From positions 62,001 through 126,000 of the forward strand of contig NZ_JAFBBD010000007.1 in the NCBI RefSeq assembly GCF_016906995.1: a stretch of DNA of 64,000 nucleotides. The letters are read 5' to 3'. Position numbers and translations under genes: made by a program. The notes below the pieces were generated by a model. That model was given only the letters and a program-made list of their open reading frames with translations. It was not told the DNA's origin and searched no databases. This document shows, one piece after another, positions 1-64,000 of this stretch (position 1 is its first letter; every line of letters begins with the position of its first letter). Source of the stretch: Spongiibacter marinus (GTDB lineage: Bacteria > Pseudomonadota > Gammaproteobacteria > Pseudomonadales > Spongiibacteraceae).

Positions 1-92
1 TAATGCATTGCGAATATTTTATAAGCTGAACTGATCTTCGTATGCTAAAAGCATGACCAGAGCTTTTTGTTTTGAGTCACCTCTGGCAGTGT

Positions 93-743
93 TTATTCCA
101 CTGCCGGGATGTTCACGTCTAACTGGCTCAGCATCAGTACGGCCTGTGTTCGCGAATGCACACTGAGTTTGCGAAAAATTTCAGTAATATGGGCTTTGAT
201 CGTGGCCTCGGTGACATTCAGCTCCCAGGCAATCTGCTTGTTCAGCAGTCCCTGCACCAAATAACTGGCAACGCGAAACTGCTGAGGCGTCAAGCTTGCC
301 ACGACCTCGGCGATCGATTTTTCATCGCTGCTGCTGGCTTGCTGATAACGCACATTTTCCGGCAGCCAGCGCTCTCCTTGTAGCACTTGTGCAATGGCGG
401 TGCTGATCTGTTCTGGCGAACTACTCTTGGGCAAAAAACCGCTGGCGCCGTAATCAATGGCGCGGCACATCACTTCCTCGGTTTCAGAGGCAGACACCAC
501 CATAATCGGTATTTCCGGGTGCTGGGCCTCCAGGTGGACTAAGGCACTAAAGCCCTGTGCGCCGGGCATATGTAAGTCCAGCAGCAGTAGATCGATATCG
601 CTGTCTTCGTCGATGGCCTGTTGAAGGCTGCCGATATCGCCGACCTCGTCAATGCGTGCAGTCGGAAAGCTCGCGCTCAGGGCACCGCGCATGGCCGAGC
701 GGAAAAGCGGGTGATCGTCGGCGATCAGAAATCGCTGGGTCAT
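93..743 (-). CDS. LuxR/NarL-family response regulator, probable acetate-utilisation regulator
   Basis: A 216-residue two-domain response regulator. The N-terminal receiver shows the acidic pair after IAD, a phospho-acceptor Asp at about residue 56 in LLLLDLHMPG, and the Lys of the LPKSSS segment. The C-terminal LuxR-type helix-turn-helix spans roughly residues 150-205 (LTPQQFRVASYLVQGL...NKQIAWELNVTEATIKAHI). It lies directly downstream of acs on the same strand but beyond a terminator-like hairpin, so it is probably transcribed separately. Orthologous arrangements in Pseudomonas and Vibrio (ErdR/CrbR) control acs and the acetate permease, with a cognate permease-kinase encoded elsewhere. No kinase is visible here. 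The family assignment is firm; the acetate role is inferred from neighbours and from GAC-N4-GTC boxes in front of the acetate genes. Confidence 0.9.
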   Translation of the reverse strand: MTQRFLIADDHPLFRSAMRGALSASFPTARIDEVGDIGSLQQAIDEDSDIDLLLLDLHMPGAQGFSALVHLEAQHPEIPIMVVSASETEEVMCRAIDYGASGFLPKSSSPEQISTAIAQVLQGERWLPENVRYQQASSSDEKSIAEVVASLTPQQFRVASYLVQGLLNKQIAWELNVTEATIKAHITEIFRKLSVHSRTQAVLMLSQLDVNIPAVE

Positions 744-783
744 GGGGCCTCATTGTTCCGTTATTGTTTTTCGATTAGGCCAG

Positions 784-809
784 TATAAAAAAGCCCCGCA
801 GTGCGGGGC
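784..809 (-). terminator. Rho-independent terminator of acs
   Basis: Read on the minus strand, a GC-rich stem (GCCCCGC / GCGGGGC, 3-nt loop) is followed directly by a run of six T. It lies 84 bases beyond the acs stop codon and just before the response-regulator gene, so it should separate the two transcription units. Confidence 0.8.
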
Positions 810-892
810 AAGCGCTTAGGAAAAGCCTGTGGTAAAGACCCGGCTTCTCGGGGTGGAGGAGAGAGTCACCACCCCGCATCTGCACATTCAGT

Positions 893-2854
893 TTACGCAG
901 CGTTTTCGTTGATGTGTTGATGTCCCTCAATAAGCCGTGCAACAACTGAGGGGTCGGCAAGCGTGGAGATATCGCCCAGGGCGTCGTACTCGTTGGCCGC
1001 GATCTTGCGCAGAATTCGGCGCATGATCTTGCCGCTTCGCGTTTTAGGCAAGTCGTCGGCCCACTGAATCACGTCGGGAGAGGCAATCGGGCCGATTTCG
1101 CGGCGCAGCCACTGCTTCAACTCTTGCAACAGGGCGTCGTCGCCTTGCTCGCCCTGCTGCAGGCTAACGTAGATATAAATGCCTTCGCCTTTGATCTCAT
1201 GGGGGAAGCCAACCACGGCGGCTTCGGTCACTTTCGGGTGGGCAACCAGTGCACTTTCCAGCTCAGCAGTACCCATGCGGTGACCAGAGACATTGAGCAC
1301 ATCGTCCACGCGGCCTGTGATCCAGTAGTCGCCATCAGCGTCGCGGCGGGCACCGTCGCTGCTGAAATAGTAGCCGTTGAAGGTGGAGAAATAGGTATCG
1401 ATAAAGCGCTGGTGGTCGCCAAAGATGGTGCGCATTTGCCCGGGCCAGCTGTCGCAAATGACCAGGTTGCCATCGGTGGCGCCGTCCAATACGTTTCCGT
1501 CGTTATCCAGCAGTGCTGGTTGTACACCGAAGAACGGCTGAGTGGCTGAGCCGGGCTTCAATTCTGTGGCGCCCGGCATCGGGGCAATCATCATGCCGCC
1601 GGTTTCGGTCTGCCACCATGTGTCCAGGATAGGGCAGCGGCCCTCGCCAAAGACGTCGTGGAACCAGCCCCAGGCCTCTGGGTTGATTGGCTCTCCGGCG
1701 GTACCGAGCAGGCGCAGTGACGCACGGCTGTTGGTGGCCGTGGCTTCCTCGCTCTTGGCCATCAGTGCGCGGATCACGGTGGGTGCGGTGTACAAGGTGT
1801 TCACCTGATATTTATCGATAATCCGGCCCAGTCGGCCGCAATCGGGATAGTTGGGAACACCTTCATACATGATGCAGCTGGCGCCGTTGCTGAGCGGGCC
1901 ATATACCGCGTAGCTGTGCCCAGTGATCCAGCCGATATCGGCCATACACCAGTAGACTTCATCAGTTTTGTAGTCGAACACCGTATGGTGGCTCAGAGAG
2001 GTGTACACCATATAGCCGCCGGTGGTGTGTACCGCGCCTTTGGGTTTACCGGTTGAGCCAGAGGTGTACAACAGGAACAGCGGATCTTCGGCGTTCATCG
2101 GCTCGGGAGGGCAAACGGGTGATTGCTGCTCAACGAGGCTGTGGTATTCCACGTCGCGGTTGGCGCGCCAGTGAATATCGGCGCCGGTGTGCTTGAGCAC
2201 CAGAACTTTTTCAACGCAGGCCGGAGAGCACAGTTCTATGGCCTCGTCGACGTTTTGCTTCAGGGGAACCGTTTTGCCGCCGCGACGACCTTCATCGGCG
2301 GTGATTACCAATGCCGATTGACCATCGCTAATGCGTCCTGCCAGCGCTTCTGGCGAGAAGCCGGCAAAAACCACCGAGTGCATGGCGCCAATGCGTGCGC
2401 AGGCGAGCATCGCGAAAACGGCTTCCGGAACCATTGGCATATAAAGAGTAACCACATCACCTTTTTTAACGCCCAGGCTCTTCAGGCCGTTGGCGAGTTT
2501 GCAGACTTCTTGATGAAGTTCGTTATAGGTGAATTGTCGTGAGGCTTGGCCCTCTTCATCGGGCTCCCATTGCAGCGCGAGTTTTTCGCCGCGCTCACTG
2601 AGGTGTCGGTCTAAACAGTTTTCAGAGGCATTGAGTACGCCATCTTCAAACCACTTAATATAAAGATCGTTTTTATCAAAACTGCAGTTCTTTATTTTAC
2701 TCGGTGCCTGGTGCCAGCTGATTCGCTCCGATACCTGCTTCCAGAACGCATCGGGGTCATTGACCGATTGTTCATACATGGCCTGGTAATCGTCTGCAGA
2801 GATGTAAGCATTCTCGCGAATCGACTCTTTGATGGGGTAGCGTTGCTCTGTCAT
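893..2854 (-). CDS. acs: Acetyl-CoA synthetase
   Basis: This AMP-forming acetate:CoA ligase makes acetyl-CoA from acetate, ATP and CoA via acetyl-AMP in the cytoplasm. The 653 residues match the usual Acs length of about 650. Visible motifs are the N-terminal ACAS_N segment ([16 protein letters not shown]), the P-loop-like adenylation motif [12 protein letters not shown] near residue 265, the [10 protein letters not shown] core motif, and the C-terminal TRSGKIMRR with the Lys that is acetylated in the family. It is divergent from the porin gene at 3061 and upstream of the symporter operon, which gives a coherent uptake-and-activation locus. The 206-bp divergent region carries two GAC-N4-GTC boxes that probably bind the neighbouring response regulator. 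The start at 2854 begins [12 protein letters not shown], typical for the family. Confidence 0.97.
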
Positions 2855-2930
2855 GGCTGTGCCCTCGGTTCAAGGTGTGCGTTCTTGTTATGTCACACAG
2901 TATTCTCCGCGAGCGCTTTTTTCGCTATTA

Positions 2931-2974
2931 GACCTTGGTCGAGCGGCTGATCCCTCCCTTCTTAGACTTTCGTC
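2931..2974. promoter_or_regulatory. Two GAC-N4-GTC boxes between acs and the porin gene
   Basis: Two palindromic boxes, TAGACCTTGGTCGA (core 2931-2940) and TAGACTTTCGTCGA (core 2965-2974), lie 34 bp apart in the intergenic region shared by acs and the porin gene. The same GAC-N4-GTC core occurs upstream of the DUF4212/symporter operon at 4370-4379. Dyad symmetry suits a dimeric LuxR-type regulator. The Pseudomonas CrbR regulator is reported to need a palindromic motif for activating acetate genes. That this box is the same motif is my inference. Confidence 0.55.
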
Positions 2975-3060
2975 GATATTTGACTAATGGCTAATACGCA
3001 GCTTTGCAAAGTCGGCCTATAACCTCTAGTGACACATAAAAACAACCGGGAGACACTCTT

Positions 3061-4356
3061 ATGCAAAGCAATAAAAAGCGCACTTTCGCATCTCGATATC
3101 TACCTGCTCTTGCGGCACTGCCACTGGCCGTTGCCGCGGGTTCCGTTTCCGCTGAGTCGCTGGAGCAGCGCGTGCAGCGCTTAGAAGCAGCGCTGGCTGA
3201 ATCCACGGCGCAGGCGTCGACCAATACCAGCTTCAAGTTTGGTGGCTATATAAAACTTGATGCTATGGCGAGCCAATACAGCGGTGGTGAAAGAGCCTTG
3301 GCGGCTGTCGGCGATGACTTCCTCGTGCCTTCCGTTATTCCCATCGGCGGTGAATCAGGCGATGCCAATTTCGATATGCAAGCCACGTACTCGCGCATTT
3401 GGTTTAAAACGGCGACGCAGACCGATGCCGGTACCATCTCCACTCATGTAGAGATGGACTTCGGTGTTAACCAAATCGGCGATGAGCGACTCAGTAATTC
3501 TGCGGTATCGCGCATTCGCCATGCCTTTGTAAGTTGGCAGTACGACAAAGACAGCTCCTTCCTTGCCGGTCAAACCTGGGGCACCTTCTTTAACGTGGCG
3601 AGCCTGCCGGAGACCCTGGACTTTGTTGGCCCGGTGGCCACAGTATTTGAGCGCCAGGCGCAGTTGCGTTGGACCCACGGTATGGGGAATGGCAGTTCGT
3701 TGATGGTTGCTGTGGAAAACCCGTCCACTGGGCTCTATGGCGGCACTAGTGGCGCCGCGGGCGGCGGTGATTTTGACAACAACAGTCTGCCCGATGTCGT
3801 TGTTCGTTATAACGGTAAGTCAGGCGACCTGAGCTATAGCGTGGCAACGGTGCTGCGTGAGATTGCTTACAAAGAGAACTTTACCAATAACCTTGCGCAA
3901 CCCATTGAAGGTGACGAAAGCGAGATCGGTTATGGGGTGAGTTTCTCGGGTAAATGGCAGCTGGGTCAGGATGACCTCAAATTCCAGCTGAACGCCGGTA
4001 ACCTCGGCCGCTACCTGGGTTTGCAGAGCTTCCGCGATGGTTACATTGAAAGCAATGGCGATATCGATCTGCTGGACACCGTGGGTGGCTTTATCGCCTA
4101 CCGCCACTTCTGGGCACCCAAGTGGCGCAGCAGCTTTGTGTTGTCAGCCAGCGAAGCCGACCAGCCCAGCAACGCGCCCGCTGGTACGCCAAGCGCTTAC
4201 CGCAGTGCTCACGCCAACTTGCTGTATTCGCCGGTTAAGGCACTTACCCTGGGCGCTGAGCTGATCCACGGCGAAAAACACATTGAAGGCAGCATTAACG
4301 GCGACGACAGCGGTGAGCTGGATCGCTTGCAGTTTAGTGTGAAGTACGTGTTCTGA
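3061..4356 (+). CDS. DcaP-like outer-membrane porin
   Basis: A 431-residue outer-membrane protein. A signal peptide covers about the first 31 residues (KKR basic start, hydrophobic core LPALAALPLAVAAGS, cleavage after VSA). A short coiled segment follows (LEQRVQRLEAAL), then FKFGGYIKLDAMASQY, the typical beginning of DcaP-type trimeric porins. The rest is amphipathic beta-strand sequence ending in F (LQFSVKYVF), the usual outer-membrane assembly signal. DcaP-type porins pass small carboxylic acids. Its position, divergent from acs and in front of the symporter operon, suggests outer-membrane entry for acetate or short carboxylates, which is inference. A ribosome-binding site GGGAG precedes the ATG. 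Confidence 0.85.
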   Translation: MQSNKKRTFASRYLPALAALPLAVAAGSVSAESLEQRVQRLEAALAESTAQASTNTSFKFGGYIKLDAMASQYSGGERALAAVGDDFLVPSVIPIGGESGDANFDMQATYSRIWFKTATQTDAGTISTHVEMDFGVNQIGDERLSNSAVSRIRHAFVSWQYDKDSSFLAGQTWGTFFNVASLPETLDFVGPVATVFERQAQLRWTHGMGNGSSLMVAVENPSTGLYGGTSGAAGGGDFDNNSLPDVVVRYNGKSGDLSYSVATVLREIAYKENFTNNLAQPIEGDESEIGYGVSFSGKWQLGQDDLKFQLNAGNLGRYLGLQSFRDGYIESNGDIDLLDTVGGFIAYRHFWAPKWRSSFVLSASEADQPSNAPAGTPSAYRSAHANLLYSPVKALTLGAELIHGEKHIEGSINGDDSGELDRLQFSVKYVF

Positions 4357-4369
4357 GCGTCCCGCTCTT

Positions 4370-4379
4370 GACTAAAGTC
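4370..4379. promoter_or_regulatory. GAC-N4-GTC box upstream of symporter operon
   Basis: GACTAAAGTC, followed by GA as in the acs boxes, sits 74 bp upstream of the DUF4212 start codon. It matches the two palindromes between acs and the porin, so the uptake and activation genes probably share a regulator. Confidence 0.5.
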
Positions 4380-4452
4380 GAATGGTTTGCGGCGACAACA
4401 AAGCGCATAAAGAGTATGTCGCCGTGATTCAGACGAATAAAGGAGAATAACA

Positions 4453-4722
4453 ATGGCGTTTCAATCGAAAGAAATGGCGAAAGCATACTGGCGTGAAAAC
4501 CTCACGTTGATGCTCTGGCTGTCAGTGATCTGGTTCATCGTGTCTTATGGATGCGGAATCCTGTTTGTAGAGCAGCTCAATGCCATCCGCTTGGGTGGAT
4601 TCAAATTGGGCTTTTGGTTTGCGCAACAGGGGTCAATTTACACCTTTGTGGCACTGACATTTATCTACGCAAAAAAAATGGGCGATCTCGACCGTAAATA
4701 CGGCGTAGATGACGACGCATAA
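4453..4722 (+). CDS. DUF4212 small membrane subunit of sodium:solute symporter
   Basis: An 89-residue inner-membrane protein with two hydrophobic helices (about residues 19-41 and 52-76) and a charged C-terminus. The sequence (AYWRENLTLMLWLSVIWF..., GFWFAQQGSIYTFVALTFIYA) is characteristic of DUF4212, the small partner encoded just before VC2705-type sodium:solute symporters. The symporter gene starts 15 bases after its stop, so the two are co-transcribed and likely co-assembled. The ATG follows a strong AAAGGAG ribosome-binding site. The exact biochemical role of the small subunit is not established. Confidence 0.9.
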   Translation: MAFQSKEMAKAYWRENLTLMLWLSVIWFIVSYGCGILFVEQLNAIRLGGFKLGFWFAQQGSIYTFVALTFIYAKKMGDLDRKYGVDDDA

Positions 4723-4737
4723 TAAGAGGCAGCCATC

Positions 4738-6471
4738 ATGGAACTTCAAACATTAACGTATATTGTGGTGGGGTTTACCTTCGCCATTTATATCGGCATC
4801 GCCATCTGGGCGCGCGCCGGTTCGACGAAAGACTTTTATGTAGCCGGCGGTGGTGTTCACCCCGTTGCTAACGGCATGGCAACTGCCGCTGACTGGATGA
4901 GCGCGGCGTCGTTTATCTCAATGGCCGGTCTGATCGCCTATATGGGCTACGGCGGCTCAGTTTTCCTAATGGGTTGGACGGGCGGCTTCGTGCTGCTGGC
5001 CATGTTCCTGGCGCCATACTTGCGTAAATACGGCAAGTTCACGGTACCTGAGTTCATTGGCGACCGCTTCTACTCAAGGACTGCGCGTATCGTTGCCGTT
5101 GTCTGCTTGATTATCTGTTCGGTGACGTACGTTATCGGCCAGATGAAAGGGGTAGGGGTTGCCTTCTCGCGCTTCCTGGAAGTGAGTTATGAAGTCGGCC
5201 TGCTGGTGGGTATGGCTATTGTCTTTGTCTACGCCGTTGTCGGTGGCATGAAGGGCATTACTTATACGCAGATTGCGCAGTACTGTGTGTTAATTCTGGC
5301 CTACACGATTCCCGCTTTTTTCATCTCCTTTAACTTAACCGGCAATCCCTTCCCGCAGCTTGGCTTGGGCAGCACGATCAGTGGTACCGACGTATACTTG
5401 CTCGACCGTTTGGACCAGGTGATTACCGAGTTGGGCTTTGCCGACTACACCAACAATGTTCGCGGCAGCACCTTGAATATGTTTGTGTACACCCTGTCGC
5501 TGATGATCGGTACGGCGGGCTTGCCCCACGTCATTATCCGCTTCTTCACGGTGCCTAAAGTAAAAGATGCGCGTACCTCAGCGGGTTGGGCACTGGTGTT
5601 TATTGCCATTCTCTACACAACTGCGCCGGCAGTGGCAGCCATGGCACGTTTGAATCTGCACAACACCATTGCGCCGCCAAGTGCTGAACAAAACCTTGCT
5701 TACGAAGAGCGCCCACAGTGGTTTAAAAACTGGGAAAAAACCGGTCTTCTTGAGTTCGAAGATAAAAACGGTGATGGCCGCATTCAATACACCGCGAGTG
5801 CGGAGACCAATGAAATGGTCAAAGTCGATCGCGACATCATGGTGTTGGCAAACCCTGAGATAGCCAAGCTACCCAACTGGGTTATTGCACTCGTGGCAGC
5901 GGGTGGTCTCGCAGCAGCATTGTCTACTGCGGCGGGTCTGTTGCTGGCAATTGCATCGGCGATCTCCCACGACCTGTTGAAAGGCGTATTAATGCCTGAT
6001 ATCTCCGAAAAAGCAGAGCTTAGAGCCAGCCGAATTGCCATGGCAGGTGCGATTGGCTTTGCGGGCTACCTCGGTTTCAACCCACCTGATTTCGCGGCGG
6101 GTACGGTAGCACTGGCCTTTGGTTTGGCGGCCTCCTCGATCTTCCCCGTGTTGATGATGGGTATCTTTAATCGCCGCATCAACAAAGAAGGCGCTATTGC
6201 CGGGATGATAGCAGGTATCGGTGTCACCCTGTTCTACGTGTTCCAGCACAAAGGCATTATGTTCGTGGCCAGCACCGCCTTCTTGGGCGATATGCCAGCG
6301 AACTGGTTCTTTGGCATTGAACCCAACGCGTTTGGTGCAGTGGGTGCCGTGGTGAACTTTGCGGTTGCCTTTGCGGTGTCTGCAGTGACCAAAGCACCGC
6401 CAGCAGAAGTGCAGGAACTTGTTGAGCACATCCGCGTTCCTGTTGGTGTTAGTGCGGCGCAGGATCACTAA
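4738..6471 (+). CDS. Sodium:solute symporter (VC2705 family), probable acetate/carboxylate permease
   Basis: This 577-residue SSS-family transporter has about 13 predicted transmembrane segments. Family signatures include the N-terminal YIVVGFTFAIYIGIAIWARAGS, the FYVAGGGVHPVANGMATAADWMSAASFI stretch split across helices 1-2, and the GLPHVIIRFFTVP motif. It carries a hydrophilic insertion near residues 305-370 (ENLAYEERPQWF...DKNGDGRIQYTAS) that includes an EF-hand-like DKNGDGR loop. Together with the DUF4212 partner just upstream and acs nearby, the likely substrate is acetate or a related short carboxylate (ActP-like). A strong terminator follows the stop codon. Confidence 0.9.
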   Translation: MELQTLTYIVVGFTFAIYIGIAIWARAGSTKDFYVAGGGVHPVANGMATAADWMSAASFISMAGLIAYMGYGGSVFLMGWTGGFVLLAMFLAPYLRKYGKFTVPEFIGDRFYSRTARIVAVVCLIICSVTYVIGQMKGVGVAFSRFLEVSYEVGLLVGMAIVFVYAVVGGMKGITYTQIAQYCVLILAYTIPAFFISFNLTGNPFPQLGLGSTISGTDVYLLDRLDQVITELGFADYTNNVRGSTLNMFVYTLSLMIGTAGLPHVIIRFFTVPKVKDARTSAGWALVFIAILYTTAPAVAAMARLNLHNTIAPPSAEQNLAYEERPQWFKNWEKTGLLEFEDKNGDGRIQYTASAETNEMVKVDRDIMVLANPEIAKLPNWVIALVAAGGLAAALSTAAGLLLAIASAISHDLLKGVLMPDISEKAELRASRIAMAGAIGFAGYLGFNPPDFAAGTVALAFGLAASSIFPVLMMGIFNRRINKEGAIAGMIAGIGVTLFYVFQHKGIMFVASTAFLGDMPANWFFGIEPNAFGAVGAVVNFAVAFAVSAVTKAPPAEVQELVEHIRVPVGVSAAQDH

Positions 6472-6492
6472 GCCGACACTAGCGGTCGATAC

Positions 6493-6526
6493 AAAGCAGG
6501 CACCGTCAGGGGCCTGCTTTTTTTTT
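6493..6526 (+). terminator. Rho-independent terminator of the symporter operon
   Basis: A 9-bp stem (AAAGCAGGC / GCCTGCTTT) with a 10-nt loop runs into nine consecutive T, 21 bases after the symporter stop codon. Confidence 0.9.
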
Positions 6527-6602
6527 CCTCGACGAGTATGGAAATTCATTCGACCAAGGATGATAGTAAAAGTCGAACACACAATAACAAGGGATCTGCG
6601 CA

Positions 6603-7121
6603 ATGAGTGCGACATCAATTCTTACCAGCAAACACACGATTACCGCATTAATTGTTACGCCGATTTTGGCGATCATCGCTTATTTTGGTGTCGATAGAAT
6701 GGTTAGCGAGCGGCCCCATAAAGCCGAAGCAGGCGCGGTATATAAGTTGGCTGCGATGTCTAAATGCCGATATCAGAGTGGCGAATGCACCCTCAAGAAC
6801 GGCAACTTTGCACTGACGCTACGGCCGGAGTTTCGCAGTGAGCACGTGATTAAGCTGCGTTTAGAATCTGCCTTTCCCTTGCAGGGCGCTAAAATTTCCA
6901 TTGCTCCGGACAGTGCCGTGGATTACCCACCTATGGATATGGAAGCCGAATCTGCCGATGGCAAGGTCTGGTTAATTCGCACCTCAGTACCTGCGACCGA
7001 GGCGCCACAGCTGCGCGTCGTGGCGACCGCCGATGGCGCACAGTACTTTGGTCAAACAGGGCTGGAATTCACCGTCTACCAAACCAGCTTTGAGCGAGAT
7101 TTTCGCGGCGGCCAGCAGTAG
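6603..7121 (+). CDS. Membrane-anchored protein of unknown function in acetate locus
   Basis: 172 residues, no family recognised with certainty. The N-terminus has one transmembrane helix (about residues 11-29, ITALIVTPILAIIAYFGV), followed by a periplasmic part with two Cys in a CRYQSGEC arrangement and beta-rich sequence (FALTLRPEF, VIKLRLESAFPLQGAKISI). This suggests a small immunoglobulin-like or beta-sandwich domain, possibly with a disulfide. It begins a new unit after the symporter terminator, and the DUF294 gene follows after 23 bases, so it is probably co-transcribed with the DUF294 and exonuclease genes. Similar small genes accompany actP/DUF294 loci in Pseudomonas relatives, as far as I recall. 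Confidence 0.75.
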   Translation: MSATSILTSKHTITALIVTPILAIIAYFGVDRMVSERPHKAEAGAVYKLAAMSKCRYQSGECTLKNGNFALTLRPEFRSEHVIKLRLESAFPLQGAKISIAPDSAVDYPPMDMEAESADGKVWLIRTSVPATEAPQLRVVATADGAQYFGQTGLEFTVYQTSFERDFRGGQQ

Positions 7122-7144
7122 CACTTTCGATCCAGGGGGCGAAA

Positions 7145-8995
7145 ATGAGTGATAAAGCAGAGCTGGCATTGGTGAGTGATTTTCTCGCCGAATGTTTGCC
7201 CTTTGATAGCCTTGACCCACAGACACTGGAAGACGTTGCTCGTCAGCTCCGTATCAAATATGTGCGACGCCATCACCGCTTTAGTGCGATGGATGGTGAC
7301 GGCCTGTATATCCTGCGTAGCGGCGTTGTTGATGAACAGCAAGAGAGCGGCTTACTGCAGCGCTTTGAGAGCGGGGAAAGTTTTTCCCTGAATGGCCACA
7401 GTCGCGACGGCGAAGTCACACAGTCGCGCTATTTCGTTGCCATAGAAGATTGCTTGATATACCGCCTGCCGGACGATGCGTTGCGCAGTTTGCGGCGCCA
7501 ACATCGCCATATAGACCGCTTTTTCCATGCGCGCAGTGAGCGGCTATTGCGTCGCGCCGCGCGCTTTCGCGGCCAGCCGTCGTTTCTAATGCAGCCGGTT
7601 ACCTCAGTAATGAGTCAACAGCCGCTCGAAGTTGCCCCGGAGGCATCGATAGCGCAAACCGCACAGGCAATGACCGAGCGCCGCGTGTCCTCGGCCTTTG
7701 TGACCCGCGATGAAACCCTACTGGGCATCGTCACCGACCGCGACTTGCGCAGCCGCGTATTGGCCCTGAGGCTATCGCCCGATCAAACCGTGGCCAGCAT
7801 CATGACCGAGAACCCCTGCGCCCTGGCAAGTGATGCAACACTTTTCGATGCCGTGTTGGAGATGACCAATCGCGGCGTGCACCACCTGCCGGTATTGGGC
7901 GAGGCAAAACAGCTGCTCGGTGTGTTGACCACCTCCGATGTCAACGTGGCAAGGGAAGACGACCCGATCTACTTTGTGCAGCGGGTATCGCGGTTGAGCA
8001 GTCTTACAGCGCTTCAGGAGCAATTAGCGCGTCTGCCGAACCTGTTCCGCCAATGGGTAGAGGCCGATACGCCGGTGACGCAGATTACGCAAATGACAAC
8101 CGCGGTAAGTGATGCCTTGACGCGGCGGCTTATCGACCTTGCGGAACAATCGCTTGGCCCCGCTCCCTGCGACTACTGCTGGCTGGGCTTTGGCTCCCAG
8201 GCTCGGGGCGAGCAGTTACTCGGTGGTGACCAGGACAACGGTTTGCTGATTGATAATGCTGCAACCGACGACGACATGGCGTGGTTTGCGCAACTCGCCG
8301 ACTTTGTCTGCGCTGGGCTTAATGACTGCGGCTATGACTACTGCCCGGGTGACGTGATGGCCAAGTCGGAAAAGTGGCGCAAGCGCGCCGCCGATTGGGA
8401 GGCGATGGTCGACGGCTGGATGACCAGCCCCAGCGCCAGTGCCGTGATGCACATCAGTATTTTCTTCGACCTGCGCGCCATTGCCGGCAGCCGCAGCCTG
8501 GCTGAGGCCTTGCAGCAACATATGTTGGCCCACAGCCAGCGCAATACCATTTTCCTTGCCGCGCTGGCAGAGAATGTTCTGGCAAGCTCGCCGCCGCTAA
8601 GCATGTTTGGCCGTTTTCTGCTGGAGCGTAGCGGCGAACACCAACACAGCCTTGATCTGAAAAAACGCGGCGTGCTGCCAGTGATAGAGCTCGCCCGGCT
8701 GCATTCGCTGGCCAACGGTATCCCCGCGGTAAATACCCACAAGCGCTTGCAGGCACTGGCGCGCGCCGGTCAGATGAGCTTGGCAGATAGTCGCAACCTT
8801 GAGGATGCATTTACTTTGATCAATGGCATCCGTTTGCAACAGCAGGCCGCGCAAATTGCCGCTGGCGACGAGCCCGATAATTACTGCGATCCCCGCCAGC
8901 TTACCCGGTTGCAGCGCAGCCACTTAAAACAGGCATTCAGAGTGGTTCATCAGGCCGAAGATATTATCAAGCTGCGCTATCGAGCGGGTAACTGA
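7145..8995 (+). CDS. CBS / DUF294 nucleotidyltransferase-like signalling protein
   Basis: A 616-residue cytoplasmic protein with, in order: a cyclic-nucleotide-binding-like domain (about 20-130); a pair of CBS domains (about 155-275, VTSVMSQQPLEV... and VASIMTENPCAL...); a DUF294 nucleotidyltransferase domain with the GSQARGEQLLGGDQDN signature (about 358-373); and the DUF294 C-terminal helical domain. The G-S and D-x-D residues expected of the nucleotidyltransferase fold are present, so activity is possible. Known relatives sit next to acetate permeases and a PolIII-epsilon-like exonuclease, as here, and have been linked to carbon-source signalling, but no substrate is established. A GGGGGCG ribosome-binding site precedes the ATG. 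The exonuclease gene follows after a 1-bp gap. Confidence 0.88.
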   Translation: MSDKAELALVSDFLAECLPFDSLDPQTLEDVARQLRIKYVRRHHRFSAMDGDGLYILRSGVVDEQQESGLLQRFESGESFSLNGHSRDGEVTQSRYFVAIEDCLIYRLPDDALRSLRRQHRHIDRFFHARSERLLRRAARFRGQPSFLMQPVTSVMSQQPLEVAPEASIAQTAQAMTERRVSSAFVTRDETLLGIVTDRDLRSRVLALRLSPDQTVASIMTENPCALASDATLFDAVLEMTNRGVHHLPVLGEAKQLLGVLTTSDVNVAREDDPIYFVQRVSRLSSLTALQEQLARLPNLFRQWVEADTPVTQITQMTTAVSDALTRRLIDLAEQSLGPAPCDYCWLGFGSQARGEQLLGGDQDNGLLIDNAATDDDMAWFAQLADFVCAGLNDCGYDYCPGDVMAKSEKWRKRAADWEAMVDGWMTSPSASAVMHISIFFDLRAIAGSRSLAEALQQHMLAHSQRNTIFLAALAENVLASSPPLSMFGRFLLERSGEHQHSLDLKKRGVLPVIELARLHSLANGIPAVNTHKRLQALARAGQMSLADSRNLEDAFTLINGIRLQQQAAQIAAGDEPDNYCDPRQLTRLQRSHLKQAFRVVHQAEDIIKLRYRAGN

Positions 8996-8996
8996 C

Positions 8997-9641
8997 ATGT
9001 CGGCGTTCTGTCAGGCGCTGCGCCTGCAATTTAAACGCTATCAGTATCGCCGGCGTGCCGCGCGCGCGCTGCGCGACTGCTGGCAGTTGTCACCGCCCTG
9101 TTGGCAGTCGCCCGCCAGAGATGCCGCCTACCTCGCAATCGATCTGGAAATGACCTCGCTGGACCCAAGCACAGGGGAAGTCGTGAGTATTGGCTGGGTG
9201 CCGATTACTCATTGCGAGATCGACCTGTCGGCGGCGCGTCACCACCTTTTACGCGCTGAATCGCTTGTAGGCGAAAGTGCCGTTATCCACCAACTGCGCG
9301 ATTGCGACCGGGTAGGCGGTGAACCCCCGGCGGAGGTGTTGCAAGCGCTGCTCAAAGCCGCCTCCGGCCGAGTGTTGCTGTTTCACTGCGCTGAGCTGGA
9401 TATCGCTTTTCTCAACGCACTTTGCCAAACGCACCTGGCGGCACCTTTACTGCTGCCCTATGTTGACACCCTGCAAATTGAACACGGCCGCCGTGAGCGC
9501 GCTCATCAACCGGTTCGCAACGGCGAGCTGCGCCTGGCTGACTGCCGCGAACACTACCATTTGCCCGCTTATCCCGCTCACAATGCACTCAGTGATGCTT
9601 TGGCAACGGCCGAGTTGTTTTTGGCGATTAAGTCTCGGTAA
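8997..9641 (+). CDS. DEDDh 3'-5' exonuclease (DNA polymerase III epsilon-like)
   Basis: 214 residues. Exonuclease motif I is LAIDLEMTSLDP (about residues 45-56), with the D and E that bind the catalytic metals. Motif II lies in LLFHCAELDIAFLNAL, and motif III is HNALSDALATAEL near the C-terminus (H-x4-D, the DEDDh type). The protein lacks the C-terminal extension of replicative DnaQ and carries a basic N-terminal 35 residues (RLQFKRYQYRRRAARALR). It is encoded one base after the DUF294 gene, an association conserved in Pseudomonas. The nucleic-acid substrate is unknown. Confidence 0.87.
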   Translation: MSAFCQALRLQFKRYQYRRRAARALRDCWQLSPPCWQSPARDAAYLAIDLEMTSLDPSTGEVVSIGWVPITHCEIDLSAARHHLLRAESLVGESAVIHQLRDCDRVGGEPPAEVLQALLKAASGRVLLFHCAELDIAFLNALCQTHLAAPLLLPYVDTLQIEHGRRERAHQPVRNGELRLADCREHYHLPAYPAHNALSDALATAELFLAIKSR

Positions 9642-9672
9642 ACTGCCGCGCTGAATTGTAATGGGAGTTGGT

Positions 9673-10170
9673 ATGGCTCTGGACCTTCAAGAGTTACGTC
9701 GCTTTGTGGATGTGGTACTGCAGTCGAACCCCGGCGATCATTTCACGACCTTGGGTATCGCTGTCGAGGCCGTGGAGCACCACCACGTGCAAATGAGTAT
9801 GCCCTATCGAGAATCGCTAATTGGAGACCCCGATACGGGAGTGCTTCACGGCGGCGCTATTACCGCGCTGTTAGACACCTGCTGCGGGTTTGCCGCGGCC
9901 ACTGCCCTTGATGACCTGGGCATGACGCCCACGATTGACCTGCGCATCGATTACATGCGTGCGGCGACGCCGGGCAAAAGCGTGATTGCCGATGCCGAGG
10001 TGTACCGCGTTAGTGAGAGCGTGATATTTACCCGCGCTCTTGCCCATCACGGTGATGTTCAACATCCGATTGCCTCTGCGGTAGGTAATTTCTTCCGAAT
10101 GGAGTCAGCGCTGTTTGAGGAGATGCGCCGAGAGTTTCGACGTGCCGAAGCGACAGAGGGAGGGGCGTAA
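9673..10170 (+). CDS. PaaI-family hotdog thioesterase
   Basis: About 165 residues from the ATG at 9673. An in-frame ATG at 9661 also exists, but GGGAG is spaced 5 bases before 9673, so the second start is preferred. The hotdog-fold signature VLHGGAITALLDTCCGFAA gives the HGG loop and a catalytic-type Asp on the central helix. Such proteins hydrolyse acyl-CoA thioesters. The stop codon abuts the start of a second hotdog gene, giving a translationally coupled pair. The substrate cannot be read from the sequence. Confidence 0.85.
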   Translation: MALDLQELRRFVDVVLQSNPGDHFTTLGIAVEAVEHHHVQMSMPYRESLIGDPDTGVLHGGAITALLDTCCGFAAATALDDLGMTPTIDLRIDYMRAATPGKSVIADAEVYRVSESVIFTRALAHHGDVQHPIASAVGNFFRMESALFEEMRREFRRAEATEGGA

Positions 10171-10566
10171 ATGACAGACGATTTTCAAGCGCGTATCGAC
10201 CGCGTGCCCTATGCGCGAACGCTGGGCATCCAAATGATCAACGAAGACGGCTGCTTCTTACTGCCAGCGCGGAAAAGCAATATTGGTAACCCGACTCTGC
10301 CTGCCTTGCACGGCGGTGCCATCGCCGGTTTTATGGAACTGTCAGCGATGATTCATGTGTTGAGTCAGGGAGGTAGCGACAGTACGCCTAAGATCGTCGA
10401 TTTTGCGGTGGACTTCGTGCGCGCCGGAAAATTTGAAGAAACCTTCTGCCGGTGCGAGTTGGTATTTTTTGGGCGCAAAATGATCAATGTGAGTATCACT
10501 GCCTGGCAGGATGACCCAGGTCGTCCCATTGCCAAGGCGCGGGCGCAGTTCTTAGTAAAAGACTAA
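10171..10566 (+). CDS. Second PaaI-like hotdog thioesterase
   Basis: 131 residues starting directly after the previous gene's stop (TAA-ATG). It has the hotdog signature ALHGGAIAGFMELSAMIH. The acidic residue on the helix is Glu rather than the Asp of its neighbour, and the flanking loop is shorter. Two adjacent but divergent hotdog proteins may form a heteromer or have split substrate ranges, which is inference. No N-terminal extension is present, so it is close to a minimal domain. Confidence 0.82.
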   Translation: MTDDFQARIDRVPYARTLGIQMINEDGCFLLPARKSNIGNPTLPALHGGAIAGFMELSAMIHVLSQGGSDSTPKIVDFAVDFVRAGKFEETFCRCELVFFGRKMINVSITAWQDDPGRPIAKARAQFLVKD

Positions 10567-10637
10567 CGCGCGTGAGTTTGAGGCGAGCCGGGCAAAAGCC
10601 AGGCCGCCGTTACCCGTGCAGCGTGCTATCGGCGATG

Positions 10638-10916
10638 CTACGCAACCTCGTTCAGCGCCCGGCTGACGTTGGCAATATCCCGGTGCAGGCTTTCCAGTGC
10701 GGCGCGGTCGGTGGTGCTAAAAGACAGGGTATTGTGGAAATTAACGGTAACCGATGCGCGACGGTTTTCCAGGGTAATGGTGTAGCCATCGATCCCTGAA
10801 CTCACCTTGATGGGGCCGTATTCCCGCCCCCAGCCAACACTGCTCGCCACGCCGTATTGCTGAACCAATTCAAAGCTGCGTAACAGCTCGGCTGGCCTGA
10901 ACTTGCGTTTTTCCAT
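10638..10916 (-). CDS. Small conserved protein, DUF3081-like
   Basis: A 92-residue soluble protein. The central part (SSGIDGYTITLENRRASVTVNFHNTL) and the C-terminal helix resemble what I remember of DUF3081 proteins, small gammaproteobacterial proteins of unknown function; this is a tentative match. It is convergent with the thioesterase pair and lies downstream of the RND genes on the same strand, 130 bases beyond the RND start-side neighbour's stop region. No function is proposed. Confidence 0.6.
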   Translation of the reverse strand: MEKRKFRPAELLRSFELVQQYGVASSVGWGREYGPIKVSSGIDGYTITLENRRASVTVNFHNTLSFSTTDRAALESLHRDIANVSRALNEVA

Positions 10917-11046
10917 GGGAAGTCGCCCTTTCGTCGTTCAGTATTAATACGTCGCGAAGCGAAGGGCCGGATGTTACCGGCTTTGCTGTCCATCAGGCCG
11001 TGCCGCATCGCGTTGCTGGCGAGCAAACGCGGCGTCTGGCGTAGCG

Positions 11047-14000
11047 CTACTGGGCGGCATTGCTGCGCCGCTGGCGCTGGGTTTGCCACCAGAGGCGTAT
11101 ATCGCTGTCGATGGCCAGCATCAGCGGCACGGTATACAGGGTGGTGATCGCGCCGACAATCCCGCCCCAGAACATCACCATGATCATCGGCGTCTGGGTG
11201 GGGTGCGCACCGGCGATACCGTAGGCTGCAGGGCCGAGCCCGGCACTGGTGGTAAGGGCGGTAATTAAGATGGGGCGCAGCCTTACGGCGGCGGCTTCGG
11301 CAATGGCGCTGCGCTCAACAATCGCACCTGGCTGCCCACTTTGGTGGTGGAGCTTATTCACTTTATCCACCAGAACCAGTGAGCTGTTCACCAGCACGCC
11401 GGCCAAGCCAAGGAAGCCGACAATGGCCGAAACGCCCAGCACGAAACCGTGCAGGGTTAGCACGATCAGCACGGCGACAAAGGCCAGCGGGATGACCGCC
11501 ATAATAATCAAAGGCTGACTGAGGGAATTGAACAGCAACACCATCAGGAAAAAGATGCTGACCAGTACAATCATCAGACCGGTGCCCATCGACTCAGCGG
11601 TTTCGGCCTGCGCGACCAGTTCGCCGCCCAACTCAACCCGGACTCCCGGGTATTTTGCTGCAAATTGTTTTTCATCTAACCAGGCTTGTAGGCGGTGATT
11701 GATGCCCACCACCGACAGTTGGTCGCGGTTCACCTCCGCGCGGATGGTTTCAGCGCGGCGACCGCCGTAGTGGGCGATAACCGCTTGGCCCTGGCGCACC
11801 TGGAATTGGGCAATATTGCGCAGTGGCACTTGCTCGCCACTTGGGCTCAATACAGTGAGTGAGCGCAATGCATTGATGTCATTGCGGTATTTGTCCTGTA
11901 GCTCCAGGCGATAGCGAATGCGCTCCTCGACGGTTTGCAACTCTTCGACCAGCAGACCGTCGTAGGCAATGCGCAGTGCGCGGGTGACATCCGCGACTGC
12001 GATGCCGGCATTGGCGGTTGCGGCATAATCCAGTTTGAGTTCGATCAGGTTTTTGCCGGGGGTGTAGCTGGTCCATACCTCGGTAACACCGCGCTGTTCG
12101 CTCAGCCAGGCCATCAGCGCGTCGGCAATCTCACCGCGCACTTCATCGGAGTGGGCAATCACCCGCGCTTCAACCGGCGTACCCACCGGCGGCTGCTCAT
12201 TATCAATCTCCACAACGAAACGAATCGCCTGTGTAAATTCCGGTCGTAGTTGCTTGAGGCGGTCGCGAATTTCGGCGGCGCTCAGCTCCCGGTGTCGTCC
12301 GGACACCAGGGTGAGTTGCACTTTACCCAGCGACGGAGATTTAACTTGAATCATATCGTTGCTGTTTGGGTCGCTCCATTCGCCAACAACAGAGAAGTGG
12401 CCGGTGATAATGCCATCGGGGATGGTCTCCAGCGCGCGTTGCTCAATGCGGTTGATCACGGCGGCCGTGGTATCGATAGTCGTGCCCGCGGGCATTTCAA
12501 TGCCTATGACGATGTCGGTGGCATCGGTGTCGGGGTAGCTTTCAAACTGCAGGTAGTGTGAGAGCATGACGATGGACAGGAAAAAGAGTGTCAGCCCACC
12601 CGACATGGCGATCATGGGTCGCCTCAGCATGGGCGTCAGGGTGGCGGCATAGAAGTGTTGCACATGGCGAAACCAGCTTGCCTTGTCGCGCCCGGCCTCG
12701 GCGCGTTTCAGCGATTCGGCGATGTGGGAGGGCAGTAAAATCAAACACTCGAAAAGCGAGGCGAGAATAATCAGCACGACGGTTGCCGGGATCACCCACA
12801 TAAACTTGGCGTCTTCCCCGCCGATCAGGAGCAGGGGCATCATGGCAAACACGGTGGTTAAGGCACCGGTAATAACCGGGCTGGAAACACTGTTTACCCC
12901 GTTCACGGCAGCGTCTCGAATCGACATGCCTGATTCAAAGTGGCTGTAGATGCTCTCGCTGGTGACAATGGCGTCATCCACGAGCAGGCCGAGCATCAGA
13001 ATGATGGCGACGAAGGCGACGGTATTGTAGGTCACGCCAAAGATCGGCATCAGCGCGATGCCGAGCAGCACGGCGACGGGTATGCCGACGACAACCCAGA
13101 AGGTCGAGCGCCAGGGGAAGAAGAATAACAGCACTAAGGTGATCAGGATCGCGCCCAGCATGGCGTTGTCCAGCAGAGTCGAGATCACCACCTTGGTAAT
13201 ATCGGCGCCGTCGTCGACGACCGATAACTGCACGGTGCTGGGCAGGGTTTTCCTAAATGTATTGAGCAGGCTTTTAATATCTTCCGACAGCGTCAGGTCG
13301 TTGCTGTCTGCCTGCGCGCGAACGGTGAGCACAATGCCCTGCAAGCCGCCCTTGTAATACGAGACGGTGGCTTCGGAGAAGCCCTCGGTCACCTTTGCCA
13401 GGTCTTTTATTCGCAAGTGGTTGCCGTAGCCGTCGCTGCGGACGATCACCGAGGCGACTTCTTTGGGTTCGCTAAACTCGCCCACTGCAACGATGTCTTG
13501 TTCCCCGACAAAGGAGGCCAGCGAGCCGCCCGTTTCAGTGACATTGCGGCTTTTGATGGCGCGTTCTATTTCTGCGTAGGACACGCCAAGGCGGTCCAGT
13601 TTCAGCGGGTCGAGTTGAATATGGATTTCGCGGTCGCGATAGCCCAGGCGGTCGACACCGCGCACACTGCGAAGCGAGCGCAATTGATCTTGCAGCGAGC
13701 GCGCCAGTTTGCGCAGCGTGGCTTCCGGCGCTTGGCCGTACAGCATCACTATGGCCACAGGGAAGTCTGCTGACTTGGCTTCCACTAGCAAGGGTTTTTC
13801 CAGCAGGTCTGTCGGCAGTCGGGATTGGGCGCGGTCTATGGCGCGCTGCAGGTCTCTGGCCATTTCGGCCAGCTGCGCCTTATCCGCCTCGGGGTCGGCG
13901 TTGACCTGAATCAGCGACATGCCTTCGGCGCTATTCGAGCGCAGTTCGCGAATACCGTCGACAGACTCCAGCTCTTCCTCCAGCGGCACAGTAACGCTGA

Positions 14001-14184
14001 GCTCCATTTTCTCGGCGCTGGCGCCGGGCCGCAGCGTGGTGATGGAAAAGCGGCCGTTGGACAGGTCGGGGGCACTTTTAATGGCGCCGGTTTGCAGGCT
14101 GTAAAAACCCAGCAAAATGCCCATAATCATCACCAGATTGACGATCAGGGGGCGGTCGATAAACCAAGCGTAAAAGGACTTCAT
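11047..14184 (-). CDS. RND-family efflux permease
   Basis: A 1045-residue inner-membrane transporter with the RND layout: a first helix near residues 12-30, a large periplasmic loop, a six-helix bundle, then a repeat of the same plan. The proton-relay Asp pair is visible in MLGLLVDDAIVTSESIY (about residues 400-416). The start at MKSFYAWFIDRPLIVN is typical. It overlaps the adaptor gene by 4 bp (ATGA), so the adaptor is translated first and the two form one operon. No outer-membrane channel is encoded nearby, so a TolC-like protein must come from elsewhere. It belongs to the AcrB-type (HAE1) superfamily; the substrate is unknown. Confidence 0.92.
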   Translation of the reverse strand: MKSFYAWFIDRPLIVNLVMIMGILLGFYSLQTGAIKSAPDLSNGRFSITTLRPGASAEKMELSVTVPLEEELESVDGIRELRSNSAEGMSLIQVNADPEADKAQLAEMARDLQRAIDRAQSRLPTDLLEKPLLVEAKSADFPVAIVMLYGQAPEATLRKLARSLQDQLRSLRSVRGVDRLGYRDREIHIQLDPLKLDRLGVSYAEIERAIKSRNVTETGGSLASFVGEQDIVAVGEFSEPKEVASVIVRSDGYGNHLRIKDLAKVTEGFSEATVSYYKGGLQGIVLTVRAQADSNDLTLSEDIKSLLNTFRKTLPSTVQLSVVDDGADITKVVISTLLDNAMLGAILITLVLLFFFPWRSTFWVVVGIPVAVLLGIALMPIFGVTYNTVAFVAIILMLGLLVDDAIVTSESIYSHFESGMSIRDAAVNGVNSVSSPVITGALTTVFAMMPLLLIGGEDAKFMWVIPATVVLIILASLFECLILLPSHIAESLKRAEAGRDKASWFRHVQHFYAATLTPMLRRPMIAMSGGLTLFFLSIVMLSHYLQFESYPDTDATDIVIGIEMPAGTTIDTTAAVINRIEQRALETIPDGIITGHFSVVGEWSDPNSNDMIQVKSPSLGKVQLTLVSGRHRELSAAEIRDRLKQLRPEFTQAIRFVVEIDNEQPPVGTPVEARVIAHSDEVRGEIADALMAWLSEQRGVTEVWTSYTPGKNLIELKLDYAATANAGIAVADVTRALRIAYDGLLVEELQTVEERIRYRLELQDKYRNDINALRSLTVLSPSGEQVPLRNIAQFQVRQGQAVIAHYGGRRAETIRAEVNRDQLSVVGINHRLQAWLDEKQFAAKYPGVRVELGGELVAQAETAESMGTGLMIVLVSIFFLMVLLFNSLSQPLIIMAVIPLAFVAVLIVLTLHGFVLGVSAIVGFLGLAGVLVNSSLVLVDKVNKLHHQSGQPGAIVERSAIAEAAAVRLRPILITALTTSAGLGPAAYGIAGAHPTQTPMIMVMFWGGIVGAITTLYTVPLMLAIDSDIRLWWQTQRQRRSNAAQ

Positions 14185-15254
14185 GGCTGAGTCTCGACAG
14201 TAACGGCTAGCCCGTCGGTAATCAGTTCCAGGGGAGAAAGAATCAGCATTTCATCGGAATCGAGGCCAGACAACACCGGAATCTCGTCGCCACTGGGTAG
14301 GCCAAAGCGCGGCTCGCGGCGCTCGGCGATTCCTTGGTTGACCACAAAAACAACCGCCTTACGCTGTCTGTCGACCACGGCTGTGCGAGGAATAAAGAGC
14401 ACTTTACGGTTGCTTTCAACGTCTATGCGCACACTGGCTGACATGCCCTCTCTAAGCAGCACATCGGCGTCGGACAGGCGGCACTTTACTTCAAAGTTTC
14501 CCGTGCGGGGGTGGGCTGACTGGGCAATCGCCTCTACTCTGGCGCGGTACACCTTATTGCTGGCATCGCTGCGCACCTCCACGGGGGTGCCCAACTTTAG
14601 CTGATTCACTTCGGCCTGGTTGACCCATGTGATGACTTGCAGGGCTTCCTGGGCCTGAATCTCGATCAGTGCCTGCCCCGGTTGTACGCGCTCGCCCTGC
14701 TCGATGGGCTCGCCGTCAACCACACCCGCTATCGGGCTGCGTATATCTCGGTCGGCGAGTTCTCGCTGTGCCAGCTCTAACTCCGCTTGCGCAGACTGAA
14801 ACCGTGCTTTCAGCGCGTCGTAGTGGGAGCGCGCATTGTCCAACTGGTCATCAGAGACCGCGCCGGTTTCTCGCAATTGGCTGAATTTTTGCCATTGCCG
14901 CTGCGCCTGATCCATGTCGGCCTCACTGCTGGCACGAATGGCACGGGCGCGCTCGACACGCAAATTTTGCTTCTCGTTGTCCAGGCGCATGAGCAGCTGG
15001 CCTTGCTGAACCGCTTGGCCTTCTTTGACGAGAACCTTAGTAACCACGCCGGCAGCCTCTGCAGCAATATCGACGGTTTCCGCCGACTGCAGTACTCCGG
15101 AGGTTTCCAGTGGGTAAGACCAGGGGACGGCGGGGAAGCGTTTTACGTTGACGGATAGCTGCTCAACGGCAGGCTCGGGCACGGGCGGTGGCGGCTCGGA
15201 ACAGGCGGATAGAAAATTGACGATTGCCAGCAGCAGCCACGGTTTTATATTCAT
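14181..15254 (-). CDS. RND periplasmic adaptor lipoprotein
   Basis: 357 residues. The N-terminus is a lipoprotein signal peptide with lipobox LSAC (Cys near residue 18) followed by a Pro-rich linker. A lipoyl/barrel-sandwich half motif (TVDIAAEAAGVVTKVLVKEGQAVQQGQLLMRLD), an alpha-helical hairpin of about residues 95-160, the second lipoyl half (RDIRSPIAGVVDGEPIEQGERVQPGQ) and a beta-barrel domain follow. This is the standard membrane-fusion protein that bridges an RND pump to an outer-membrane channel. It is the first gene of the two-gene efflux operon. Confidence 0.92.
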   Translation of the reverse strand: MNIKPWLLLAIVNFLSACSEPPPPVPEPAVEQLSVNVKRFPAVPWSYPLETSGVLQSAETVDIAAEAAGVVTKVLVKEGQAVQQGQLLMRLDNEKQNLRVERARAIRASSEADMDQAQRQWQKFSQLRETGAVSDDQLDNARSHYDALKARFQSAQAELELAQRELADRDIRSPIAGVVDGEPIEQGERVQPGQALIEIQAQEALQVITWVNQAEVNQLKLGTPVEVRSDASNKVYRARVEAIAQSAHPRTGNFEVKCRLSDADVLLREGMSASVRIDVESNRKVLFIPRTAVVDRQRKAVVFVVNQGIAERREPRFGLPSGDEIPVLSGLDSDEMLILSPLELITDGLAVTVETQP

Positions 15255-15362
15255 TGTTCGTCCTCTTCCTCAAGGGGGAGAGGATACCTGTTTACTTCAC
15301 AATATAAATTACCAGTGAATTAATTATCCGTTTGCAAACGGGGGCCAGAAGGGGTGAGCGGA

Positions 15363-15384
15363 AGCCGGAGAGCGGTTTCCGGCT
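15363..15384 (-). terminator. Weak terminator-like hairpin after the beta-propeller gene
   Basis: A perfect 7-bp stem (AGCCGGA / TCCGGCT) lies about 60 bases beyond the stop codon at 15443 on the minus strand. There is no clear T-run, so it may be a Rho-assisted or processing structure instead. Confidence 0.3.
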
Positions 15385-15442
15385 ATTAGGGAATCGCTGT
15401 GCTTGAGCTGCCGCCAATGAGCGGGCATTGGCGGCAGCGGCG

Positions 15443-16726
15443 TTATTGTGGGTTGGCGAGTAGTAGCTGGCCGGTGCGAATGCGCTGGGGATGGTTGCCG
15501 ACGGGCACACTGGCGACCTGTTCGGCGGTTTCGAAGTCGATGACGACCACGCGGTCCTGCTCGCTACTGGATACATAGCAGTGTCTGCCGTCTTCGCTTT
15601 CTGTTGACCAATACGGCTTTGAGCCCAACGGCTGCTCTGACAGAGTAACGGTCCTGTACTCGAAGGTTTCCCGATCAACGATCGCGGCATAGCCGGACAT
15701 GGTGGCCGCGACGCAGAGCTTGGTGCCAGCGTGATTCAGCGCCAGCCCGTGGTGGGCGGAATTAAGCTGGTATTTGTGCAGTGGCAGGGCGGCGATTTGG
15801 GGCGGCACTGGCAGGTCGATGTGACGGGTGATGCGGTGCGCTTTCAGGTCGTACTCGAAGAAGCCATGAAAGAAAGAGATTTGCAGGTAGGCAAAGCTCT
15901 CATCGGGCATCACCGCCATCGGCCGCACTGCTGAGTCCACCCAGTCCATGCCGTACTCTTCGAGCTTTTCGCGCATATCAATGGTGTTGAGCACCTCGTA
16001 GCTGTTGGCGTCGGCTATCACAAAGCGCCGCTCGCCCTTCAGCCAATCCAGCCAGTCAGACGTGGTGGGGACGAACACGCGGCCAATCGAAGCGTGATAA
16101 ATGCGCTGGCCGTCTTTGGAGTAATTGCTTTCATGGGGCTGATCGCCGGGATAGAAATTGTCGACGATCTCGCCGGTGGCGGTATCAATGGCGTGTACAA
16201 CGCCCCCGGTTGAGGCGGAAATCAGGAAAATACTGCCATCCGGCGACAGCGCTGCGTGATCGGAACGCACACCTTTTACTTTGGTGCGCCAGGCAATTTT
16301 CCCGGTCAGCACATCCAGGGCGATGGCATCGGCAAGGCTGGGGCGCGACACATAGAGGTAGCGGCCATCTTTAGATGGAAACAAGTCGTCGACCAACTGG
16401 TCGTTGCCTTCACCAATGACGTGGCGAATAAAACGCGCGGCAATGCGGCGGTAAAGGCTGTCATTAATTTCGGCGAAGCGCTCGTCGATATCCGGCACTA
16501 GGTTAAAACGCGCCAGCACGTCAAAGGTCTCCGGGTCGAAAACTTCGGCCGTTCCATCCCAGTTGCTGCCGACAACAACGGCGTTGCGCAGCGTGGTGGT
16601 GTCGGGGTCGACCGGCGTGTTTGCCGCCAGCTGCGGGCCTACGGGGCTCAACGGCCGGGAGAGAAGAAGCAGTGCGATGGCAACCACCACCAGCAATGAC
16701 AGCAGCAAAGTCTTAAACAGTCGCAT
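15443..16726 (-). CDS. Membrane-anchored YncE-like beta-propeller protein
   Basis: 427 residues. An N-terminal hydrophobic segment ([17 protein letters not shown], about 8-25) is a signal anchor. The remainder consists of repeated YVTN/WD-like blades: [73 protein letters not shown] and [33 protein letters not shown], where each blade is a surface-exposed beta unit. Proteins of this type occur in the periplasm and as subunits or chaperones of quinoprotein systems, but nothing next to it fixes a partner. Expression may be independent of the RND operon, since 188 bases separate the two. Confidence 0.75.
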
Positions 16727-16813
16727 GATGAAACCCTTTAGTTATTAGTCAGGCGCAGCAATCGCGCTCTCGGGCTGAATCATATCAAAAGGGGCGGTGT
16801 GTAATTGTCGCCT

Positions 16814-16839
16814 TGGTGACAGTTCGCCTGTTGTCACCA
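16814..16839. other. Intergenic inverted repeat
   Basis: TGGTGACA and TGTCACCA form a perfect 8-bp stem with a 10-nt loop in the 238-bp gap between the DUF2939 gene and the beta-propeller gene. It could act as an operator upstream of the beta-propeller gene or as a hairpin after the DUF2939 gene. There is no T-run. Confidence 0.35.
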
Positions 16840-16964
16840 GGGCAAGCCGCTAACGCAGGGTGCCCCGTTTGTTTGCTGGCTCCGGGGTCAAGAGCCAGGT
16901 TGGGTGGGATTAAAGCAGGAGCAAAGGCGGGTTTGTATACGCAGGCTTAGCAATTTATATGGCA

Positions 16965-17480
16965 TTAAAAATTCATAATAATATTGGTCAGTTTCCAGCC
17001 CAGGTTGCGTCGGCTTAACACGAAAATGCCTTGCTCTGCAGTGCCTTCATGCAGCGTGATATGGAAGGTGTCCCAGGCGGCGTATGCCAATTTGGCGTCT
17101 TTAAACTTTTCTCTGAATTCTGCTTTTTGCGCCTCTTGTTGCTCGCGGCTTTTGGCTTGCTGGCCCTCGTTGGTGTCGAGCATGCGGCCAATGGCTTCAG
17201 GGGTGACGAACGCATCCACCATAGAATTCACGACCACCGAGCCAAATGCGGCGCCCATGGCGGCAAAGGGGTTGTCATTGCCCGCGCTGGCGAGCTGCTG
17301 CGAAAGGGAGGCGTTTAACTGGCTTTTTACGTTTTCCCGCAGGATTGGGAATTCGATGTTTTCGGCCAGCGCCTCGGCATCCTTGTTTTCTGCAGACGTG
17401 AACAGTTGGTATGCGGTGAGGTAGGGCGATGCGGCGACATACGCAGCGAACATGAGCGCGAGGACGACAACTTTCTTCAT
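16965..17480 (-). CDS. DUF2939 domain protein
   Basis: 171 residues from the start at 17480 (MKKVVVLALMFAAYVAASPYLTAYQLF), which has GGAG a few bases upstream and gives a proper N-terminal hydrophobic helix. A longer frame reaches 17570, but its extra 30 residues look non-coding. The pattern ASPYLTAYQLFTSAENKDAEALAENIEFPILRENVKSQL is the DUF2939 signature. A Gln/Lys-rich helix near residues 110-135 and the terminal GWKLTNIIM follow. It is probably anchored in or exported across the inner membrane. Function unknown. Confidence 0.75.
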   Translation of the reverse strand: MKKVVVLALMFAAYVAASPYLTAYQLFTSAENKDAEALAENIEFPILRENVKSQLNASLSQQLASAGNDNPFAAMGAAFGSVVVNSMVDAFVTPEAIGRMLDTNEGQQAKSREQQEAQKAEFREKFKDAKLAYAAWDTFHITLHEGTAEQGIFVLSRRNLGWKLTNIIMNF

Positions 17481-17661
17481 GGGGGCTCCATTAAAACACG
17501 CGGCGCTCGCATCAGTGCCTGGCCACTTCCTGCCTGGCTGATTTGCGCACGGGGCGCGCATTGTAAACAAAGATACGTTTCGGCACGACTCTGGCCAGTT
17601 CCCGGCAATGCCGTGAGAGTCGCGAAGATGGCGATGGCTGAACAGCGGTTGGGGAGACGCC

Positions 17662-18339
17662 CTAGTCGTTTACCGGGCTGAGCAAGCGATAGCCCACGCC
17701 GCGCCGGGTCTCAATGATGGACGTCGCGCCCGCTGCGCTGAGCTTTCGGCGCAGTCGGCTGATATACACATCAACAACATTGGTTTCGGGCTCCGCTGTG
17801 CTGGGCCACACGCGGCTCATGATTCGTTCACGGGACCAAAAACGGTTGGGGTGGCGGGCTAACAATTTAAGAAGGTCGAATTCCAGGGCAGTGAGGGGCA
17901 CGTCCACCCCGCGCAGCTGCGCGGTATGTTCCTCGGTGTTAATGGACAGGTCTCCGCATTGCAGATTGGGGCTTTCAACCTGGGGGGCGGCTCGTCGCAC
18001 CAGTGCTTCCACGCGCGCAAGCAGCTCCTCAAAGTCGAAGGGTTTTCCCAGGTAGTCATCGGCGCCGGCGCGCAGGCCGTCGATGCGCTCATCCACGTCG
18101 GCCAGCGCAGTGAGCATAATAATCGGCACACGGTTGCCTTTGGCGCGCAGCTGACGGCAAAGTTCTACGCCATCACCACCTGGCAGCATGCGGTCGAGGA
18201 TAATAAGGTCCACGTCTGTTGCGGCGGCGAGCCCACTTGCCACATTTTCCGCAATCGAGCAGGAATAACCCTCCGAGGACATGCCTCGCGAGATCATTGC
18301 CGCCAGTCGTTTGTCGTCTTCAACAATTAACAGCTTCAT
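17662..18339 (-). CDS. OmpR-family response regulator
   Basis: 225 residues. Receiver domain: MKLLIVEDDKRLAAM with the acidic pair at 8-9, phospho-acceptor D49 in LIILDRMLPGGDG, and the conserved Lys in LGKPFDFEEL. The C-terminal winged helix runs from about 125 to 220 (LTALEFDLLKLLARHPNRFWSRE, then DVYISRLRRKL). It is the second gene of a kinase-regulator operon and overlaps the kinase stop by 4 bp. The phased GTTCAT repeats in the divergent region upstream of the kinase gene are the obvious candidate binding site. Confidence 0.93.
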   Translation of the reverse strand: MKLLIVEDDKRLAAMISRGMSSEGYSCSIAENVASGLAAATDVDLIILDRMLPGGDGVELCRQLRAKGNRVPIIMLTALADVDERIDGLRAGADDYLGKPFDFEELLARVEALVRRAAPQVESPNLQCGDLSINTEEHTAQLRGVDVPLTALEFDLLKLLARHPNRFWSRERIMSRVWPSTAEPETNVVDVYISRLRRKLSAAGATSIIETRRGVGYRLLSPVND

Positions 18340-19907
18340 GGTCGTATCGGTAAGGTGATGGTCATCGTCGTGCCGCTATCGGGGTGGCTGTCTGCCCGGA
18401 TATCACCGCCGTGGGCCAGTGCGATCGCTTTGGCAACTGCCAGGCCCAAACCGAGCCCTGCACTTTCACTGTTGTCGCGACTATTGGCTGAGGTGCCGCG
18501 GAAAAAACGGTCGAAGATATAGGGCAATTCCTGAGGGTCGATGCCCGGCCCCTGATCTTCAACGGTGATTACAACGCCTTGATCTTCGCGTTTTGTTTGT
18601 AGGTGAATGCATCCCTGTGAGGGACTAAAGCGTCGGGCATTGTCGATGAGAATTACCAACAGCTGACGAATTCTTGCCGGGTCGAGCAGTAAATCGGGAA
18701 TGGCAGGGTCAAGGTCTGTGTGTATCGCGACGTGATTATCGGCCGTTAGCACACTCGACTCTTTGACCACGCTTTCCAGTAGCGCATTAAGCGCCACGTT
18801 TTCGCGCATTAAGCGAATTCGCTCGGCGTCTGTTCGGGCGATAAATAACATGTCGTCAACCAGTCGGCTGAGGCCGATAGACTGCTCGAGCACAATGGCC
18901 AGGGCATCCTGATAGTCTGCTTTGGTTCTGGAGTCGCCACGCAGTGCAACCTGTGCCTCACCGCGAATGACGGTGAGTGGGGTTCGCAACTCATGGCTAA
19001 CGTCAGCGAAAAATTGCCGCCGCACATTGTCTGAGCGCTCCAGCGCTTGGTTGGCCTCCATCAATTCTCGCGTTCTGGAATCCACGGCCTCCTGCAACTC
19101 GCGCTCGGTGCGTGCCTGCTGGGCGGTAAATCGGGCGAGGCGCTCAGCCATTGTATTGAAATTGGTGCTGATCTGATTGAACTCCGCATCGGGGGTGGAT
19201 GGAATGCGGTAGTCAAATTTTCCGTCGATCCAAAGGTTGGCCGCGTGGTTTAGGGTATCCAGCGGCCGCGCAATCCCTCGCACCAATACCCATGCCATTG
19301 CCAGGCCCAGCACGGTAGTAATCAGTACCAGCCCAACGGCAACGCCTAGGGCTTGAGAGTGAACGCTTTGAATCCGGTTGTTCATCAGCGCAACGACCGA
19401 GCGCTGACGTGCCAGGGCTGCATTCACTTGTTCGCGAAATCCAACGTCAATGCGCTCCTCCAGGATCGCGTCAACGCGCTGTGAGCGTTCGGAGCTGGGC
19501 GGTAACTGCAGTGCCGACGTAAAGTCTCGAATGATTAGGTCGATAAGCTGTTCCAGTTCTACGGTGTCCTCTACCGCACCGGGTGCAAATTCCTCGCCTA
19601 TTGCGTCGCGCTGTTCTATCTCCAGTGCTTTAATTTTGCCCAGCGATTCCGCGATCGCTTGACGCTTGTTGCGCACCACACTCTGGTTGGCCGTGCTGCC
19701 CAATAGCACTTCGTCGGTAAGTTGTTTGAAAAGCCGATACGTATGAACAGAAAGCTGCAAGTGTTCGTTCAGTAAGTCTTGTGCGAGGTTGGCTTGATGG
19801 ATGTGGCGGTCGGTGGCTTTAACCGACCAAATAGACAAGACCGCGGCCAGTAAAACCGCAAGCGTTGAAAACGCGACGACGACGCCAATTTTTGATCGAT
19901 AAGTCAT
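18336..19907 (-). CDS. Sensor histidine kinase (HAMP, HisKA, HATPase)
   Basis: About 523 residues from the start chosen here (MTYRSKIGVVVAFSTL). An in-frame ATG at 19949 would add 14 residues, and neither start has a clear Shine-Dalgarno, so the choice is open. Layout: a first transmembrane helix, a helical periplasmic sensor of about 150 residues, a second helix (GVAVGLVLITTVLGLAMAW), HAMP, HisKA with the phospho-acceptor His in DVSHELRTPL (His codon 18993-18995), and an HATPase domain with N, G1 (DQGPGIDP), F (YIFDRFFRG) and G2 (GLGLGLAVAKAI) boxes. It is divergent from the 20075 gene and probably senses an envelope signal. The cognate regulator follows with a 4-bp overlap. Confidence 0.9.
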   Translation of the reverse strand: MTYRSKIGVVVAFSTLAVLLAAVLSIWSVKATDRHIHQANLAQDLLNEHLQLSVHTYRLFKQLTDEVLLGSTANQSVVRNKRQAIAESLGKIKALEIEQRDAIGEEFAPGAVEDTVELEQLIDLIIRDFTSALQLPPSSERSQRVDAILEERIDVGFREQVNAALARQRSVVALMNNRIQSVHSQALGVAVGLVLITTVLGLAMAWVLVRGIARPLDTLNHAANLWIDGKFDYRIPSTPDAEFNQISTNFNTMAERLARFTAQQARTERELQEAVDSRTRELMEANQALERSDNVRRQFFADVSHELRTPLTVIRGEAQVALRGDSRTKADYQDALAIVLEQSIGLSRLVDDMLFIARTDAERIRLMRENVALNALLESVVKESSVLTADNHVAIHTDLDPAIPDLLLDPARIRQLLVILIDNARRFSPSQGCIHLQTKREDQGVVITVEDQGPGIDPQELPYIFDRFFRGTSANSRDNSESAGLGLGLAVAKAIALAHGGDIRADSHPDSGTTMTITLPIRP

Positions 19908-19959
19908 GAACACAACGATAGCACGTTCCCGGTGGCTTGGTGTTTTCATACGCGGCGCT

Positions 19960-19998
19960 GTTCATGTTCGGTTCATCTTCTGAACAGGCGCAGTTCAT
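19960..19998. promoter_or_regulatory. Phased GTTCAT direct repeats in kinase/20075 divergent region
   Basis: GTTCAT occurs at 19960-19965, 19971-19976 and 19993-19998, at intervals of 11 and 22 bases, i.e. one and two helical turns. Two GAAC half-sites interleave. Direct hexamer repeats with about 11-bp phasing are the usual binding pattern of OmpR/PhoB-family regulators. The site lies between the kinase-regulator operon and the 20075 gene, so it could control both. Confidence 0.55.
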
Positions 19999-20074
19999 CG
20001 AACTCTCCTTAATATTCATCTCGAGGCGCGGCAATGACCGCCGAGCGTGTTACTAAACCATCTGGAGATGAACG

Positions 20075-20668
20075 ATGAAAACCATGAAATCTAACAAACT
20101 GGGCAAAGGGCGCTTTACTGCCAAAGCGGCTACCGCGGTGATCGTTGGATCAGTCGCGCTGGGATTAACTGCCTGTAGCCAGACAGAGGCCGGTTATAAA
20201 AACTCGGCGGCAATTTCTAAAGCGGATGTTCTGGCCGCGCAAAAGGCCTGGGGTGACGGCATCGTAGCGATTGGCGATGTTTATGAAGAAGGTGGTGATT
20301 ACGCTGCCCGCGCCAGTGAGCACATCAGCAGCCTGTACTCGTACGGCAAATCTGAAGTGCTGTTCAAGCCGACGCTCGCCAGCGATCAGCAGTTCCGCGA
20401 CAGCTTCGGTGGTGCACTGTCTTACTTTGTAGGCGGTGAGATAGAAGAAGACAAGGGCTTCGCTATCAAGCCGTGGTCGAAGGTGCGCTTTGGCGAGCAG
20501 CAAATCATTACCGACTCCGACTCGGCGGTAGCGATGGGGAACTACTTCTTCACGCCCGAGGGCGCGAGCGACGAAGTGAAGGTGGAATTTACCTTTGGCT
20601 ATGTTCGCGATGAAGACGGCAACCTGCGCATCAATGTGCATCACTCCTCGCTGCCTCACAGCGGCTAA
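20075..20668 (+). CDS. Exported protein with SnoaL-like (NTF2-like) fold
   Basis: 197 residues. The N-terminus has a long basic region, then a hydrophobic stretch and LTAC, a lipobox-like site (Cys near residue 34). The mature part (KADVLAAQKAWGDGIVAIGDVYEEGGDYAARASEHISSLYSYGKSEVLFKPTLAS, later GALSYFVGGEIEEDKGFAIKPW and LRINVHHSSLP) is a conserved gammaproteobacterial family that looks like a nuclear-transport-factor-2/SnoaL-type sandwich. Databases sometimes label relatives phosphoribosyl-AMP cyclohydrolase; no motif of that enzyme is visible, and I regard the label as unfounded. GGAG lies 8 bases before the ATG. It is divergent from the two-component operon and a likely target of it. Confidence 0.75.
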   Translation: MKTMKSNKLGKGRFTAKAATAVIVGSVALGLTACSQTEAGYKNSAAISKADVLAAQKAWGDGIVAIGDVYEEGGDYAARASEHISSLYSYGKSEVLFKPTLASDQQFRDSFGGALSYFVGGEIEEDKGFAIKPWSKVRFGEQQIITDSDSAVAMGNYFFTPEGASDEVKVEFTFGYVRDEDGNLRINVHHSSLPHSG

Positions 20669-20689
20669 TGAGAGGCTAGCAACCCAGGC

Positions 20690-20719
20690 CACCCCGCATA
20701 CTTGCTATGCGGGGTGTTT
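20690..20719 (+). terminator. Hairpin terminator after the 20075 gene
   Basis: An 11-bp perfect stem (CACCCCGCATA / TATGCGGGGTG, 5-nt loop) is followed by only TTTC, 22 bases after the stop codon. It may only partly separate the two genes. Confidence 0.55.
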
Positions 20720-20742
20720 CAAGTAGCGAAACCGGTGACGTG

Positions 20743-21471
20743 ATGAAGAGTAAACTCCCCCAACTTAGTTTTTTGCTCGTCAGTGTACTCGCGAGTACGT
20801 CGATATATGCCAACACCTCGTCGGTGTTTAGTCCCGATGTAAAGCGCGGTGACACCAGCGCCGAATACCGCGCCAGTCATGTACCCGCTGACGGTTCGCG
20901 TGCCGGTGAATTCAGCCAGCGCGTACACCTACAGCATGCCTTTAACGACACTTGGCGGCTGCGCTTTATCAGCGCTCAAAGCAAAGATGCCGGTGAAGAT
21001 TTCGCCTTCGACTACAGCAGGCTGGAGCTACAGCAGCAGTTGCTGGAAAGCGAGCATGCCGGTTGGGATGCCGCGCTGCGTTATGAGCTGCAATTGGGTG
21101 CCAATGGCAATGCGCCCGATCGCTTCCGCGTTGCCGCAACGGGAAAATGGGACTTTACCAATGGCTGGCAGTTCAGAGCGAACCTGCTGGTGGGTAAGGA
21201 GTTTGGCAGCAATGCCGACGATGAAACGTTGCTGGAAGCGCGCAGCCAGATTACCGCGCCCTGGCAGGGCATGCGCGTGGGCGTAGAAGCCTTTAACGAT
21301 TTTAACTACGACAGCGGCGTGATCGCCTACAACGAGCAAGACCACCAAATAGGCCCCATTCTTAAAGTTAAAGCGGCAGGCTTCTCCATTACCGCGAGCT
21401 ATTTGATGGGCGCGTCAGACGCCGCGGATCAGCACAATTTTCGTCTGCATGTGTCCAGAGCAATTCACTAG
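20743..21471 (+). CDS. Secreted or outer-membrane beta-rich protein
   Basis: About 242 residues from the ATG at 20743; a start 36 bases further upstream would fall in the terminator region and is rejected. A signal peptide is clear (MKSKLPQLSFLLVSVLASTSIYA, cleavage after IYA). The mature chain is alternating amphipathic strands (RVHLQHAFNDTWRLRFISAQ, AALRYELQLGANG, GKWDFTNGWQFRANLLVGKEFG, FSITASYLMGAS) ending HNFRLHVSRAIH, which suggests a small outer-membrane beta-barrel of about 10-12 strands. No family name recognised. It is the last host gene before the transposon left end, which lies 38 bases beyond the stop. Confidence 0.72.
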   Translation: MKSKLPQLSFLLVSVLASTSIYANTSSVFSPDVKRGDTSAEYRASHVPADGSRAGEFSQRVHLQHAFNDTWRLRFISAQSKDAGEDFAFDYSRLELQQQLLESEHAGWDAALRYELQLGANGNAPDRFRVAATGKWDFTNGWQFRANLLVGKEFGSNADDETLLEARSQITAPWQGMRVGVEAFNDFNYDSGVIAYNEQDHQIGPILKVKAAGFSITASYLMGASDAADQHNFRLHVSRAIH

Positions 21472-21509
21472 CGTATTTGGGTGAGTCGCAAGCTTTAACA
21501 GGGCGCTTG

Positions 21510-21559
21510 TGATTCTGCAATCATAACTTGTCCGCATTTTGTAACCATATCTTGGCCGC
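21510..21559 (+). repeat. Left-end transposase-binding repeats
   Basis: Two direct copies of a roughly 26-bp motif lie back to back: 21510-21535 (core AATCATAACTTGTCCGC) and 21534-21559 (core AACCATATCTTGGCCGC). The same core recurs inverted at the right end. Repeated sites of about 22 bp at both ends are how TnsB recognises Tn7-family termini. Confidence 0.7.
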
Positions 21560-21561
21560 CG

Positions 21562-21585
21562 AAAGTGCAATATAAATTGCACTTT
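21562..21585. promoter_or_regulatory. 10-bp inverted repeat inside transposon left end
   Basis: Perfect arms AAAGTGCAAT and ATTGCACTTT are separated by ATAA. It sits between the transposase-binding repeats and the promoter of the XRE gene. It could be an operator or a terminator blocking read-in from the host; no T-run is present. Confidence 0.45.
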
Positions 21586-21626
21586 GAATCGGTTCCAGCC
21601 GAGAAACTGCAATATTTATTAACATA

Positions 21627-21657
21627 TTGAAAAATATAGAGAAATTTTCTCTATTAT
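21627..21657 (+). promoter_or_regulatory. Predicted promoter with overlapping operator for transposition genes
   Basis: A -35-like TTGAAA (21627-21632) and -10-like TATTAT (21652-21657) have a 19-bp spacer. Between them lies a perfect 19-bp palindrome at 21636-21654 (ATAGAGAAA, one central T, TTTCTCTAT). The placement suits an autorepressing XRE protein, which is encoded 60 bases downstream. Confidence 0.5.
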
Positions 21658-21717
21658 TCTTTACTCGCTTTATTTGATCCAATAATCTTTTTAAAAATTA
21701 CTGGATCGAGTGAAGTG

Positions 21718-22080
21718 ATGACACCATTTGGTAATGTCCTCTCACAATTACGACGTAGCCGAAAACTCCAGCAGCGAGAGCTGGCAGAACGTATTGGCGT
21801 TCAGCCTTGCTATATCTCCGCGATGGAAGGCGGCAAGAAAGGGCCACCTTCAAAAGCCGTCATGCACAAGCTGATCGACGCACTAGAACTTTCCCCTGAA
21901 GAAACCCATTCCCTAACATCCTCCATTGGTCCATCTGAGCGCGTTTTCCGTGTCCCGGAAAGCGTCAGCCTGGAGGAGTATGCCTTTTTGTGGGAACTCA
22001 GACAGAGGCTTGGTTCTTTGAGTGGGGAAGAATTGGCCATTATGACCAATGCCCTGCGCCTTGGCGGGGCGAACCGGTAA
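21718..22080 (+). CDS. XRE-family transcriptional regulator of the transposon
   Basis: 120 residues from the ATG at 21718 (a GTG in frame directly before it is not needed). The helix-turn-helix occupies residues 5-60: VLSQLRRSRKLQQRELAERIGVQPCYISAMEGGKKGPPS, with both helices clear. The C-terminal part is helical (LEEYAFLWELRQRLGSLSGEELAIMTNAL) and probably dimerises. It stands upstream of tnsAB in the same direction, behind a promoter that contains a perfect palindrome. It most likely represses its own and the transposase genes, which is inference from position. Confidence 0.85.
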   Translation: MTPFGNVLSQLRRSRKLQQRELAERIGVQPCYISAMEGGKKGPPSKAVMHKLIDALELSPEETHSLTSSIGPSERVFRVPESVSLEEYAFLWELRQRLGSLSGEELAIMTNALRLGGANR

Positions 22081-22094
22081 CAGCGCTAACCAAT

Positions 22095-22178
22095 AGAGGA
22101 GCTAAATCCATGATCTAGAAAAGAAAAAACCGAAAACAATGGCTTGCTTTCGGCTTCTTCGGGAGTAGTTACTCCGGT
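22095..22178 (+). promoter_or_regulatory. tnsAB leader: strong RBS, ATG, in-frame amber, hairpins
   Basis: AGAGGAG (22095-22101) lies 8 bases before an ATG at 22110 that is in frame with tnsAB. The third codon is TAG (22116-22118), after which the frame stays open into tnsAB. An inverted repeat CCGAAA...TTTCGG (22130-22153) and a second, GGAGTA-GT-TACTCC (22162-22175), follow. This may be a disrupted N-terminus, a minimal leader peptide with attenuation, or a sequencing error. Confidence 0.45.
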
Positions 22179-24704
22179 GTGGTAACCAAAGTATCTCTCT
22201 CAAGTCCCCGACCGTCAAGCCCTCAACTTCACGAAATCATGTTCGAGGCTTGGTTGCGCCTAGAGAAACGCGCATCCGGCCCCGGCGAGGGGATACCTAT
22301 GCATACTGAAAATGAATTACACGACTACCTCTATCGTAGCGGCCACAACCTGTCGCTGGCTGCCATCGACTACATTCGCCAGAGCTGGATCAATCCATCA
22401 AGGATGGTGGGAGCTCATGCGCAAAGCAATGTAGTTTCCTTTGTGCCCAGCCGAAAACTAAATGGCAAAACCTACTCCACTGAGAGCCGCTCACCGGAAC
22501 GCTCGTTCTTGACCCTGTGCGAGTTCGACGATGACGTTATTTGCGCCTTGGATCAGCCCGATCCAATACAGATACAACAGACTATCAAGAACGGGATCAA
22601 ACGCTGGGGAGGTTACACCCCAGATGCCCTGATCCTCACCCGGAATGGCCCGAAGGTTGTGGAAGTAAAAGCATCTACTGAGGTGAACGAGTTTCTTGTC
22701 AGTAAAGCAGAAGACTGGAAACGCTATGAGTCGGGTGAAATTGTGTTTGAGCCGGCACGGAAGGCCTTTGCCGAACTGGGTCTTGAGCACGTGGTGTATG
22801 CGTACAGCCAGGAGGATCGATTTCTGGTTGAGAATTTGGATCAGTTGCTCCTCTCCAGAACGCACGAAGCCGAGTTGGTTCTGGATGAGGAGCGATTAAC
22901 CAAGCTGATGCACAATGCATTCGCGATGACGCTTCATGATCTAAGGGTAAAGTTAAAGCTCAAAGATATGACGCCGCTCATCCACGCCATTGATCGAGGG
23001 CTGTTGGCCGCCGATTTGAAGCAGCACCGGTTAGCCGATTCCAGAAACTGTCTGGTTTCTTTGAATGAAGACCTGCTTGACCACGCTATTGAGCTGCGTA
23101 ACAAGCAACGGGTGTACTGGGATGGATTGTCTGAGCACAGTGACTTAACGCTGATACCGACCTTAGAAGCCGCAGAGAAAGCTATCACCAGGTTAGACAA
23201 AATAAAATCCGAGCGCTCCAGCCGCAGCATCCGCCGCTGGAAGCATCAACTCAGAATCGGGCAGGAGAATAACCTGACTGAATTTCAATCGCTGATCCCG
23301 ATGATACATCTTCGCGGAAACCGTAACCGCAAGATTCCCGCAGTCGTCGATGAGCTCTTAATGGAGTTCCTAATGGGCACTTACATTCACGAGCAGGGCT
23401 TATCCATATACAGGGGGTACATGCGCTACAAATCCCTGGCGCTGGATACTCACCCGCAGTTTCGACCTGTCTCGCGCCAAACCTTTACGACCCGTCTTGA
23501 GCAGATCCCCGGTGAAGTGATTGGCGAAGCCAGAGGTGGTAAGCGCAAGCGCAATGCGATGGGTGCACCAACTGACCCAGAAAAGCGCGGGTTAAAGGCC
23601 AGTATTCCCTGGCAAAGGGCGGCAATTGACCACTACCTTGCCGATATTTATCTCGTGGTGTTTACCCGCACGGGTGAAGTCTATGTAGAGCGTCCTTGGG
23701 TAACGGCCATGGTGGATCTTGCCACGTCCAAAATTCTGGGGTTATCCATCTCGTTCAGCTCCCCATCGCGTCGGTCTGTAGCCAAGGTCATGCGTGACTG
23801 TGTGCGCAGACACGGCAAACTGCCGAGAGAAATCATCGTAGACCGAGGTCCAGACTTTAAGTCGGTATACCTGGCATCCTTCATGGCCCACTACGGCTTG
23901 ATACTCAGCCTGCGTCCGTCTGGATACCCGCAATTTGGCGGGGAAATGGAGGGCTTCTTTGGTGAGTTTGTGAAGCAGTGGCTATGCCAACGCCCCGGCA
24001 ACCTGGCTGATTACAAAGAAGTGCGCTCCGTTGATGGCAGCAAGGCACCGAAGAAAGCCGCGATACTCCAGCCGGTGGATTTCTATCAGGAACTTTGGGC
24101 ATTTTGTGAATGGCGCGAAAACAAATGCCGGGGAACGGGAGCCAATTCAATCGAGGTCGCTTTTATGGAGGGGGCCGAGCTGTATCCCTTCTATGCCAAA
24201 TCCATTAACTACGATTCTGAGTTCATCACCGTGACTGCTGTGGAAACTAAGAAGTACAGCTTTAGTTACCAGCGCGGCATCAACATCAAAAACATCTGGT
24301 ACTACTCCCCGGCATTACGCAAGCTGAATGGTCGCAAGAAAAAGGTGGATGTGCGGCTCGACCCGGAGAATCCCAACCTGATTTTTGCGCGGGTAGAGGA
24401 TAAATGGGAGCCCTGCTATAGCTCCGGTATCAACGCATATTCGGCCAAATGTGCAGTTCACCAGCTTGTGGAAGGCATGATCAAGCATGAGGCGTTTGGC
24501 CTCAGAGAAAAAATCAGTGAGCAACATGACCTAGAGTTGGTCAGAAAGATTCGTGAACTGGATGAGTTCAAGGAGCAGACCAAAACCACCCCAGTGCTGG
24601 AGGTGCCCATTCCCGAGGGTGAGCCGGATAACACCGAAAGTCTATTCAGCCAATTAGCCAACGCCACAGTGCGCCCCATCAACATTCAGCAGTGGAGTGC
24701 TTGA
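22179..24704 (+). CDS. tnsAB: TnsA-TnsB fusion transposase
   Basis: Up to 841 residues from a GTG at 22179. An ATG at 22299 with GAGGGG upstream is an equally good start and begins at the conserved MHTENELHDYL. The N-terminal third is a TnsA restriction-type endonuclease: E107 in SPERSFL, D149 in TPDALI and the E162-V-K164 pair. The C-terminal part is a TnsB/Mu-type DDE integrase with D513 (MVDLAT), D555 (VDRGPDF) and E591 (MEGFFG), preceded by helix-turn-helix sequence and followed by a Mu-C-like beta-barrel. In Tn7, TnsA cuts 5' ends and TnsB cuts and joins 3' ends; one polypeptide holding both should give cut-and-paste transposition. The fusion is natural in some Tn7-like lineages. Its stop lies just before the tnsC start. 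Confidence 0.92.
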   Translation: MVTKVSLSSPRPSSPQLHEIMFEAWLRLEKRASGPGEGIPMHTENELHDYLYRSGHNLSLAAIDYIRQSWINPSRMVGAHAQSNVVSFVPSRKLNGKTYSTESRSPERSFLTLCEFDDDVICALDQPDPIQIQQTIKNGIKRWGGYTPDALILTRNGPKVVEVKASTEVNEFLVSKAEDWKRYESGEIVFEPARKAFAELGLEHVVYAYSQEDRFLVENLDQLLLSRTHEAELVLDEERLTKLMHNAFAMTLHDLRVKLKLKDMTPLIHAIDRGLLAADLKQHRLADSRNCLVSLNEDLLDHAIELRNKQRVYWDGLSEHSDLTLIPTLEAAEKAITRLDKIKSERSSRSIRRWKHQLRIGQENNLTEFQSLIPMIHLRGNRNRKIPAVVDELLMEFLMGTYIHEQGLSIYRGYMRYKSLALDTHPQFRPVSRQTFTTRLEQIPGEVIGEARGGKRKRNAMGAPTDPEKRGLKASIPWQRAAIDHYLADIYLVVFTRTGEVYVERPWVTAMVDLATSKILGLSISFSSPSRRSVAKVMRDCVRRHGKLPREIIVDRGPDFKSVYLASFMAHYGLILSLRPSGYPQFGGEMEGFFGEFVKQWLCQRPGNLADYKEVRSVDGSKAPKKAAILQPVDFYQELWAFCEWRENKCRGTGANSIEVAFMEGAELYPFYAKSINYDSEFITVTAVETKKYSFSYQRGINIKNIWYYSPALRKLNGRKKKVDVRLDPENPNLIFARVEDKWEPCYSSGINAYSAKCAVHQLVEGMIKHEAFGLREKISEQHDLELVRKIRELDEFKEQTKTTPVLEVPIPEGEPDNTESLFSQLANATVRPINIQQWSA

Positions 24705-24706
24705 TC

Positions 24707-25780
24707 ATGGATGAGTTGAATAACATCGATATTACCCGCGTTACGAACCTCAACTTCAAAATTCCCCATCGAAACTGGAAGCAGGCCTTTGCAGAAGCCT
24801 TTGTGCTGATGACCACGGCCATGCCGGGAGAAGTCATTTCTATTGTAGGGCCGACCCGAGCAGGCAAAACCGAACTACTCAGGCAATTGGGAGATGCCGT
24901 CTGTGGTGTCGGGCATGGACAGGGCGACGAACAACCGATCGTCTCAATAGAGTTGGTCAACGATGACGCCCATGCACGCTTTACCTTCCGATCCTTTATC
25001 TTGCAGGCATTGGAGATTGTGCGGCACCCCTTTTATTCATCGTGCTTTGCCGATGGCTGGGGAGATGCCACCGTGGAATCCCGCATTGAACGAGCTCGCG
25101 AGAAGACCTTGAACCGGGCGCTTATCAGAGCGCTGATTCAACGTAAGACGCGATTTTTGATCATCGATGAAGCCCAACACATGCGCTACGTGAGCAAACA
25201 AACCATGGCTGCCGTGGGTGTGATGGATGCCCTGAAGTCCATGGCTAAGAAAGCCAACGTGGTATTAGTGATTGCGGGCACCTACCCGATTCTGGAGGCA
25301 ATTAACCGCTCTTCGCACCTGGAAGGCCGTAAGTACGATATCCACCTGTCCCGGTACCATCAAACCGAACATGATCTGGCGGAGTTTCTATGGATATTAA
25401 CGAACTATGATGCAGTGTTAGAGCTAGACAAATCCCTGCCCAGCCTGGTGGACTGCGCCGAGCTGCTGTATCAAGGCACCTTCGGGTGTATCGGCCTGGT
25501 GAGAGCCTGGCTGTACCATGCCTCAGCCTTAGCTGCGACTCGCCAGAAAAAGGTCGATCTTGCACTGATCAAGGAGACCATGAAATCCCCGATGCAGTTG
25601 TACTCCATTGCCGACGAAATCCTAACCGGTGAAACCACGCTAGGTATTTCGCCTTGCTCCGCGTTGAAATCGGCTGTTGAAGCGGAAGCGCCAAGAATAG
25701 CAACCGGTAAAAAACGCAAACCAGGAGCCAAACCGTTTCAGCGCAAAGCCAAGCGGTTTGAGGCCGAGAACCGGGTATGA
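24707..25780 (+). CDS. tnsC: TnsC-like AAA+ transposition regulator
   Basis: 357 residues from the ATG at 24707. A GTG at 24692 overlapping tnsAB is possible but less likely. Walker A is GPTRAGKT (residues 48-55) and Walker B is FLIIDEAQHM, with sensor and arginine regions after it. In Tn7-like systems this ATPase links target selection by TniQ/TnsD to the transposase and enforces immunity. It is encoded between tnsAB and tniQ with almost no spacing. The basic C-terminus (KKRKPGAKPFQRKAKRF) may contact DNA or the transposase. Confidence 0.92.
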   Translation: MDELNNIDITRVTNLNFKIPHRNWKQAFAEAFVLMTTAMPGEVISIVGPTRAGKTELLRQLGDAVCGVGHGQGDEQPIVSIELVNDDAHARFTFRSFILQALEIVRHPFYSSCFADGWGDATVESRIERAREKTLNRALIRALIQRKTRFLIIDEAQHMRYVSKQTMAAVGVMDALKSMAKKANVVLVIAGTYPILEAINRSSHLEGRKYDIHLSRYHQTEHDLAEFLWILTNYDAVLELDKSLPSLVDCAELLYQGTFGCIGLVRAWLYHASALAATRQKKVDLALIKETMKSPMQLYSIADEILTGETTLGISPCSALKSAVEAEAPRIATGKKRKPGAKPFQRKAKRFEAENRV

Positions 25781-25789
25781 GGTGATGCA

Positions 25790-27088
25790 ATGATTAAACT
25801 GTTCTCGCTGCCGATACTTGGGCAAGGGACGGCAGACGTCGAGTCGCTCTCGTCCTACGTCCTGCGGCTGGCATATGAACACGGTGTCTCTGCTGGTACT
25901 TTGCTGTCCGGTATCTTCGAGGCATCAGGCCAGAGTGGGCGTACAGCCCGCCCTGGCCTTGGGGGCCGCACAGGGATTGAAACCCTTTCGCGAGTGAATG
26001 CCTTTTCTAAGCGATTGCGGGTCCAATTGTCTGAGGCTATGGGTCAGGATCTGTTCTGCTGGCCACTGCATTTTCTGGATAAACAGGTCTATCAGATCAG
26101 TACCGAGATTGGCGGATTCCGCTGGTGTCCGGAATGCTTTGCAGAGATGTCACAGGTGGGTGCACCGCGCTATATCAAACAGCTCTGGCACATGGCCGCA
26201 GTGATTCATTGCCCGTTGCACAGAACGCCTTTAGTCGGCACTTGCCCAAATTGTGGGAGTGAGCAAGTTTTCATGCACGTTGATACTTGCATTGGCTGGT
26301 GTGGGAAGTGTGGACATTCGTTGGCAGAAAGGGCGAAAACCCTGACTGCTGATGATATACAGCCATCATGGGCGTGCATGTCTCATGACCTGCTAGACGT
26401 ATTCTCGAAGGCTGCTCGGGCAGGCCAAAGCGAGACGAGCTTTGGCTCTTGCAAGATGTTTGTCGCTGACCTGTTGAATGAATTCACGGAGAGCATGAAA
26501 TCAGATGACAGCATGCCGCCTGATCTTAAGCTCTTGATGGCTGAGTATGCACGCAATCAACATAGGTTCTGGCGACTGATCACCGTGAGGCGATTGGCTT
26601 ACCTGCTGAATGTATCTCTCTATGACTTACTGTCTTCCAACTACCGGGCGATACAGTTGCCCTATAAACCTTCGACGCTAAAAGAGCTGCCTACTCAGAT
26701 CAAACCGCGTAAGAAAGTCGTCAGGAATCACAAGCAGGAATACCAAAAGATAGTAGCGATTATCGAAACGCAGCCGATCCCACCAAGCCTGAAGCGCCTG
26801 GCAAGGTTGGCAAACGTGTCGGTGGGTTACATGGAATACCGGTTTCCGAGCCTGGTGCGGCAAGTGGTTGAGAAATCGCAGGCTTACCAAAAGCGGGAAC
26901 AGTTGACCAGGCGCTACCGCGCCCAGGCTGCGGCACTCCAGTTCTTTATTGCGGAGCGCTATTCGGACCACACCCGGTCTCGCAAAGAGGCGTATCGGGT
27001 GCTAAAGGAGGAAACAGGACTACCCAAGTGGGTGCTGAAGAATGCCATTCAGACCGCATACGGGGTGATACAGGTGGGAGCCGGGTAA
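25790..27088 (+). CDS. tniQ: TniQ/TnsD-family target-site selection protein
   Basis: 432 residues. The TniQ domain begins at residue 1 (MIKLFSLPILGQGTADVESLSSYVLRLAYEHGVS). Zinc-binding pairs are WCPECF, HCPLHR with CPNC, and WCGKCG (about residues 118-180). The C-terminal half contains helix-turn-helix-like segments (LARLANVSVGYMEYRFPSLVRQV), and it is longer than a CRISPR-associated TniQ and shorter than Tn7 TnsD. With no cas genes in the element and the right end 24 bp from a tRNA-Ile2 gene, the likely job is recognising the 3' part of that tRNA gene. This is inferred from position. The ATG follows GAGGTGATG. Confidence 0.9.
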   Translation: MIKLFSLPILGQGTADVESLSSYVLRLAYEHGVSAGTLLSGIFEASGQSGRTARPGLGGRTGIETLSRVNAFSKRLRVQLSEAMGQDLFCWPLHFLDKQVYQISTEIGGFRWCPECFAEMSQVGAPRYIKQLWHMAAVIHCPLHRTPLVGTCPNCGSEQVFMHVDTCIGWCGKCGHSLAERAKTLTADDIQPSWACMSHDLLDVFSKAARAGQSETSFGSCKMFVADLLNEFTESMKSDDSMPPDLKLLMAEYARNQHRFWRLITVRRLAYLLNVSLYDLLSSNYRAIQLPYKPSTLKELPTQIKPRKKVVRNHKQEYQKIVAIIETQPIPPSLKRLARLANVSVGYMEYRFPSLVRQVVEKSQAYQKREQLTRRYRAQAAALQFFIAERYSDHTRSRKEAYRVLKEETGLPKWVLKNAIQTAYGVIQVGAG

Positions 27089-27192
27089 TCTACCAGTAGA
27101 TTCAGAGGGGAGGATGGATGCTCTTCTTGTTTTTTCTCCTCATTTGAGGTATAAAAACCAGAAGACTTAAGCTTCATCCCGGAGAAAGCTGA

Positions 27193-27816
27193 ATGAACGA
27201 CCAACTACACACTGAAGAAAATGCCCTGGATCGGTTATCCCAGCTGGGTATCCCGATGGCAGCGCTTACAGAGTCTGTATGGCAAGGTTACCTTTTACGA
27301 TCTCGCACAACGAGTAATCACCCAAGAATAGCCCGCGGGTTCTTTATGTGGGCAGAAGCCGTAGCCGTGTTGAGAGAACAGCTTATCCCCCATGGTTGGG
27401 TCAAAGAGGATAAAGGCAACTACGAACTATCGGTAAACCAGAAAGCAGGTTTGGCCATCGTCGTTACTACTGGCGATGAAGCAACCGGCATGATCGGGGC
27501 GACGCCTTCAAATAAGTGCCCTAAGGGTGTGAACACGGCTGAAGCCGTTGAAACGAACAATCAGCTGGACATGTTCAGTGAGCTATTACCTGCAATTGAA
27601 GAAGTTCAAGGCCTTACAACCTGGGTATTGCTGATGCATTTAGCTACTGATGAAGTGCGTTGCGAGCTCTCCCTGCCATCCAGCATTTCCAACGGCAAAA
27701 TCAATGGCTGGAAAGAGCGCATTATTTTACCGAGCATGCCGTTGGATGATGATTCAATCGAAATTCAAGCACCTGATTTGCCGGATATAGAAGTACCTAT
27801 CAAGAAGAAGGCATAA
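27193..27816 (+). CDS. Unknown cargo protein paired with XRE-ImmA/IrrE peptidase
   Basis: 207 soluble residues, no recognised domain. The N-terminal 80 residues are helical (ALDRLSQLGIPMAALTESVWQGYLLRSRTTSNHPRIARGFFMWAEAVAVLREQL is the best conserved-looking stretch, here only outlined). The middle (LAIVVTTGDEATGMIG) contains a GD-rich beta segment followed by KCPKG, and the C-terminal part is a beta-rich domain with ELSLPSSISNGKINGWKERIIL. GGAGAAAG precedes the ATG. The stop codon is one base from the start of the XRE-ImmA gene, so the two are translationally coupled, which suggests a protein that the peptidase controls or cleaves. I recall similar pairs in other mobile elements but cannot name them. 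Confidence 0.75.
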   Translation: MNDQLHTEENALDRLSQLGIPMAALTESVWQGYLLRSRTTSNHPRIARGFFMWAEAVAVLREQLIPHGWVKEDKGNYELSVNQKAGLAIVVTTGDEATGMIGATPSNKCPKGVNTAEAVETNNQLDMFSELLPAIEEVQGLTTWVLLMHLATDEVRCELSLPSSISNGKINGWKERIILPSMPLDDDSIEIQAPDLPDIEVPIKKKA

Positions 27817-27817
27817 C

Positions 27818-28981
27818 ATGTTTAACAATACTCGTTTTGCTCTCGCGCGAAAGCGCCGAGGGCTAACAAAGCGGGCATTGGCGAAAGAAGTGGGTGTAAC
27901 AGATCGGTCGATTACTGCTTATGAGAGCGGTCAAACCGTGCCTGAAAGCCAGACTATTGAAAAGATCGCGAACGCACTTCGTTTTCCGGTCGAATTTTTC
28001 TTTGCTGATGACGTAGAAGAGCTACCTGTTGAGGTGGCTAGCTTTCGTGCGCTTACCAAAATGACTGCTGCCCAAAGAGACATTGCGCTTTCTGCGGGAT
28101 CTGTTGCGTTACTTTTGAACCAATGGATTGAGAACAAGTTTGATTTGCCTGTGCCGGATTTTCCAGAGGATTACAGAATCTCTTTGGATGAAAGGGCAAA
28201 AAAGGATAAAGGTCAGCAATCGTCTGAAGGAGACCAATACCCAAGCGGGGGGCATGGCAATGACCCGGAAGCGGCCGCTGAAATGCTCCGCCGCTACTGG
28301 GATTTAGGTGAACTTCCAATCAAAAACATGATCGCACTGCTTGAAGCTAAGGGTGTGCGTGTCTTCTCGCTATCTGTTGATGCCAGAGAAGTTGACGCCT
28401 TTTCCATGTGGTATGGCGACATTCCTTTTGTGTTTCTCAACACCAAGAAAACAGCAGAACGTTGCCGTTTTGATGCGGCACATGAACTCGGCCATTTAGT
28501 TATGCATCGTCACGGTGCTCCCCAAGGGCAAGAAGCTGAGAAAGAGGCTAATGCCTTCGCGTCGGCCTTTTTAATGCCGCGCAGGAGTGTTCTGGCAAAT
28601 GCGCCGAGATCGGCGACTTTAAAAAGTCTCGTCTCTCATAAAAAATACTGGAATGTTTCTGCCGCCGCGCTTAACTATCGGCTTCATTCTCTCAACCTGA
28701 CAACCGACTGGACCTATCGAACGCTATGTATTGATCTAGCCAAACTAGGGCGGGATCATGAGCCGGAGCCGTCACCTTTTGAGACTTCGCAAGTGCTCAA
28801 AAAGGTATTTGCTAGCTTGCGAGAGGACGGTATTTCCAAAGCCGATGTTGCGAGAGAACTGCTCATCCAGCCGGAGGAGCTGGACGAGCTTACTTTTGGT
28901 TTGATGTTGAACGTCTTGAGCGGAAGATCACACAGTAATATCTCTCAAAATAAGCGACCAAGTTTAAAGCTGGTGACTTAG
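27818..28981 (+). CDS. XRE helix-turn-helix fused to ImmA/IrrE metallopeptidase
   Basis: 387 residues. The N-terminal helix-turn-helix (about 5-58: ALARKRRGLTKRALAKEVGVTDRSITAYESGQTVP) is followed by a linker and an ImmA/IrrE zinc peptidase domain with H222-E-L-G-H226 in AAHELGHLVMHRH and the downstream Glu in KEANAFASAFLMP. In phage and ICE systems such proteins cleave a repressor after DNA damage, and others act as antitoxins. The coupled upstream unknown gene could be substrate or toxin. The gene converges with the RT-nitrilase gene, with 16 bases between the stop codons. Confidence 0.88.
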   Translation: MFNNTRFALARKRRGLTKRALAKEVGVTDRSITAYESGQTVPESQTIEKIANALRFPVEFFFADDVEELPVEVASFRALTKMTAAQRDIALSAGSVALLLNQWIENKFDLPVPDFPEDYRISLDERAKKDKGQQSSEGDQYPSGGHGNDPEAAAEMLRRYWDLGELPIKNMIALLEAKGVRVFSLSVDAREVDAFSMWYGDIPFVFLNTKKTAERCRFDAAHELGHLVMHRHGAPQGQEAEKEANAFASAFLMPRRSVLANAPRSATLKSLVSHKKYWNVSAAALNYRLHSLNLTTDWTYRTLCIDLAKLGRDHEPEPSPFETSQVLKKVFASLREDGISKADVARELLIQPEELDELTFGLMLNVLSGRSHSNISQNKRPSLKLVT

Positions 28982-28997
28982 CCTCAGAAGAATCTTA

Positions 28998-31900
28998 CTA
29001 CTTGGGCGGCAGCTTTCGCCTGTCGCCCAATATTCTAAATCCTTCGGGCACTGGTTTAAATTTGTCGCCTTCTTCTGGCCAGCGTTTAGCGCGACTTTGA
29101 AATCCTCTGAGTGCTGCAATATCCAAGGTCGCAGCAACCACGAAGTCATTGTCCCCACCTCTAAGTCTGGCAATATCCCGCAGGAAGCTCTCTTTGGCAG
29201 GTGATCGAACGCGGCTATCGCCATACTTTCGGTTGTTTACCAATATGGTGTAAGCATGAACATCCAGTGCAGCGGATTCGATCAGGGATGCGAAAGTATC
29301 CAGATCCCTGTTCCAACTGAGCACCATAAGGGCATCAACTGCACCCTGGAAACGAATTCGTGCCTTGCTGTTTTGCAGTTCTGAGCAAACCATGACACTA
29401 AAGTTAACGCCGTTATGAATATAAATTGGCTTCGGTGATTTTTTAGAAAGATCCCACTCCTTGCCAAATTTCACCGTGAGGTCTTTGTCTTCGCCAACGG
29501 CTGGCTCAAGCTTGGGTTGCCATATTTTTACAAAGGTTGGATAGCCGAGTCGGTTATCTGCCAAAACCAAGGCGGCCTCACTCAAAATCTTGTTTCCTCC
29601 GCTATGCCGATATTCCGTTCCTGCAATTAAACTAATACCCGCCGCACTAAGTCTGGCGGCAATGCTATTCAGCCAGCGCAACGGAATTGAAAGCTCTGGG
29701 AAAAGGACGTAATCCGGCCTCGGATTCAGCTTTAATACATCGTTAACCAATTTGGATATTTTCTGGTAACGCTTGCGGCTTAAATTCGGTTTATTGCATG
29801 CGGTAGCCGCCCAATCGCTGTCTTCGGTACGCAGGTTGGTTAATGCAACCACCACCTTGTCTTTACTGTCAGTGCCAATTTTCAGATACTTTTTGCGTCG
29901 CTTTGCTTTCTTCTCGTTGGCGTCTTGTTCCGCTGCAAGAAGAGTGGGTTTTATCCAAACGCCACGCAAAACTTGAGTATATTTAGCCCATGTTACTGCT
30001 GGGCTGAAGCCTGGAGTTTTGCCTGAAGCGGAAGGCAAGCCAACACATTCGGGGGCTAGTTCCGATATTTCAGCCGGAGATAGAGGTCGAGTGGGGAAAA
30101 GATAAGGCAGGTAGCTGTCATTTTTCTTCTGCCCTCTGGTTACCTTGCCTAATCTGGTTTTGCGTGTAGAGTTGATAAACCGTTCAAATATCTCCACGTC
30201 GAGAAGCTCGGCGTTGCCGAGCAACTTCAGAATTTGCTTCTCTTTCTTAGTATCACGTTTACCAACCAGCTTCTCAGCAGACTGGCTATTCAAAATGTAC
30301 TTATAAGCCTCTTTCGCAAGATCTGCTGACGCAACAAGCGGTGCTTTATTTTCGAAATCAGCCACATCAAAGCGCAAATCCAGCAGCGTCTCAAAATCAG
30401 TTAGAGTTGCCACAATTTGATTCAGAAAGAGATCTGCTAAGCGCTTCTTCTTGCTTGAACGTTCTCCCAGAAATAGTTTGCTGGGATCATGGTAGCGAGT
30501 GGCTGCATCAATAAACAGCCAAGTTAAAGTACCTTTGATATAACCCCAAAGGTCTTTTAATACTTTAGCATCGCATCCGTTAATACGAACCGTTTTTCCT
30601 CTGCCGACCTCAGAAGCTAAGGTATCGATCGCTCGATAGGACTTCACTGCTATTTGCTCAGCCTGCTCCCATTCATTCATGCTGATTGCAAAGCCGAGTA
30701 GTCTTGGTAAGTAGTTAAAATGTGCAAAGAGATTGTCTGCCCGCAATATATGGTTATGGGCAAACTGATAAAATTCCTCGCGCTGCTCCTTCCATTGATT
30801 TGGTGGCAGATCCCGAGCCAGGGTTTCAACATGACGCAGCTGTAGTGACCATCCTAGCCGACGAATAGTCAAGCCATCGGCCCGACGCAATGTATCTGCA
30901 TTTTCGCCCACGTTTCCCGCAGCAGAGAGCACCTTGGCTGCCGTCGAGTGCTCTAATTGATCTGGCGACGGCATTAGACGGTGCTCGCTGGAAAGTTCGT
31001 ATATCTCCTTTTCGATGCTGTCCAGTAGGTCAAGGCCTGCGCGCCCTTGTAATACAAATAACTTTTGCTTGTCAGACTGAAGCGATATTCTGGTCTCGCC
31101 TTGGATATCAGATCCCTGATTAATCTCCCAAACCTTATCGCTCTTGGCGTTCTGTGAAATGTAGTTTTCGCCCATTCTGAACTGAACCATGTTCATCAGA
31201 TCTAGGCTATTGGTGATCGTGCCCGTATCACGCAGTACCAAGAACATATCATCTACATAGCGGCCATAGTGAATCGGCGCTAGTTTTTCCAGAACAAGCT
31301 TGTCCCACCTGTGAAGTAAAGCATTGGAAATAACACGGCTGCACGTCAGGCCGATCACCAATCCTCCGTTTATCTTAGCTTTCTTGCCCCCAACGGATTG
31401 GCCGAATTTTTCTGCACCTTCAGCCCAGCCGCATAGAAAACTTGCGAGTTGTTCGGTAAAGGCCTTCTCTTCAACTGTCAGCTCCAGATCAAGTGCTTCA
31501 AGTAACGCTGTACCAGAAATCGCCATCGGGTCAATAAAGTGGTAGTAGCTCTTCAAGTCGAGAGAAACCGCAATTACGTCGCGATCCTTTTCCAGCTCAT
31601 CACGAATGGCTTTTAATCCATCGCTTCGCCACTTTTGATAGGGCTGAAAATAGGGTACAAACGAGCCAATGGAGCTAATATGGAATGGCTTATCATCGTT
31701 CTCTGCGAATAGTTCATCGTTTCGGATGCGCTTTAGCCGGGCGCCATAGCAGCTATCATCGAGCTTGGCATCAAACTTGTGGCCAACCATGTTGATCCAC
31801 AAGGCTGAAATGATATGAGTATCGACCGGAAAGTCACCCACAATCCGGAATTCAGGCGTTACATCGTAATTTTTGAATAGGCTTTCGACTGCCCGTTCAG

Positions 31901-32201
31901 GTTTGGAGAAATGTACATGACCATTTTCACTGCGATCTGGCTTTCTATCAGTTGATAGTTTCTTTGGTAGTAATCGAAAATCTCCAAGCAACTCTTCGTC
32001 GTCTTCAAAGCCTGAGTTGTTCTTCAATCGGTCTAGCAGGCCATTTAGGTTTGCCAGCAAGTCTTGTTCGTATTCTGCAAACTTAATCGCGGTGGGGAAG
32101 GTGTTTTCGAAAAAACAGTCGGCTTTGGCTTTTCGGTATGCGACGAGCAGATCTTCAATTCCGATCGAATGCCAACCATCGAATACTGCTTTATAAGGCA
32201 T
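28998..32201 (-). CDS. Reverse transcriptase-nitrilase fusion, DRT type 1-like anti-phage protein
   Basis: 1067 residues from the ATG at 32201, which has GGGGAA 8 bases upstream; a longer frame to 32231 overlaps poor sequence. An RT domain of the UG group occupies about 100-400, with catalytic YVDD at residues 315-318 and the DLKSYYHFID motif upstream. A helical middle follows. The C-terminal nitrilase domain holds the Glu-Lys-Cys triad: E836 (LFPELSIP), K897 (WQPKLEPA) and C939 (MVCSELQN). RT plus nitrilase on one chain is the hallmark of defence-associated RT type 1 (UG1), shown elsewhere to block phage. UG5-type RTs also carry nitrilase domains, so the exact class needs a tree. It is the last gene of the defence operon, 55 bases after kwaB. 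Confidence 0.87.
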   Translation of the reverse strand: MPYKAVFDGWHSIGIEDLLVAYRKAKADCFFENTFPTAIKFAEYEQDLLANLNGLLDRLKNNSGFEDDEELLGDFRLLPKKLSTDRKPDRSENGHVHFSKPERAVESLFKNYDVTPEFRIVGDFPVDTHIISALWINMVGHKFDAKLDDSCYGARLKRIRNDELFAENDDKPFHISSIGSFVPYFQPYQKWRSDGLKAIRDELEKDRDVIAVSLDLKSYYHFIDPMAISGTALLEALDLELTVEEKAFTEQLASFLCGWAEGAEKFGQSVGGKKAKINGGLVIGLTCSRVISNALLHRWDKLVLEKLAPIHYGRYVDDMFLVLRDTGTITNSLDLMNMVQFRMGENYISQNAKSDKVWEINQGSDIQGETRISLQSDKQKLFVLQGRAGLDLLDSIEKEIYELSSEHRLMPSPDQLEHSTAAKVLSAAGNVGENADTLRRADGLTIRRLGWSLQLRHVETLARDLPPNQWKEQREEFYQFAHNHILRADNLFAHFNYLPRLLGFAISMNEWEQAEQIAVKSYRAIDTLASEVGRGKTVRINGCDAKVLKDLWGYIKGTLTWLFIDAATRYHDPSKLFLGERSSKKKRLADLFLNQIVATLTDFETLLDLRFDVADFENKAPLVASADLAKEAYKYILNSQSAEKLVGKRDTKKEKQILKLLGNAELLDVEIFERFINSTRKTRLGKVTRGQKKNDSYLPYLFPTRPLSPAEISELAPECVGLPSASGKTPGFSPAVTWAKYTQVLRGVWIKPTLLAAEQDANEKKAKRRKKYLKIGTDSKDKVVVALTNLRTEDSDWAATACNKPNLSRKRYQKISKLVNDVLKLNPRPDYVLFPELSIPLRWLNSIAARLSAAGISLIAGTEYRHSGGNKILSEAALVLADNRLGYPTFVKIWQPKLEPAVGEDKDLTVKFGKEWDLSKKSPKPIYIHNGVNFSVMVCSELQNSKARIRFQGAVDALMVLSWNRDLDTFASLIESAALDVHAYTILVNNRKYGDSRVRSPAKESFLRDIARLRGGDNDFVVAATLDIAALRGFQSRAKRWPEEGDKFKPVPEGFRILGDRRKLPPK

Positions 32202-32256
32202 TGTTGTTCTTCCCCAATCAGAAACTCTCAAGGAGTCGGCGTCTTGCGCTTAAGTA

Positions 32257-33174
32257 TCAAAGATACTGTTTCGAGTTTGTCAGGCACTTCCTTTTCGTCA
32301 ACGGAGCAGTGACGTAATCCTCGTCTAGAAACCTAATCAGCTCCTTAAATTGCTTCTTATCGCTTGGTATCAGAAGCTTACCGTCGTCAGTTACTTTAAT
32401 ACTTATATGATGCTCTTCTGGAAGCTCTGCATTGAAGTTATTGGCGACAGTTTGAATATCGGTGACGGTTATATCTTTTAGAACTTCATTTTTCTGAAGT
32501 AAGGCGATCTTCTTGCGGATGATGGAATCAGCGTGGTCTTTAAAGCTTGCTTCGTCCTCAAAGGCGAACAGCTCGGTATCGGCAAAGGCGTCTAGGTCAG
32601 TATCGGTGGCTTCACGGTAATAGTCGGCCAAGTCTAGAAAGCGTTTGGTGTTGTGGTAGGAAGTGAAATGCAAAGTGCTATTACTGAAACTGGCAGTGAG
32701 CTTGTCTTGCAGTATCAGGCCGGGCTCTTCAAGGCGTTTGTAGGTATCTCCGGCATGAATGGGAAGTCCAACCAACGTCCAGCGATTAGAAAGCAGTTTT
32801 CCCGCATCAAAAACCTGAAAGTTGACAGTTTTGTTTACGGCTGTCCATGTACCGCTAAACAAAGCTTTTATTCTGTGCGTCTCGGTATCAAGGTTTAAAA
32901 CAGGGCTGGTCAGTGGATTACTAATGGCTTGCCCAATTTCGGGAGGTAGTGGGTAGTTAGAAATGGTGAATATTTCACCTTCATCGACATTGTAGCTGCC
33001 GGTAAACTCAATCGGCTGTTTGTCGCTCAAAAGCGCAGCTTGTTGCCCTGCGAACAATTGCATTAGTTCGGCGCTGAGTGGTGCTGTCAGTGGGATGCGA
33101 CGGATGGGAGTGTTGTTGTCATCGACCATTGCAAAGAGGTTGGTTGGGTTATTGCTATTTGGCATGATTGGCAT
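32257..33174 (-). CDS. kwaB: Kiwa defence protein KwaB (DUF4868)
   Basis: 305 soluble residues. The C-terminal block (DGKLLIPSDKKQFKELIRFL, then EDYVTAP...YLTN-like SKQYL end) and the length match DUF4868, the domain that defines KwaB. The central LDLADYYREATDTDLDAF segment is acidic. KwaB is reported to bind DNA and act with membrane KwaA against phage. Its start overlaps the kwaA stop by 20 bases, as expected for a coupled pair. A small hairpin, AGTATC-AAA-GATACT (32254-32268), spans the stop codon ahead of the RT gene. The start at 33174 is favoured; ATG 33165 is possible. Confidence 0.82.
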   Translation of the reverse strand: MPIMPNSNNPTNLFAMVDDNNTPIRRIPLTAPLSAELMQLFAGQQAALLSDKQPIEFTGSYNVDEGEIFTISNYPLPPEIGQAISNPLTSPVLNLDTETHRIKALFSGTWTAVNKTVNFQVFDAGKLLSNRWTLVGLPIHAGDTYKRLEEPGLILQDKLTASFSNSTLHFTSYHNTKRFLDLADYYREATDTDLDAFADTELFAFEDEASFKDHADSIIRKKIALLQKNEVLKDITVTDIQTVANNFNAELPEEHHISIKVTDDGKLLIPSDKKQFKELIRFLDEDYVTAPLTKRKCLTNSKQYL

Positions 33175-33724
33175 CCAGGATCATGTATTCAGTCAGTTGC
33201 ACCACCTGCGAAACATTCTTGCAGTCAGTAATGTTCTGGCGAGTGATCAGCACATAGGTGATATCGCCGTCAATTGTTACCTCATAAAAGTGGTAACCAA
33301 AAAATCCCAGCAAGGGATTGAAATGGTAGGCGTGGGAGTTGTACACAATAAAAAAGAAGATCACCGCGATAAACACCAGCACCGGAACACTGATGGTGTT
33401 TTGGCTCTGGTTGATTAGCGGCAGCAGGTAGACCAGAAGAAATCCGACAATCTCTTTATCCACGGTCTTCACGGCCTTAATTTTGACAGGTAAGCGCTCC
33501 AGGCCATGTTGCGATGCTGCCAGCCAAACCAGCGCAAAGCACAGTACGCTCAGTATCAATGCAGCAAGCAAATAGCTGCCTCCAGCCATCCAATGGGCGA
33601 CAACATTATCTGACCACGGCAGCGTGGATTTCCACGCATTGCTAAGCTCAACAAACCACAGAGTGAGAAAAATCGGCGCTAAAGAGGTGGAAACTAACGC
33701 TAGTTTGGCTGCTTTATTAAGCAT
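33155..33724 (-). CDS. kwaA: Kiwa defence protein KwaA, membrane subunit
   Basis: 189 residues with four hydrophobic segments (about 8-25, 47-69, 91-106 and 111-128) followed by a short cytoplasmic beta-rich tail (YEVTIDGDITYVLITRQNI). This plan and the position in front of kwaB match KwaA, the membrane sensor of Kiwa. The start codon lies inside the last codons of the HsdM-HsdS gene (8-bp overlap), which ties Kiwa translationally to the restriction-modification genes. The family call relies on topology and the kwaB neighbour more than on sequence motifs. Confidence 0.78.
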   Translation of the reverse strand: MLNKAAKLALVSTSLAPIFLTLWFVELSNAWKSTLPWSDNVVAHWMAGGSYLLAALILSVLCFALVWLAASQHGLERLPVKIKAVKTVDKEIVGFLLVYLLPLINQSQNTISVPVLVFIAVIFFFIVYNSHAYHFNPLLGFFGYHFYEVTIDGDITYVLITRQNITDCKNVSQVVQLTEYMILDANHAK

Positions 33725-35696
33725 AATCCATCCAGTCAGTGTCTATTATTTCGCTAATAATTGTTTTAATCATTGATTCTGAATCAGTCACGGACTTGGC
33801 GAGTGTGTTACGCAGTTTTTCGCATTTTTCCATTAGAACGACCAATCTATTTTGATCTTCAATTGACGGCAAAACGACCTTGATCTGTTTGATGCTGCCA
33901 ATCGAAAGCGTGACATTGGCCATTCCTTTCATTAGAGGGACCACAACATCATCTTTAAAGTTGTTCAGATAAAAATATAGATACTTCGCAGATACGACTG
34001 AAGGATCGTTCGGTATTGCTGCTGCCAATATGTTCCCTAACGCAAATTTACCATGCTGATAGTGGATTCTTTTAATTGAGGCATGGCCATGACCCGTCGA
34101 TGAAACTATTGGTATACATACAGCTTCACAATCCAGTTGATATTCATTGTGCCATTTTCTTTCCTCTCCGGTCGTAACTAAAGGATAGTCGCCTGGTATG
34201 GCCTTCGTGATGCCTGTTTGACCCTTCTCCACCTTGCATATCTGACCTAGCTCAACAATTGTTGAGTTGGTTAGCTTAAAGTATGAATCGAATATATCTT
34301 TAACTTCGTCAGAAATCTCTTTCAGGTCTTCATTTATCGTATCGATATAATCTTTCGCTGACCCCTCATTTGATCTCACTCGAGTCGGGTTTTTGATGTC
34401 TAGATCAAATTGTCTTTCCTTGATCTCGTCGATAGATACCCGCCATGAATAGTCTCCCTCAGTGCGCTTATTCCACCACTTCCGAATTGCAACAAAATCT
34501 TCATTGCTAATCGGCTTTGTTTTTGAATAAGCTTTTATATCTGGCGGGCAAACATGTTGGTAATACCAAATCTCTTTTGTGGGGCTTCCTTTGGTAAAAA
34601 AAATGAGATTTGTAGCAACTGTGGCGTATGGCTTGAAAACAGAATTGGGTAGTCTAATAATCGTGTGGACATTGCAGTCATCAAGCAGCTTTTGGCGAAT
34701 ACGCTGCTTAACACCATCACCGGTGAGTGAGCCGTCAGGCAATACAATGGCGGCCCGGCCACCCTCCTTGAGCAGTTGAATTATCAAAATTAGAAACAGG
34801 TCTGCCGATTCCTTGGTGCGGAAGGTTTGCGGGAAATTATTTTCGTTATTGTTCGAGACGACGCCACCAAAGGGCGGGTTGGCAATGATTACGTCCACTC
34901 TATCTTTATGCGTATATTCGCTTAAAGGCCGCTGCAGTGAGTCGCCGAATTGAATATTGGGAGTAACAATGTCATGCAAAATCAGATTTGTATTGGCTAG
35001 CATGTAGGGCAGCGGCTTGTATTCCCAGCCACGAACATTATGGCCAATGGCTTCGCGCTCTTTAACATTTCTGGCGGATGCTTTTAAATGCTCTATTGCT
35101 GCTGTTAAAAATCCCCCGGTTCCGCAAGCGGGGTCGAGTATAGTTTCATTATGTGTGGGATTGACCATCTCTGTCATAAATTGAGTAACAGCGCGCGGTG
35201 TGTAGAATTCGCCCAAGGTGCCTGCGCTTTGCAATTCACTCAAAAAGGTTTCGTAAATTTGCCCGAACAAGTGAAGGTCTTTGCTGTTATTGAAGTCAAT
35301 CTCATTCAGCTTGTTGATTACCTGGCGAAGGTGGATTCCAGATTTCATGTAGTTGTAGTTGTTGGCAAAAACCTCATGAACAAGCACGGCACGACGATTT
35401 GCAGTAGATAGGTCAATCTCGGACAGCGTGGGGAATAATTTGCGATCTACAAACTGCAACAACTCATCGCCTGTCATGCCTTCATCGTCACCTGCCCATT
35501 CATCCCAGTGCAACTCAGGTGGGATGGGTGAAGAGTAGTTGTCGTCCATCAGCTCCAGCTCTTTGTCTTTATCGCTGAAAATTTTCAGAAACAACATCCA
35601 GCCCAATTGCAGAATGCGCAGTTCGTCGCTGCCCGTGCCGGTGTCCTGGCGCATGATGTTGCGGGCTGTTTTTACGATGCCTGATACGTTTGCCAT
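33717..35696 (-). CDS. hsdM: Type I restriction-modification HsdM fused to a single-TRD HsdS
   Basis: 659 residues. Residues 1-150 are the HsdM N-terminal helical domain. The adenine N6-methyltransferase core has motif I DPACGTGG (D188) and motif IV NPPF (N273). After about residue 430 the chain turns into an HsdS-like part with one target-recognition domain (IVELGQICKVEKGQTGITKAIPGDYPLV...) and one coiled conserved region (IEDQNRLVVLMEKCEKLRNTL). Standard type I systems have a separate HsdS with two TRDs. A fused half-specificity subunit implies that two copies pair, giving a symmetric bipartite target and both methylation and restriction guidance. It overlaps kwaA by 8 bp and follows hsdR after 25 bases. 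Confidence 0.87.
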   Translation of the reverse strand: MANVSGIVKTARNIMRQDTGTGSDELRILQLGWMLFLKIFSDKDKELELMDDNYSSPIPPELHWDEWAGDDEGMTGDELLQFVDRKLFPTLSEIDLSTANRRAVLVHEVFANNYNYMKSGIHLRQVINKLNEIDFNNSKDLHLFGQIYETFLSELQSAGTLGEFYTPRAVTQFMTEMVNPTHNETILDPACGTGGFLTAAIEHLKASARNVKEREAIGHNVRGWEYKPLPYMLANTNLILHDIVTPNIQFGDSLQRPLSEYTHKDRVDVIIANPPFGGVVSNNNENNFPQTFRTKESADLFLILIIQLLKEGGRAAIVLPDGSLTGDGVKQRIRQKLLDDCNVHTIIRLPNSVFKPYATVATNLIFFTKGSPTKEIWYYQHVCPPDIKAYSKTKPISNEDFVAIRKWWNKRTEGDYSWRVSIDEIKERQFDLDIKNPTRVRSNEGSAKDYIDTINEDLKEISDEVKDIFDSYFKLTNSTIVELGQICKVEKGQTGITKAIPGDYPLVTTGEERKWHNEYQLDCEAVCIPIVSSTGHGHASIKRIHYQHGKFALGNILAAAIPNDPSVVSAKYLYFYLNNFKDDVVVPLMKGMANVTLSIGSIKQIKVVLPSIEDQNRLVVLMEKCEKLRNTLAKSVTDSESMIKTIISEIIDTDWMDYA

Positions 35697-35721
35697 TAAA
35701 TCATTACTCTTTTTTTAAACA

Positions 35722-38115
35722 TCAAGCCGCTTGATAAAGGGCTTTTTCTAACTGGGTTAATGCATGCAAATATTGAGACTTGCCGCCAAACAAGTTGATG
35801 ATTTCTGTTGGGGTTCCGAATTGGTCAAATGGATTAACTTTGAGCACTTTGATATCTTCAATGTTTTCGATACCTTCGTCGGCATATTTGTCCAGTAGGG
35901 CTTCCAACACTCTTCGTGCTTGGTCGCCGTACTGGGTGAACACGTCGCGTTTTTTAACCTGTTTTGCGCGTTCAGCGCGAGTGAGTGGTGGCTGGTCGAA
36001 AGCGGTATGACAGATCATGTCGAATATATCCATTTCTTTGCCAATGGCTTCCTTCAGGTTCTCTAGCACAATTCCTTGTTCGGTGAGCTCATCAATGATT
36101 GCCTGCTTCTTATCGGAGCTATGCCATTTATTGAGAAAGTCGTTCAATGTATGGTACTGTTCACGCACTTTTTGGCGTGTGTAATCTTTCAAGCTGCCAG
36201 TGATCAGTTTGCCATTACCATCCATGTACTGAATCCGCTCGTTCAATACAGCGACATTAACACCATTGACGTAATATTTTGGGCGTGGTTCGTTGATGAT
36301 GTCGCCACCATCAATAATGGGCGGAGCTCCTTGGGGTGGCTCGAAGATGATTTCCTCCCCTTCATCACCTCGGATGGTTTCGCCTTCTCCCAGTTCCTCT
36401 TCCGGAGTTTCAAACTCATCGTCGTCACCGAGTTCTTTTACTCGTACTGGATCGCCGTCGAACGCAGGATCTGCAAACAGATCGGTGACATTGCGAAAAT
36501 CAAGAATAGTAAAAAAGGTTTTTCCGAATTCCTCATTGATACGGGTTCCACGACCAATGATCTGCTTGAATTCGGTCATGGAGCCAATATTGCTGTCGAG
36601 TACAATCAACTTGCAAGTTTGCGCATCCACCCCAGTTGTCATCAATTTGGAGGTGGTCGCAATCACTGGATAGGTTTCTTCCGGGTTGATGAAGTTGTCC
36701 AGTTCGCGTTTACCTTCCTCGTTGTCACCGGTAATTTGCATGATGTACTTGGGGTTTTGTGCCATTAGATCGGCGTTGGCGTTCGCTAGTGCAGCCCGCA
36801 TTCGCTGGGCATGGTCGATGTCCACACAGAACACGATAGCTTTGTCGAAACGGTTAGTCCGTTTCAGGTATTCGGTGATTTTGTTGGCTACTGCGGCGGT
36901 GCGCTCGTCGATCACTAGGTTTTTGTCGTAATCCCTGCGATTGTAGATACGGTCATCCACCAGCTGGCCATTTTTATCAGTTTTTCCTGCTTCAGGTCGC
37001 CAGCCTTCCAGATCGACATTCAACCCCACGCGCAGCACCTTGTAGGGAGCGAGGAAGCCGTCCTGTATGCCTTGCTTGAGTGAGTAGGTGTATATTGGAT
37101 CGCCGAAGTATTCGGTGCTGGAAACTGTCTCGGTCTCTTTTGGTGTCGCAGTCAGGCCGATATGGGTAGCGGTGTTGAAGTAGTCGAGAATCTCGCGCCA
37201 AGCACTATCTTCCGAGGCGCTGCCCCGGTGGCATTCGTCAATAACGATGAGGTCAAAAAAATCCGGGCTGAATTCTCGATAGGCGTCTTTGTCTTCATCG
37301 TAATTAGTGAGCCCTTGATAGAGGGCAAGGTAAATTTCATAGGACTTATCTATTTTCTTATGCTTGATAACTGTCATTTTGTCTTTGAAATGACGAAAAT
37401 CGCCGCGTCGAGTCTGGTCAATCAGTGCGTTGCGGTCGGCAAGAAATAGAATGCGTTTCTTTGCTCCAGACTTCCAAAGTCGGTGGATGATCTGGAAAGC
37501 TGTGTACGTTTTACCGGTACCGGTAGCCATGGTGAGCAGGATACGTTGCTGTCCTTTTGCGATAGCTTCTACCGTGCGGTTAATGGCGATTTGCTGGTAA
37601 TAGCGTGGGCTGCGGCTGGTACCATCGAAAAAATAATCTTGAGCGATTATCCGCTCTGCGTCAGGCGTTTCAATGCCCTTGTATTGCTTGTAGCGCTTCC
37701 ACAGTTGGTCTGGCGAAGGGAATTCATGCAAGGTGAGTTCACGTTCGACATTACCACTGGACGCAGTACGATCATGCTCATAAAAACCATCACCGTTGCT
37801 GCTGAAAACCATGGGGATATCCAGAATCGTGGCGTAATCCAATCCTTGTTGGATTCCAGACATTACTGAGTGGGTATTGTCCTTGGCCTCGATCACTGCA
37901 ACAGGAATGTTTGGCCTGTAATAGAGGATGTAATCCGCTCGTTTGCGTTTTCCGCGCACTGACAGATTTCCCTTTACGTAAATACGCCCGTCAGTGAAGC
38001 CGACTTCTTCCCGCACTTGTTTTTGTAGATCCCAGCCAGCTTTTTCTAGAGCAGGAGTAATAAACTTTGTGCAGATGTCGCGTTCTGACAATCTCTTTTT
38101 ATTGGTCATCTCCAC
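35722..38115 (-). CDS. hsdR: Type I restriction endonuclease subunit HsdR (EcoEI-like)
   Basis: 797 residues. The N-terminal nuclease domain carries the PD-(D/E)xK-type residues E76-A-K78 in VIEAKDN. The helicase motor has Walker A ATGTGKT (197-203), the DECH box (from D293) and motif VI QIIGRGTRI. The C-terminus is the EcoEI_R_C helical domain. HsdR translocates DNA and cuts it when HsdM-S finds unmethylated sites. It is the first enzyme gene of the operon, 8 bases after the small XRE regulator gene. An Asp/Glu-rich linker (GDDDEFETPEEELGEGETIR) separates motor and C-terminal domain. Confidence 0.93.
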   Translation of the reverse strand: MEMTNKKRLSERDICTKFITPALEKAGWDLQKQVREEVGFTDGRIYVKGNLSVRGKRKRADYILYYRPNIPVAVIEAKDNTHSVMSGIQQGLDYATILDIPMVFSSNGDGFYEHDRTASSGNVERELTLHEFPSPDQLWKRYKQYKGIETPDAERIIAQDYFFDGTSRSPRYYQQIAINRTVEAIAKGQQRILLTMATGTGKTYTAFQIIHRLWKSGAKKRILFLADRNALIDQTRRGDFRHFKDKMTVIKHKKIDKSYEIYLALYQGLTNYDEDKDAYREFSPDFFDLIVIDECHRGSASEDSAWREILDYFNTATHIGLTATPKETETVSSTEYFGDPIYTYSLKQGIQDGFLAPYKVLRVGLNVDLEGWRPEAGKTDKNGQLVDDRIYNRRDYDKNLVIDERTAAVANKITEYLKRTNRFDKAIVFCVDIDHAQRMRAALANANADLMAQNPKYIMQITGDNEEGKRELDNFINPEETYPVIATTSKLMTTGVDAQTCKLIVLDSNIGSMTEFKQIIGRGTRINEEFGKTFFTILDFRNVTDLFADPAFDGDPVRVKELGDDDEFETPEEELGEGETIRGDEGEEIIFEPPQGAPPIIDGGDIINEPRPKYYVNGVNVAVLNERIQYMDGNGKLITGSLKDYTRQKVREQYHTLNDFLNKWHSSDKKQAIIDELTEQGIVLENLKEAIGKEMDIFDMICHTAFDQPPLTRAERAKQVKKRDVFTQYGDQARRVLEALLDKYADEGIENIEDIKVLKVNPFDQFGTPTEIINLFGGKSQYLHALTQLEKALYQAA

Positions 38116-38123
38116 TCCTTTGG

Positions 38124-38342
38124 CTAGGCTGATGCCTGGTTATTAGTTGAACGCTCAAGCAAATCGCCAACATCACAGTTGAACAACACACAAAGCTTAT
38201 CAAGCGCCTCCAGATCCACTTTCTGGGCCGTTTCTTTGTAGAGCAGAGTTACCGTGGCACGGCTTAGCCCCGTTTCTCTGGCAACGTCGGCAATACGCAT
38301 CTTGTGCTCGCCCATCATGCGGGCGAGATGGCAGCGGATCAT
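38124..38342 (-). CDS. Small XRE-family regulator of the defence operon
   Basis: 72 residues made almost entirely of one helix-turn-helix (MRIADVARETGLSRATVTLLYKETAQKVDLEALDKLCVLFNCDVGDLL), the Cro/C1-type called HTH_26. It is the first gene of the minus-strand operon and lies 8 bases before hsdR. Regulators in this position delay restriction until methylation is established (controller-protein role), which here is inference. The GCGTAA repeats about 140-200 bases upstream are a candidate binding region. Confidence 0.85.
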   Translation of the reverse strand: MIRCHLARMMGEHKMRIADVARETGLSRATVTLLYKETAQKVDLEALDKLCVLFNCDVGDLLERSTNNQASA

Positions 38343-38480
38343 GGCTGTGCCTCTGGCTGGTAATCAAGTTATCAGAATACCAAAGGAGCATACCATGACT
38401 TTGATATTTGCCTAGCATTCTGTGAGTTGAAGTTGAATTATGTGGGGTTGGTTTTTAAAAATAGGATAAAGAATTTCCAA

Positions 38481-38540
38481 ATTACGCGGAGTTACGCGCC
38501 ATATGCGTAATTACGCAAACCATGCGTAATCGTGCGTAAT
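38481..38540. repeat. Cluster of GCGTAA/TTACGC repeats upstream of the defence operon
   Basis: In 60 bases the hexamer GCGTAA or its complement occurs six times: ATTACGC at 38481, GTTACGC at 38491, a 12-bp palindrome GCGTAATTACGC at 38505-38516, ATGCGTAAT at 38522, and GTGCGTAAT at 38532. It lies 139-198 bases upstream of the regulator start. The 426-base stretch from 38343 to 38768 otherwise holds no gene, only these repeats, the transposon right end and the tRNA trailer. It may be an operator array or a set of accessory transposase sites. Confidence 0.6.
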
Positions 38541-38676
38541 TTATATTTCACGGCAGAATAGTGGGAGGCAAGAGTCGCGTGGTAATGCGTACAGGCACTA
38601 TCGCAGGCGCAGGTTTAGGTTGCTGTGAATAGGTGCTGAGAGGAGGTTGTTGCGAGAGGGTTTTGCTATTTGGCGT

Positions 38677-38744
38677 GCGGCCAATTCTGCTTACCTATGG
38701 AAGCATAACCTGGCCAAAGCGGCCACATTATGGTTTCAATACCA
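38677..38744 (-). repeat. Right-end transposase-binding repeats and terminal inverted repeat
   Basis: Read inward on the minus strand from 38744, the terminal 26 bases contain the core AACCATAATGTGGCCGC, matching both left-end copies. A weaker copy (GCAGAATTGGCCGC) ends at 38677. Between them, CATAACCTGGCC (38704-38715) appears in the opposite orientation. The order and spacing differ from the left end, as is usual for Tn7-family ends. Confidence 0.65.
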
Positions 38745-38768
38745 CTTGCCTAAAGAGATTGGAAAGGA

Positions 38769-38845
38769 TGGTGGGCCCGGACAGACTTGAACTGTCGACC
38801 TGCCGATTATGAGTCGGATGCTCTAACCAACTGAGCTACGGGCCC
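38769..38845 (-). tRNA. tRNA-Ile2 (CAU anticodon, lysidine-modified)
   Basis: The 77-nt minus-strand gene folds as a cloverleaf with acceptor GGGCCCG / CGGGCCC, D-arm AGCTCAGTTGGTTAGAGC, anticodon loop CTCATAA, T-arm with TTCAAGTC, discriminator A and encoded CCA. The CAT anticodon fits tRNA-Met or tRNA-Ile2. The C4-G69 and C5-G68 pairs, which TilS uses to pick tRNA-Ile2, and the overall likeness to E. coli ileX favour Ile2. In Pseudomonas a CAU tRNA lies next to rpoD, and rpoD is also on this side here. The 3' trailer runs for 24 bases before transposon DNA begins. Confidence 0.85.
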
Positions 38846-39014
38846 TAGGAAGGTGGTTGCCAAGCCGCCTTTGATGCCGGCTTTTGACCAAGCGCGCATT
38901 ATAAAGAGGCCTTGTCTGCAATGCCAGCGACAGTCGTGCGCTGGCGTTATTCTCTGTGTAATTTTACAGCGGTGCTGCCATAATTGGCCTAACCACGCTG
39001 GCGCGGAGTCTATT

Positions 39015-40883
39015 TTGAAAGATCAACAACGCATAGAGAAGGCGTACCTGGACGATGTTCGCCAAAGCTTGTATGCCTCTTTGGCGGCGATGCGCAGCCG
39101 CTTGTCCTCGGTGGTTGCTGAGTTGCAGGGCCAGCCCGATGTGCTGGCAGATCTGGAGCGAGTGGTCGGTGCTCTGCAAGCGCTGGAGGCTTCCCTCAGC
39201 GCTGCTGGCGAACACGATGACGACACTGCATTGGCGAGGCTTCGCCACGACCAGCGCAATCATATCGGCGTGGTTGAAGGCTACCTTGAAATTGTATTGG
39301 ATGACTTGGCCGACGATGCACCGCAGGCAGTGGCATTGCGAGAAATTGCTGACTTATCCCGACAATTCCATGTAGCGCTGGAAAAATTCCGCCGCCCCAA
39401 CCAGCAAAGCGATGATACGGATCCGGTCTCGGCAATATTTAAGAGCTTTCGCCGAGGTTTGTCGTCAGGGCCGCGGAGCGCCGAGCCGGCGACGATTTTG
39501 GTGGTTGATGATAACGACAGTGGACGAGAGCTTATCGCACAGCAATTGCAGCGCCAGGATTATCTGGTGGTGGAGGCGGCGAGTGGCGAGCGCTGCCTGG
39601 AGGTTATGCGCAGCGCCAGGCCTGACCTCGTGTTACTGGACCTGGTGATGCCGGGCTTGAATGGCTACGAGGTACTGCAGGCAATTCGCGATGATGAGGA
39701 GCTGCGACGCATTCCGGTGGTGGTGATCAGTGGTGTGCAGGATGAAGTTGGCGCGATTCATTGCATCGATGCTGGCGCCAGTGATTACCTGATCAAGCCC
39801 GTTAATGCCACGCTGCTGAACGCCAGGGTGTCGGCACTGCTGGAGCGCAAGGCCTGGCAGGATCGCGAGCGGGAGTATCTTGCCGAGCTGGAGAAGAGCC
39901 AGCGGTTTATCCGCAAAGTCTTTGGCCGCTATTTATCTGATGAGATCGTTCAGCGCCTGCTGGATGACAACGATGGGCTGACACTGGGTGGCGAGCGTCG
40001 CCGTGTGACGGTGTTGATGGCTGACATTCGCGACTTTTCCACCATTAGTTTGCAGTTGGAGCCGGAGCGCTGTGTAAGCCTGCTGAACAACTATCTGGCG
40101 GTGATGACTGAGGTGATCCAAGCCTATCGCGGCACGGTGGATGAGTTTGTTGGCGATGGCATTCTGGCCGTTTTCGGCGCGCCGCTGCGGGAAGATGACG
40201 ACGCCGACCGAGCGCTGGCCTGCGCAGTGGCCATGCAGCAGGGAATGGCTAAGGTGAATGCGCGCAATGTGGCCGAGGGCCTGCCCGCGATTGAAATTGG
40301 CATCGGCTTGAATACCGGCGATGTTATTGCGGGCAATATCGGTTCCGAGTTGCGCAGTAAGTACGGTGTGGTGGGGCACAATGTGAACCTGACCTCGCGT
40401 ATTGAGTCTTGCACGGCTGCTGGCCAGATCCTCGCATCGCCCAGCACCCTGGCATTTAGCCGTGTTGAAGTACTGTGCGGCAAGCGCATTAGCGTATCGG
40501 TGAAGGGGCTCGATGAGCCGTTGGAGCTCAGCGAAGTGCTGGGTGTTGGCCTGCCTTATGACCTGTTGCTGGAGGGCAGAGACGAGCCCTGGCACCGGTA
40601 TGCGCAACCGATAGCAATGCATATGAGCGTGCTGGTGGATAAGCGTTTGGGGGCTGAGCGCCTCCCGGTAAGCCTGCACGCTTGTCGCGATAATGCGCTG
40701 TTAGTGGCCTGCGATACAGCGTTGCAATTGCCGGTCGATGTCTGTTTGTTTGGTCCCGACGATACGCTCTCTCTGTACGGCAAGATTGTCGGTCAAGAGG
40801 CGGGAAACTACGAATTAAGAATGACCGTTAACCCCAGTTTGCACGCGCAGTTGTTGGCGCTGGATAGCCGCGACGCTAAGTAA
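39015..40883 (+). CDS. Response-regulator adenylate/guanylate cyclase
   Basis: About 622 residues from a TTG at 39015, chosen because GGAG sits 6 bases upstream and the frame before it overlaps the tRNA flank. Order: a helical N-terminal region with LRHDQRNHIGVVEGYLEIVLDDL, which looks like a histidine-kinase dimerisation or phosphotransfer helix (His in RHDQRNH); a receiver domain with VVDDND and LLDLVMPGLNG; a coiled linker; and a class III cyclase domain (VTVLMADIRDFSTIS, EFVGDGILAVFGAP, IGIGLNTGDVIAGNIGS) with both metal Asp residues. It probably makes cAMP or cGMP when the receiver is phosphorylated. It is followed by a receiver protein and a hybrid kinase, forming one signalling operon. 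Confidence 0.87.
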   Translation: MKDQQRIEKAYLDDVRQSLYASLAAMRSRLSSVVAELQGQPDVLADLERVVGALQALEASLSAAGEHDDDTALARLRHDQRNHIGVVEGYLEIVLDDLADDAPQAVALREIADLSRQFHVALEKFRRPNQQSDDTDPVSAIFKSFRRGLSSGPRSAEPATILVVDDNDSGRELIAQQLQRQDYLVVEAASGERCLEVMRSARPDLVLLDLVMPGLNGYEVLQAIRDDEELRRIPVVVISGVQDEVGAIHCIDAGASDYLIKPVNATLLNARVSALLERKAWQDREREYLAELEKSQRFIRKVFGRYLSDEIVQRLLDDNDGLTLGGERRRVTVLMADIRDFSTISLQLEPERCVSLLNNYLAVMTEVIQAYRGTVDEFVGDGILAVFGAPLREDDDADRALACAVAMQQGMAKVNARNVAEGLPAIEIGIGLNTGDVIAGNIGSELRSKYGVVGHNVNLTSRIESCTAAGQILASPSTLAFSRVEVLCGKRISVSVKGLDEPLELSEVLGVGLPYDLLLEGRDEPWHRYAQPIAMHMSVLVDKRLGAERLPVSLHACRDNALLVACDTALQLPVDVCLFGPDDTLSLYGKIVGQEAGNYELRMTVNPSLHAQLLALDSRDAK

Positions 40884-40903
40884 GCCGATTAAAGAGATGT
40901 GAT

Positions 40904-41275
40904 ATGGCCACCCTGTTGTTGGTAGAAGACAATGAAATGAACCGGGATATGCTGAGCCGGCGTTTGCAGCGTCGCGGTTACGACGTATTGCTTGCGGTAG
41001 ATGGCCAGCAAGGCATTGATATGAGCCGGGAGCATGGGCCGGACCTGTTGCTGTTGGATATGAGTTTGCCGGTTAAGGATGGCTGGCAGGTGGCCAGAGA
41101 AATGAAGGCCGATCCGGCGCTGCAGGGCATTCCATTAATAGCGCTCACAGCTCATGCCATGGCCGACGACCGGATGCGGGCAATGGAGGCCGGTTGTGAC
41201 GACTACGATACTAAGCCGGTTGATCTGCCGCGTTTACTCTCGAAGATTGATGCCTTACTCGGGTCCGGCGAATGA
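40904..41275 (+). CDS. CheY-like single-domain response regulator
   Basis: 123 residues consisting of one receiver domain: [17 protein letters not shown] with the acidic pocket, phospho-acceptor Asp near residue 51 in [14 protein letters not shown], and TKPVD with the conserved Lys. There is no output domain, so it should act through protein contacts or as a phosphate shuttle between the hybrid kinase and the cyclase. Its stop overlaps the kinase start by 4 bp. Confidence 0.9.
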
Positions 41276-43500
41276 GTTTTACACGCCGCCTGACCTTTTC
41301 ATTCGTCGCAATTTTGCTGCTGTCTCTTGGCAGCGTACTCGTGCAGGTGTGGGGCAACGATAGCCGCCGCCGTAATGTCTGGCTGCTGCAAAGCGTGATC
41401 AATACCCAGGCAGAAATGAATGCCTTCAGCCAGCAGCTCTACGGCCTGCAGCGAAAAATGCGCGTGGTCGAAGCGCTTAATCAGTCTGCAGCCAACCAGC
41501 AATTGAGCGAAGATGAGCGCAACGAGATCTTGCAGGCCCTTGAGCAATTGCGCGCGTTGCAGCGCCAGCTTAGTCGCGACCTGAAGGAATTTATGCGGCC
41601 TGAGGATTTTGCGCCGCTGCGCGTGGATACGCTGCTGGATGGGTGGCAGCGCTATGTGATGGCGACAGAGCGCGGTGACCGCGATGCCGAGGCCCTGCAG
41701 GCCCCCAGTGAGTTGGCGGAGTATTACCTGCGCATCAGCCGTCAGCTGAGCGAAAACGAACTCCTGCTCCTTATTCGCTCTGATGAGATCAATGCCAAAT
41801 TGAAGGACATTGTTAGCCTCACTAACAAAGTGGCGCTGGCGGTGTTTTTACTGGCACTGATCGTGACCTTCGTGCTCGGGTATTACATGACGCGCTATAC
41901 CCGTCGCTCTATCCGCCAATTGCAGAAAGGGACCGCTGAATGGGGTAGCGGCAACTTTAACTACCGCATTGCGGATATGGGGCATGACGAATTCGGCCAG
42001 TTGGCAACCTCCTTTAACGAGATGGCGTCCAACCTGCGCAATGCCATGGCGCGGGTGCGCGAGGCCAGCCGTCGCGCCGATGCTGCAAACCAGGCGAAAA
42101 GCGGTTTTCTGGCGAATATGAGTCACGAGCTTCGCACGCCGATGAACGCGATTATTGGCTATTCGGAGATGTTGCTTGAGGAGATCGAGGACGACCCCCA
42201 GCTCCCGGCCGAGCAGCTTCAAGCGGATTTAGAGAAGGTGCAGCTGGCCGGTAAGCACTTACTTACGTTGATCAACGATGTACTGGATATATCCAAGATC
42301 GAGTCCGGCCGCATGGCGGTGTTTTGGGAGACGGTGGAACTCACCTCGGTGCTGCGCGATGTTGAGGTAACCGCTCAGCCATTGGTCGCAAAAAATAATA
42401 ACCGCCTTCACTGCAGTTATCACGTCGAGGAAACACCGCTGCGCACTGACGTTACGCGCCTGCGCCAAGTGTTGCTGAATTTGCTGAGCAACGCTGCCAA
42501 GTTCACCCGCGGCGGCGATATTCGCTTGAAAGTCTGGGCTGAGCAAGAGGCGCCCGACGAGTTGTGCTTTGAAGTCTCTGACAGCGGCATTGGTATGAGT
42601 CAGGAGCAGTTGGAAAAAGTCTTCGACGCGTTTGTGCAGGCTGATTTGTCGACAACGAAACAATATGGCGGCTCAGGCCTGGGCTTAACCATTTCGCGCA
42701 AATTTGCCGAGCTGTTGGGCGGCAGCCTGAGTGCGGAGAGTCGCGAGGGGGAGGGCAGTCGCTTTTTGCTTAAACTGCCTGTTAACGGTGAGCAAAGCAG
42801 CGCGATGCAGGCGGCAGTGGTCGGTGAGGAATTGGCCGATGTGCTGGTTATTGATGACGACAGTAATACTCAGGAGATTGTTCGCCGCCACCTGCAGCGA
42901 GAGGGCTACGGTGTGCGCCTCGCTAGCTCCGGTGCAGATGGCTTGGCGCAGGCTCGCCAGCAGCGCCCGGACCTGATTGTACTCGATGTGATGATGCCGG
43001 TTATGGATGGCTGGCAAGTGCTGCATGCGCTGCGCAGCGACGCAGAGCTGAGCTCGGTGCCGGTGCTCATGCAGTCGATGTTGAACGAGCGCGACCTCGG
43101 CCTGCTGCTGGGGGCCAATGAGTATCTGGTGAAGCCTGTGGAGCGCGACGAACTGACGGCGGCGGTGCGCGAGCTGATTCCTGCGGGCGCGGCCGGGAAC
43201 CTTATGCTGTTGGAGCAGGGCGGAGTGTTGGCGAAGGTGATCGCCAAGTCGCCAGGTGCGCAATATTGGCGAGTGTATCAAGCCGAGTCGGTTGAACAGG
43301 CTCGCAGTATGCTGGCGGAGCGGCCGTGGCAGTTATTTGTGGTGGGGCCACATGCCGACGAGCAAGGCGTTGGTGAGTTTTTGTCAGAGCTGCGAGGCGG
43401 TCAGTGGCGGTCTGTGCCGATTATGCTTGCGCGAACCGAAGAAGACACCAGTGTACTCGAGCAGCAGTTGGCACTTTATTTACGACGCGCGGGGCAGTAG
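41272..43500 (+). CDS. Hybrid sensor histidine kinase
   Basis: 742 residues: a transmembrane helix at about 9-27; a periplasmic helical sensor region of about 150 residues; a second helix ([20 protein letters not shown]); HAMP (about 205-265); HisKA with H285 in [13 protein letters not shown]; an HATPase domain ([34 protein letters not shown]); and a receiver with D572 in [15 protein letters not shown] final segment of about 100 residues looks like a degenerate second receiver ([14 protein letters not shown]..., without an acidic pocket). It is co-transcribed with the cyclase and CheY-like genes and probably phosphorylates them. Confidence 0.9.
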
Positions 43501-43504
43501 GGCG

Positions 43505-44035
43505 TTATTGCAGCGACAGCTGGCGGAGCTTGTCCAAGGCCAATTGCAGGGCTTGAATTTCTTGCTCAAGCTGTTGCTGGCGCTGCTGAGAAATGTCTGC
43601 CTGCCGCTGGGCCTGCTCCAGCAAAATTCGAGCTTCAAGGGCATAGCCCAGTGCTTCAAACAACACGGTCTGTTCGTTCTGACGCCCGTTATGCAACACA
43701 TTGAGCTGATCGAGGCTGCGGGTGGCGCGCGAGGTGCTGGCGCGTGGGTTGTCTTTGTTCAGGTAAAGCAGAGTTAGATAACTCAGTGCTTGCTGGCGGA
43801 TGCGGGTGGCGTTACGCGGCTCATGTGCGAGGGTGCTGAGTTGGTCTTCGGCCACGTAAAAATGACCTTTGTTGACGAAGTTGATTGCGGTTTGCAGGGC
43901 CTCTTCCAGCTGCTTTACTTGCACTGCATGCTCATCCATAACTGGCGGAGCGGGTGCTTCTTCCGGCGTTGATCCGCAAGCGGTAATAGCGAGCGTCAGG
44001 CAAACGGTAACATGGCGTAATGTGCGAGCTAACAT
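43505..44035 (-). CDS. Lipoprotein with TPR-like helices
   Basis: 176 residues. The N-terminus is a lipoprotein signal (VTVCLTLAITAC, Cys near residue 20) followed by a short Pro/Glu-rich linker. The rest is alpha-helical: AINFVNKGHFYVAEDQLSTLA and ALSYLTLLYLNKD resemble tetratricopeptide units, and residues about 135-176 form a Gln/Leu-rich coiled coil. No named family. It converges with the kinase gene, with 4 bases between the two stop codons, and is divergent in context from rpoD only by a short gap. A periplasmic sensor partner of the kinase is possible but speculative. Confidence 0.7.
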   Translation of the reverse strand: MLARTLRHVTVCLTLAITACGSTPEEAPAPPVMDEHAVQVKQLEEALQTAINFVNKGHFYVAEDQLSTLAHEPRNATRIRQQALSYLTLLYLNKDNPRASTSRATRSLDQLNVLHNGRQNEQTVLFEALGYALEARILLEQAQRQADISQQRQQQLEQEIQALQLALDKLRQLSLQ

Positions 44036-44065
44036 CGTTCTTCCGCTGTTTTCGGGGCTGACAAG

Positions 44066-44085
44066 GGCGGCTCGCAGGAGCCGCC
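44066..44085 (-). terminator. Hairpin after rpoD
   Basis: A perfect 8-bp stem (GGCGGCTC / GAGCCGCC, 4-nt loop) lies 12 bases beyond the rpoD stop codon on the minus strand. There is no T-run, so intrinsic termination would be weak. Confidence 0.4.
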
Positions 44086-44096
44086 GCTACAGAGCT

Positions 44097-45884
44097 TTAC
44101 TCGTCGAGGAAGCTGCGCAGATGATCTGAGCGCGTAGGGTGACGCAGTTTACGCAGTGCCTTGGCTTCAATCTGACGAATCCGCTCACGGGTAACATCGA
44201 ATTGTTTGCCAACCTCTTCCAGAGTGTGGTCGGTGTTCATATCGATACCGAAACGCATGCGCAGCACCTTGGCTTCGCGGGCGGTAAGCCCTGCCAATAC
44301 ATCTTTGGTTGCTTCGCGCAGGCCTTCACCCGTGGCCGAGTCTACCGGCGAGGAGATCGTGGTGTCCTCAATGAAATCGCCCAGATGCGAGTCTTCATCG
44401 TCGCCAATTGGCGTTTCCATGGAGATCGGCTCTTTGGCGATCTTGAGCACTTTGCGAACTTTATCCTCAGGCATTTCCATGCGCTCGCCCAGCTCTTCTG
44501 GGGTCGGCTCACGGCCCATCTCTTGCAGCATCTGCCGAGAAATACGGTTTAGCTTGTTGATGGTCTCGATCATGTGCACAGGAATACGGATAGTGCGCGC
44601 TTGGTCGGCGATTGAACGGGTAATCGCCTGGCGAATCCACCAGGTGGCGTAAGTTGAGAACTTATAGCCGCGGCGGTATTCGAATTTATCTACGGCCTTC
44701 ATCAAGCCGATATTGCCTTCCTGAATCAGATCAAGGAATTGCAGTCCGCGATTGGTGTATTTCTTCGCGATAGAGATAACCAAACGCAGGTTTGCCTCAA
44801 CCATCTCTTTCTTCGCGCGACGCGCTCGCGCCTCGCCGATAGAGATGCGACGGTTGATCTCTTTAATGTCGGAAATTGTCAGGTCCTGGCGCTCTTCAAT
44901 GGCCGCAATGCGCGACTGGATGCGCGCCAGCGTCGGCTTGTAGTCGGCCAGTGCCGGGTATTTGCTGCTGTGCTCGTCCACCCAGTCAGCATTGGCTTCG
45001 TTGCCTTGGAAGCTGCGGATAAACTCCTTGCGATCCATGCCGACGTTTTTCACGCAGATCAGCATAATTTCTTTTTCGAGCGCGCGAATTGAGCTGAGCG
45101 TGGTGCGCACTTCTTCAATCAGCGGGTCGAACATGGAGGGCGTCAGTTTGAAGAACTTAAACAGTTCGCCCAGTGCCGCCAGCTCTTTCGCGGTTTGCTT
45201 GCTGTAGCGACCGTGTTTGGCGATGCTCTTCTCGACTTTGTCTTGCTGTTTTTGCAAGGCAGTGAAGCGGACGCGAGCCTCTTCTGGGTCGGGGCCAGAG
45301 CTGGTTTCTTCATCGTCATCGCTGGACTCTGCTGCGGCAGCGGCCTGCGCCTGCGGCGAGGGCACGTTGTCAGCGGGGTCGAGGTAGCCGCTCATGATAT
45401 CGCCCAAGCGGCGCTCTTCGGCGGCAACTTTGTCGTACTCAGCCAGTACGCTTGGGACGATGCCTGGGTAGTAGGCCAGTGCGGCCATCACATCGCGGAT
45501 GCCTTCTTCGATGCGCTTGGCGATAACGATCTCGCCTTCGCGCGTCAGCAGCTCGACGGTGCCCATTTCGCGCATGTACATGCGAACAGGGTCGGTGGTG
45601 CGCCCCGTTTCGGTTTCCACCGCGGCCAGTGCGGCGGCAGCTTCGGCGGCGGCGATGTCGTCAGAGGAGTCGCCGCCGGTCATGATCAGTGTGTCTTCAT
45701 CCGGCGCATGCTCAAAGACCTGGATGCCCATGTCGTTGATCATCTGGATGATTTCTTCAACCTGATCCGGATCGGAGATGTCCTCGGGAAGGTGGTCATT
45801 AACCTCGGAATAGGTCAGGTATCCCTGCTCCTTGCCTTTGGCAATGAGTTGTTTGAGGCGCGATTGATGAGTGGAATCATTCAT
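44097..45884 (-). CDS. rpoD: RNA polymerase primary sigma factor (sigma-70)
   Basis: 595 residues with region 1.1 at the N-terminus, an acidic stretch near residue 190 ([16 protein letters not shown]), region 1.2 ([17 protein letters not shown]), region 2 ([35 protein letters not shown] split over 2.1-2.4), region 3, and region 4 with the helix-turn-helix [21 protein letters not shown]. It directs polymerase to housekeeping promoters. It lies downstream of dnaG as in the rpsU-dnaG-rpoD macromolecular synthesis arrangement. Confidence 0.98.
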
Positions 45885-46007
45885 TCTTGCAAAATACTCG
45901 TAGGTGCAGGTGAAAAAACAGCCGCGTATTATACCTCAGCTGTATGGTCTACGACCAGCAAAAACAGGCTCTGTTCAGAATTGCCTGTCTATTTCTACCG
46001 CCGTTGC

Positions 46008-47897
46008 TTAGCGCTGGTGTTTATTGGCCAGCAGTTGCTGTACGTGTTTGAGCTGAGCTTTGGTGTCATCACTGAGTTCAGCGTAGTTGCCGTCGGGGCC
46101 TTTGTCGACTTCGTCGCGCTCGCGAAGGCTCTCCAGGCGGGCTTTTAGGTCGCGATCGCGCTGGCGCTCCTCGAAGTAGTTGAGGGTGTCAAAAAAAGCC
46201 GTTTTGGCGCGCTGGTCATCCAGGGTGGCGCCCAGCAGTTCGATGGTTTTTAGTGCTTCGGTCAGCAGTAAATATTGCGGCTGGCCGTGCCAGTGGCCGA
46301 GCAGCATGGCCGTGGAGGACTCCGGGCGTTTTTGCAGCAGGGATAATATTTCTTCCAGCAGCTCGCTCGTGCGCGAGGGCGGCGCGGCCTTCAGTGCGGT
46401 GGTGGAGGCGGCGATGGTTCCTGGGGCGTACAGCAGCATAGCCAGTGCGAACAGCGCCGGGTCGCGCTTATTGTCTGGCAGGCTGCCGAGCAGGCGCTCA
46501 GTGTCCGTGTTTTTCGGTTGGCGCTGTTCGGGGGAGGGCGTTTCGTCAGCGGTACCGGGTTGCGCGGTGCTCTGGGCCTCTGCCTCGCTGCGCTCGCGCA
46601 ATTTGTCGAGTGCGGCGCGGCTCAGACCGCTGCGTTTGGCCAGCTCATCGAACATAAGCTCGCGAAACACGCCGTCTGGCAATTGAACCAGCAGCGGTGT
46701 GGCGAGCTTGGCGAGTGCCGCTTTGCCCTCGAGGGTGGCGGGGTCGAGGCGGTCGTTGAAGGCGTCAAAAAAGTACTCCTCCAGCGGTGCGGCGCGGGCG
46801 ATCAGTGCTTCAAAGCCGGGGCCGCCGACGCGTCTGACGGTGTCGTCGGGGTCTTCGCCCTCGGCGAGGAATAAAAAGCGAATGCGGCGGCCGTCTTCCA
46901 TAGTGGGCAGTGCATTTTCCAGCGCGCGCGACGCCGCTCGGCGGCCGGCGTCGTCGCCGTCGAAGCAAAACACGATTTCACTGCAGTAGCGGAAGGCGGT
47001 GCGCAAATGGTCGCTATTGCTGGCGGTGCCCAGGGTCGCCACGCCACAGCGAATGCCGTACTGCGCGAGGGCGACCACATCCATATAGCCTTCGACAATG
47101 ATCACCCGCTCGAGCTGGCGGTTGTACTGCCTGGCTTCATAGAGGCCATAGAGCTCGCGGCCTTTGTGGAAGATGTCGGTTTCCGGAGAGTTCAGGTACT
47201 TGGGTTTGTCGTCGCCCAGTACGCGACCACCGAAGGCGACGACGCGGCCCCGGTTGTCGCGGATCGGGAACATAATGCGGTCGCGGAAGCGGTCGTAGAC
47301 TTTGTCGCTGTCCTCTTTTTCCACCAGCATGCCGGCATCCAGCAGTTGTTGGCGTGACTCGTCGTTGCTGCCAAAGCTCTTTAGTACATTGTCCCAGCCC
47401 GGCGGTGCGAAGCCGATGCCAAAGTCGCGGGCGATTTGCCCGCTGAGGCCGCGTTGTTTTAGGTAGTCGACGGCGCGTTGGGCTTGAGGGTGCTGGCGCA
47501 GCTGGTTTTGGTAGAACGCGGCCAGCTGTTCCATGGCGTCGTAAATCGTTTTACGGCGCTGCTGGCGCTGTGCCTGCTGGGGGCTAAGCTCTTCGCGGGG
47601 GACTTCCAGGCCTGCACTGTGGGCGAGGCTGTCGATCGCCGAGGGGAAGTCCTGGCGGTCGTAGTCCATGATAAAGCCAATGGCGTTGCCGGCCGCGCCG
47701 CAGCCAAAGCAGTAGTAGAACTGCTTGTCGGGGTTAACGCTGAAAGAGGGGGTTTTCTCTTCGTGAAACGGGCAGCGGGCAGTGTAGTTGCGGCCTGTCT
47801 TCTTTAGCGATACGCGCCGATTAATAACATCGACAATATCCACCCGCGACAACAGGTCGTCGATAAAAGATTGCGGGATGCGTCCTTTTGCGGCCAC
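46008..47897 (-). CDS. dnaG: DNA primase
   Basis: 629 residues. The CHC2 zinc finger is CPFHEEKTPSF...FYYCFGCGAAG (about residues 40-65). The TOPRIM catalytic core has VIIVEGYMDVVALAQYG and FDGDDAGRRA, with the metal-binding acidic residues. The C-terminal helicase-binding domain covers roughly the last 150 residues. It makes RNA primers for the replication fork with DnaB. It is read between yqeY and rpoD on the same strand. Confidence 0.97.
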   Translation of the reverse strand: MAAKGRIPQSFIDDLLSRVDIVDVINRRVSLKKTGRNYTARCPFHEEKTPSFSVNPDKQFYYCFGCGAAGNAIGFIMDYDRQDFPSAIDSLAHSAGLEVPREELSPQQAQRQQRRKTIYDAMEQLAAFYQNQLRQHPQAQRAVDYLKQRGLSGQIARDFGIGFAPPGWDNVLKSFGSNDESRQQLLDAGMLVEKEDSDKVYDRFRDRIMFPIRDNRGRVVAFGGRVLGDDKPKYLNSPETDIFHKGRELYGLYEARQYNRQLERVIIVEGYMDVVALAQYGIRCGVATLGTASNSDHLRTAFRYCSEIVFCFDGDDAGRRAASRALENALPTMEDGRRIRFLFLAEGEDPDDTVRRVGGPGFEALIARAAPLEEYFFDAFNDRLDPATLEGKAALAKLATPLLVQLPDGVFRELMFDELAKRSGLSRAALDKLRERSEAEAQSTAQPGTADETPSPEQRQPKNTDTERLLGSLPDNKRDPALFALAMLLYAPGTIAASTTALKAAPPSRTSELLEEILSLLQKRPESSTAMLLGHWHGQPQYLLLTEALKTIELLGATLDDQRAKTAFFDTLNYFEERQRDRDLKARLESLRERDEVDKGPDGNYAELSDDTKAQLKHVQQLLANKHQR

Positions 47898-47961
47898 TGG
47901 CGTTATTCCGAAGGCGGAATGGCTAGCCTAGCAGGCACGTGCTCGGCTAGCCAGCTGGCGA

Positions 47962-48408
47962 TTACTGGCTGAGCCGCTCTTTGATTTTGCGGCTCACGCT
48001 GCCCATGTCTGCGCGGCCTTGGGCGGCGGGCTTGACCAGTGCGACCACCTGGCCCATGGCTTTGACGGAGTCCGCGCCGCTGTCGGCAATAGCCTTATCG
48101 ATCAGTGCGTCCAGCTCTTCGTCGCTGAGCGGCGCGGGCATGAATTCCTGGATGATGGCCATTTCAAAGCGCTCTTGCTCGGCAAGCTCTGTGCGCCCGG
48201 CTTCTTCATACTGGCTGATGGAGTCGCGACGCTGTTTGCACATTTTGTCGAGCACGGCCAGGCCGCGCGCGTCGTCGACCTCAATGCGCTCATCCACCTC
48301 TATACGCTTGAATTCAGCGAGTACCAAGCGAATAGCGCCCAGGCGCTCTTTCTCTTTCGCCCGCATAGCCGCTTTCATGGCGTCAGTCAGCGATTGCTTA
48401 AGGCTCAT
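47962..48408 (-). CDS. yqeY: GatB/YqeY-domain protein
   Basis: 148 residues from the ATG at 48408 (MSLKQSLTDAMKAAMRAKEKERLGAIRLVLAEFKR). A longer frame reaches 48456 but overlaps the rpsU terminator, so the short start is preferred. The sequence is helical throughout, and the C-terminal KAMGQVVALVKPAAQGRADMGSVSRKIKERL matches the tail shared with the GatB amidotransferase subunit. Stand-alone YqeY proteins bind tRNA-like partners, but a precise role is not settled. The position between rpsU and dnaG is conserved in Pseudomonas. Confidence 0.92.
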   Translation of the reverse strand: MSLKQSLTDAMKAAMRAKEKERLGAIRLVLAEFKRIEVDERIEVDDARGLAVLDKMCKQRRDSISQYEEAGRTELAEQERFEMAIIQEFMPAPLSDEELDALIDKAIADSGADSVKAMGQVVALVKPAAQGRADMGSVSRKIKERLSQ

Positions 48409-48456
48409 GGTGTCAGTCCTCTGCAGTGGGGCGGAATAGGTAAATGTGTCAGGCAC

Positions 48457-48481
48457 AAAAACGGGCGGCTTTTAGCCGCCC
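48457..48481 (-). terminator. Rho-independent terminator of rpsU
   Basis: Read on the minus strand, an 8-bp stem (GGGCGGCT / AGCCGCCC, 3-nt loop) is followed by five T after one G, about 58 bases after the rpsU stop codon. It partly insulates rpsU from yqeY-dnaG-rpoD. Confidence 0.7.
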
Positions 48482-48539
48482 ATTTATGGTAGCGCGTTGT
48501 CGCACTGAAAGCAGGTGCTTGCCGCACCCGCTGAGCAAC

Positions 48540-48755
48540 TTAGTAGAGGCGTTGCTGTTTTTTCATTTCGCGAGAGACTTTCTTCGCGTGGCGTTTAACC
48601 GCCGCCGCAGCCTGACGCTTACGAACCGCTGTGGGCTTCTCGTAGAATTCGCGACGGCGAACCTCAGCGAGTACACCGGCTTTTTCGCAAGAGCGCTTGA
48701 AGCGGCGCAGAGCGATATCAAAGGGCTCGTTTTCTTTGATCTTGACTGAAGGCAT
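48540..48755 (-). CDS. rpsU: 30S ribosomal protein S21
   Basis: 71 residues, the usual S21 length. The start [28 protein letters not shown] and the basic C-terminus ([22 protein letters not shown]) are near-invariant in gammaproteobacteria. S21 binds near the 3' end of 16S rRNA. It is divergent from tsaD and heads the rpsU-yqeY-dnaG-rpoD cluster. Confidence 0.98.
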
Positions 48756-48948
48756 TCGTTAAACCTGTCCTGATAATATTTGGCAATGAATTCTAATCGG
48801 TCCACCCAATAACTAAAGGTAGCACTCCAAGGGCGCAGAATTCTAAACGCTCATTTGTGAAAATGCAAAGTAAAAAGCGCCTTATCTGGTGCCATTGTGT
48901 GGAAATCAGTATCATGCGCGCTCAATCGGTGGAGCAAATAGGTAGGCT

Positions 48949-49980
48949 GTGCGGGTACTGGGACTAGAAAGCTCCTGTGATGAAACAGGTGTGGCGATTT
49001 ACGACAGTGAGCGGGGCTTGTTGGCCGATGCGCTCTATAGCCAGATTACGCTGCATGCGGAATTTGGGGGTGTCGTCCCCGAATTGGCGTCCCGAGACCA
49101 TGTTCGCAAATTGCTGCCGCTGGTGCGACAGGTGCTGGATAGCGCCAATTTGCGTGGCAGCGATATCGATGCTGTGGCGTATACCGCTGGCCCAGGGCTT
49201 GCCGGCGCACTGATGGTGGGCGCCTGCGCCGGGCGCGCAATGGCGTACGCCTGGGGCGTGCCGGCATTGGCGGTACACCATATGGAAGGGCATTTATTGG
49301 CGCCCATGCTAGAGGACACCGCGCCGGAGTTTCCTTTTATTGCCTTATTGGTGTCTGGTGGTCACACGCAACTTGTTCGTGTGGATGGCATTGGTAACTA
49401 TCGCTTGTTAGGCGAGTCGCTGGACGATGCCGCCGGCGAAGCATTCGACAAGGCCGCGAAGATGCTCGGCCTTCCCTATCCCGGTGGCCCCCAGTTGGCG
49501 AAGGCCGCTGCTCAAGGTGATGTGTCCCGCTTTACCTTTCCCCGGCCAATGGTCAATCGCCCCGGTTTAGATTTCAGCTTTAGTGGCCTGAAAACCTACA
49601 CCTTAAATACCGTGGCCGAGTGCTGTGCCGATGGGCAGCTAAGCGACGGCGATCGCAACGATATTGCTGCCGCTTTTCAGGAGGCTGTGGTCGACACGCT
49701 GACGATTAAATGCCTGCGTGCACTGAAGCAGGAGGGCTTGAAGCGCCTGGTGATTGCCGGCGGAGTGAGTGCCAACACCGCGTTGCGTGAGCGTTTAGAA
49801 GGGCGGCTGGCGACAATTGGCGCAGCTGTGTATTATCCGCGCCCTGCTTACTGTACCGATAATGGTGCAATGATCGCTTATGCCGGTTGTTGTCGCCTGT
49901 TGGCGGGGCAGAGCGAAACGCTGGCGGTGCAGGTTAAGCCGCGTTGGCCAATGAATGAATTGCCGGGTTTGGAGCGCTAG
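48949..49980 (+). CDS. tsaD: tRNA N6-threonylcarbamoyladenosine synthase subunit TsaD
   Basis: 343 residues from a GTG start ([19 protein letters not shown]) with a weak GGTAGG upstream. The metal-binding His pair is in [11 protein letters not shown], followed by the ATP-binding SGGHTQLV and the [13 protein letters not shown] segment. With TsaB, TsaC and TsaE the enzyme transfers threonylcarbamoyl to A37 of ANN-decoding tRNAs. It is divergent from rpsU, as in most gammaproteobacteria, and folB follows after 5 bases. Confidence 0.97.
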
Positions 49981-49985
49981 TCGTC

Positions 49986-50342
49986 ATGGATACTGTGTAT
50001 GTGCGTGGGTTGCAGGTGGATACCATTATCGGCATCCACGACTACGAGCGCGCGCACCGTCAGACCGTGATTCTGGATCTTGAGCTGGGCTATGACATCC
50101 GCGCTGCCGCGGCCTCCGAAGATATTGCCTTGACGCTGGACTATCAGGCCATAAGCGAACGTCTGTGCGAGTTTATTCGCGGCAGTGAATTCAAACTTGT
50201 GGAAACCCTCGCTGAGCGCTGCGCCGCGCTGGTGCGCGAAGAATTTGGTGTGCCGTGGTTGCGCTTGCGGTTAGCCAAGCCCGACGCGCTGCACTACGCC
50301 GAGGAAGTTGGCATTGTGATCGAGCGCGGTGATCGCGCCTGA
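49986..50342 (+). CDS. folB: Dihydroneopterin aldolase
   Basis: 118 residues. The family start MDTVYVRGLQVDTIIGIHDYERAHRQ contains the conserved Glu that binds pterin, and ALTLDYQAISERLCEFI and FKLVETLAERCAALV complete the FolB pattern. It converts dihydroneopterin to hydroxymethyl-dihydropterin in folate synthesis. It is coupled behind tsaD, and its stop codon touches the stop of the convergent cca gene. Confidence 0.93.
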   Translation: MDTVYVRGLQVDTIIGIHDYERAHRQTVILDLELGYDIRAAAASEDIALTLDYQAISERLCEFIRGSEFKLVETLAERCAALVREEFGVPWLRLRLAKPDALHYAEEVGIVIERGDRA

Positions 50343-51449
50343 TTAAGCCTCGTTGAGAAGCTGCTGCAACTGGTCCAGTCGGGCGTTTCTCAGGGCGTTG
50401 CCCAATGCGGCGCCGGTTATCCCCTTAGCGATAAAGTCTTGAGCGTTAATTTTCGCCAACCTATCAGCCGCTTGAGTCAGTAAATTCAGGTAGTCACCGT
50501 TTTCGCCGCGCAGGTCGGCAAGCTGGCAAAATTCCATCAATATCTGTGGGCGTCGCAGATAGTCCAGCTTCTCCAGTATCGCCAACATACACTCTGCGCT
50601 GGGCTGACTGCCCAGTGCCGTAGAGAGTGGCAGCAAGCTCGCGCCGAGCTGTGCCAATTGGCTGGCCGCTTTGCTGGCGTGGAGCTGTTTGCACAATTGA
50701 GTACAGGCGGTGGTGTCGAGCCTGCTGCAGCTCAGCGCAAAGCGGACCTCAGGGCCCTGGAGTGAGGCGCCGGCGGATGTGTCCAGGGCATCGAGCAGGT
50801 CGCGGTCCAGGCTGGAGGCCCATTGGGGGTACAAGGTAGGTAGTGCCTGGCAGTCCAGTAGAGCGTTAAAGAAGGCGGAGGGTGTGCGTTCACTTAACGC
50901 CTTGTTGATCTCTACCAGTATGCGTTCCGGGCTTAAGGCCTGCAGCTCTTGCGGCGTCGACATTTCGCGCATTAGCGCGCGGGTTTCATCGGCGATTGTG
51001 AAGCCCAGGTGGGCGTAGCGGGCGGTAAAGCGCGCTACGCGAAAGATACGCAGGGGGTCTTCTTTGAAGGCCGGTGAAACATGTCGAAGCAGGCGACGCT
51101 CAATATCCTCGCGGCCATTGTAGGGGTCGATAATGTCGCCGGCAGCGCTTTTGGCGATGGCGTTAATGGTCAGGTCGCGGCGCAATAAGTCGTCTTCAAG
51201 GGAGACTTCCGGGCCAAATTCACACTGAAAGCCATGATAGCCCGCGGCGGTTTTGCGCTCTCGGCGCGCCAGCGCATACTCCTCTTTGGTTTCGGGGTGT
51301 AGAAACACCGGAAAGTCTTTGCCAACTTGCTCATAACCCTGTTTGAGCAAGGATTCGGGCGTCGCACCGACCACCAACCAGTCGCGTTCATGGAAGGGGT
51401 AACCCAGCAGTTCGTCGCGGACTGCGCCGCCGACTAAATAGATGTCCAT
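50343..51449 (-). CDS. cca: CCA-adding tRNA nucleotidyltransferase
   Basis: 368 residues. The class II nucleotidyltransferase head shows [13 protein letters not shown] and ERDWLVVG, then [15 protein letters not shown] and the [27 protein letters not shown] stretch, all close to E. coli Cca. The C-terminal part is shorter than the 412-residue E. coli protein, and I see no HHxxD motif of the phosphohydrolase domain, so phosphatase activities are probably absent. It adds or repairs the CCA end of tRNAs. Confidence 0.94.
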
Positions 51450-51494
51450 AGGGTGGCATACTCCGCTATTTCTTGGCTGCTGGGAAGTGGGGGC

Positions 51495-52310
51495 TTAATG
51501 GCTGGGGCAGTCGCAGCGGTGATACTCGCCGCTCTCCATATTCAGCAGCGTCATGTGCCGTCCCCAGACGCAACCGCTGTCTAAGGCAATGATGTTAGGG
51601 TTGTGGGTGCGGCCTTCCAGCGCGGCCCAGTGGCCGAATAGTTGTATTTCGGTGCGCGCCGGTTGCGGCCATTCAAACCAGGGGCGGTAGGGCGGCGGGA
51701 TGTCCTGCCTCGCGCCTTTGAATGTCAGTTCCAGTTCACCCTGCTCGCTACAAATTCGCATGCGGGTCAGGTAATTGGTAATGCAGCGCAGTCTGTCATG
51801 GCCCTGTAGGTCGTCGTGCCAGAGGGCGGGTGCGTTGCCGTACATGTGGTGGAAAAACCGGGCCGCTTCAGTGGGGTTGCGCAAGGTGCTTTCCAGCTCT
51901 GCCGACAGCGCAAGTGCCTGCTGTGTGCTCCATAGCGGCGGTATCCCGGCATGACTCATGACATAGCGCCCGTCATCGCTGCGCAGCACCAGCGCCTGCT
52001 GTTGTAGCCAGTCCATCAGCGTGGCGAGTTCTGGAGCCTTGAGTAAGGCCTCCAGGCTGGGGTGACGCCCTTTTTGAGTGAAGCCGCGGGCCAGCGCCAG
52101 GCAGTGGAGGTCGTGATTCCCAAGGGTGACCTTTACGCTGTCTTGAATGCGGTACAGATAGCGCAGGGTGTCTAGCGAGTCGGGGCCGCGGTTGACCAGA
52201 TCGCCAACGAGCCAAAGCTCGTCGCGGGCAGGGTTAAAGGCAACTTCATCGAGCAGGCACAGCAGTGGCTGTAGGCAACCCTGCAAGTCTCCAACTGCGT
52301 AGCGCGCCAC
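51495..52310 (-). CDS. apaH: Diadenosine tetraphosphatase
   Basis: 272 residues from the GTG at 52310, giving VARYAVGDLQGCLQPL at the family-typical N-terminus. A longer frame reading into apaG is rejected. The metallophosphatase signature motifs are GDLQGC, GDLVNRGPDS and GNHDLH, plus a C-terminal ALDSGCVWG. It cleaves Ap4A symmetrically to two ADP and also removes Np4 caps from RNA. It follows apaG on the same strand by 7 bases, in the rsmA-apaG-apaH order. Confidence 0.95.
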   Translation of the reverse strand: MARYAVGDLQGCLQPLLCLLDEVAFNPARDELWLVGDLVNRGPDSLDTLRYLYRIQDSVKVTLGNHDLHCLALARGFTQKGRHPSLEALLKAPELATLMDWLQQQALVLRSDDGRYVMSHAGIPPLWSTQQALALSAELESTLRNPTEAARFFHHMYGNAPALWHDDLQGHDRLRCITNYLTRMRICSEQGELELTFKGARQDIPPPYRPWFEWPQPARTEIQLFGHWAALEGRTHNPNIIALDSGCVWGRHMTLLNMESGEYHRCDCPSH

Positions 52311-52317
52311 GGGGGAC

Positions 52318-52695
52318 TTAGTGCAGCGCCGAGCGCTGGGCGAGGGAGAAGATGCCGATGGGGGCAATAAAACGCCGACCAGAGGCGCTGATCATCTCGT
52401 AACTGCCTTCCATCGTGCCGACAGCGGTGTCGATAACCGCGCCCGAGGTGTAGCTGAAGGACTCGCCTGGCTCGATGAGTGGTTGTTTGCCGACCACGCC
52501 CTCGCCCTGCACTTCCTGAACCTGATTGTCGCCATCGGTGATAATCCAGTGGCGGTTGAGCAGGCGCACGGCCTCGTCGCCGGTATTGTTGATGGTAATG
52601 GTATAGGCGAAGGCGTAGCGCGATTCTTCCGGTGCGGATTGGTCGGCGAGAAACTCGCTTTCAACCTGAATGTGTACGGGGTTGCTGTCTGGCAT
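52318..52695 (-). CDS. apaG: ApaG/CorD protein
   Basis: 125 residues, a fibronectin-type beta-sandwich: VHIQVESEFLADQS, YAFAYTITINNTGDEAVRLLNRHWIITDGD, and the GEGVVGKQPLIEPGESFSYTSG signature. The function is unresolved, although it is usually encoded with apaH and rsmA as here. Confidence 0.95.
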   Translation of the reverse strand: MPDSNPVHIQVESEFLADQSAPEESRYAFAYTITINNTGDEAVRLLNRHWIITDGDNQVQEVQGEGVVGKQPLIEPGESFSYTSGAVIDTAVGTMEGSYEMISASGRRFIAPIGIFSLAQRSALH

Positions 52696-52706
52696 GCGGG
52701 TCCTGA

Positions 52707-53495
52707 TTAAACGGGGTTGCGACTAATGTAATTGGCAATGGCGACGAAGTCTGCCAACTGGAGTGTCTCGGGGCGAGCGCCGGGGTTGAGACCCAGCGCT
52801 TGCAGTTGCTCGTCATTGAGGGTGTTCTTGAGGTTGTTGCGCAGCGTCTTGCGGCGCATGGTAAAGGCCTCTCTGAGCACCCGCTGCAAGACGTTAACGT
52901 CGTCTGCCGGGCAGGGCAGGGTTTTGTGTGGGGTGAGCCGAACAATGGAGGACATCACCTTGGGGCGCGGCGAAAACGACTCGGGGGGCACATCAAACAG
53001 GGCCTCTACCTCGCAGTAATACTGCGCCATGATACCGAGCCGTCCGTAGGCCTTGCTACCCGGCTGCGCGGCCAGGCGGTCAACAACCTCTTTTTGCAGC
53101 ATGAAGTGCATGTCGGTAATGCGGTGCTGGGCGCTGAGCAGGTGGAAGATCAGCGGCGTTGAAATATTGTAGGGGAGGTTGCCGACCACCCGTAGCGGTT
53201 CATCGCCAGCCAGCGCGGCAATATCAAACTTGAGTGCGTCGCCTTCGTGCAGGTGGAAATTGTCGCGGGTTGCGAACTTCTCTTCCAGAATCGGGATCAA
53301 ATCCCGGTCCAGCTCAATAACATGCAGTTGGCAGCCGCTGGCGAGCAACTCGGCGGTGATGGCGCCCTGGCCGGGGCCGATCTCCAGTAAGCGCTGATTT
53401 TCTCGCGGTGTAACCGCACGCACGATCCCTTGAATAATACCGCGGTCGTGCAGGAAGTTTTGGCCAAAGCGCTTGCGGGCGCGATGAGTGCTCAT
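52707..53495 (-). CDS. rsmA: 16S rRNA dimethyladenosine transferase
   Basis: 262 residues. N-terminal [14 protein letters not shown]-binding [14 protein letters not shown], and catalytic motif IV in [15 protein letters not shown], with the C-terminal helical domain ([14 protein letters not shown]). It dimethylates A1518 and A1519 of 16S rRNA late in 30S assembly. Its start overlaps the pdxA stop by 4 bp. Confidence 0.97.
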
Positions 53496-54484
53496 AGTGT
53501 GTTGCTCGCTGCGTGGCCGGCCATGTCAATAGCATAGCGCATGGCTGTTGCCATGCTGCCCGGGTCTGCGCGACCGCTGCCGGCAAGGTCCAGTGCCGTG
53601 CCGTGGTCGACAGAGGTACGAATAATGGGCAGGCCCAGGGTGATATTAACGGCTTGGCCGAAACTCTGATATTTCAGTACCGGCAGCCCTTGGTCGTGAT
53701 ACATCGCCAATACCGCATCACACTGTTCCAGGTGGCGCGGTGTGAAGGCCGTGTCGGCGGGAAGCGGGCCAATCAATTGCCAGCCTTTGGCGCGATAGCT
53801 CGCCAATACCGGCTCTATCGTCTCTATTTCTTCCCGTCCCATGTGGCCGCCTTCGCCAGCGTGGGGGTTTAAGCCCAGCACTAATACTCTCGGTTGTTGG
53901 CAGCCGAAGCGTTCGCGCAACTCGCGGTGAAGAATATCCAGGGTGCGCTCCAGTTCACGGGGGGTGACCGCCGCTGGCACGGCGCTCAGCGGCAGATGGG
54001 TTGTCACCAGTGCCACGCGCATTGCAGTGCTGGCCAGCATCATCACCACTTTTTCTACCTGGCAGCGTTCGGCGAGAAACTCTGTGTGGCCGCTGAAGGC
54101 GATGCCGGCGTCGTTAATGACCGATTTTTGCACCGGCCCCGTCATCATGGCCTGACACTCGCCGTGCAAACAGGCATCGGTTGCCGCGCGCAGACAGGCT
54201 AAAACATAGTCGGCGTTGGCAGTATTCAATACCCCCAGTTGCGCCGGTGCCGCTAACGCAACGGGGGCAATGCTGATGTGTCCCGGCTGATGGGGGCGGG
54301 GTGATGCGGTGTCGAAGGGACTGAGCGAGATGGGCAAGCCCAGCGCCGAGGCGCGCTCAGTGAGCAGCGCTGGGTCGGCGTAGGCCACCAACTCTGCTGG
54401 CCACTCTTGCTGAGCAATTTGAATAAGTAGCTCCGGGCCAACCCCTGCAGGCTCGCCCGGCGTGATGGCAATACGCGGCAACAT
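53492..54484 (-). CDS. pdxA: 4-hydroxythreonine-4-phosphate dehydrogenase
   Basis: 330 residues. The start [24 protein letters not shown] and the metal-binding His residues in [30 protein letters not shown] and [17 protein letters not shown] identify PdxA. It oxidises 4-phosphohydroxy-threonine in pyridoxal phosphate synthesis. It overlaps surA by a single base and rsmA by 4. Confidence 0.97.
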
Positions 54485-55749
54485 TAGAGCTTGATATCGA
54501 CGTAAGCTTCAGCGCGGATTTTACGCAGCCAGATATCCAGTTCGTCTTGGTATTTGCGCTCGTGCAAGACATTGCGAGCCATGCGCTTGCGCAGGTCTTG
54601 GCTGACGTTTTGCTGGCGTCTGTCCACCACTTTAATAATGTGCCAGCCAAAGTCACTTTTCACTGGCGCACTGATATCGCCGATGGCGGTGTCTTCCATG
54701 GCTTGCTGAAACTCGGGAACCAATTGCCCCGGTGATGTCCAGCCCAAGTCACCGCCTTCCTGGGCAGAGCCGATGTCTTCGGAGTACTCCTTGGCGAGGT
54801 CGCGGAAGGAGTCGCCATTGAGCACGCGCTGGCGCAGCTCTTTCGCCAGGCTGAGGGTCTGCGCCTCGCTGCGGATCGCCGATGGTTTTAACAAGATGTG
54901 GCTGGCGCGAGTTTGTGCGACGGTCTCGTTAAGGCCACGGCTCTCCAGCAGCTGAATGACGTGGTAGCCGCTGGCACTTTGCAGGGGCTCTGACACGCCG
55001 CCGTCGCTCATATTGGGTGCCACGCTGGCAAACAGCGAGGGCAGGTCGGTCTCACGCCGCCAGCCGAGGTCACTGGCGTTGACACTGCCTTGGGCGAGGC
55101 TGGTGTAGTCAGCGCCCTTGCGCAGTTTGGCCGCTAGTTGCTGGGCCTGTTGACGTGCGCGCTCGCGATCGGCGTCGCTGGCATCAGATGCCACCGGCAC
55201 CAATAAGTGTGCCAGGCGATACTCGGGAGAGGTGCGGGCGCGGCCTTCTTCTGAGTTTAAGTAGTTGGTGACTTCCTGGTCGGTAATTTGAATACGCTGG
55301 TTAACGTTGCCCATCTGCACGCGTTGCAAAAGCATTTCGCGGCGTATTTGCTCGCGCACATCGCGGTACGATGCGCCGCTGTCGAGCAGGGCCTGACGGA
55401 ACTGCTCAAGCGTCATATTGTTTTTGGCGGCCACGCGGCCAACGGCAGCGGTGAGTTGCTCGTCGTCAATGCGCAGACCGACGCGGTCGGCCATTTGTAG
55501 CTGGATATTCTCCAGGATCAGCAGGTCGAGAATTTCACGGCGCAGCTGATCTTCCGGTGGCCCTTGCTGGCCGGAGCGGGCAATGTTTTGCTGGACGCTG
55601 GTAAGCCGCTCATCCACTTCGCTGGCGAGAATAATATCCTCGTCGACAATAGCGACAATGCGGTCCAGCCACTGGGTTTCGGCATGGCTAGCCACGCTAA
55701 ACAGCAGCATGCACAGGGAAGCGAGCAGGGGTGTTTTCAGTTTATTCAT
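54484..55749 (-). CDS. surA: Periplasmic chaperone/peptidyl-prolyl isomerase SurA
   Basis: 421 residues from the ATG at 55749 ([23 protein letters not shown] signal peptide). The longer frame upstream would lie inside lptD and lacks a signal. A SurA N-terminal domain is followed by two parvulin domains, the first near residues 165-270 ([21 protein letters not shown]) and the second near 280-380 ([16 protein letters not shown] and [15 protein letters not shown]). It escorts outer-membrane proteins, including LptD, whose gene lies just upstream and overlaps by 8 bases. Confidence 0.95.
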
Positions 55750-58132
55750 TCGATTGGTAACCAAGGATGCTTTCTTTAAGTACGCTGGTAACGGCCGTGC
55801 CCAGACCACCCAGCCCTTTGAGCTGAAATTCAACTAAGATGGCAGAATTTGTTTCAGTGTCACTGGTATTAGACCTGCTATTGTCATCGGGTTCCAGTGC
55901 CTGCTGATAGACAATGCGCGTCAGCCAGCAGCAGTTTTGATACTCCGCGCCAATCAGGTTCTCGACAGAGCGGTTATCTTCCAAATCGTATTGGGTTTTT
56001 GCAAACAGCTTCCACTGATTGTTCAGTGGCATGGCGATTGAGGCGTCTACCTGCCGTACATCATTTTCCAGGCCGCCAAACTGGTTGCCTTCGCGGCGAA
56101 TGCTGTAGCCGAGGTTGATGACGCTGCCGTCGTCATTGCGTCGATGGTAGCGCAGGTTGCTTTGATTGAGTGTGCCTTGGCGGGCGTCGTAAAGCAGGTC
56201 GGCATTGACGCTATGGCGATTGCTCGGCGACCAGCGCAACTGGCTGGCAATGTCGGAGTTACTGCTTTTGCGTTCGGGGTCGCCGGGTAGCTGAACGCGG
56301 CCTTCTTCAAAATAGTAGAGCTGGCCGAGGCTAAAACTGAGAAATTCTCTGCCGAGATTGTTATCGATAAAGCGGCTGCTCACGCCAATCGCCAATTGAT
56401 CGGCATCACCAAGGCGGTCGCGGCCGGTAAAGCGGGTATCGCGAAACAGTTGCTGGTAGGTAAAGGTTAACGCGGCGCTGTCAAAGTCCGGCTGATCGCT
56501 CTGGTCTTCGTATTCTGCATTGCGGTAGTAAATGCGCGGCTCTAGCGTTTGGGTAAGCGCTTTGTCCGCTAGCTGGAGTTCGCGCTCAAAAAATAAGCCG
56601 GCGTCGACACTCAACTGATTAGAGCTGGCGCTGGGGTTGTCGTTGACGCCGATCTTGTCGGCGTCTTCCAGTTCGTAGGCGACATGGCGGCTTTTCAGCG
56701 CCGGCTCGATAAAGCCCCAGCGCCAACGCATGGGGAGGCTGACCCCAGCCGCACCGTATACGCGCTGGCCGGTAATTTTATTTCCGCCATCGCTCACGGC
56801 ATCTCGGTGGTCAAAGCGCGAATATTCAAATTCCAGCGAGGGCTCTAGCTGGAAGTTTCGCGCCGGTGATTGATAGTTGAGGGTCAGCTGTGGAAGTTTT
56901 TGGTAGGGGTCGTCAACGGCGGCGATGGTTTGGTAGCGCTGCACTTCCAAATGCCCGCTCCAGTTGTCACCGAGATAGCCCAGTTCCGCTTTTTGGTTGA
57001 GGTGGGTGCTGCGCTTAACGGCGAGGTTAGCGAGCCCGAGATCGTCGAAATAGCTGTCGTCACTTACCCGTGTGTAATCGACCTTGCTATACCAGCTCTC
57101 ACCCATAAAGCCCTGCTCGGCAATACCGAGTAGCCAGCGATCATCTTTCTTGGTTTGGTCGTCTGGCAAATAGCTACCATTGATGGACCACTCGGAGTAT
57201 TTATTCAGGTAGCGAAACTCACCCTCTAAGGCTTCGCCGCGGGTCTCGATATAGCGAGGTGCCAGGGTGAGGTCATAATTTGGCGCGAGGTTGAGGTAGT
57301 AGGGGGTCGAGATATCCAGGCTATTGTTGGAGAAGCCCAGCGTCGGAAACAAAAATCCGGTGCTGCGGCGGTCGTCAACAGGAAAGTTTAAATACGGGGT
57401 GTAGAACACCGGTACATCATAGATGCGTACGGTTGCGCCGCGCGCTACCCCCCGGCCGCTGTCGTAGTCCAGCTCAATGCTTTTGGCGTGCAGTGACCAG
57501 GTCTCGTTGTCGGGTGTGCACTGGGTATAGCTGGCCGCTTCCAGTTCAAAGCGGTCGAAGGCGGGACGTGCTATGCGCCCGGCGCTGCCTCGTGCGCCGG
57601 TTTGATAGCTGAGAATTTCTGCTTCGAGCAGTTCGCCCAGGCCCTGGTTGGTATCTAGCTCGGCACTTTGGCCGCGCAGCATAAAGCCGGGCTGTCGCAG
57701 CACTACGCTGTCTCGCAGCATCACGCTGCTGTCGCTGCGTCGGTAGCGGGCATAGCCGGCGTCCAGGCTGAGATTGCCTTTGCGCAGTTGTACGTCGCCG
57801 GACATGGTGGCGCGGTCACCCACCGACTCGATGGTATCGGCAGAGACGACTAATGGCGCCTCAGTGGGGCTTAACTGCGAACCGCTCCAGTCGCGAGCGG
57901 GTTCCACAAAGCGACCGGCGCAGCCCGGCGCCATATTGCAGCGCACCGATTCGGGCAGGTATTCCTGAGGTAGCCAGTTCCAGTGCTGGTAGTAGGCGGG
58001 CAGCTGGGAGATGTCAGCGTCCAGTTGCTCGCTACTGATCGGCCCACAGCGCTGTTCTGCCGTGCCTTGCGCGAGGCTGGCGGCGCCGTAGCTGCTGATC
58101 ATCAGCAGTATGAGAGTGCGGAACACGGGCAT
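55742..58132 (-). CDS. lptD: LPS-assembly protein LptD
   Basis: 796 residues. A signal peptide comes first (LILLMISSYGAASLAQG), then an OstA-type periplasmic beta-jellyroll (LVVSADTIESVGDRATMSGDVQLRKGN) and a long C-terminal beta-barrel. Cys residues near the N-terminus (QRCGPIS, CNMAPGC) and the CC pair in YQNCCWLTRIVYQQ provide the disulfide pattern typical of LptD. With LptE it inserts LPS into the outer leaflet. It is divergent from amgK. Confidence 0.96.
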   Translation of the reverse strand: MPVFRTLILLMISSYGAASLAQGTAEQRCGPISSEQLDADISQLPAYYQHWNWLPQEYLPESVRCNMAPGCAGRFVEPARDWSGSQLSPTEAPLVVSADTIESVGDRATMSGDVQLRKGNLSLDAGYARYRRSDSSVMLRDSVVLRQPGFMLRGQSAELDTNQGLGELLEAEILSYQTGARGSAGRIARPAFDRFELEAASYTQCTPDNETWSLHAKSIELDYDSGRGVARGATVRIYDVPVFYTPYLNFPVDDRRSTGFLFPTLGFSNNSLDISTPYYLNLAPNYDLTLAPRYIETRGEALEGEFRYLNKYSEWSINGSYLPDDQTKKDDRWLLGIAEQGFMGESWYSKVDYTRVSDDSYFDDLGLANLAVKRSTHLNQKAELGYLGDNWSGHLEVQRYQTIAAVDDPYQKLPQLTLNYQSPARNFQLEPSLEFEYSRFDHRDAVSDGGNKITGQRVYGAAGVSLPMRWRWGFIEPALKSRHVAYELEDADKIGVNDNPSASSNQLSVDAGLFFERELQLADKALTQTLEPRIYYRNAEYEDQSDQPDFDSAALTFTYQQLFRDTRFTGRDRLGDADQLAIGVSSRFIDNNLGREFLSFSLGQLYYFEEGRVQLPGDPERKSSNSDIASQLRWSPSNRHSVNADLLYDARQGTLNQSNLRYHRRNDDGSVINLGYSIRREGNQFGGLENDVRQVDASIAMPLNNQWKLFAKTQYDLEDNRSVENLIGAEYQNCCWLTRIVYQQALEPDDNSRSNTSDTETNSAILVEFQLKGLGGLGTAVTSVLKESILGYQSNE

Positions 58133-58248
58133 GCGATACTGGCTTTAATATTTATTGCTGTAGGCCTGAATTGGCGAAGGCGAATAATAAAGCATTCTCT
58201 GCTAGGATGCCCGTTTCACAGCGATATTGACGAAAATTCTCGCCCTTG

Positions 58249-59289
58249 ATGACAGCAGATAAGACACAGATAGCTGACGAGCTGAAACGTTGGAGCCTGC
58301 AGCAGCTAGGCCTACCCCCTGAAGAGCCCGCGACGCTGTCGGTGGTGTCGGGGGATGCGAGCTTCCGCTGTTACTACCGCCTGAGCTTGCCTGGCGACAT
58401 GCATTTTATTGCCGTGCACGCGCCGCCAGAGAAAGAAGACAATCCGGCATTTATCGCGGTTCAGCAACGTATGATGGCTGCCAACTTGCGGGTTCCCGGA
58501 ATGCTGGGCTGGGATTTGGAGCGCGGTTTTCTCTTGCAGGAAGACTTTGGCGACCAGCTATTGTTGCCGTGCCTGGACTCCATAGATGCTGCCGATCGCT
58601 ACTATCGCGAGGCCTTTACCTGCCTGCTAAATATGCAGTTGATGCCACTGGCCGACGGCGATCTGCCGGACTACGATCGCGCGCGCCTTCTGGAAGAGAT
58701 GGCACTGTTTCCCCACTGGTTTGTCGAGCAATTGCTGGGCCACTCACTGAGCGATGCCGAATGGCAGATGCTGGCGCGCTTGTTTGATCGCCTTGCCGCG
58801 CGCGCCGAGGCGCAGCCGCAGGGCTTTGTCCATCGCGACTTTCACAGCCGCAATATTATGCTGTTAAACGATGGCGAGTTAGGGCTGATTGATTTTCAAG
58901 ATGCGGTGCGCGGTCCACTCACCTATGACGTCATGTCCTTGCTGCGCGACTGCTACGTGCACTGGCCGCCGGCTTCTGTAAAAACCTGGTTGCTGGCGTA
59001 CCGCCAACAATTGGTGGCGGCGGGGATCGAGGTGCCTGACGAAGACGCCTTTTTGTGGGACGCCGACTGGATGGGTTTGCAACGCCACATCAAGGTGTTG
59101 GGCATCTTTGCTCGCCTCAAATTACGGGACGGCAAGTCGGCGTACCTGGATGATCTTCCCCTGGTGATGGCTTATACCCTTAGCGTGGCGGAGCAATACG
59201 AGGACTGCCGCGAATTTGTGGCGTGGTTTAGCGACACCCTGTTGCCTCTGGCGCGCCAGCAATCGTGGTTCCGCGAGGTTAGCTTATGA
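58249..59289 (+). CDS. amgK: Anomeric MurNAc/GlcNAc kinase (AmgK-like)
   Basis: 346 residues from the ATG at 58249 (a TTG just upstream is unnecessary). The aminoglycoside-phosphotransferase fold shows FVHRDFHSRNIMLL (catalytic loop, Asp acceptor) and GLIDFQDAVRGPLTYD (metal site). In Pseudomonas AmgK phosphorylates MurNAc at C1, which feeds UDP-MurNAc recycling through MurU. The next gene, overlapping by 4 bp, is murU, which makes the assignment firm. Confidence 0.92.
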   Translation: MTADKTQIADELKRWSLQQLGLPPEEPATLSVVSGDASFRCYYRLSLPGDMHFIAVHAPPEKEDNPAFIAVQQRMMAANLRVPGMLGWDLERGFLLQEDFGDQLLLPCLDSIDAADRYYREAFTCLLNMQLMPLADGDLPDYDRARLLEEMALFPHWFVEQLLGHSLSDAEWQMLARLFDRLAARAEAQPQGFVHRDFHSRNIMLLNDGELGLIDFQDAVRGPLTYDVMSLLRDCYVHWPPASVKTWLLAYRQQLVAAGIEVPDEDAFLWDADWMGLQRHIKVLGIFARLKLRDGKSAYLDDLPLVMAYTLSVAEQYEDCREFVAWFSDTLLPLARQQSWFREVSL

Positions 59290-59951
59290 AGGCAATGATC
59301 CTGGCCGCGGGGCTGGGGGAGCGAATGCGGCCGTTGACGGACCACTGCCCCAAGCCCTTGCTGACCGCCGCCGACAAACCGCTGATCGACTATCACTTAG
59401 AGAAACTGGCCGCCGCCGGCTTTGCCGATGTTGTGGTGAATAGTGCCTGGCTGTCTGAACAACTATGCGACTACCTCGGGCGCGGCGAGCGCTACGGTTT
59501 GCAGATCAGCCACTCAGTGGAAAGTGAGCCGCTGGAGACCGCCGGGGGTATCATTAACGCTTTACCGCTGTTGGGCTCGGAGCCTTTCTTGCTGATCAAT
59601 GGTGACGTGTTCTGTGATGTCGACTTTGGGGATTTTTTGTCATGCCGGCCACAGAGTGCGGAGCTGCTAATGGTCGAGAATCCGCCCCATCATCCCGACG
59701 GCGACTTTTCCCTGAGTGCCGATGGCAAACTGAGTGAATCGGGCTCGCCGCGCTATACCTTTGCGGGAATCAGTGTCTGGCAGCCTGCGTGTTTTGCCGG
59801 GCTCGCGGCGGGTCGACGGCCGCTAAAGCCGATTATGCAAAATCTTATGTCACAGGGCAGCCTGCGAGCTAGGCTGCATAGCGGGCGCTGGTGGGATATT
59901 GGAACGCCGCAACGGCTCGCTGAACTGGATGCCTACCTGCGCTCTGCGTAA
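59286..59951 (+). CDS. murU: N-acetylmuramate-1-phosphate uridylyltransferase
   Basis: 221 residues. The nucleotidyltransferase signature MKAMILAAGLGERMRPLTD...PKPLL at the N-terminus is followed by LLINGDVFCDVDF with the metal-binding Asp and WWDIGTPQRLAELDAYL at the end. It turns MurNAc-1-phosphate into UDP-MurNAc, bypassing de novo synthesis and conferring fosfomycin tolerance in Pseudomonas. It is coupled to amgK. Confidence 0.93.
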   Translation: MKAMILAAGLGERMRPLTDHCPKPLLTAADKPLIDYHLEKLAAAGFADVVVNSAWLSEQLCDYLGRGERYGLQISHSVESEPLETAGGIINALPLLGSEPFLLINGDVFCDVDFGDFLSCRPQSAELLMVENPPHHPDGDFSLSADGKLSESGSPRYTFAGISVWQPACFAGLAAGRRPLKPIMQNLMSQGSLRARLHSGRWWDIGTPQRLAELDAYLRSA

Positions 59952-59990
59952 ACTAGGACACGTTATTTCCCTATAGCTAATGGAATTTTT

Positions 59991-60659
59991 ATGGCCGATT
60001 ACTGGATAGCTCCTTCAATTCTCTCTGCTGATTTTGCCCGCCTGGGCGAAGAGGTCGACACGGTACTCGAGGCTGGCGCAGACGTCGTGCATTTCGATGT
60101 CATGGATAACCACTACGTCCCCAATCTGACTATCGGCCCGATGGTCTGCAAGGCCCTGCGTAATCACGGCATTAAGGCGCCGATTGATGTGCACCTGATG
60201 GTGTCTCCAGTGGATCGCTTGATCGGTGATTTTGCCGAGGCGGGCGCCAGTATTATCACCTTCCATCCGGATGCTTCCACCCACGTTGACCGATCGCTGC
60301 AAATGATTCGCGATGCGGGCTGTAAAGCCGGCTTGGTGTTGAACCCAGCGGTCGGCCCAGACGTATTGAAATACGTCATGGACAAGCTCGACATGGTGTT
60401 GTTGATGTCGGTGAACCCAGGGTTCGGCGGGCAGAAATTTATTCGCTCTACGCTGGATAAAGTCCGCGAAGTGCGGGCGCTGATCGACGCCAGTGGTCGC
60501 GACATTCGCCTTGAGGTAGACGGTGGAATTTCCGCTAAGAATATTGCCGAGATTGCCGCCGCAGGTGCCGATACATTCGTTGCGGGCTCGGCGATCTTTA
60601 ATGCAGACGACTACACCGCAGTGATCGACAATATGCGCAGCGAGCTGGCCAGCGTATGA
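59991..60659 (+). CDS. rpe: Ribulose-phosphate 3-epimerase
   Basis: 222 residues of a TIM barrel. Metal-binding His and Asp residues are in [29 protein letters not shown] and [10 protein letters not shown], with [14 protein letters not shown] and [11 protein letters not shown] further on. It interconverts ribulose-5-phosphate and xylulose-5-phosphate. It overlaps gph by 4 bp, as in other gammaproteobacteria. Confidence 0.97.
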
Positions 60660-61342
60660 AGCTCCAGCAGTTGCTCGGCGAGGCGCCGCTGAAGGCTATT
60701 TTATTCGACCTCGATGGCACCTTGGTGGACTCGGTGCCCGATCTCGCTGCCGCAATGGATGCCTCCTTGATTCACTGTGGCTATCCCGGCGCGGGGGAGG
60801 AGCGGGTGCGAACATGGGTCGGCAACGGCGCTGCCAAACTGGTCGAACGCGCGCTCGATTGGGCGGAGAGTACATCCCAGCGCTCGGGGCCGCCAGTGCC
60901 GCACGGTGTTTTGTTAGATGCATTTTATCTGGCCTACGCCGAGGACAGCAGCTCTCGCAGTCAGCTGTTTCCGGGCGTAATCGCGGCGCTGGAATACTGG
61001 CAGCAAGCCGGTATCAAACTGGCGTGCGTCACGAATAAGCCCGAGCGTTTTACGCACCCAATTCTTGCGGAATTTGGCCTGCAGTCGTTACTGCCAGTGG
61101 TGGTGGGGGGCGATACACTTGCCCAGCGAAAACCCGACCCCGCGCCTTTGCTGCACGCCTGTGAGCGGTTGGGCGTAGCCGCGGGCAATACTGTAATGGT
61201 GGGCGATTCCTCTAACGATATAGACGCTGCCCACGCCGCTGGCATGCCTGCTGCCTGTGTTAGCTACGGCTATAACCACGGCGCCCCGATTGCCGAGGCT
61301 GGAGCCGATCTACTGGTGGATGATTTTGGGTCGCTGCGTTAA
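60656..61342 (+). CDS. gph: Phosphoglycolate phosphatase
   Basis: 228 residues, HAD family. Motif I is [15 protein letters not shown], motif II is in CVTNKPERF, and motif III/IV is [12 protein letters not shown]. The position directly after rpe is the usual one for gph. It removes phosphoglycolate formed by DNA repair. It converges with the DUF488 gene, sharing 4 bases at the stop codons. Confidence 0.95.
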
Positions 61343-61929
61343 TCCTGCGGCTTGATATAGGCATAGCGTCGGCACTGAGCCTGCCACGCCAATGATCGGC
61401 ATTCACACGCTGGAGTGAGCATGTCAGCCTGAATGCCGTTGAGTTCTATCAGCCTGTTTTCCAACTCATCCTCGCTCTCCAGTTCGCCGTCGTGGCCAAT
61501 GTGCAGGGTGTCCACAGTGTGTTGATGGAGAAGGTGATGGCCAATTAACAGGCTGCGATGGCAGCTTGCCGGGTCTTTTTCTGCACACATCAGTGCAATG
61601 CGCATAGGCTTGTTCAGGCCGTTAAATACTCGCTCGATACCGCGCTGGAAAAGCGCCGCTGTTTGCAGGCGGCTGAATTGCACTTGACCGTGCTCGTTGT
61701 AGTGCGCGGGGTCTTTTGAGCGCGGCCCCAGCTCCTCGCCCAAATAGACATAGGCAATGCCTGCCTCTCGCAAACGCTTTGCCAGTGGTTCGCGGTGGTA
61801 GTCATGGAAGGCGCGGCTGTAGGGAACAGAGCGAACATCGGCAATGGCATCAATGCGGTGTTGCTGCAGTTGGCGCAAAAATTCCTCTAGCGGTTTTGTT
61901 GCGTAGCCAATGGAGTAGAGGGCGTGCAT
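61339..61929 (-). CDS. DUF488 family protein
   Basis: 196 residues. MHALYSIGYATKPLEEFLRQL and ADVRSVPYSRAFHDYHREPL give the DUF488 pattern, and CAEKDPASCHRSLLIGHHL contains the conserved Cys and His residues. A role in DNA or nucleotide processing has been suggested for the family without firm evidence. It lies between gph and the PhoX-like gene. Confidence 0.88.
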   Translation of the reverse strand: MHALYSIGYATKPLEEFLRQLQQHRIDAIADVRSVPYSRAFHDYHREPLAKRLREAGIAYVYLGEELGPRSKDPAHYNEHGQVQFSRLQTAALFQRGIERVFNGLNKPMRIALMCAEKDPASCHRSLLIGHHLLHQHTVDTLHIGHDGELESEDELENRLIELNGIQADMLTPACECRSLAWQAQCRRYAYIKPQD

Positions 61930-61974
61930 AGCGTGCTCAAAGCCACCAGTTTACACGCCCACTTGGGCTTGGCT

Positions 61975-63369
61975 CTAGCGGAAGTTTTCCGGAATGGTTA
62001 GCTCGTAGGTTGTGCCAAACCACGGTATGCCGAAATTTACCGGGCCGCGCTGAGAGCTGAAGTACAGCCGGCTGCCGTCGGCGGTAAATGCCGGGCCCGT
62101 CAGCTCGCTTTTACCGCCGGGGACTTGAAGCAAGATCTTCGCATTGGCATTGGGGACCATTACCATCAAGCGCATCGCATCGCCATCTTCGGCGACGATA
62201 ACGTCGCCGGCGGGGCTGACAACCAGGTTGTCGACATCGTCATAGGGGGTTTCGTCAACGGCGGTGAGCTGTTCGTTGTCGAATACCACTTCGATAAGAT
62301 CGTTGTCGATATCCAAGGCATATACCCGGTTGTCGCCTTTACAGGCAAAGAACACCACCGCCCGCAGGGGGTGGCTACTGCCCGCGACGGTGCGGCCGTC
62401 GGTAAAGCTTTGTATCCATATTCCCTCTCCGCCTTTGAAGACGGTTCCCGGTGCACCGGCGCCGGTTGATGCAATGTCGGCGCGAACGTCAGCCTGGGGG
62501 CGTTCGGGCGATTGGACTTCCACCCATTTCACTTTGTGCAGCTGTCGCGCCTCGCTGAGTGCGTCCTGATAACCGCCATTTTCGAAGCCCTCGATTTCCA
62601 GCACTTCCAGCAGGCCGTTATTCAAGTTGAGTCCCTGCCGCCCATTCATCGATGGGGCATCTCCCAAGGCGGTGTAGCGGTAGAGCCGACCATCGCCGGC
62701 ATCCTCGGTGAGATACACGGTGCGAGTGGGCATGTCTACGGCCACTGCCTCATGGTTGAAAATTCCCAGCGCTGGCCGAGCCACGGCGCTGTCTGCATCG
62801 CCAAAGGGGTCGCATTCGTACACCAGGCCATCCCGGACTTCCTCGCAGGACAACCAGGTTTGCCAGGGGGTAGCGCCGCCTGCGCAGTTGTTGCGGGTAT
62901 CTTTAAGAATGCGGTAGTTGTCGGTAATGCTGCCGTTGGCATCAAAACGCAGAGCACCCACTCCGCCAGGTGTGGATTCACTGTTGGATACGTAAACCCA
63001 GCCGCCGTCGTCGCTTTGGAACACCGCCCCGCCATCGGGGTTGCTGTGCCAGAGCGTGAAGTTGAGTGATGGCGAGAAGCCGGCGCGGGCCACGCGGCGT
63101 ATGGAGAAGCCTTCGGGAATCAATATGCCGTCAACGTCAGAGGTGAATAAGTCGCCGATATTGGCTAGCGGGCCGGGTGACAGCGGCAGCTCGGTTGCCG
63201 GGGGAACGGGCGGTTGTGGTGGCTGGGGTGTGTCGCCGTTATCTGGCGTGGTGTTGCTTGTGCTGCGACTCGAGCCGCCACCACATGCGGCGAGGCCAGC
63301 GGCGGCGGCACCGAGAAACATTGCGCGCAGCACGTCGCGGCGGCTCTTGATAAGGGGTGGCTGTGTCAC
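61975..63369 (-). CDS. PhoX-like protein (DUF839), exported by Tat and lipid-anchored
   Basis: 464 residues. The N-terminus has a twin-arginine motif (SRRDVLRAMFLGAAAAGLAAC) with a lipobox Cys directly after, then a Ser/Pro-rich linker. The body is a beta-propeller with PhoX/DUF839 features (FNHEAVAVDMPTRTVYLTEDAGDGRLYRY, GDNRVYALDIDNDLIEVVF, and PAGDVIVAEDGDAMRLMVMV). True PhoX phosphatases bind iron and calcium; some relatives here may lack activity. It precedes the truncated glutaminase gene by 227 bases with no visible gene. Confidence 0.82.
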   Translation of the reverse strand: MTQPPLIKSRRDVLRAMFLGAAAAGLAACGGGSSRSTSNTTPDNGDTPQPPQPPVPPATELPLSPGPLANIGDLFTSDVDGILIPEGFSIRRVARAGFSPSLNFTLWHSNPDGGAVFQSDDGGWVYVSNSESTPGGVGALRFDANGSITDNYRILKDTRNNCAGGATPWQTWLSCEEVRDGLVYECDPFGDADSAVARPALGIFNHEAVAVDMPTRTVYLTEDAGDGRLYRYTALGDAPSMNGRQGLNLNNGLLEVLEIEGFENGGYQDALSEARQLHKVKWVEVQSPERPQADVRADIASTGAGAPGTVFKGGEGIWIQSFTDGRTVAGSSHPLRAVVFFACKGDNRVYALDIDNDLIEVVFDNEQLTAVDETPYDDVDNLVVSPAGDVIVAEDGDAMRLMVMVPNANAKILLQVPGGKSELTGPAFTADGSRLYFSSQRGPVNFGIPWFGTTYELTIPENFR

Positions 63370-63596
63370 CTGTCTACTCCTTTTACTGGCCCGTCTGCGT
63401 GGGGGCAGCAGGCCTTAGGCAAAGATTCACTAGGCCGCGAAAGGTAGAGCAAAACTGTGGCAGTTTAATGACACGGAGGGCGCGTTTGTGTCGCAGATAA
63501 CGGCGTAGGTACTTTGCAGAAGGCGTGACAGGGTGGGGCTATCGACGGGGCGGCTGAAGGGCCAATACCACCCTGCAGCCGCCGTGCTCGCTTGGA

Positions 63597-64000
63597 CTAG
63601 TGGTCGCCAAACAGAAAATTGCGAATCAGCTCTTTGCCGCCCTCGGTCGCAAAGGATTCGGGGTGAAACTGGATGCCATGGATAGGGTGTTCGCGGTGCT
63701 GAACCCCCATAATTTCGAACTCACCGCCGCGCCGCACCTGGCTGGGGTCGCTAAAGGCATTGGGCGGGATGTCGCCGGCTAGCGCAGTGACTTGCAGGCA
63801 ATCGGGTAGAGATTCTGCCTCGGCGATCAGCGAGTGGTAGCGCATGACTTCCAGCTGGTCCGGGACATTGGCAAACATGCCTTGGTCATTGTGGGTGATC
63901 GGGCTGATTTTGCCATGCATGGGCAGTGGCGCCTTGACCACATTGCCGCCGAATACGTGGACGATGCCCTGCATGCCTAAGCAGACGCCGAGTAGCGGAG
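63597..64000 (-). CDS. trpG: Anthranilate/aminodeoxychorismate synthase glutaminase, C-terminal part (truncated by window end)
   Basis: About 134 residues of a class I glutamine amidotransferase; the N-terminus lies beyond base 64000. The nucleophile motif GVCLGMQG is present at the window edge, and the catalytic His-Glu pair is in IQFHPESFATEGGKEL. The order with rpe-gph upstream and the HGKISPITHND sequence favour trpG-type proteins, which in many gammaproteobacteria serve both tryptophan and folate synthesis. The symbol is therefore likely but not certain. Confidence 0.85.
   Translation of the reverse strand, partial: PLLGVCLGMQGIVHVFGGNVVKAPLPMHGKISPITHNDQGMFANVPDQLEVMRYHSLIAEAESLPDCLQVTALAGDIPPNAFSDPSQVRRGGEFEIMGVQHREHPIHGIQFHPESFATEGGKELIRNFLFGDH

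Follow-up and report, generated by a model that had tools for sequence, protein, structure and literature searches.

On its minus strand, the window, by which we mean the whole 64,000-nucleotide stretch of Spongiibacter marinus DNA analysed here, carries an HTH regulator, an EcoAI-family hsdR, a fused hsdM-hsdS, kwaA, kwaB and a UG5-type reverse transcriptase (RT) fused to a nitrilase, separated by small gaps or overlaps (Table 1). We consider it likely that these genes make up a mobile modular defence operon, namely genes transcribed together from a single regulated promoter, carried by a Tn7-like transposon and put together by cassette exchange. A sequence-only reading of this DNA had proposed six nearly gapless minus-strand genes (XRE regulator, hsdR, fused hsdM-hsdS, kwaA, kwaB, RT-nitrilase), which open reading frames and profile matches bore out: all six frames open where that reading had placed them, as a check of the sequence confirmed.

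Table 1. Features of the Tn7-like element, its defence cargo and its insertion site (window coordinates).
Feature	Positions	Strand	Evidence
Whole Tn7-like element, 17.2 kb, ends placed within ~2 nt	21508..38744	.	empty site in G013/L052
Second HTH regulator, at transposition end	21715..22080	+	PADLOC HTH_VI 2.2e-9
Fused TnsA-TnsB transposase	22179..24704	+	PF00665, PF09299 above cut-off; PADLOC TnsB 3.2e-7
TnsC/TniB-like ATPase	24692..25780	+	PF05621 TniB 3.6e-11, PF13401 5.5e-13, both above cut-off
TniQ/TnsD-type target selector	25790..27088	+	PF06527 4e-15
rmrT of RosmerTA	27193..27816	+	PADLOC 1.3e-63
rmrA of RosmerTA, HTH + IrrE-like domain	27818..28981	+	PADLOC 4.3e-160, PF06114
UG5-type reverse transcriptase fused to nitrilase	28998..32201 (likely start; ORF opens 32231)	-	PADLOC RT_UG5-nitrilase 1027 bits
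kwaB, Kiwa, DUF4868	32257..33165 (probable start; ORF opens 33174)	-	PADLOC 1.4e-81; PF16162 32 bits (cut-off 26.3)
kwaA, Kiwa membrane protein	33155..33724	-	PADLOC 4.9e-58
Fused hsdM-hsdS, one target-recognition domain	33717..35696	-	PF02384 1.4e-71; PF01420 2.9e-9
hsdR, type I restriction subunit, EcoAI family	35722..38115	-	NF046051 1203.7 bits (cut-off 550); PADLOC REase_I 1192 bits
HTH_26 (XRE-type) regulator, 72 aa	38124..38342	-	PF13443 1.7e-21; 76 homologous loci
Conserved motif, putative promoter/operator for the HTH regulator (consensus ATTTCAACTCACAAAATGCT)	38414..38433	-	score 16.1
tRNA-Met gene, 24 nt beyond the element's right end	38769..38845	-	ARAGORN

The type I restriction-modification (RM) genes were readily recognized. 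HsdR has the nuclease, the helicase and the EcoAI-type C terminus (PF04851, PF08463, PF04313), and the fused HsdM-S carries a single Methylase_S domain at residues 479–632, while the solved chain 7eew_A (638 aa) aligns with it over residues 123–651; an S part with one domain would be expected to pair up. For Kiwa, the membrane protein gene kwaA adjoins the DUF4868 gene kwaB. Both products belong to the Kiwa family in the broad sense, outside the curated NCBIfam equivalogs, whose strict cut-offs they miss (KwaA 55.7 of 100 bits, KwaB 18.9 of 200 bits). KwaA weakly matched the PDB chain 9o0i_G, annotated as Kiwa protein KwaA (E 0.0035), and a sequence search of the PDB gave no match for KwaB. 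Kiwa is characterized by a membrane supercomplex of a KwaA tetramer with a KwaB dimer; an AlphaFold model of KwaB from two input sequences was discarded at a mean pLDDT of 33.9. Hallmark motifs of the fused enzyme, the YxDD of the RT palm and the nitrilase E-K-C, were both found: YVDD was present in 15/15 rows of the RT alignment, and E, K and C in 10/10 rows extending into the nitrilase. Scans of viral contigs with RT and KwaB, sensitive to close relatives only, returned no match.

Junctions within the run are tight. The regulator and hsdR are 8 nt apart, hsdR and hsdM-S 25 nt, and kwaB and the RT 55 nt when counted from the ATG at 32201, which is likely the RT start (1067 aa) since homology of the protein begins there. 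The predicted 8-bp overlap of kwaA with hsdM-S was confirmed, and the 20-base overlap claimed for kwaB and kwaA shrinks to about 11 nt, because KwaB of the relative G508 begins MPNNNPSNLF, matching the internal ATG at 33165, which is probably the true start. These distances support the tight coupling of RM and Kiwa proposed earlier, and they argue against adjoining but separately transcribed modules with internal promoters for kwaA-kwaB and the RT, an alternative we regard as unlikely. Intragenic promoter-like sites do exist, for example within kwaA (minus strand, 33634–33605), and the gap upstream of the RT could accommodate such an arrangement, but across the region the number of promoter-like sites does not exceed chance (15 versus 14.1 ± 4.0) and the regulator motif is present once. 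Against a single unit, terminator-like sites exceed chance (18 versus 10.3 ± 3.2); the six on the operon strand lie within genes (five) or upstream of the regulator (one). Promoters or terminators between the modules had been named as a check on the single unit, and at the junctions neither was predicted on the operon strand.

A Tn7-like transposon, sitting next to a tRNA-Met gene, carries the defence run as cargo. In the empty site of a 95% relative (G013/L052), window position 21507 adjoins 38745 directly. The element ends are alike by eye (AATCATAACTTGTCCGC versus AACCATAATGTGGCCGC, the reverse complement of the right end), and a putative 5-bp target duplication is imperfect (4/5). The transposition genes comprise TnsA, TnsB, TnsC and TniQ, with the TnsA N terminus (PF08722) at 24.7 bits, slightly below the cut-off of 26.5. 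The element also carries a RosmerTA pair, with rmrT adjoining rmrA and the latter convergent with the six-gene operon. The Tn7-like genes (22179–27088), RosmerTA (27193–28981) and the element ends had not figured in the sequence-only reading.

The same gene order, which the sequence-only reading had proposed to look for elsewhere, recurs in the Enterobacteriaceae contig L109 (regulator-HsdR-HsdM-HsdS-KwaA-KwaB-RT), where the RT runs off one contig and its C-terminal portion lies on a second. L109 has another RM family and barely similar Kiwa proteins, and its RT belongs to a separate clade: the RT tree joins the window RT to RTs of RM-AAA and RM-M59 loci (support 100/99), whereas the RT of L109 pairs with one from an E. 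coli plasmid (100/98), and in the KwaB tree the two KwaB proteins fall in different clades. Since another bacterium has this order in dissimilar parts and seems to have put it together independently, chance juxtaposition seems unlikely and is not favoured. The wider plan, in which type I RM genes are followed by some other middle cassette and then the RT, was found in six further loci (L066, L072, L076, L093, L128 and G076), in one of which only 83 residues of the RT remain, where the locus ends.

Comparison with close relatives points directly to the window operon being a mosaic, with head and tail akin to one set of operons and RM-Kiwa akin to G508. The window RT is 94–95% identical to those of L066, L093 and G076, and the regulator shares 92% identity with that of L066 and 89% with that of L093, whereas HsdR shares with those of L066, L093 and G076 only 24–25% over ~220 residues, and HsdM 26–27% over 345 residues. 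G508, in contrast, is close in HsdR (90%), HsdM (85%), KwaA (83%) and KwaB (77%); its operon is without both regulator and RT, and DNA homology ends ~10 nt past kwaB. Given that the window specificity part had no match to the G508 HsdS, the RM-Kiwa block is not a simple copy. DNA homology to G135, in which the regulator lies directly before the RT, is limited to the regulator with its upstream region and the RT.

Such a mosaic could also arise from a passive hotspot, in which a conserved head and tail flank a tolerant region after hsdS, where any cassette lands, is co-expressed and acts independently, so that the combination is unselected. We give this reading somewhat less than an even chance. 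The slot after hsdS holds unrelated cassettes (AAA ATPase, PDC-M59AB, DarTG, RhuM-like and Kiwa), and the authors who described RptR likewise regard a site of this type as a possible hotspot of recombination (PMC12255303). From 21 distinct other genomes with KwaB, 19 loci were retained after dropping G528 (contig end) and G047 (a 55-residue match beside hsdR-hsdM); in nine of these, Kiwa and RM genes formed one run on a single strand, and in nine Kiwa was without RM. On the KwaB tree, which leaves out G091 (split frame), the RM label needs six changes and 179/500 shuffles were as low, which indicates no extra clustering. However, components with hardly any similarity came together as this trio, identically ordered, on at least two occasions, and this would be expected more rarely from a purely random slot.

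RM is not a requirement for the RT. Among eight other RT lineages with visible surroundings, the RT follows a DNA-methyltransferase gene in four (G076, G056, G044 and G391) and the regulator alone in G135, while the remaining three, on E. coli plasmids, on Sinorhizobium plasmids and in G343, have no adjoining RM gene. In the distant relatives G056 and G044 it follows an Eco57I-type methyltransferase gene with a 4-nt overlap, and in G391, also distant, MmeI-type genes. This tally leaves out partial matches (G005, G057, G072, G118 and G131, RT-domain-only matches and Leptospira records), as well as G358, a 4.2-kb contig with the RT surroundings beyond its limits, whose tree label "G358_solo" is no evidence of a solo RT.

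PrrC is held to back up its host RM system when a phage blocks restriction, and a similar guard logic, with Kiwa and the RT-nitrilase as the back-up, can be envisaged here, although we consider it improbable. Kiwa and RM genes share a run in the nine loci mentioned, and the RT comes after type I RM genes in seven loci besides the window and after other DNA methyltransferase genes in three distant relatives; but both Kiwa and the RT occur without RM, and the complete difference between the RM families speaks against a specific protein contact. A broader reading, that regulator, RM, accessory genes and RT-nitrilase constitute an evolved integrated chassis with one phage-responsive promoter for three layers, a selected gene order, an unchanging head and tail, an RM and middle cassette swapped as a block, and Kiwa and RT-nitrilase as coupled back-up, is held only tentatively and seems doubtful as a whole.

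The preferred modular operon has a candidate shared promoter ahead of the regulator. The motif site there is the only one scoring above 7 in the 17.2-kb element, and in held-out scoring 53/74 related loci exceeded the 99th percentile of shuffles, with the site 55–80 nt upstream in 47 of those 53. The earlier proposal of one unit under a single regulator thus stands in that a single regulator-promoter is recognizable, but the regulator is not specific to the trio: with flanks of up to 10 kb viewed, it had an RM gene within 5.2 kb in 59/76 loci, an RT nearby in 7/76 and Kiwa in 1/76. It stands first in numerous RM operons where neither Kiwa nor the RT is visible, and its role may therefore concern only RM; it was not found in G508 or G076. 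GCGTAA/TTACGC, with 11 copies in the element, six of which fall in the 58 nt preceding the window's regulator, was rejected as the family's general operator, since only 7/73 loci have two or more copies in that position. A Klebsiella plasmid operon behind the same regulator, taken for DISARM, was corrected to a DrmD-like SNF2 protein with a type III methyltransferase.

The transposon carries RosmerTA and, we propose, a convergent polycistronic unit expressed from one regulated promoter. By analogy to RptR and given the conserved site, the HTH protein would repress its own promoter and thereby set the level of all downstream genes, and infection may relieve this repression. If published mechanisms of relatives and the general properties of these families are a guide, the RM enzyme would then cut unmodified DNA, Kiwa would work at the membrane with KwaB binding injected DNA, and the RT-nitrilase would deal with the remainder, perhaps as an abortive-infection device. 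Cassettes would be exchanged between the conserved head (promoter and regulator) and the conserved tail (RT-nitrilase); a G508-like EcoAI-RM-Kiwa block, evident in the mosaic, may in this way have replaced another RM-plus-accessory block.

These loci bear on whether stacked defences cooperate or simply lie side by side. The window and L109 are natural replicates that reach one gene order with unrelated components, and G508, G135, G076, L066 and L072 complement them as partial versions in which a module is exchanged or absent, so that synergy and common control can be tested directly. As a portable unit, the promoter with its regulator illustrates how a new cassette could gain ready-made control at once.

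Published work already documents RM operons joined to other defences behind a small repressor (RptR-RM-DarTG) and defences embedded in RM operons (TgvAB). The RRDM island of enteropathogenic E. coli is described as RptR-type I RM-DarTG2-M48, with hsdM rising on infection (PMC12255303); like it, the window has a small regulator gene first and type I RM with an embedded further defence, presumably behind one promoter. The RptR described there is a repressor of 79 aa that has TAGCTA sites, whereas the window's HTH_26 protein has 72 aa and a different conserved site; Kiwa and the RT-nitrilase take the place of DarTG2, and the carrier is Tn7-like. None of the variants TAGCTA, TAGATA, TATCTA and TATATA lies within 300 nt upstream of the regulator, and RptR is absent from its PDB matches up to E 0.1. 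The operon may work like an RptR-type island, but is not classed as one. TgvAB, from V. cholerae VPI-2, is likewise a two-gene defence inside a type I RM operon, for which complementary targeting was proposed; it is, however, a type IV restriction system and not Kiwa, and its description mentions no RT alongside (PMC11411939). Tn7-like cargo as surveyed includes RM, Kiwa (23 elements) and defensive RTs, insertion downstream of tRNAs is mentioned, and the survey's account of cargo gives no RM-Kiwa-RT trio in one operon (PMC8649781). Among the papers listed, judged by title and abstract and with preprints outside the scope, none describes the RM-Kiwa-RT-nitrilase trio. Kiwa (Zhang et al., Cell 2025) has been described as adjacent genes of the KwaA and KwaB families (as related in PMC12904381), an arrangement shared by the window pair, which differs in being diverged below the NCBIfam cut-offs and in lying inside a type I RM operon. 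Finally, UG5 RTs co-occurred with a nitrilase in 50% of cases in one survey (PMC8934634), and the window protein resembles them in its C-terminal nitrilase, which matches DRT1 (PDB 9yfd, E 6.3e-7), while following an RM-Kiwa run.

The six minus-strand genes form a real, mobile and modular defence operon, whose gene order has been assembled more than once. Their reading frames are open and their family matches agree with the order given by the sequence-only reading: HTH_26 regulator, EcoAI-family hsdR, fused hsdM-hsdS, kwaA, kwaB and RT-nitrilase (RT). The 8-nt hsdMS/kwaA overlap was likewise as claimed there; the kwaA/kwaB overlap, put at 20 bases, is instead about 11 nt, with the kwaB start, corrected by homology, probably at 33165. 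The RT start was corrected in the same way to 32201. RT keeps its YVDD motif in 15/15 alignment rows. In the nitrilase, E, K and C, taken to be the catalytic residues, are conserved in all 10 rows reaching that domain. The C-terminal part of the HsdM-HsdS fusion was matched by 57 plasmid records (52 from E. coli), nine among the ten listed being annotated N-6 DNA methylase. Elsewhere in this genome, the RT portion of the family model also hits a further stretch (E 7.4e-13), so the genome probably encodes another reverse transcriptase.

Coordinates of features in the window and in other sequences
Sequence	Feature	Positions	Strand
Window	TnsAB fusion, TnsC/TniB-like ATPase, TniQ	22179 to 27088	plus
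Window	RosmerTA	27193-28981	plus
Window	HsdM fused to HsdS with a single recognition domain	33717-35696	minus
Window	GCGTAA/TTACGC hexamers upstream of regulator	38482-38539	
Own genome (G000:C18)	Second match to RT part of family model	14171-14533	
L053 (G007)	EcoAI-type hsdR-hsdM at tRNA-Met	3539-7693	
L016 (G056)	Eco57I-type DNA methylase gene and RT	8250-13225	
L017 (G044)	Eco57I-type DNA methylase gene and RT	8376-13384	
L185 (G553)	GmrSD-like gene, type III Mod and Res, Kiwa	1413-10033	
L208 (G886)	Kiwa, divergent hsdM-hsdS, run ending in TniQ gene	4750-16388	

One regulator scan of genome contigs gave 76 loci, 59 of which have an RM gene at most 5.2 kb downstream of the regulator (56 type I-like, three type III only); the 17 without one within that distance include contig ends. 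RT is present in seven of the 76, in locus DNA of up to 10 kb. In L066, L072, L076, L093, L109 and L128 it lies behind type I RM, in the same orientation, and the locus sequence ends at RT (seen in L128 as a stub of 83 aa at the edge of the locus); in L108, the locus of genome G135, it directly follows the regulator. The middle genes of L109, an Enterobacteriaceae contig, encode KwaA (1.3e-15) and KwaB (4.3e-9), completing the gene order of the window, and thus the recurrence that had been named as a check was found. The RM of L109 comes from another family (HsdR 26% identical over 205 residues), its KwaA is 28% identical, its KwaB has no significant pairwise match to the window KwaB, and its RT, cut by the contig end with the C-terminal part on another contig, falls in a different supported clade. 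An AAA-type ATPase of 587-588 aa sits in the middle slot in L072, L093 and genome G076, and PDC-M59AB takes this place in L066, L076 and, with two more genes, L128; DarTG and RhuM-like genes occupy it in operons in which no RT was seen. On Klebsiella and E. coli IncF conjugative plasmids (L051/L050), the same regulator, at 84% DNA identity, heads another operon, in which a DrmD-like SNF2 protein and a type III methyltransferase are encoded together with a gene annotated as DEAD/DEAH helicase.

RT is 94-95% identical between the window and L066, L093 and G076 (L013), and the regulator 92% in L066 and 89% in L093, with none found in G076; HsdR of these three is only 24-25% identical to the window over ~220 residues and HsdM only 26-27% over 345. 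The hsdR, hsdM, kwaA and kwaB products of a relative, G508, are 77-90% identical to the window. Its operon differs in carrying an additional 707-aa gene, in keeping hsdM and hsdS as separate genes, and in lacking both RT and a regulator of the window type; no match links its HsdS to the window specificity part, and DNA homology stops ~10 nt past kwaB. In G135, where the regulator-RT pair lies inside another Tn7-like element, DNA homology is confined to RT and to the regulator together with the sequence upstream of it. These identities and homology limits indicate, at the sequence level, separate histories for the RM-Kiwa block and for the regulator-RT frame.

A 20-nt motif is widely shared upstream of the regulator; its distance from the regulator start is 71 nt in the window and mostly 57-71 nt in relatives. 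The motif search was seeded from the window, which was otherwise left out; training on one half of the loci and scoring on the other, with the 99th percentile of shuffled upstream regions as threshold, the motif passed in 53 of 74 held-out loci (47 with the site 55-80 nt upstream) and fell below in 21. Because it is conserved and single in the whole 17.2-kb element, upstream of the regulator, it supports one predicted regulated promoter serving the operon. Upstream of the regulator, six GCGTAA/TTACGC hexamers crowd into 58 nt. They are rare in the rest of the element, are no general feature of the relatives, and possibly mark the site of another regulator.

In the empty-site genome G013 (same genus, ~95% identical over the compared stretch), window positions 21507 and 38745 adjoin each other, and thus 17.2 kb are missing there. 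The two ends of this Tn7-like element are similar to each other when one is inverted, the 5-bp duplication is imperfect, and a tRNA-Met gene lies 24 nt from the right end. The hsdR-hsdM at the same tRNA-Met in congeneric G007 (55% and 49% identical) suggests a recurring insertion place; the RM-AAA-RT operon of G076 lies ~0.6-0.9 kb from three tRNA copies in the same neighbourhood. The name RosmerTA follows PMC11883136.

KwaB searches, counting the own genome each time, matched 4/369, 13/398 and 8/293 genomes, giving 21 distinct others, or 19 after dropping a contig end and a fragment. Kiwa shares a same-strand run with RM genes in nine of the 19: type I in G508, G404, G409, G572, G756, G997, G1011 and, less tightly, G587, and type III in G553, where Kiwa directly follows the GmrSD-like gene, Mod and Res and hence also joins type III RM. 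Nine lack an adjoining RM gene; in G886, Kiwa stands divergent beside hsdM-hsdS near Tn7-like genes, and the TniQ-ending run there is probably another Tn7-like element. On the 20-row KwaB tree the RM label requires six changes (four forced by supported branches) and clusters no more strongly than shuffles (179/500), so the association has been repeatedly gained or lost.

RT searches matched 10/145 genomes, own included; in the class search 59/369 matched the family model, but the match reached full-family level only in the own genome, G343, G391 and G358. Most of the protein is present in five of ten plasmid records, and three of these five were inspected. With partial matches and G358 dropped, eight other lineages had visible surroundings. 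RT follows a DNA-methyltransferase gene in four: behind type I RM in G076, overlapped by 4 nt by the methylase gene in G056 and G044, and behind MmeI-type methylase and recognition-domain genes in G391, with an IS66 transposase gene between. The G056 and G044 RT-nitrilases are distant (34% identical); together with the Eco57I-type methylase they may form a second class of methylase-RT pair. RT follows the regulator alone in G135, and lacks an adjoining RM gene in three lineages (G343, Sinorhizobium and the E. coli plasmids, which carry a divergent AbiE pair there). Given these mixed neighbours, RT is tied to DNA modification systems beyond the window operon, yet not dependent on them.

Our literature search found neither the combination with Kiwa and RT-nitrilase and its recurrence, nor the portable promoter-regulator and head-and-tail mosaic. 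The principle is published (PMC12255303, PMC11411939, PMC8649781): RM operons with other defences inside them, a leading gene for a small repressor, and carriage as Tn7-like cargo. The published analogue of the regulation is RptR (PMC12255303): the operon under its repression joins type I RM to DarTG2, and hsdM of that operon rises more than 15-fold within an hour of infection. RptR binding sites are absent from the 300 nt upstream of the window regulator.
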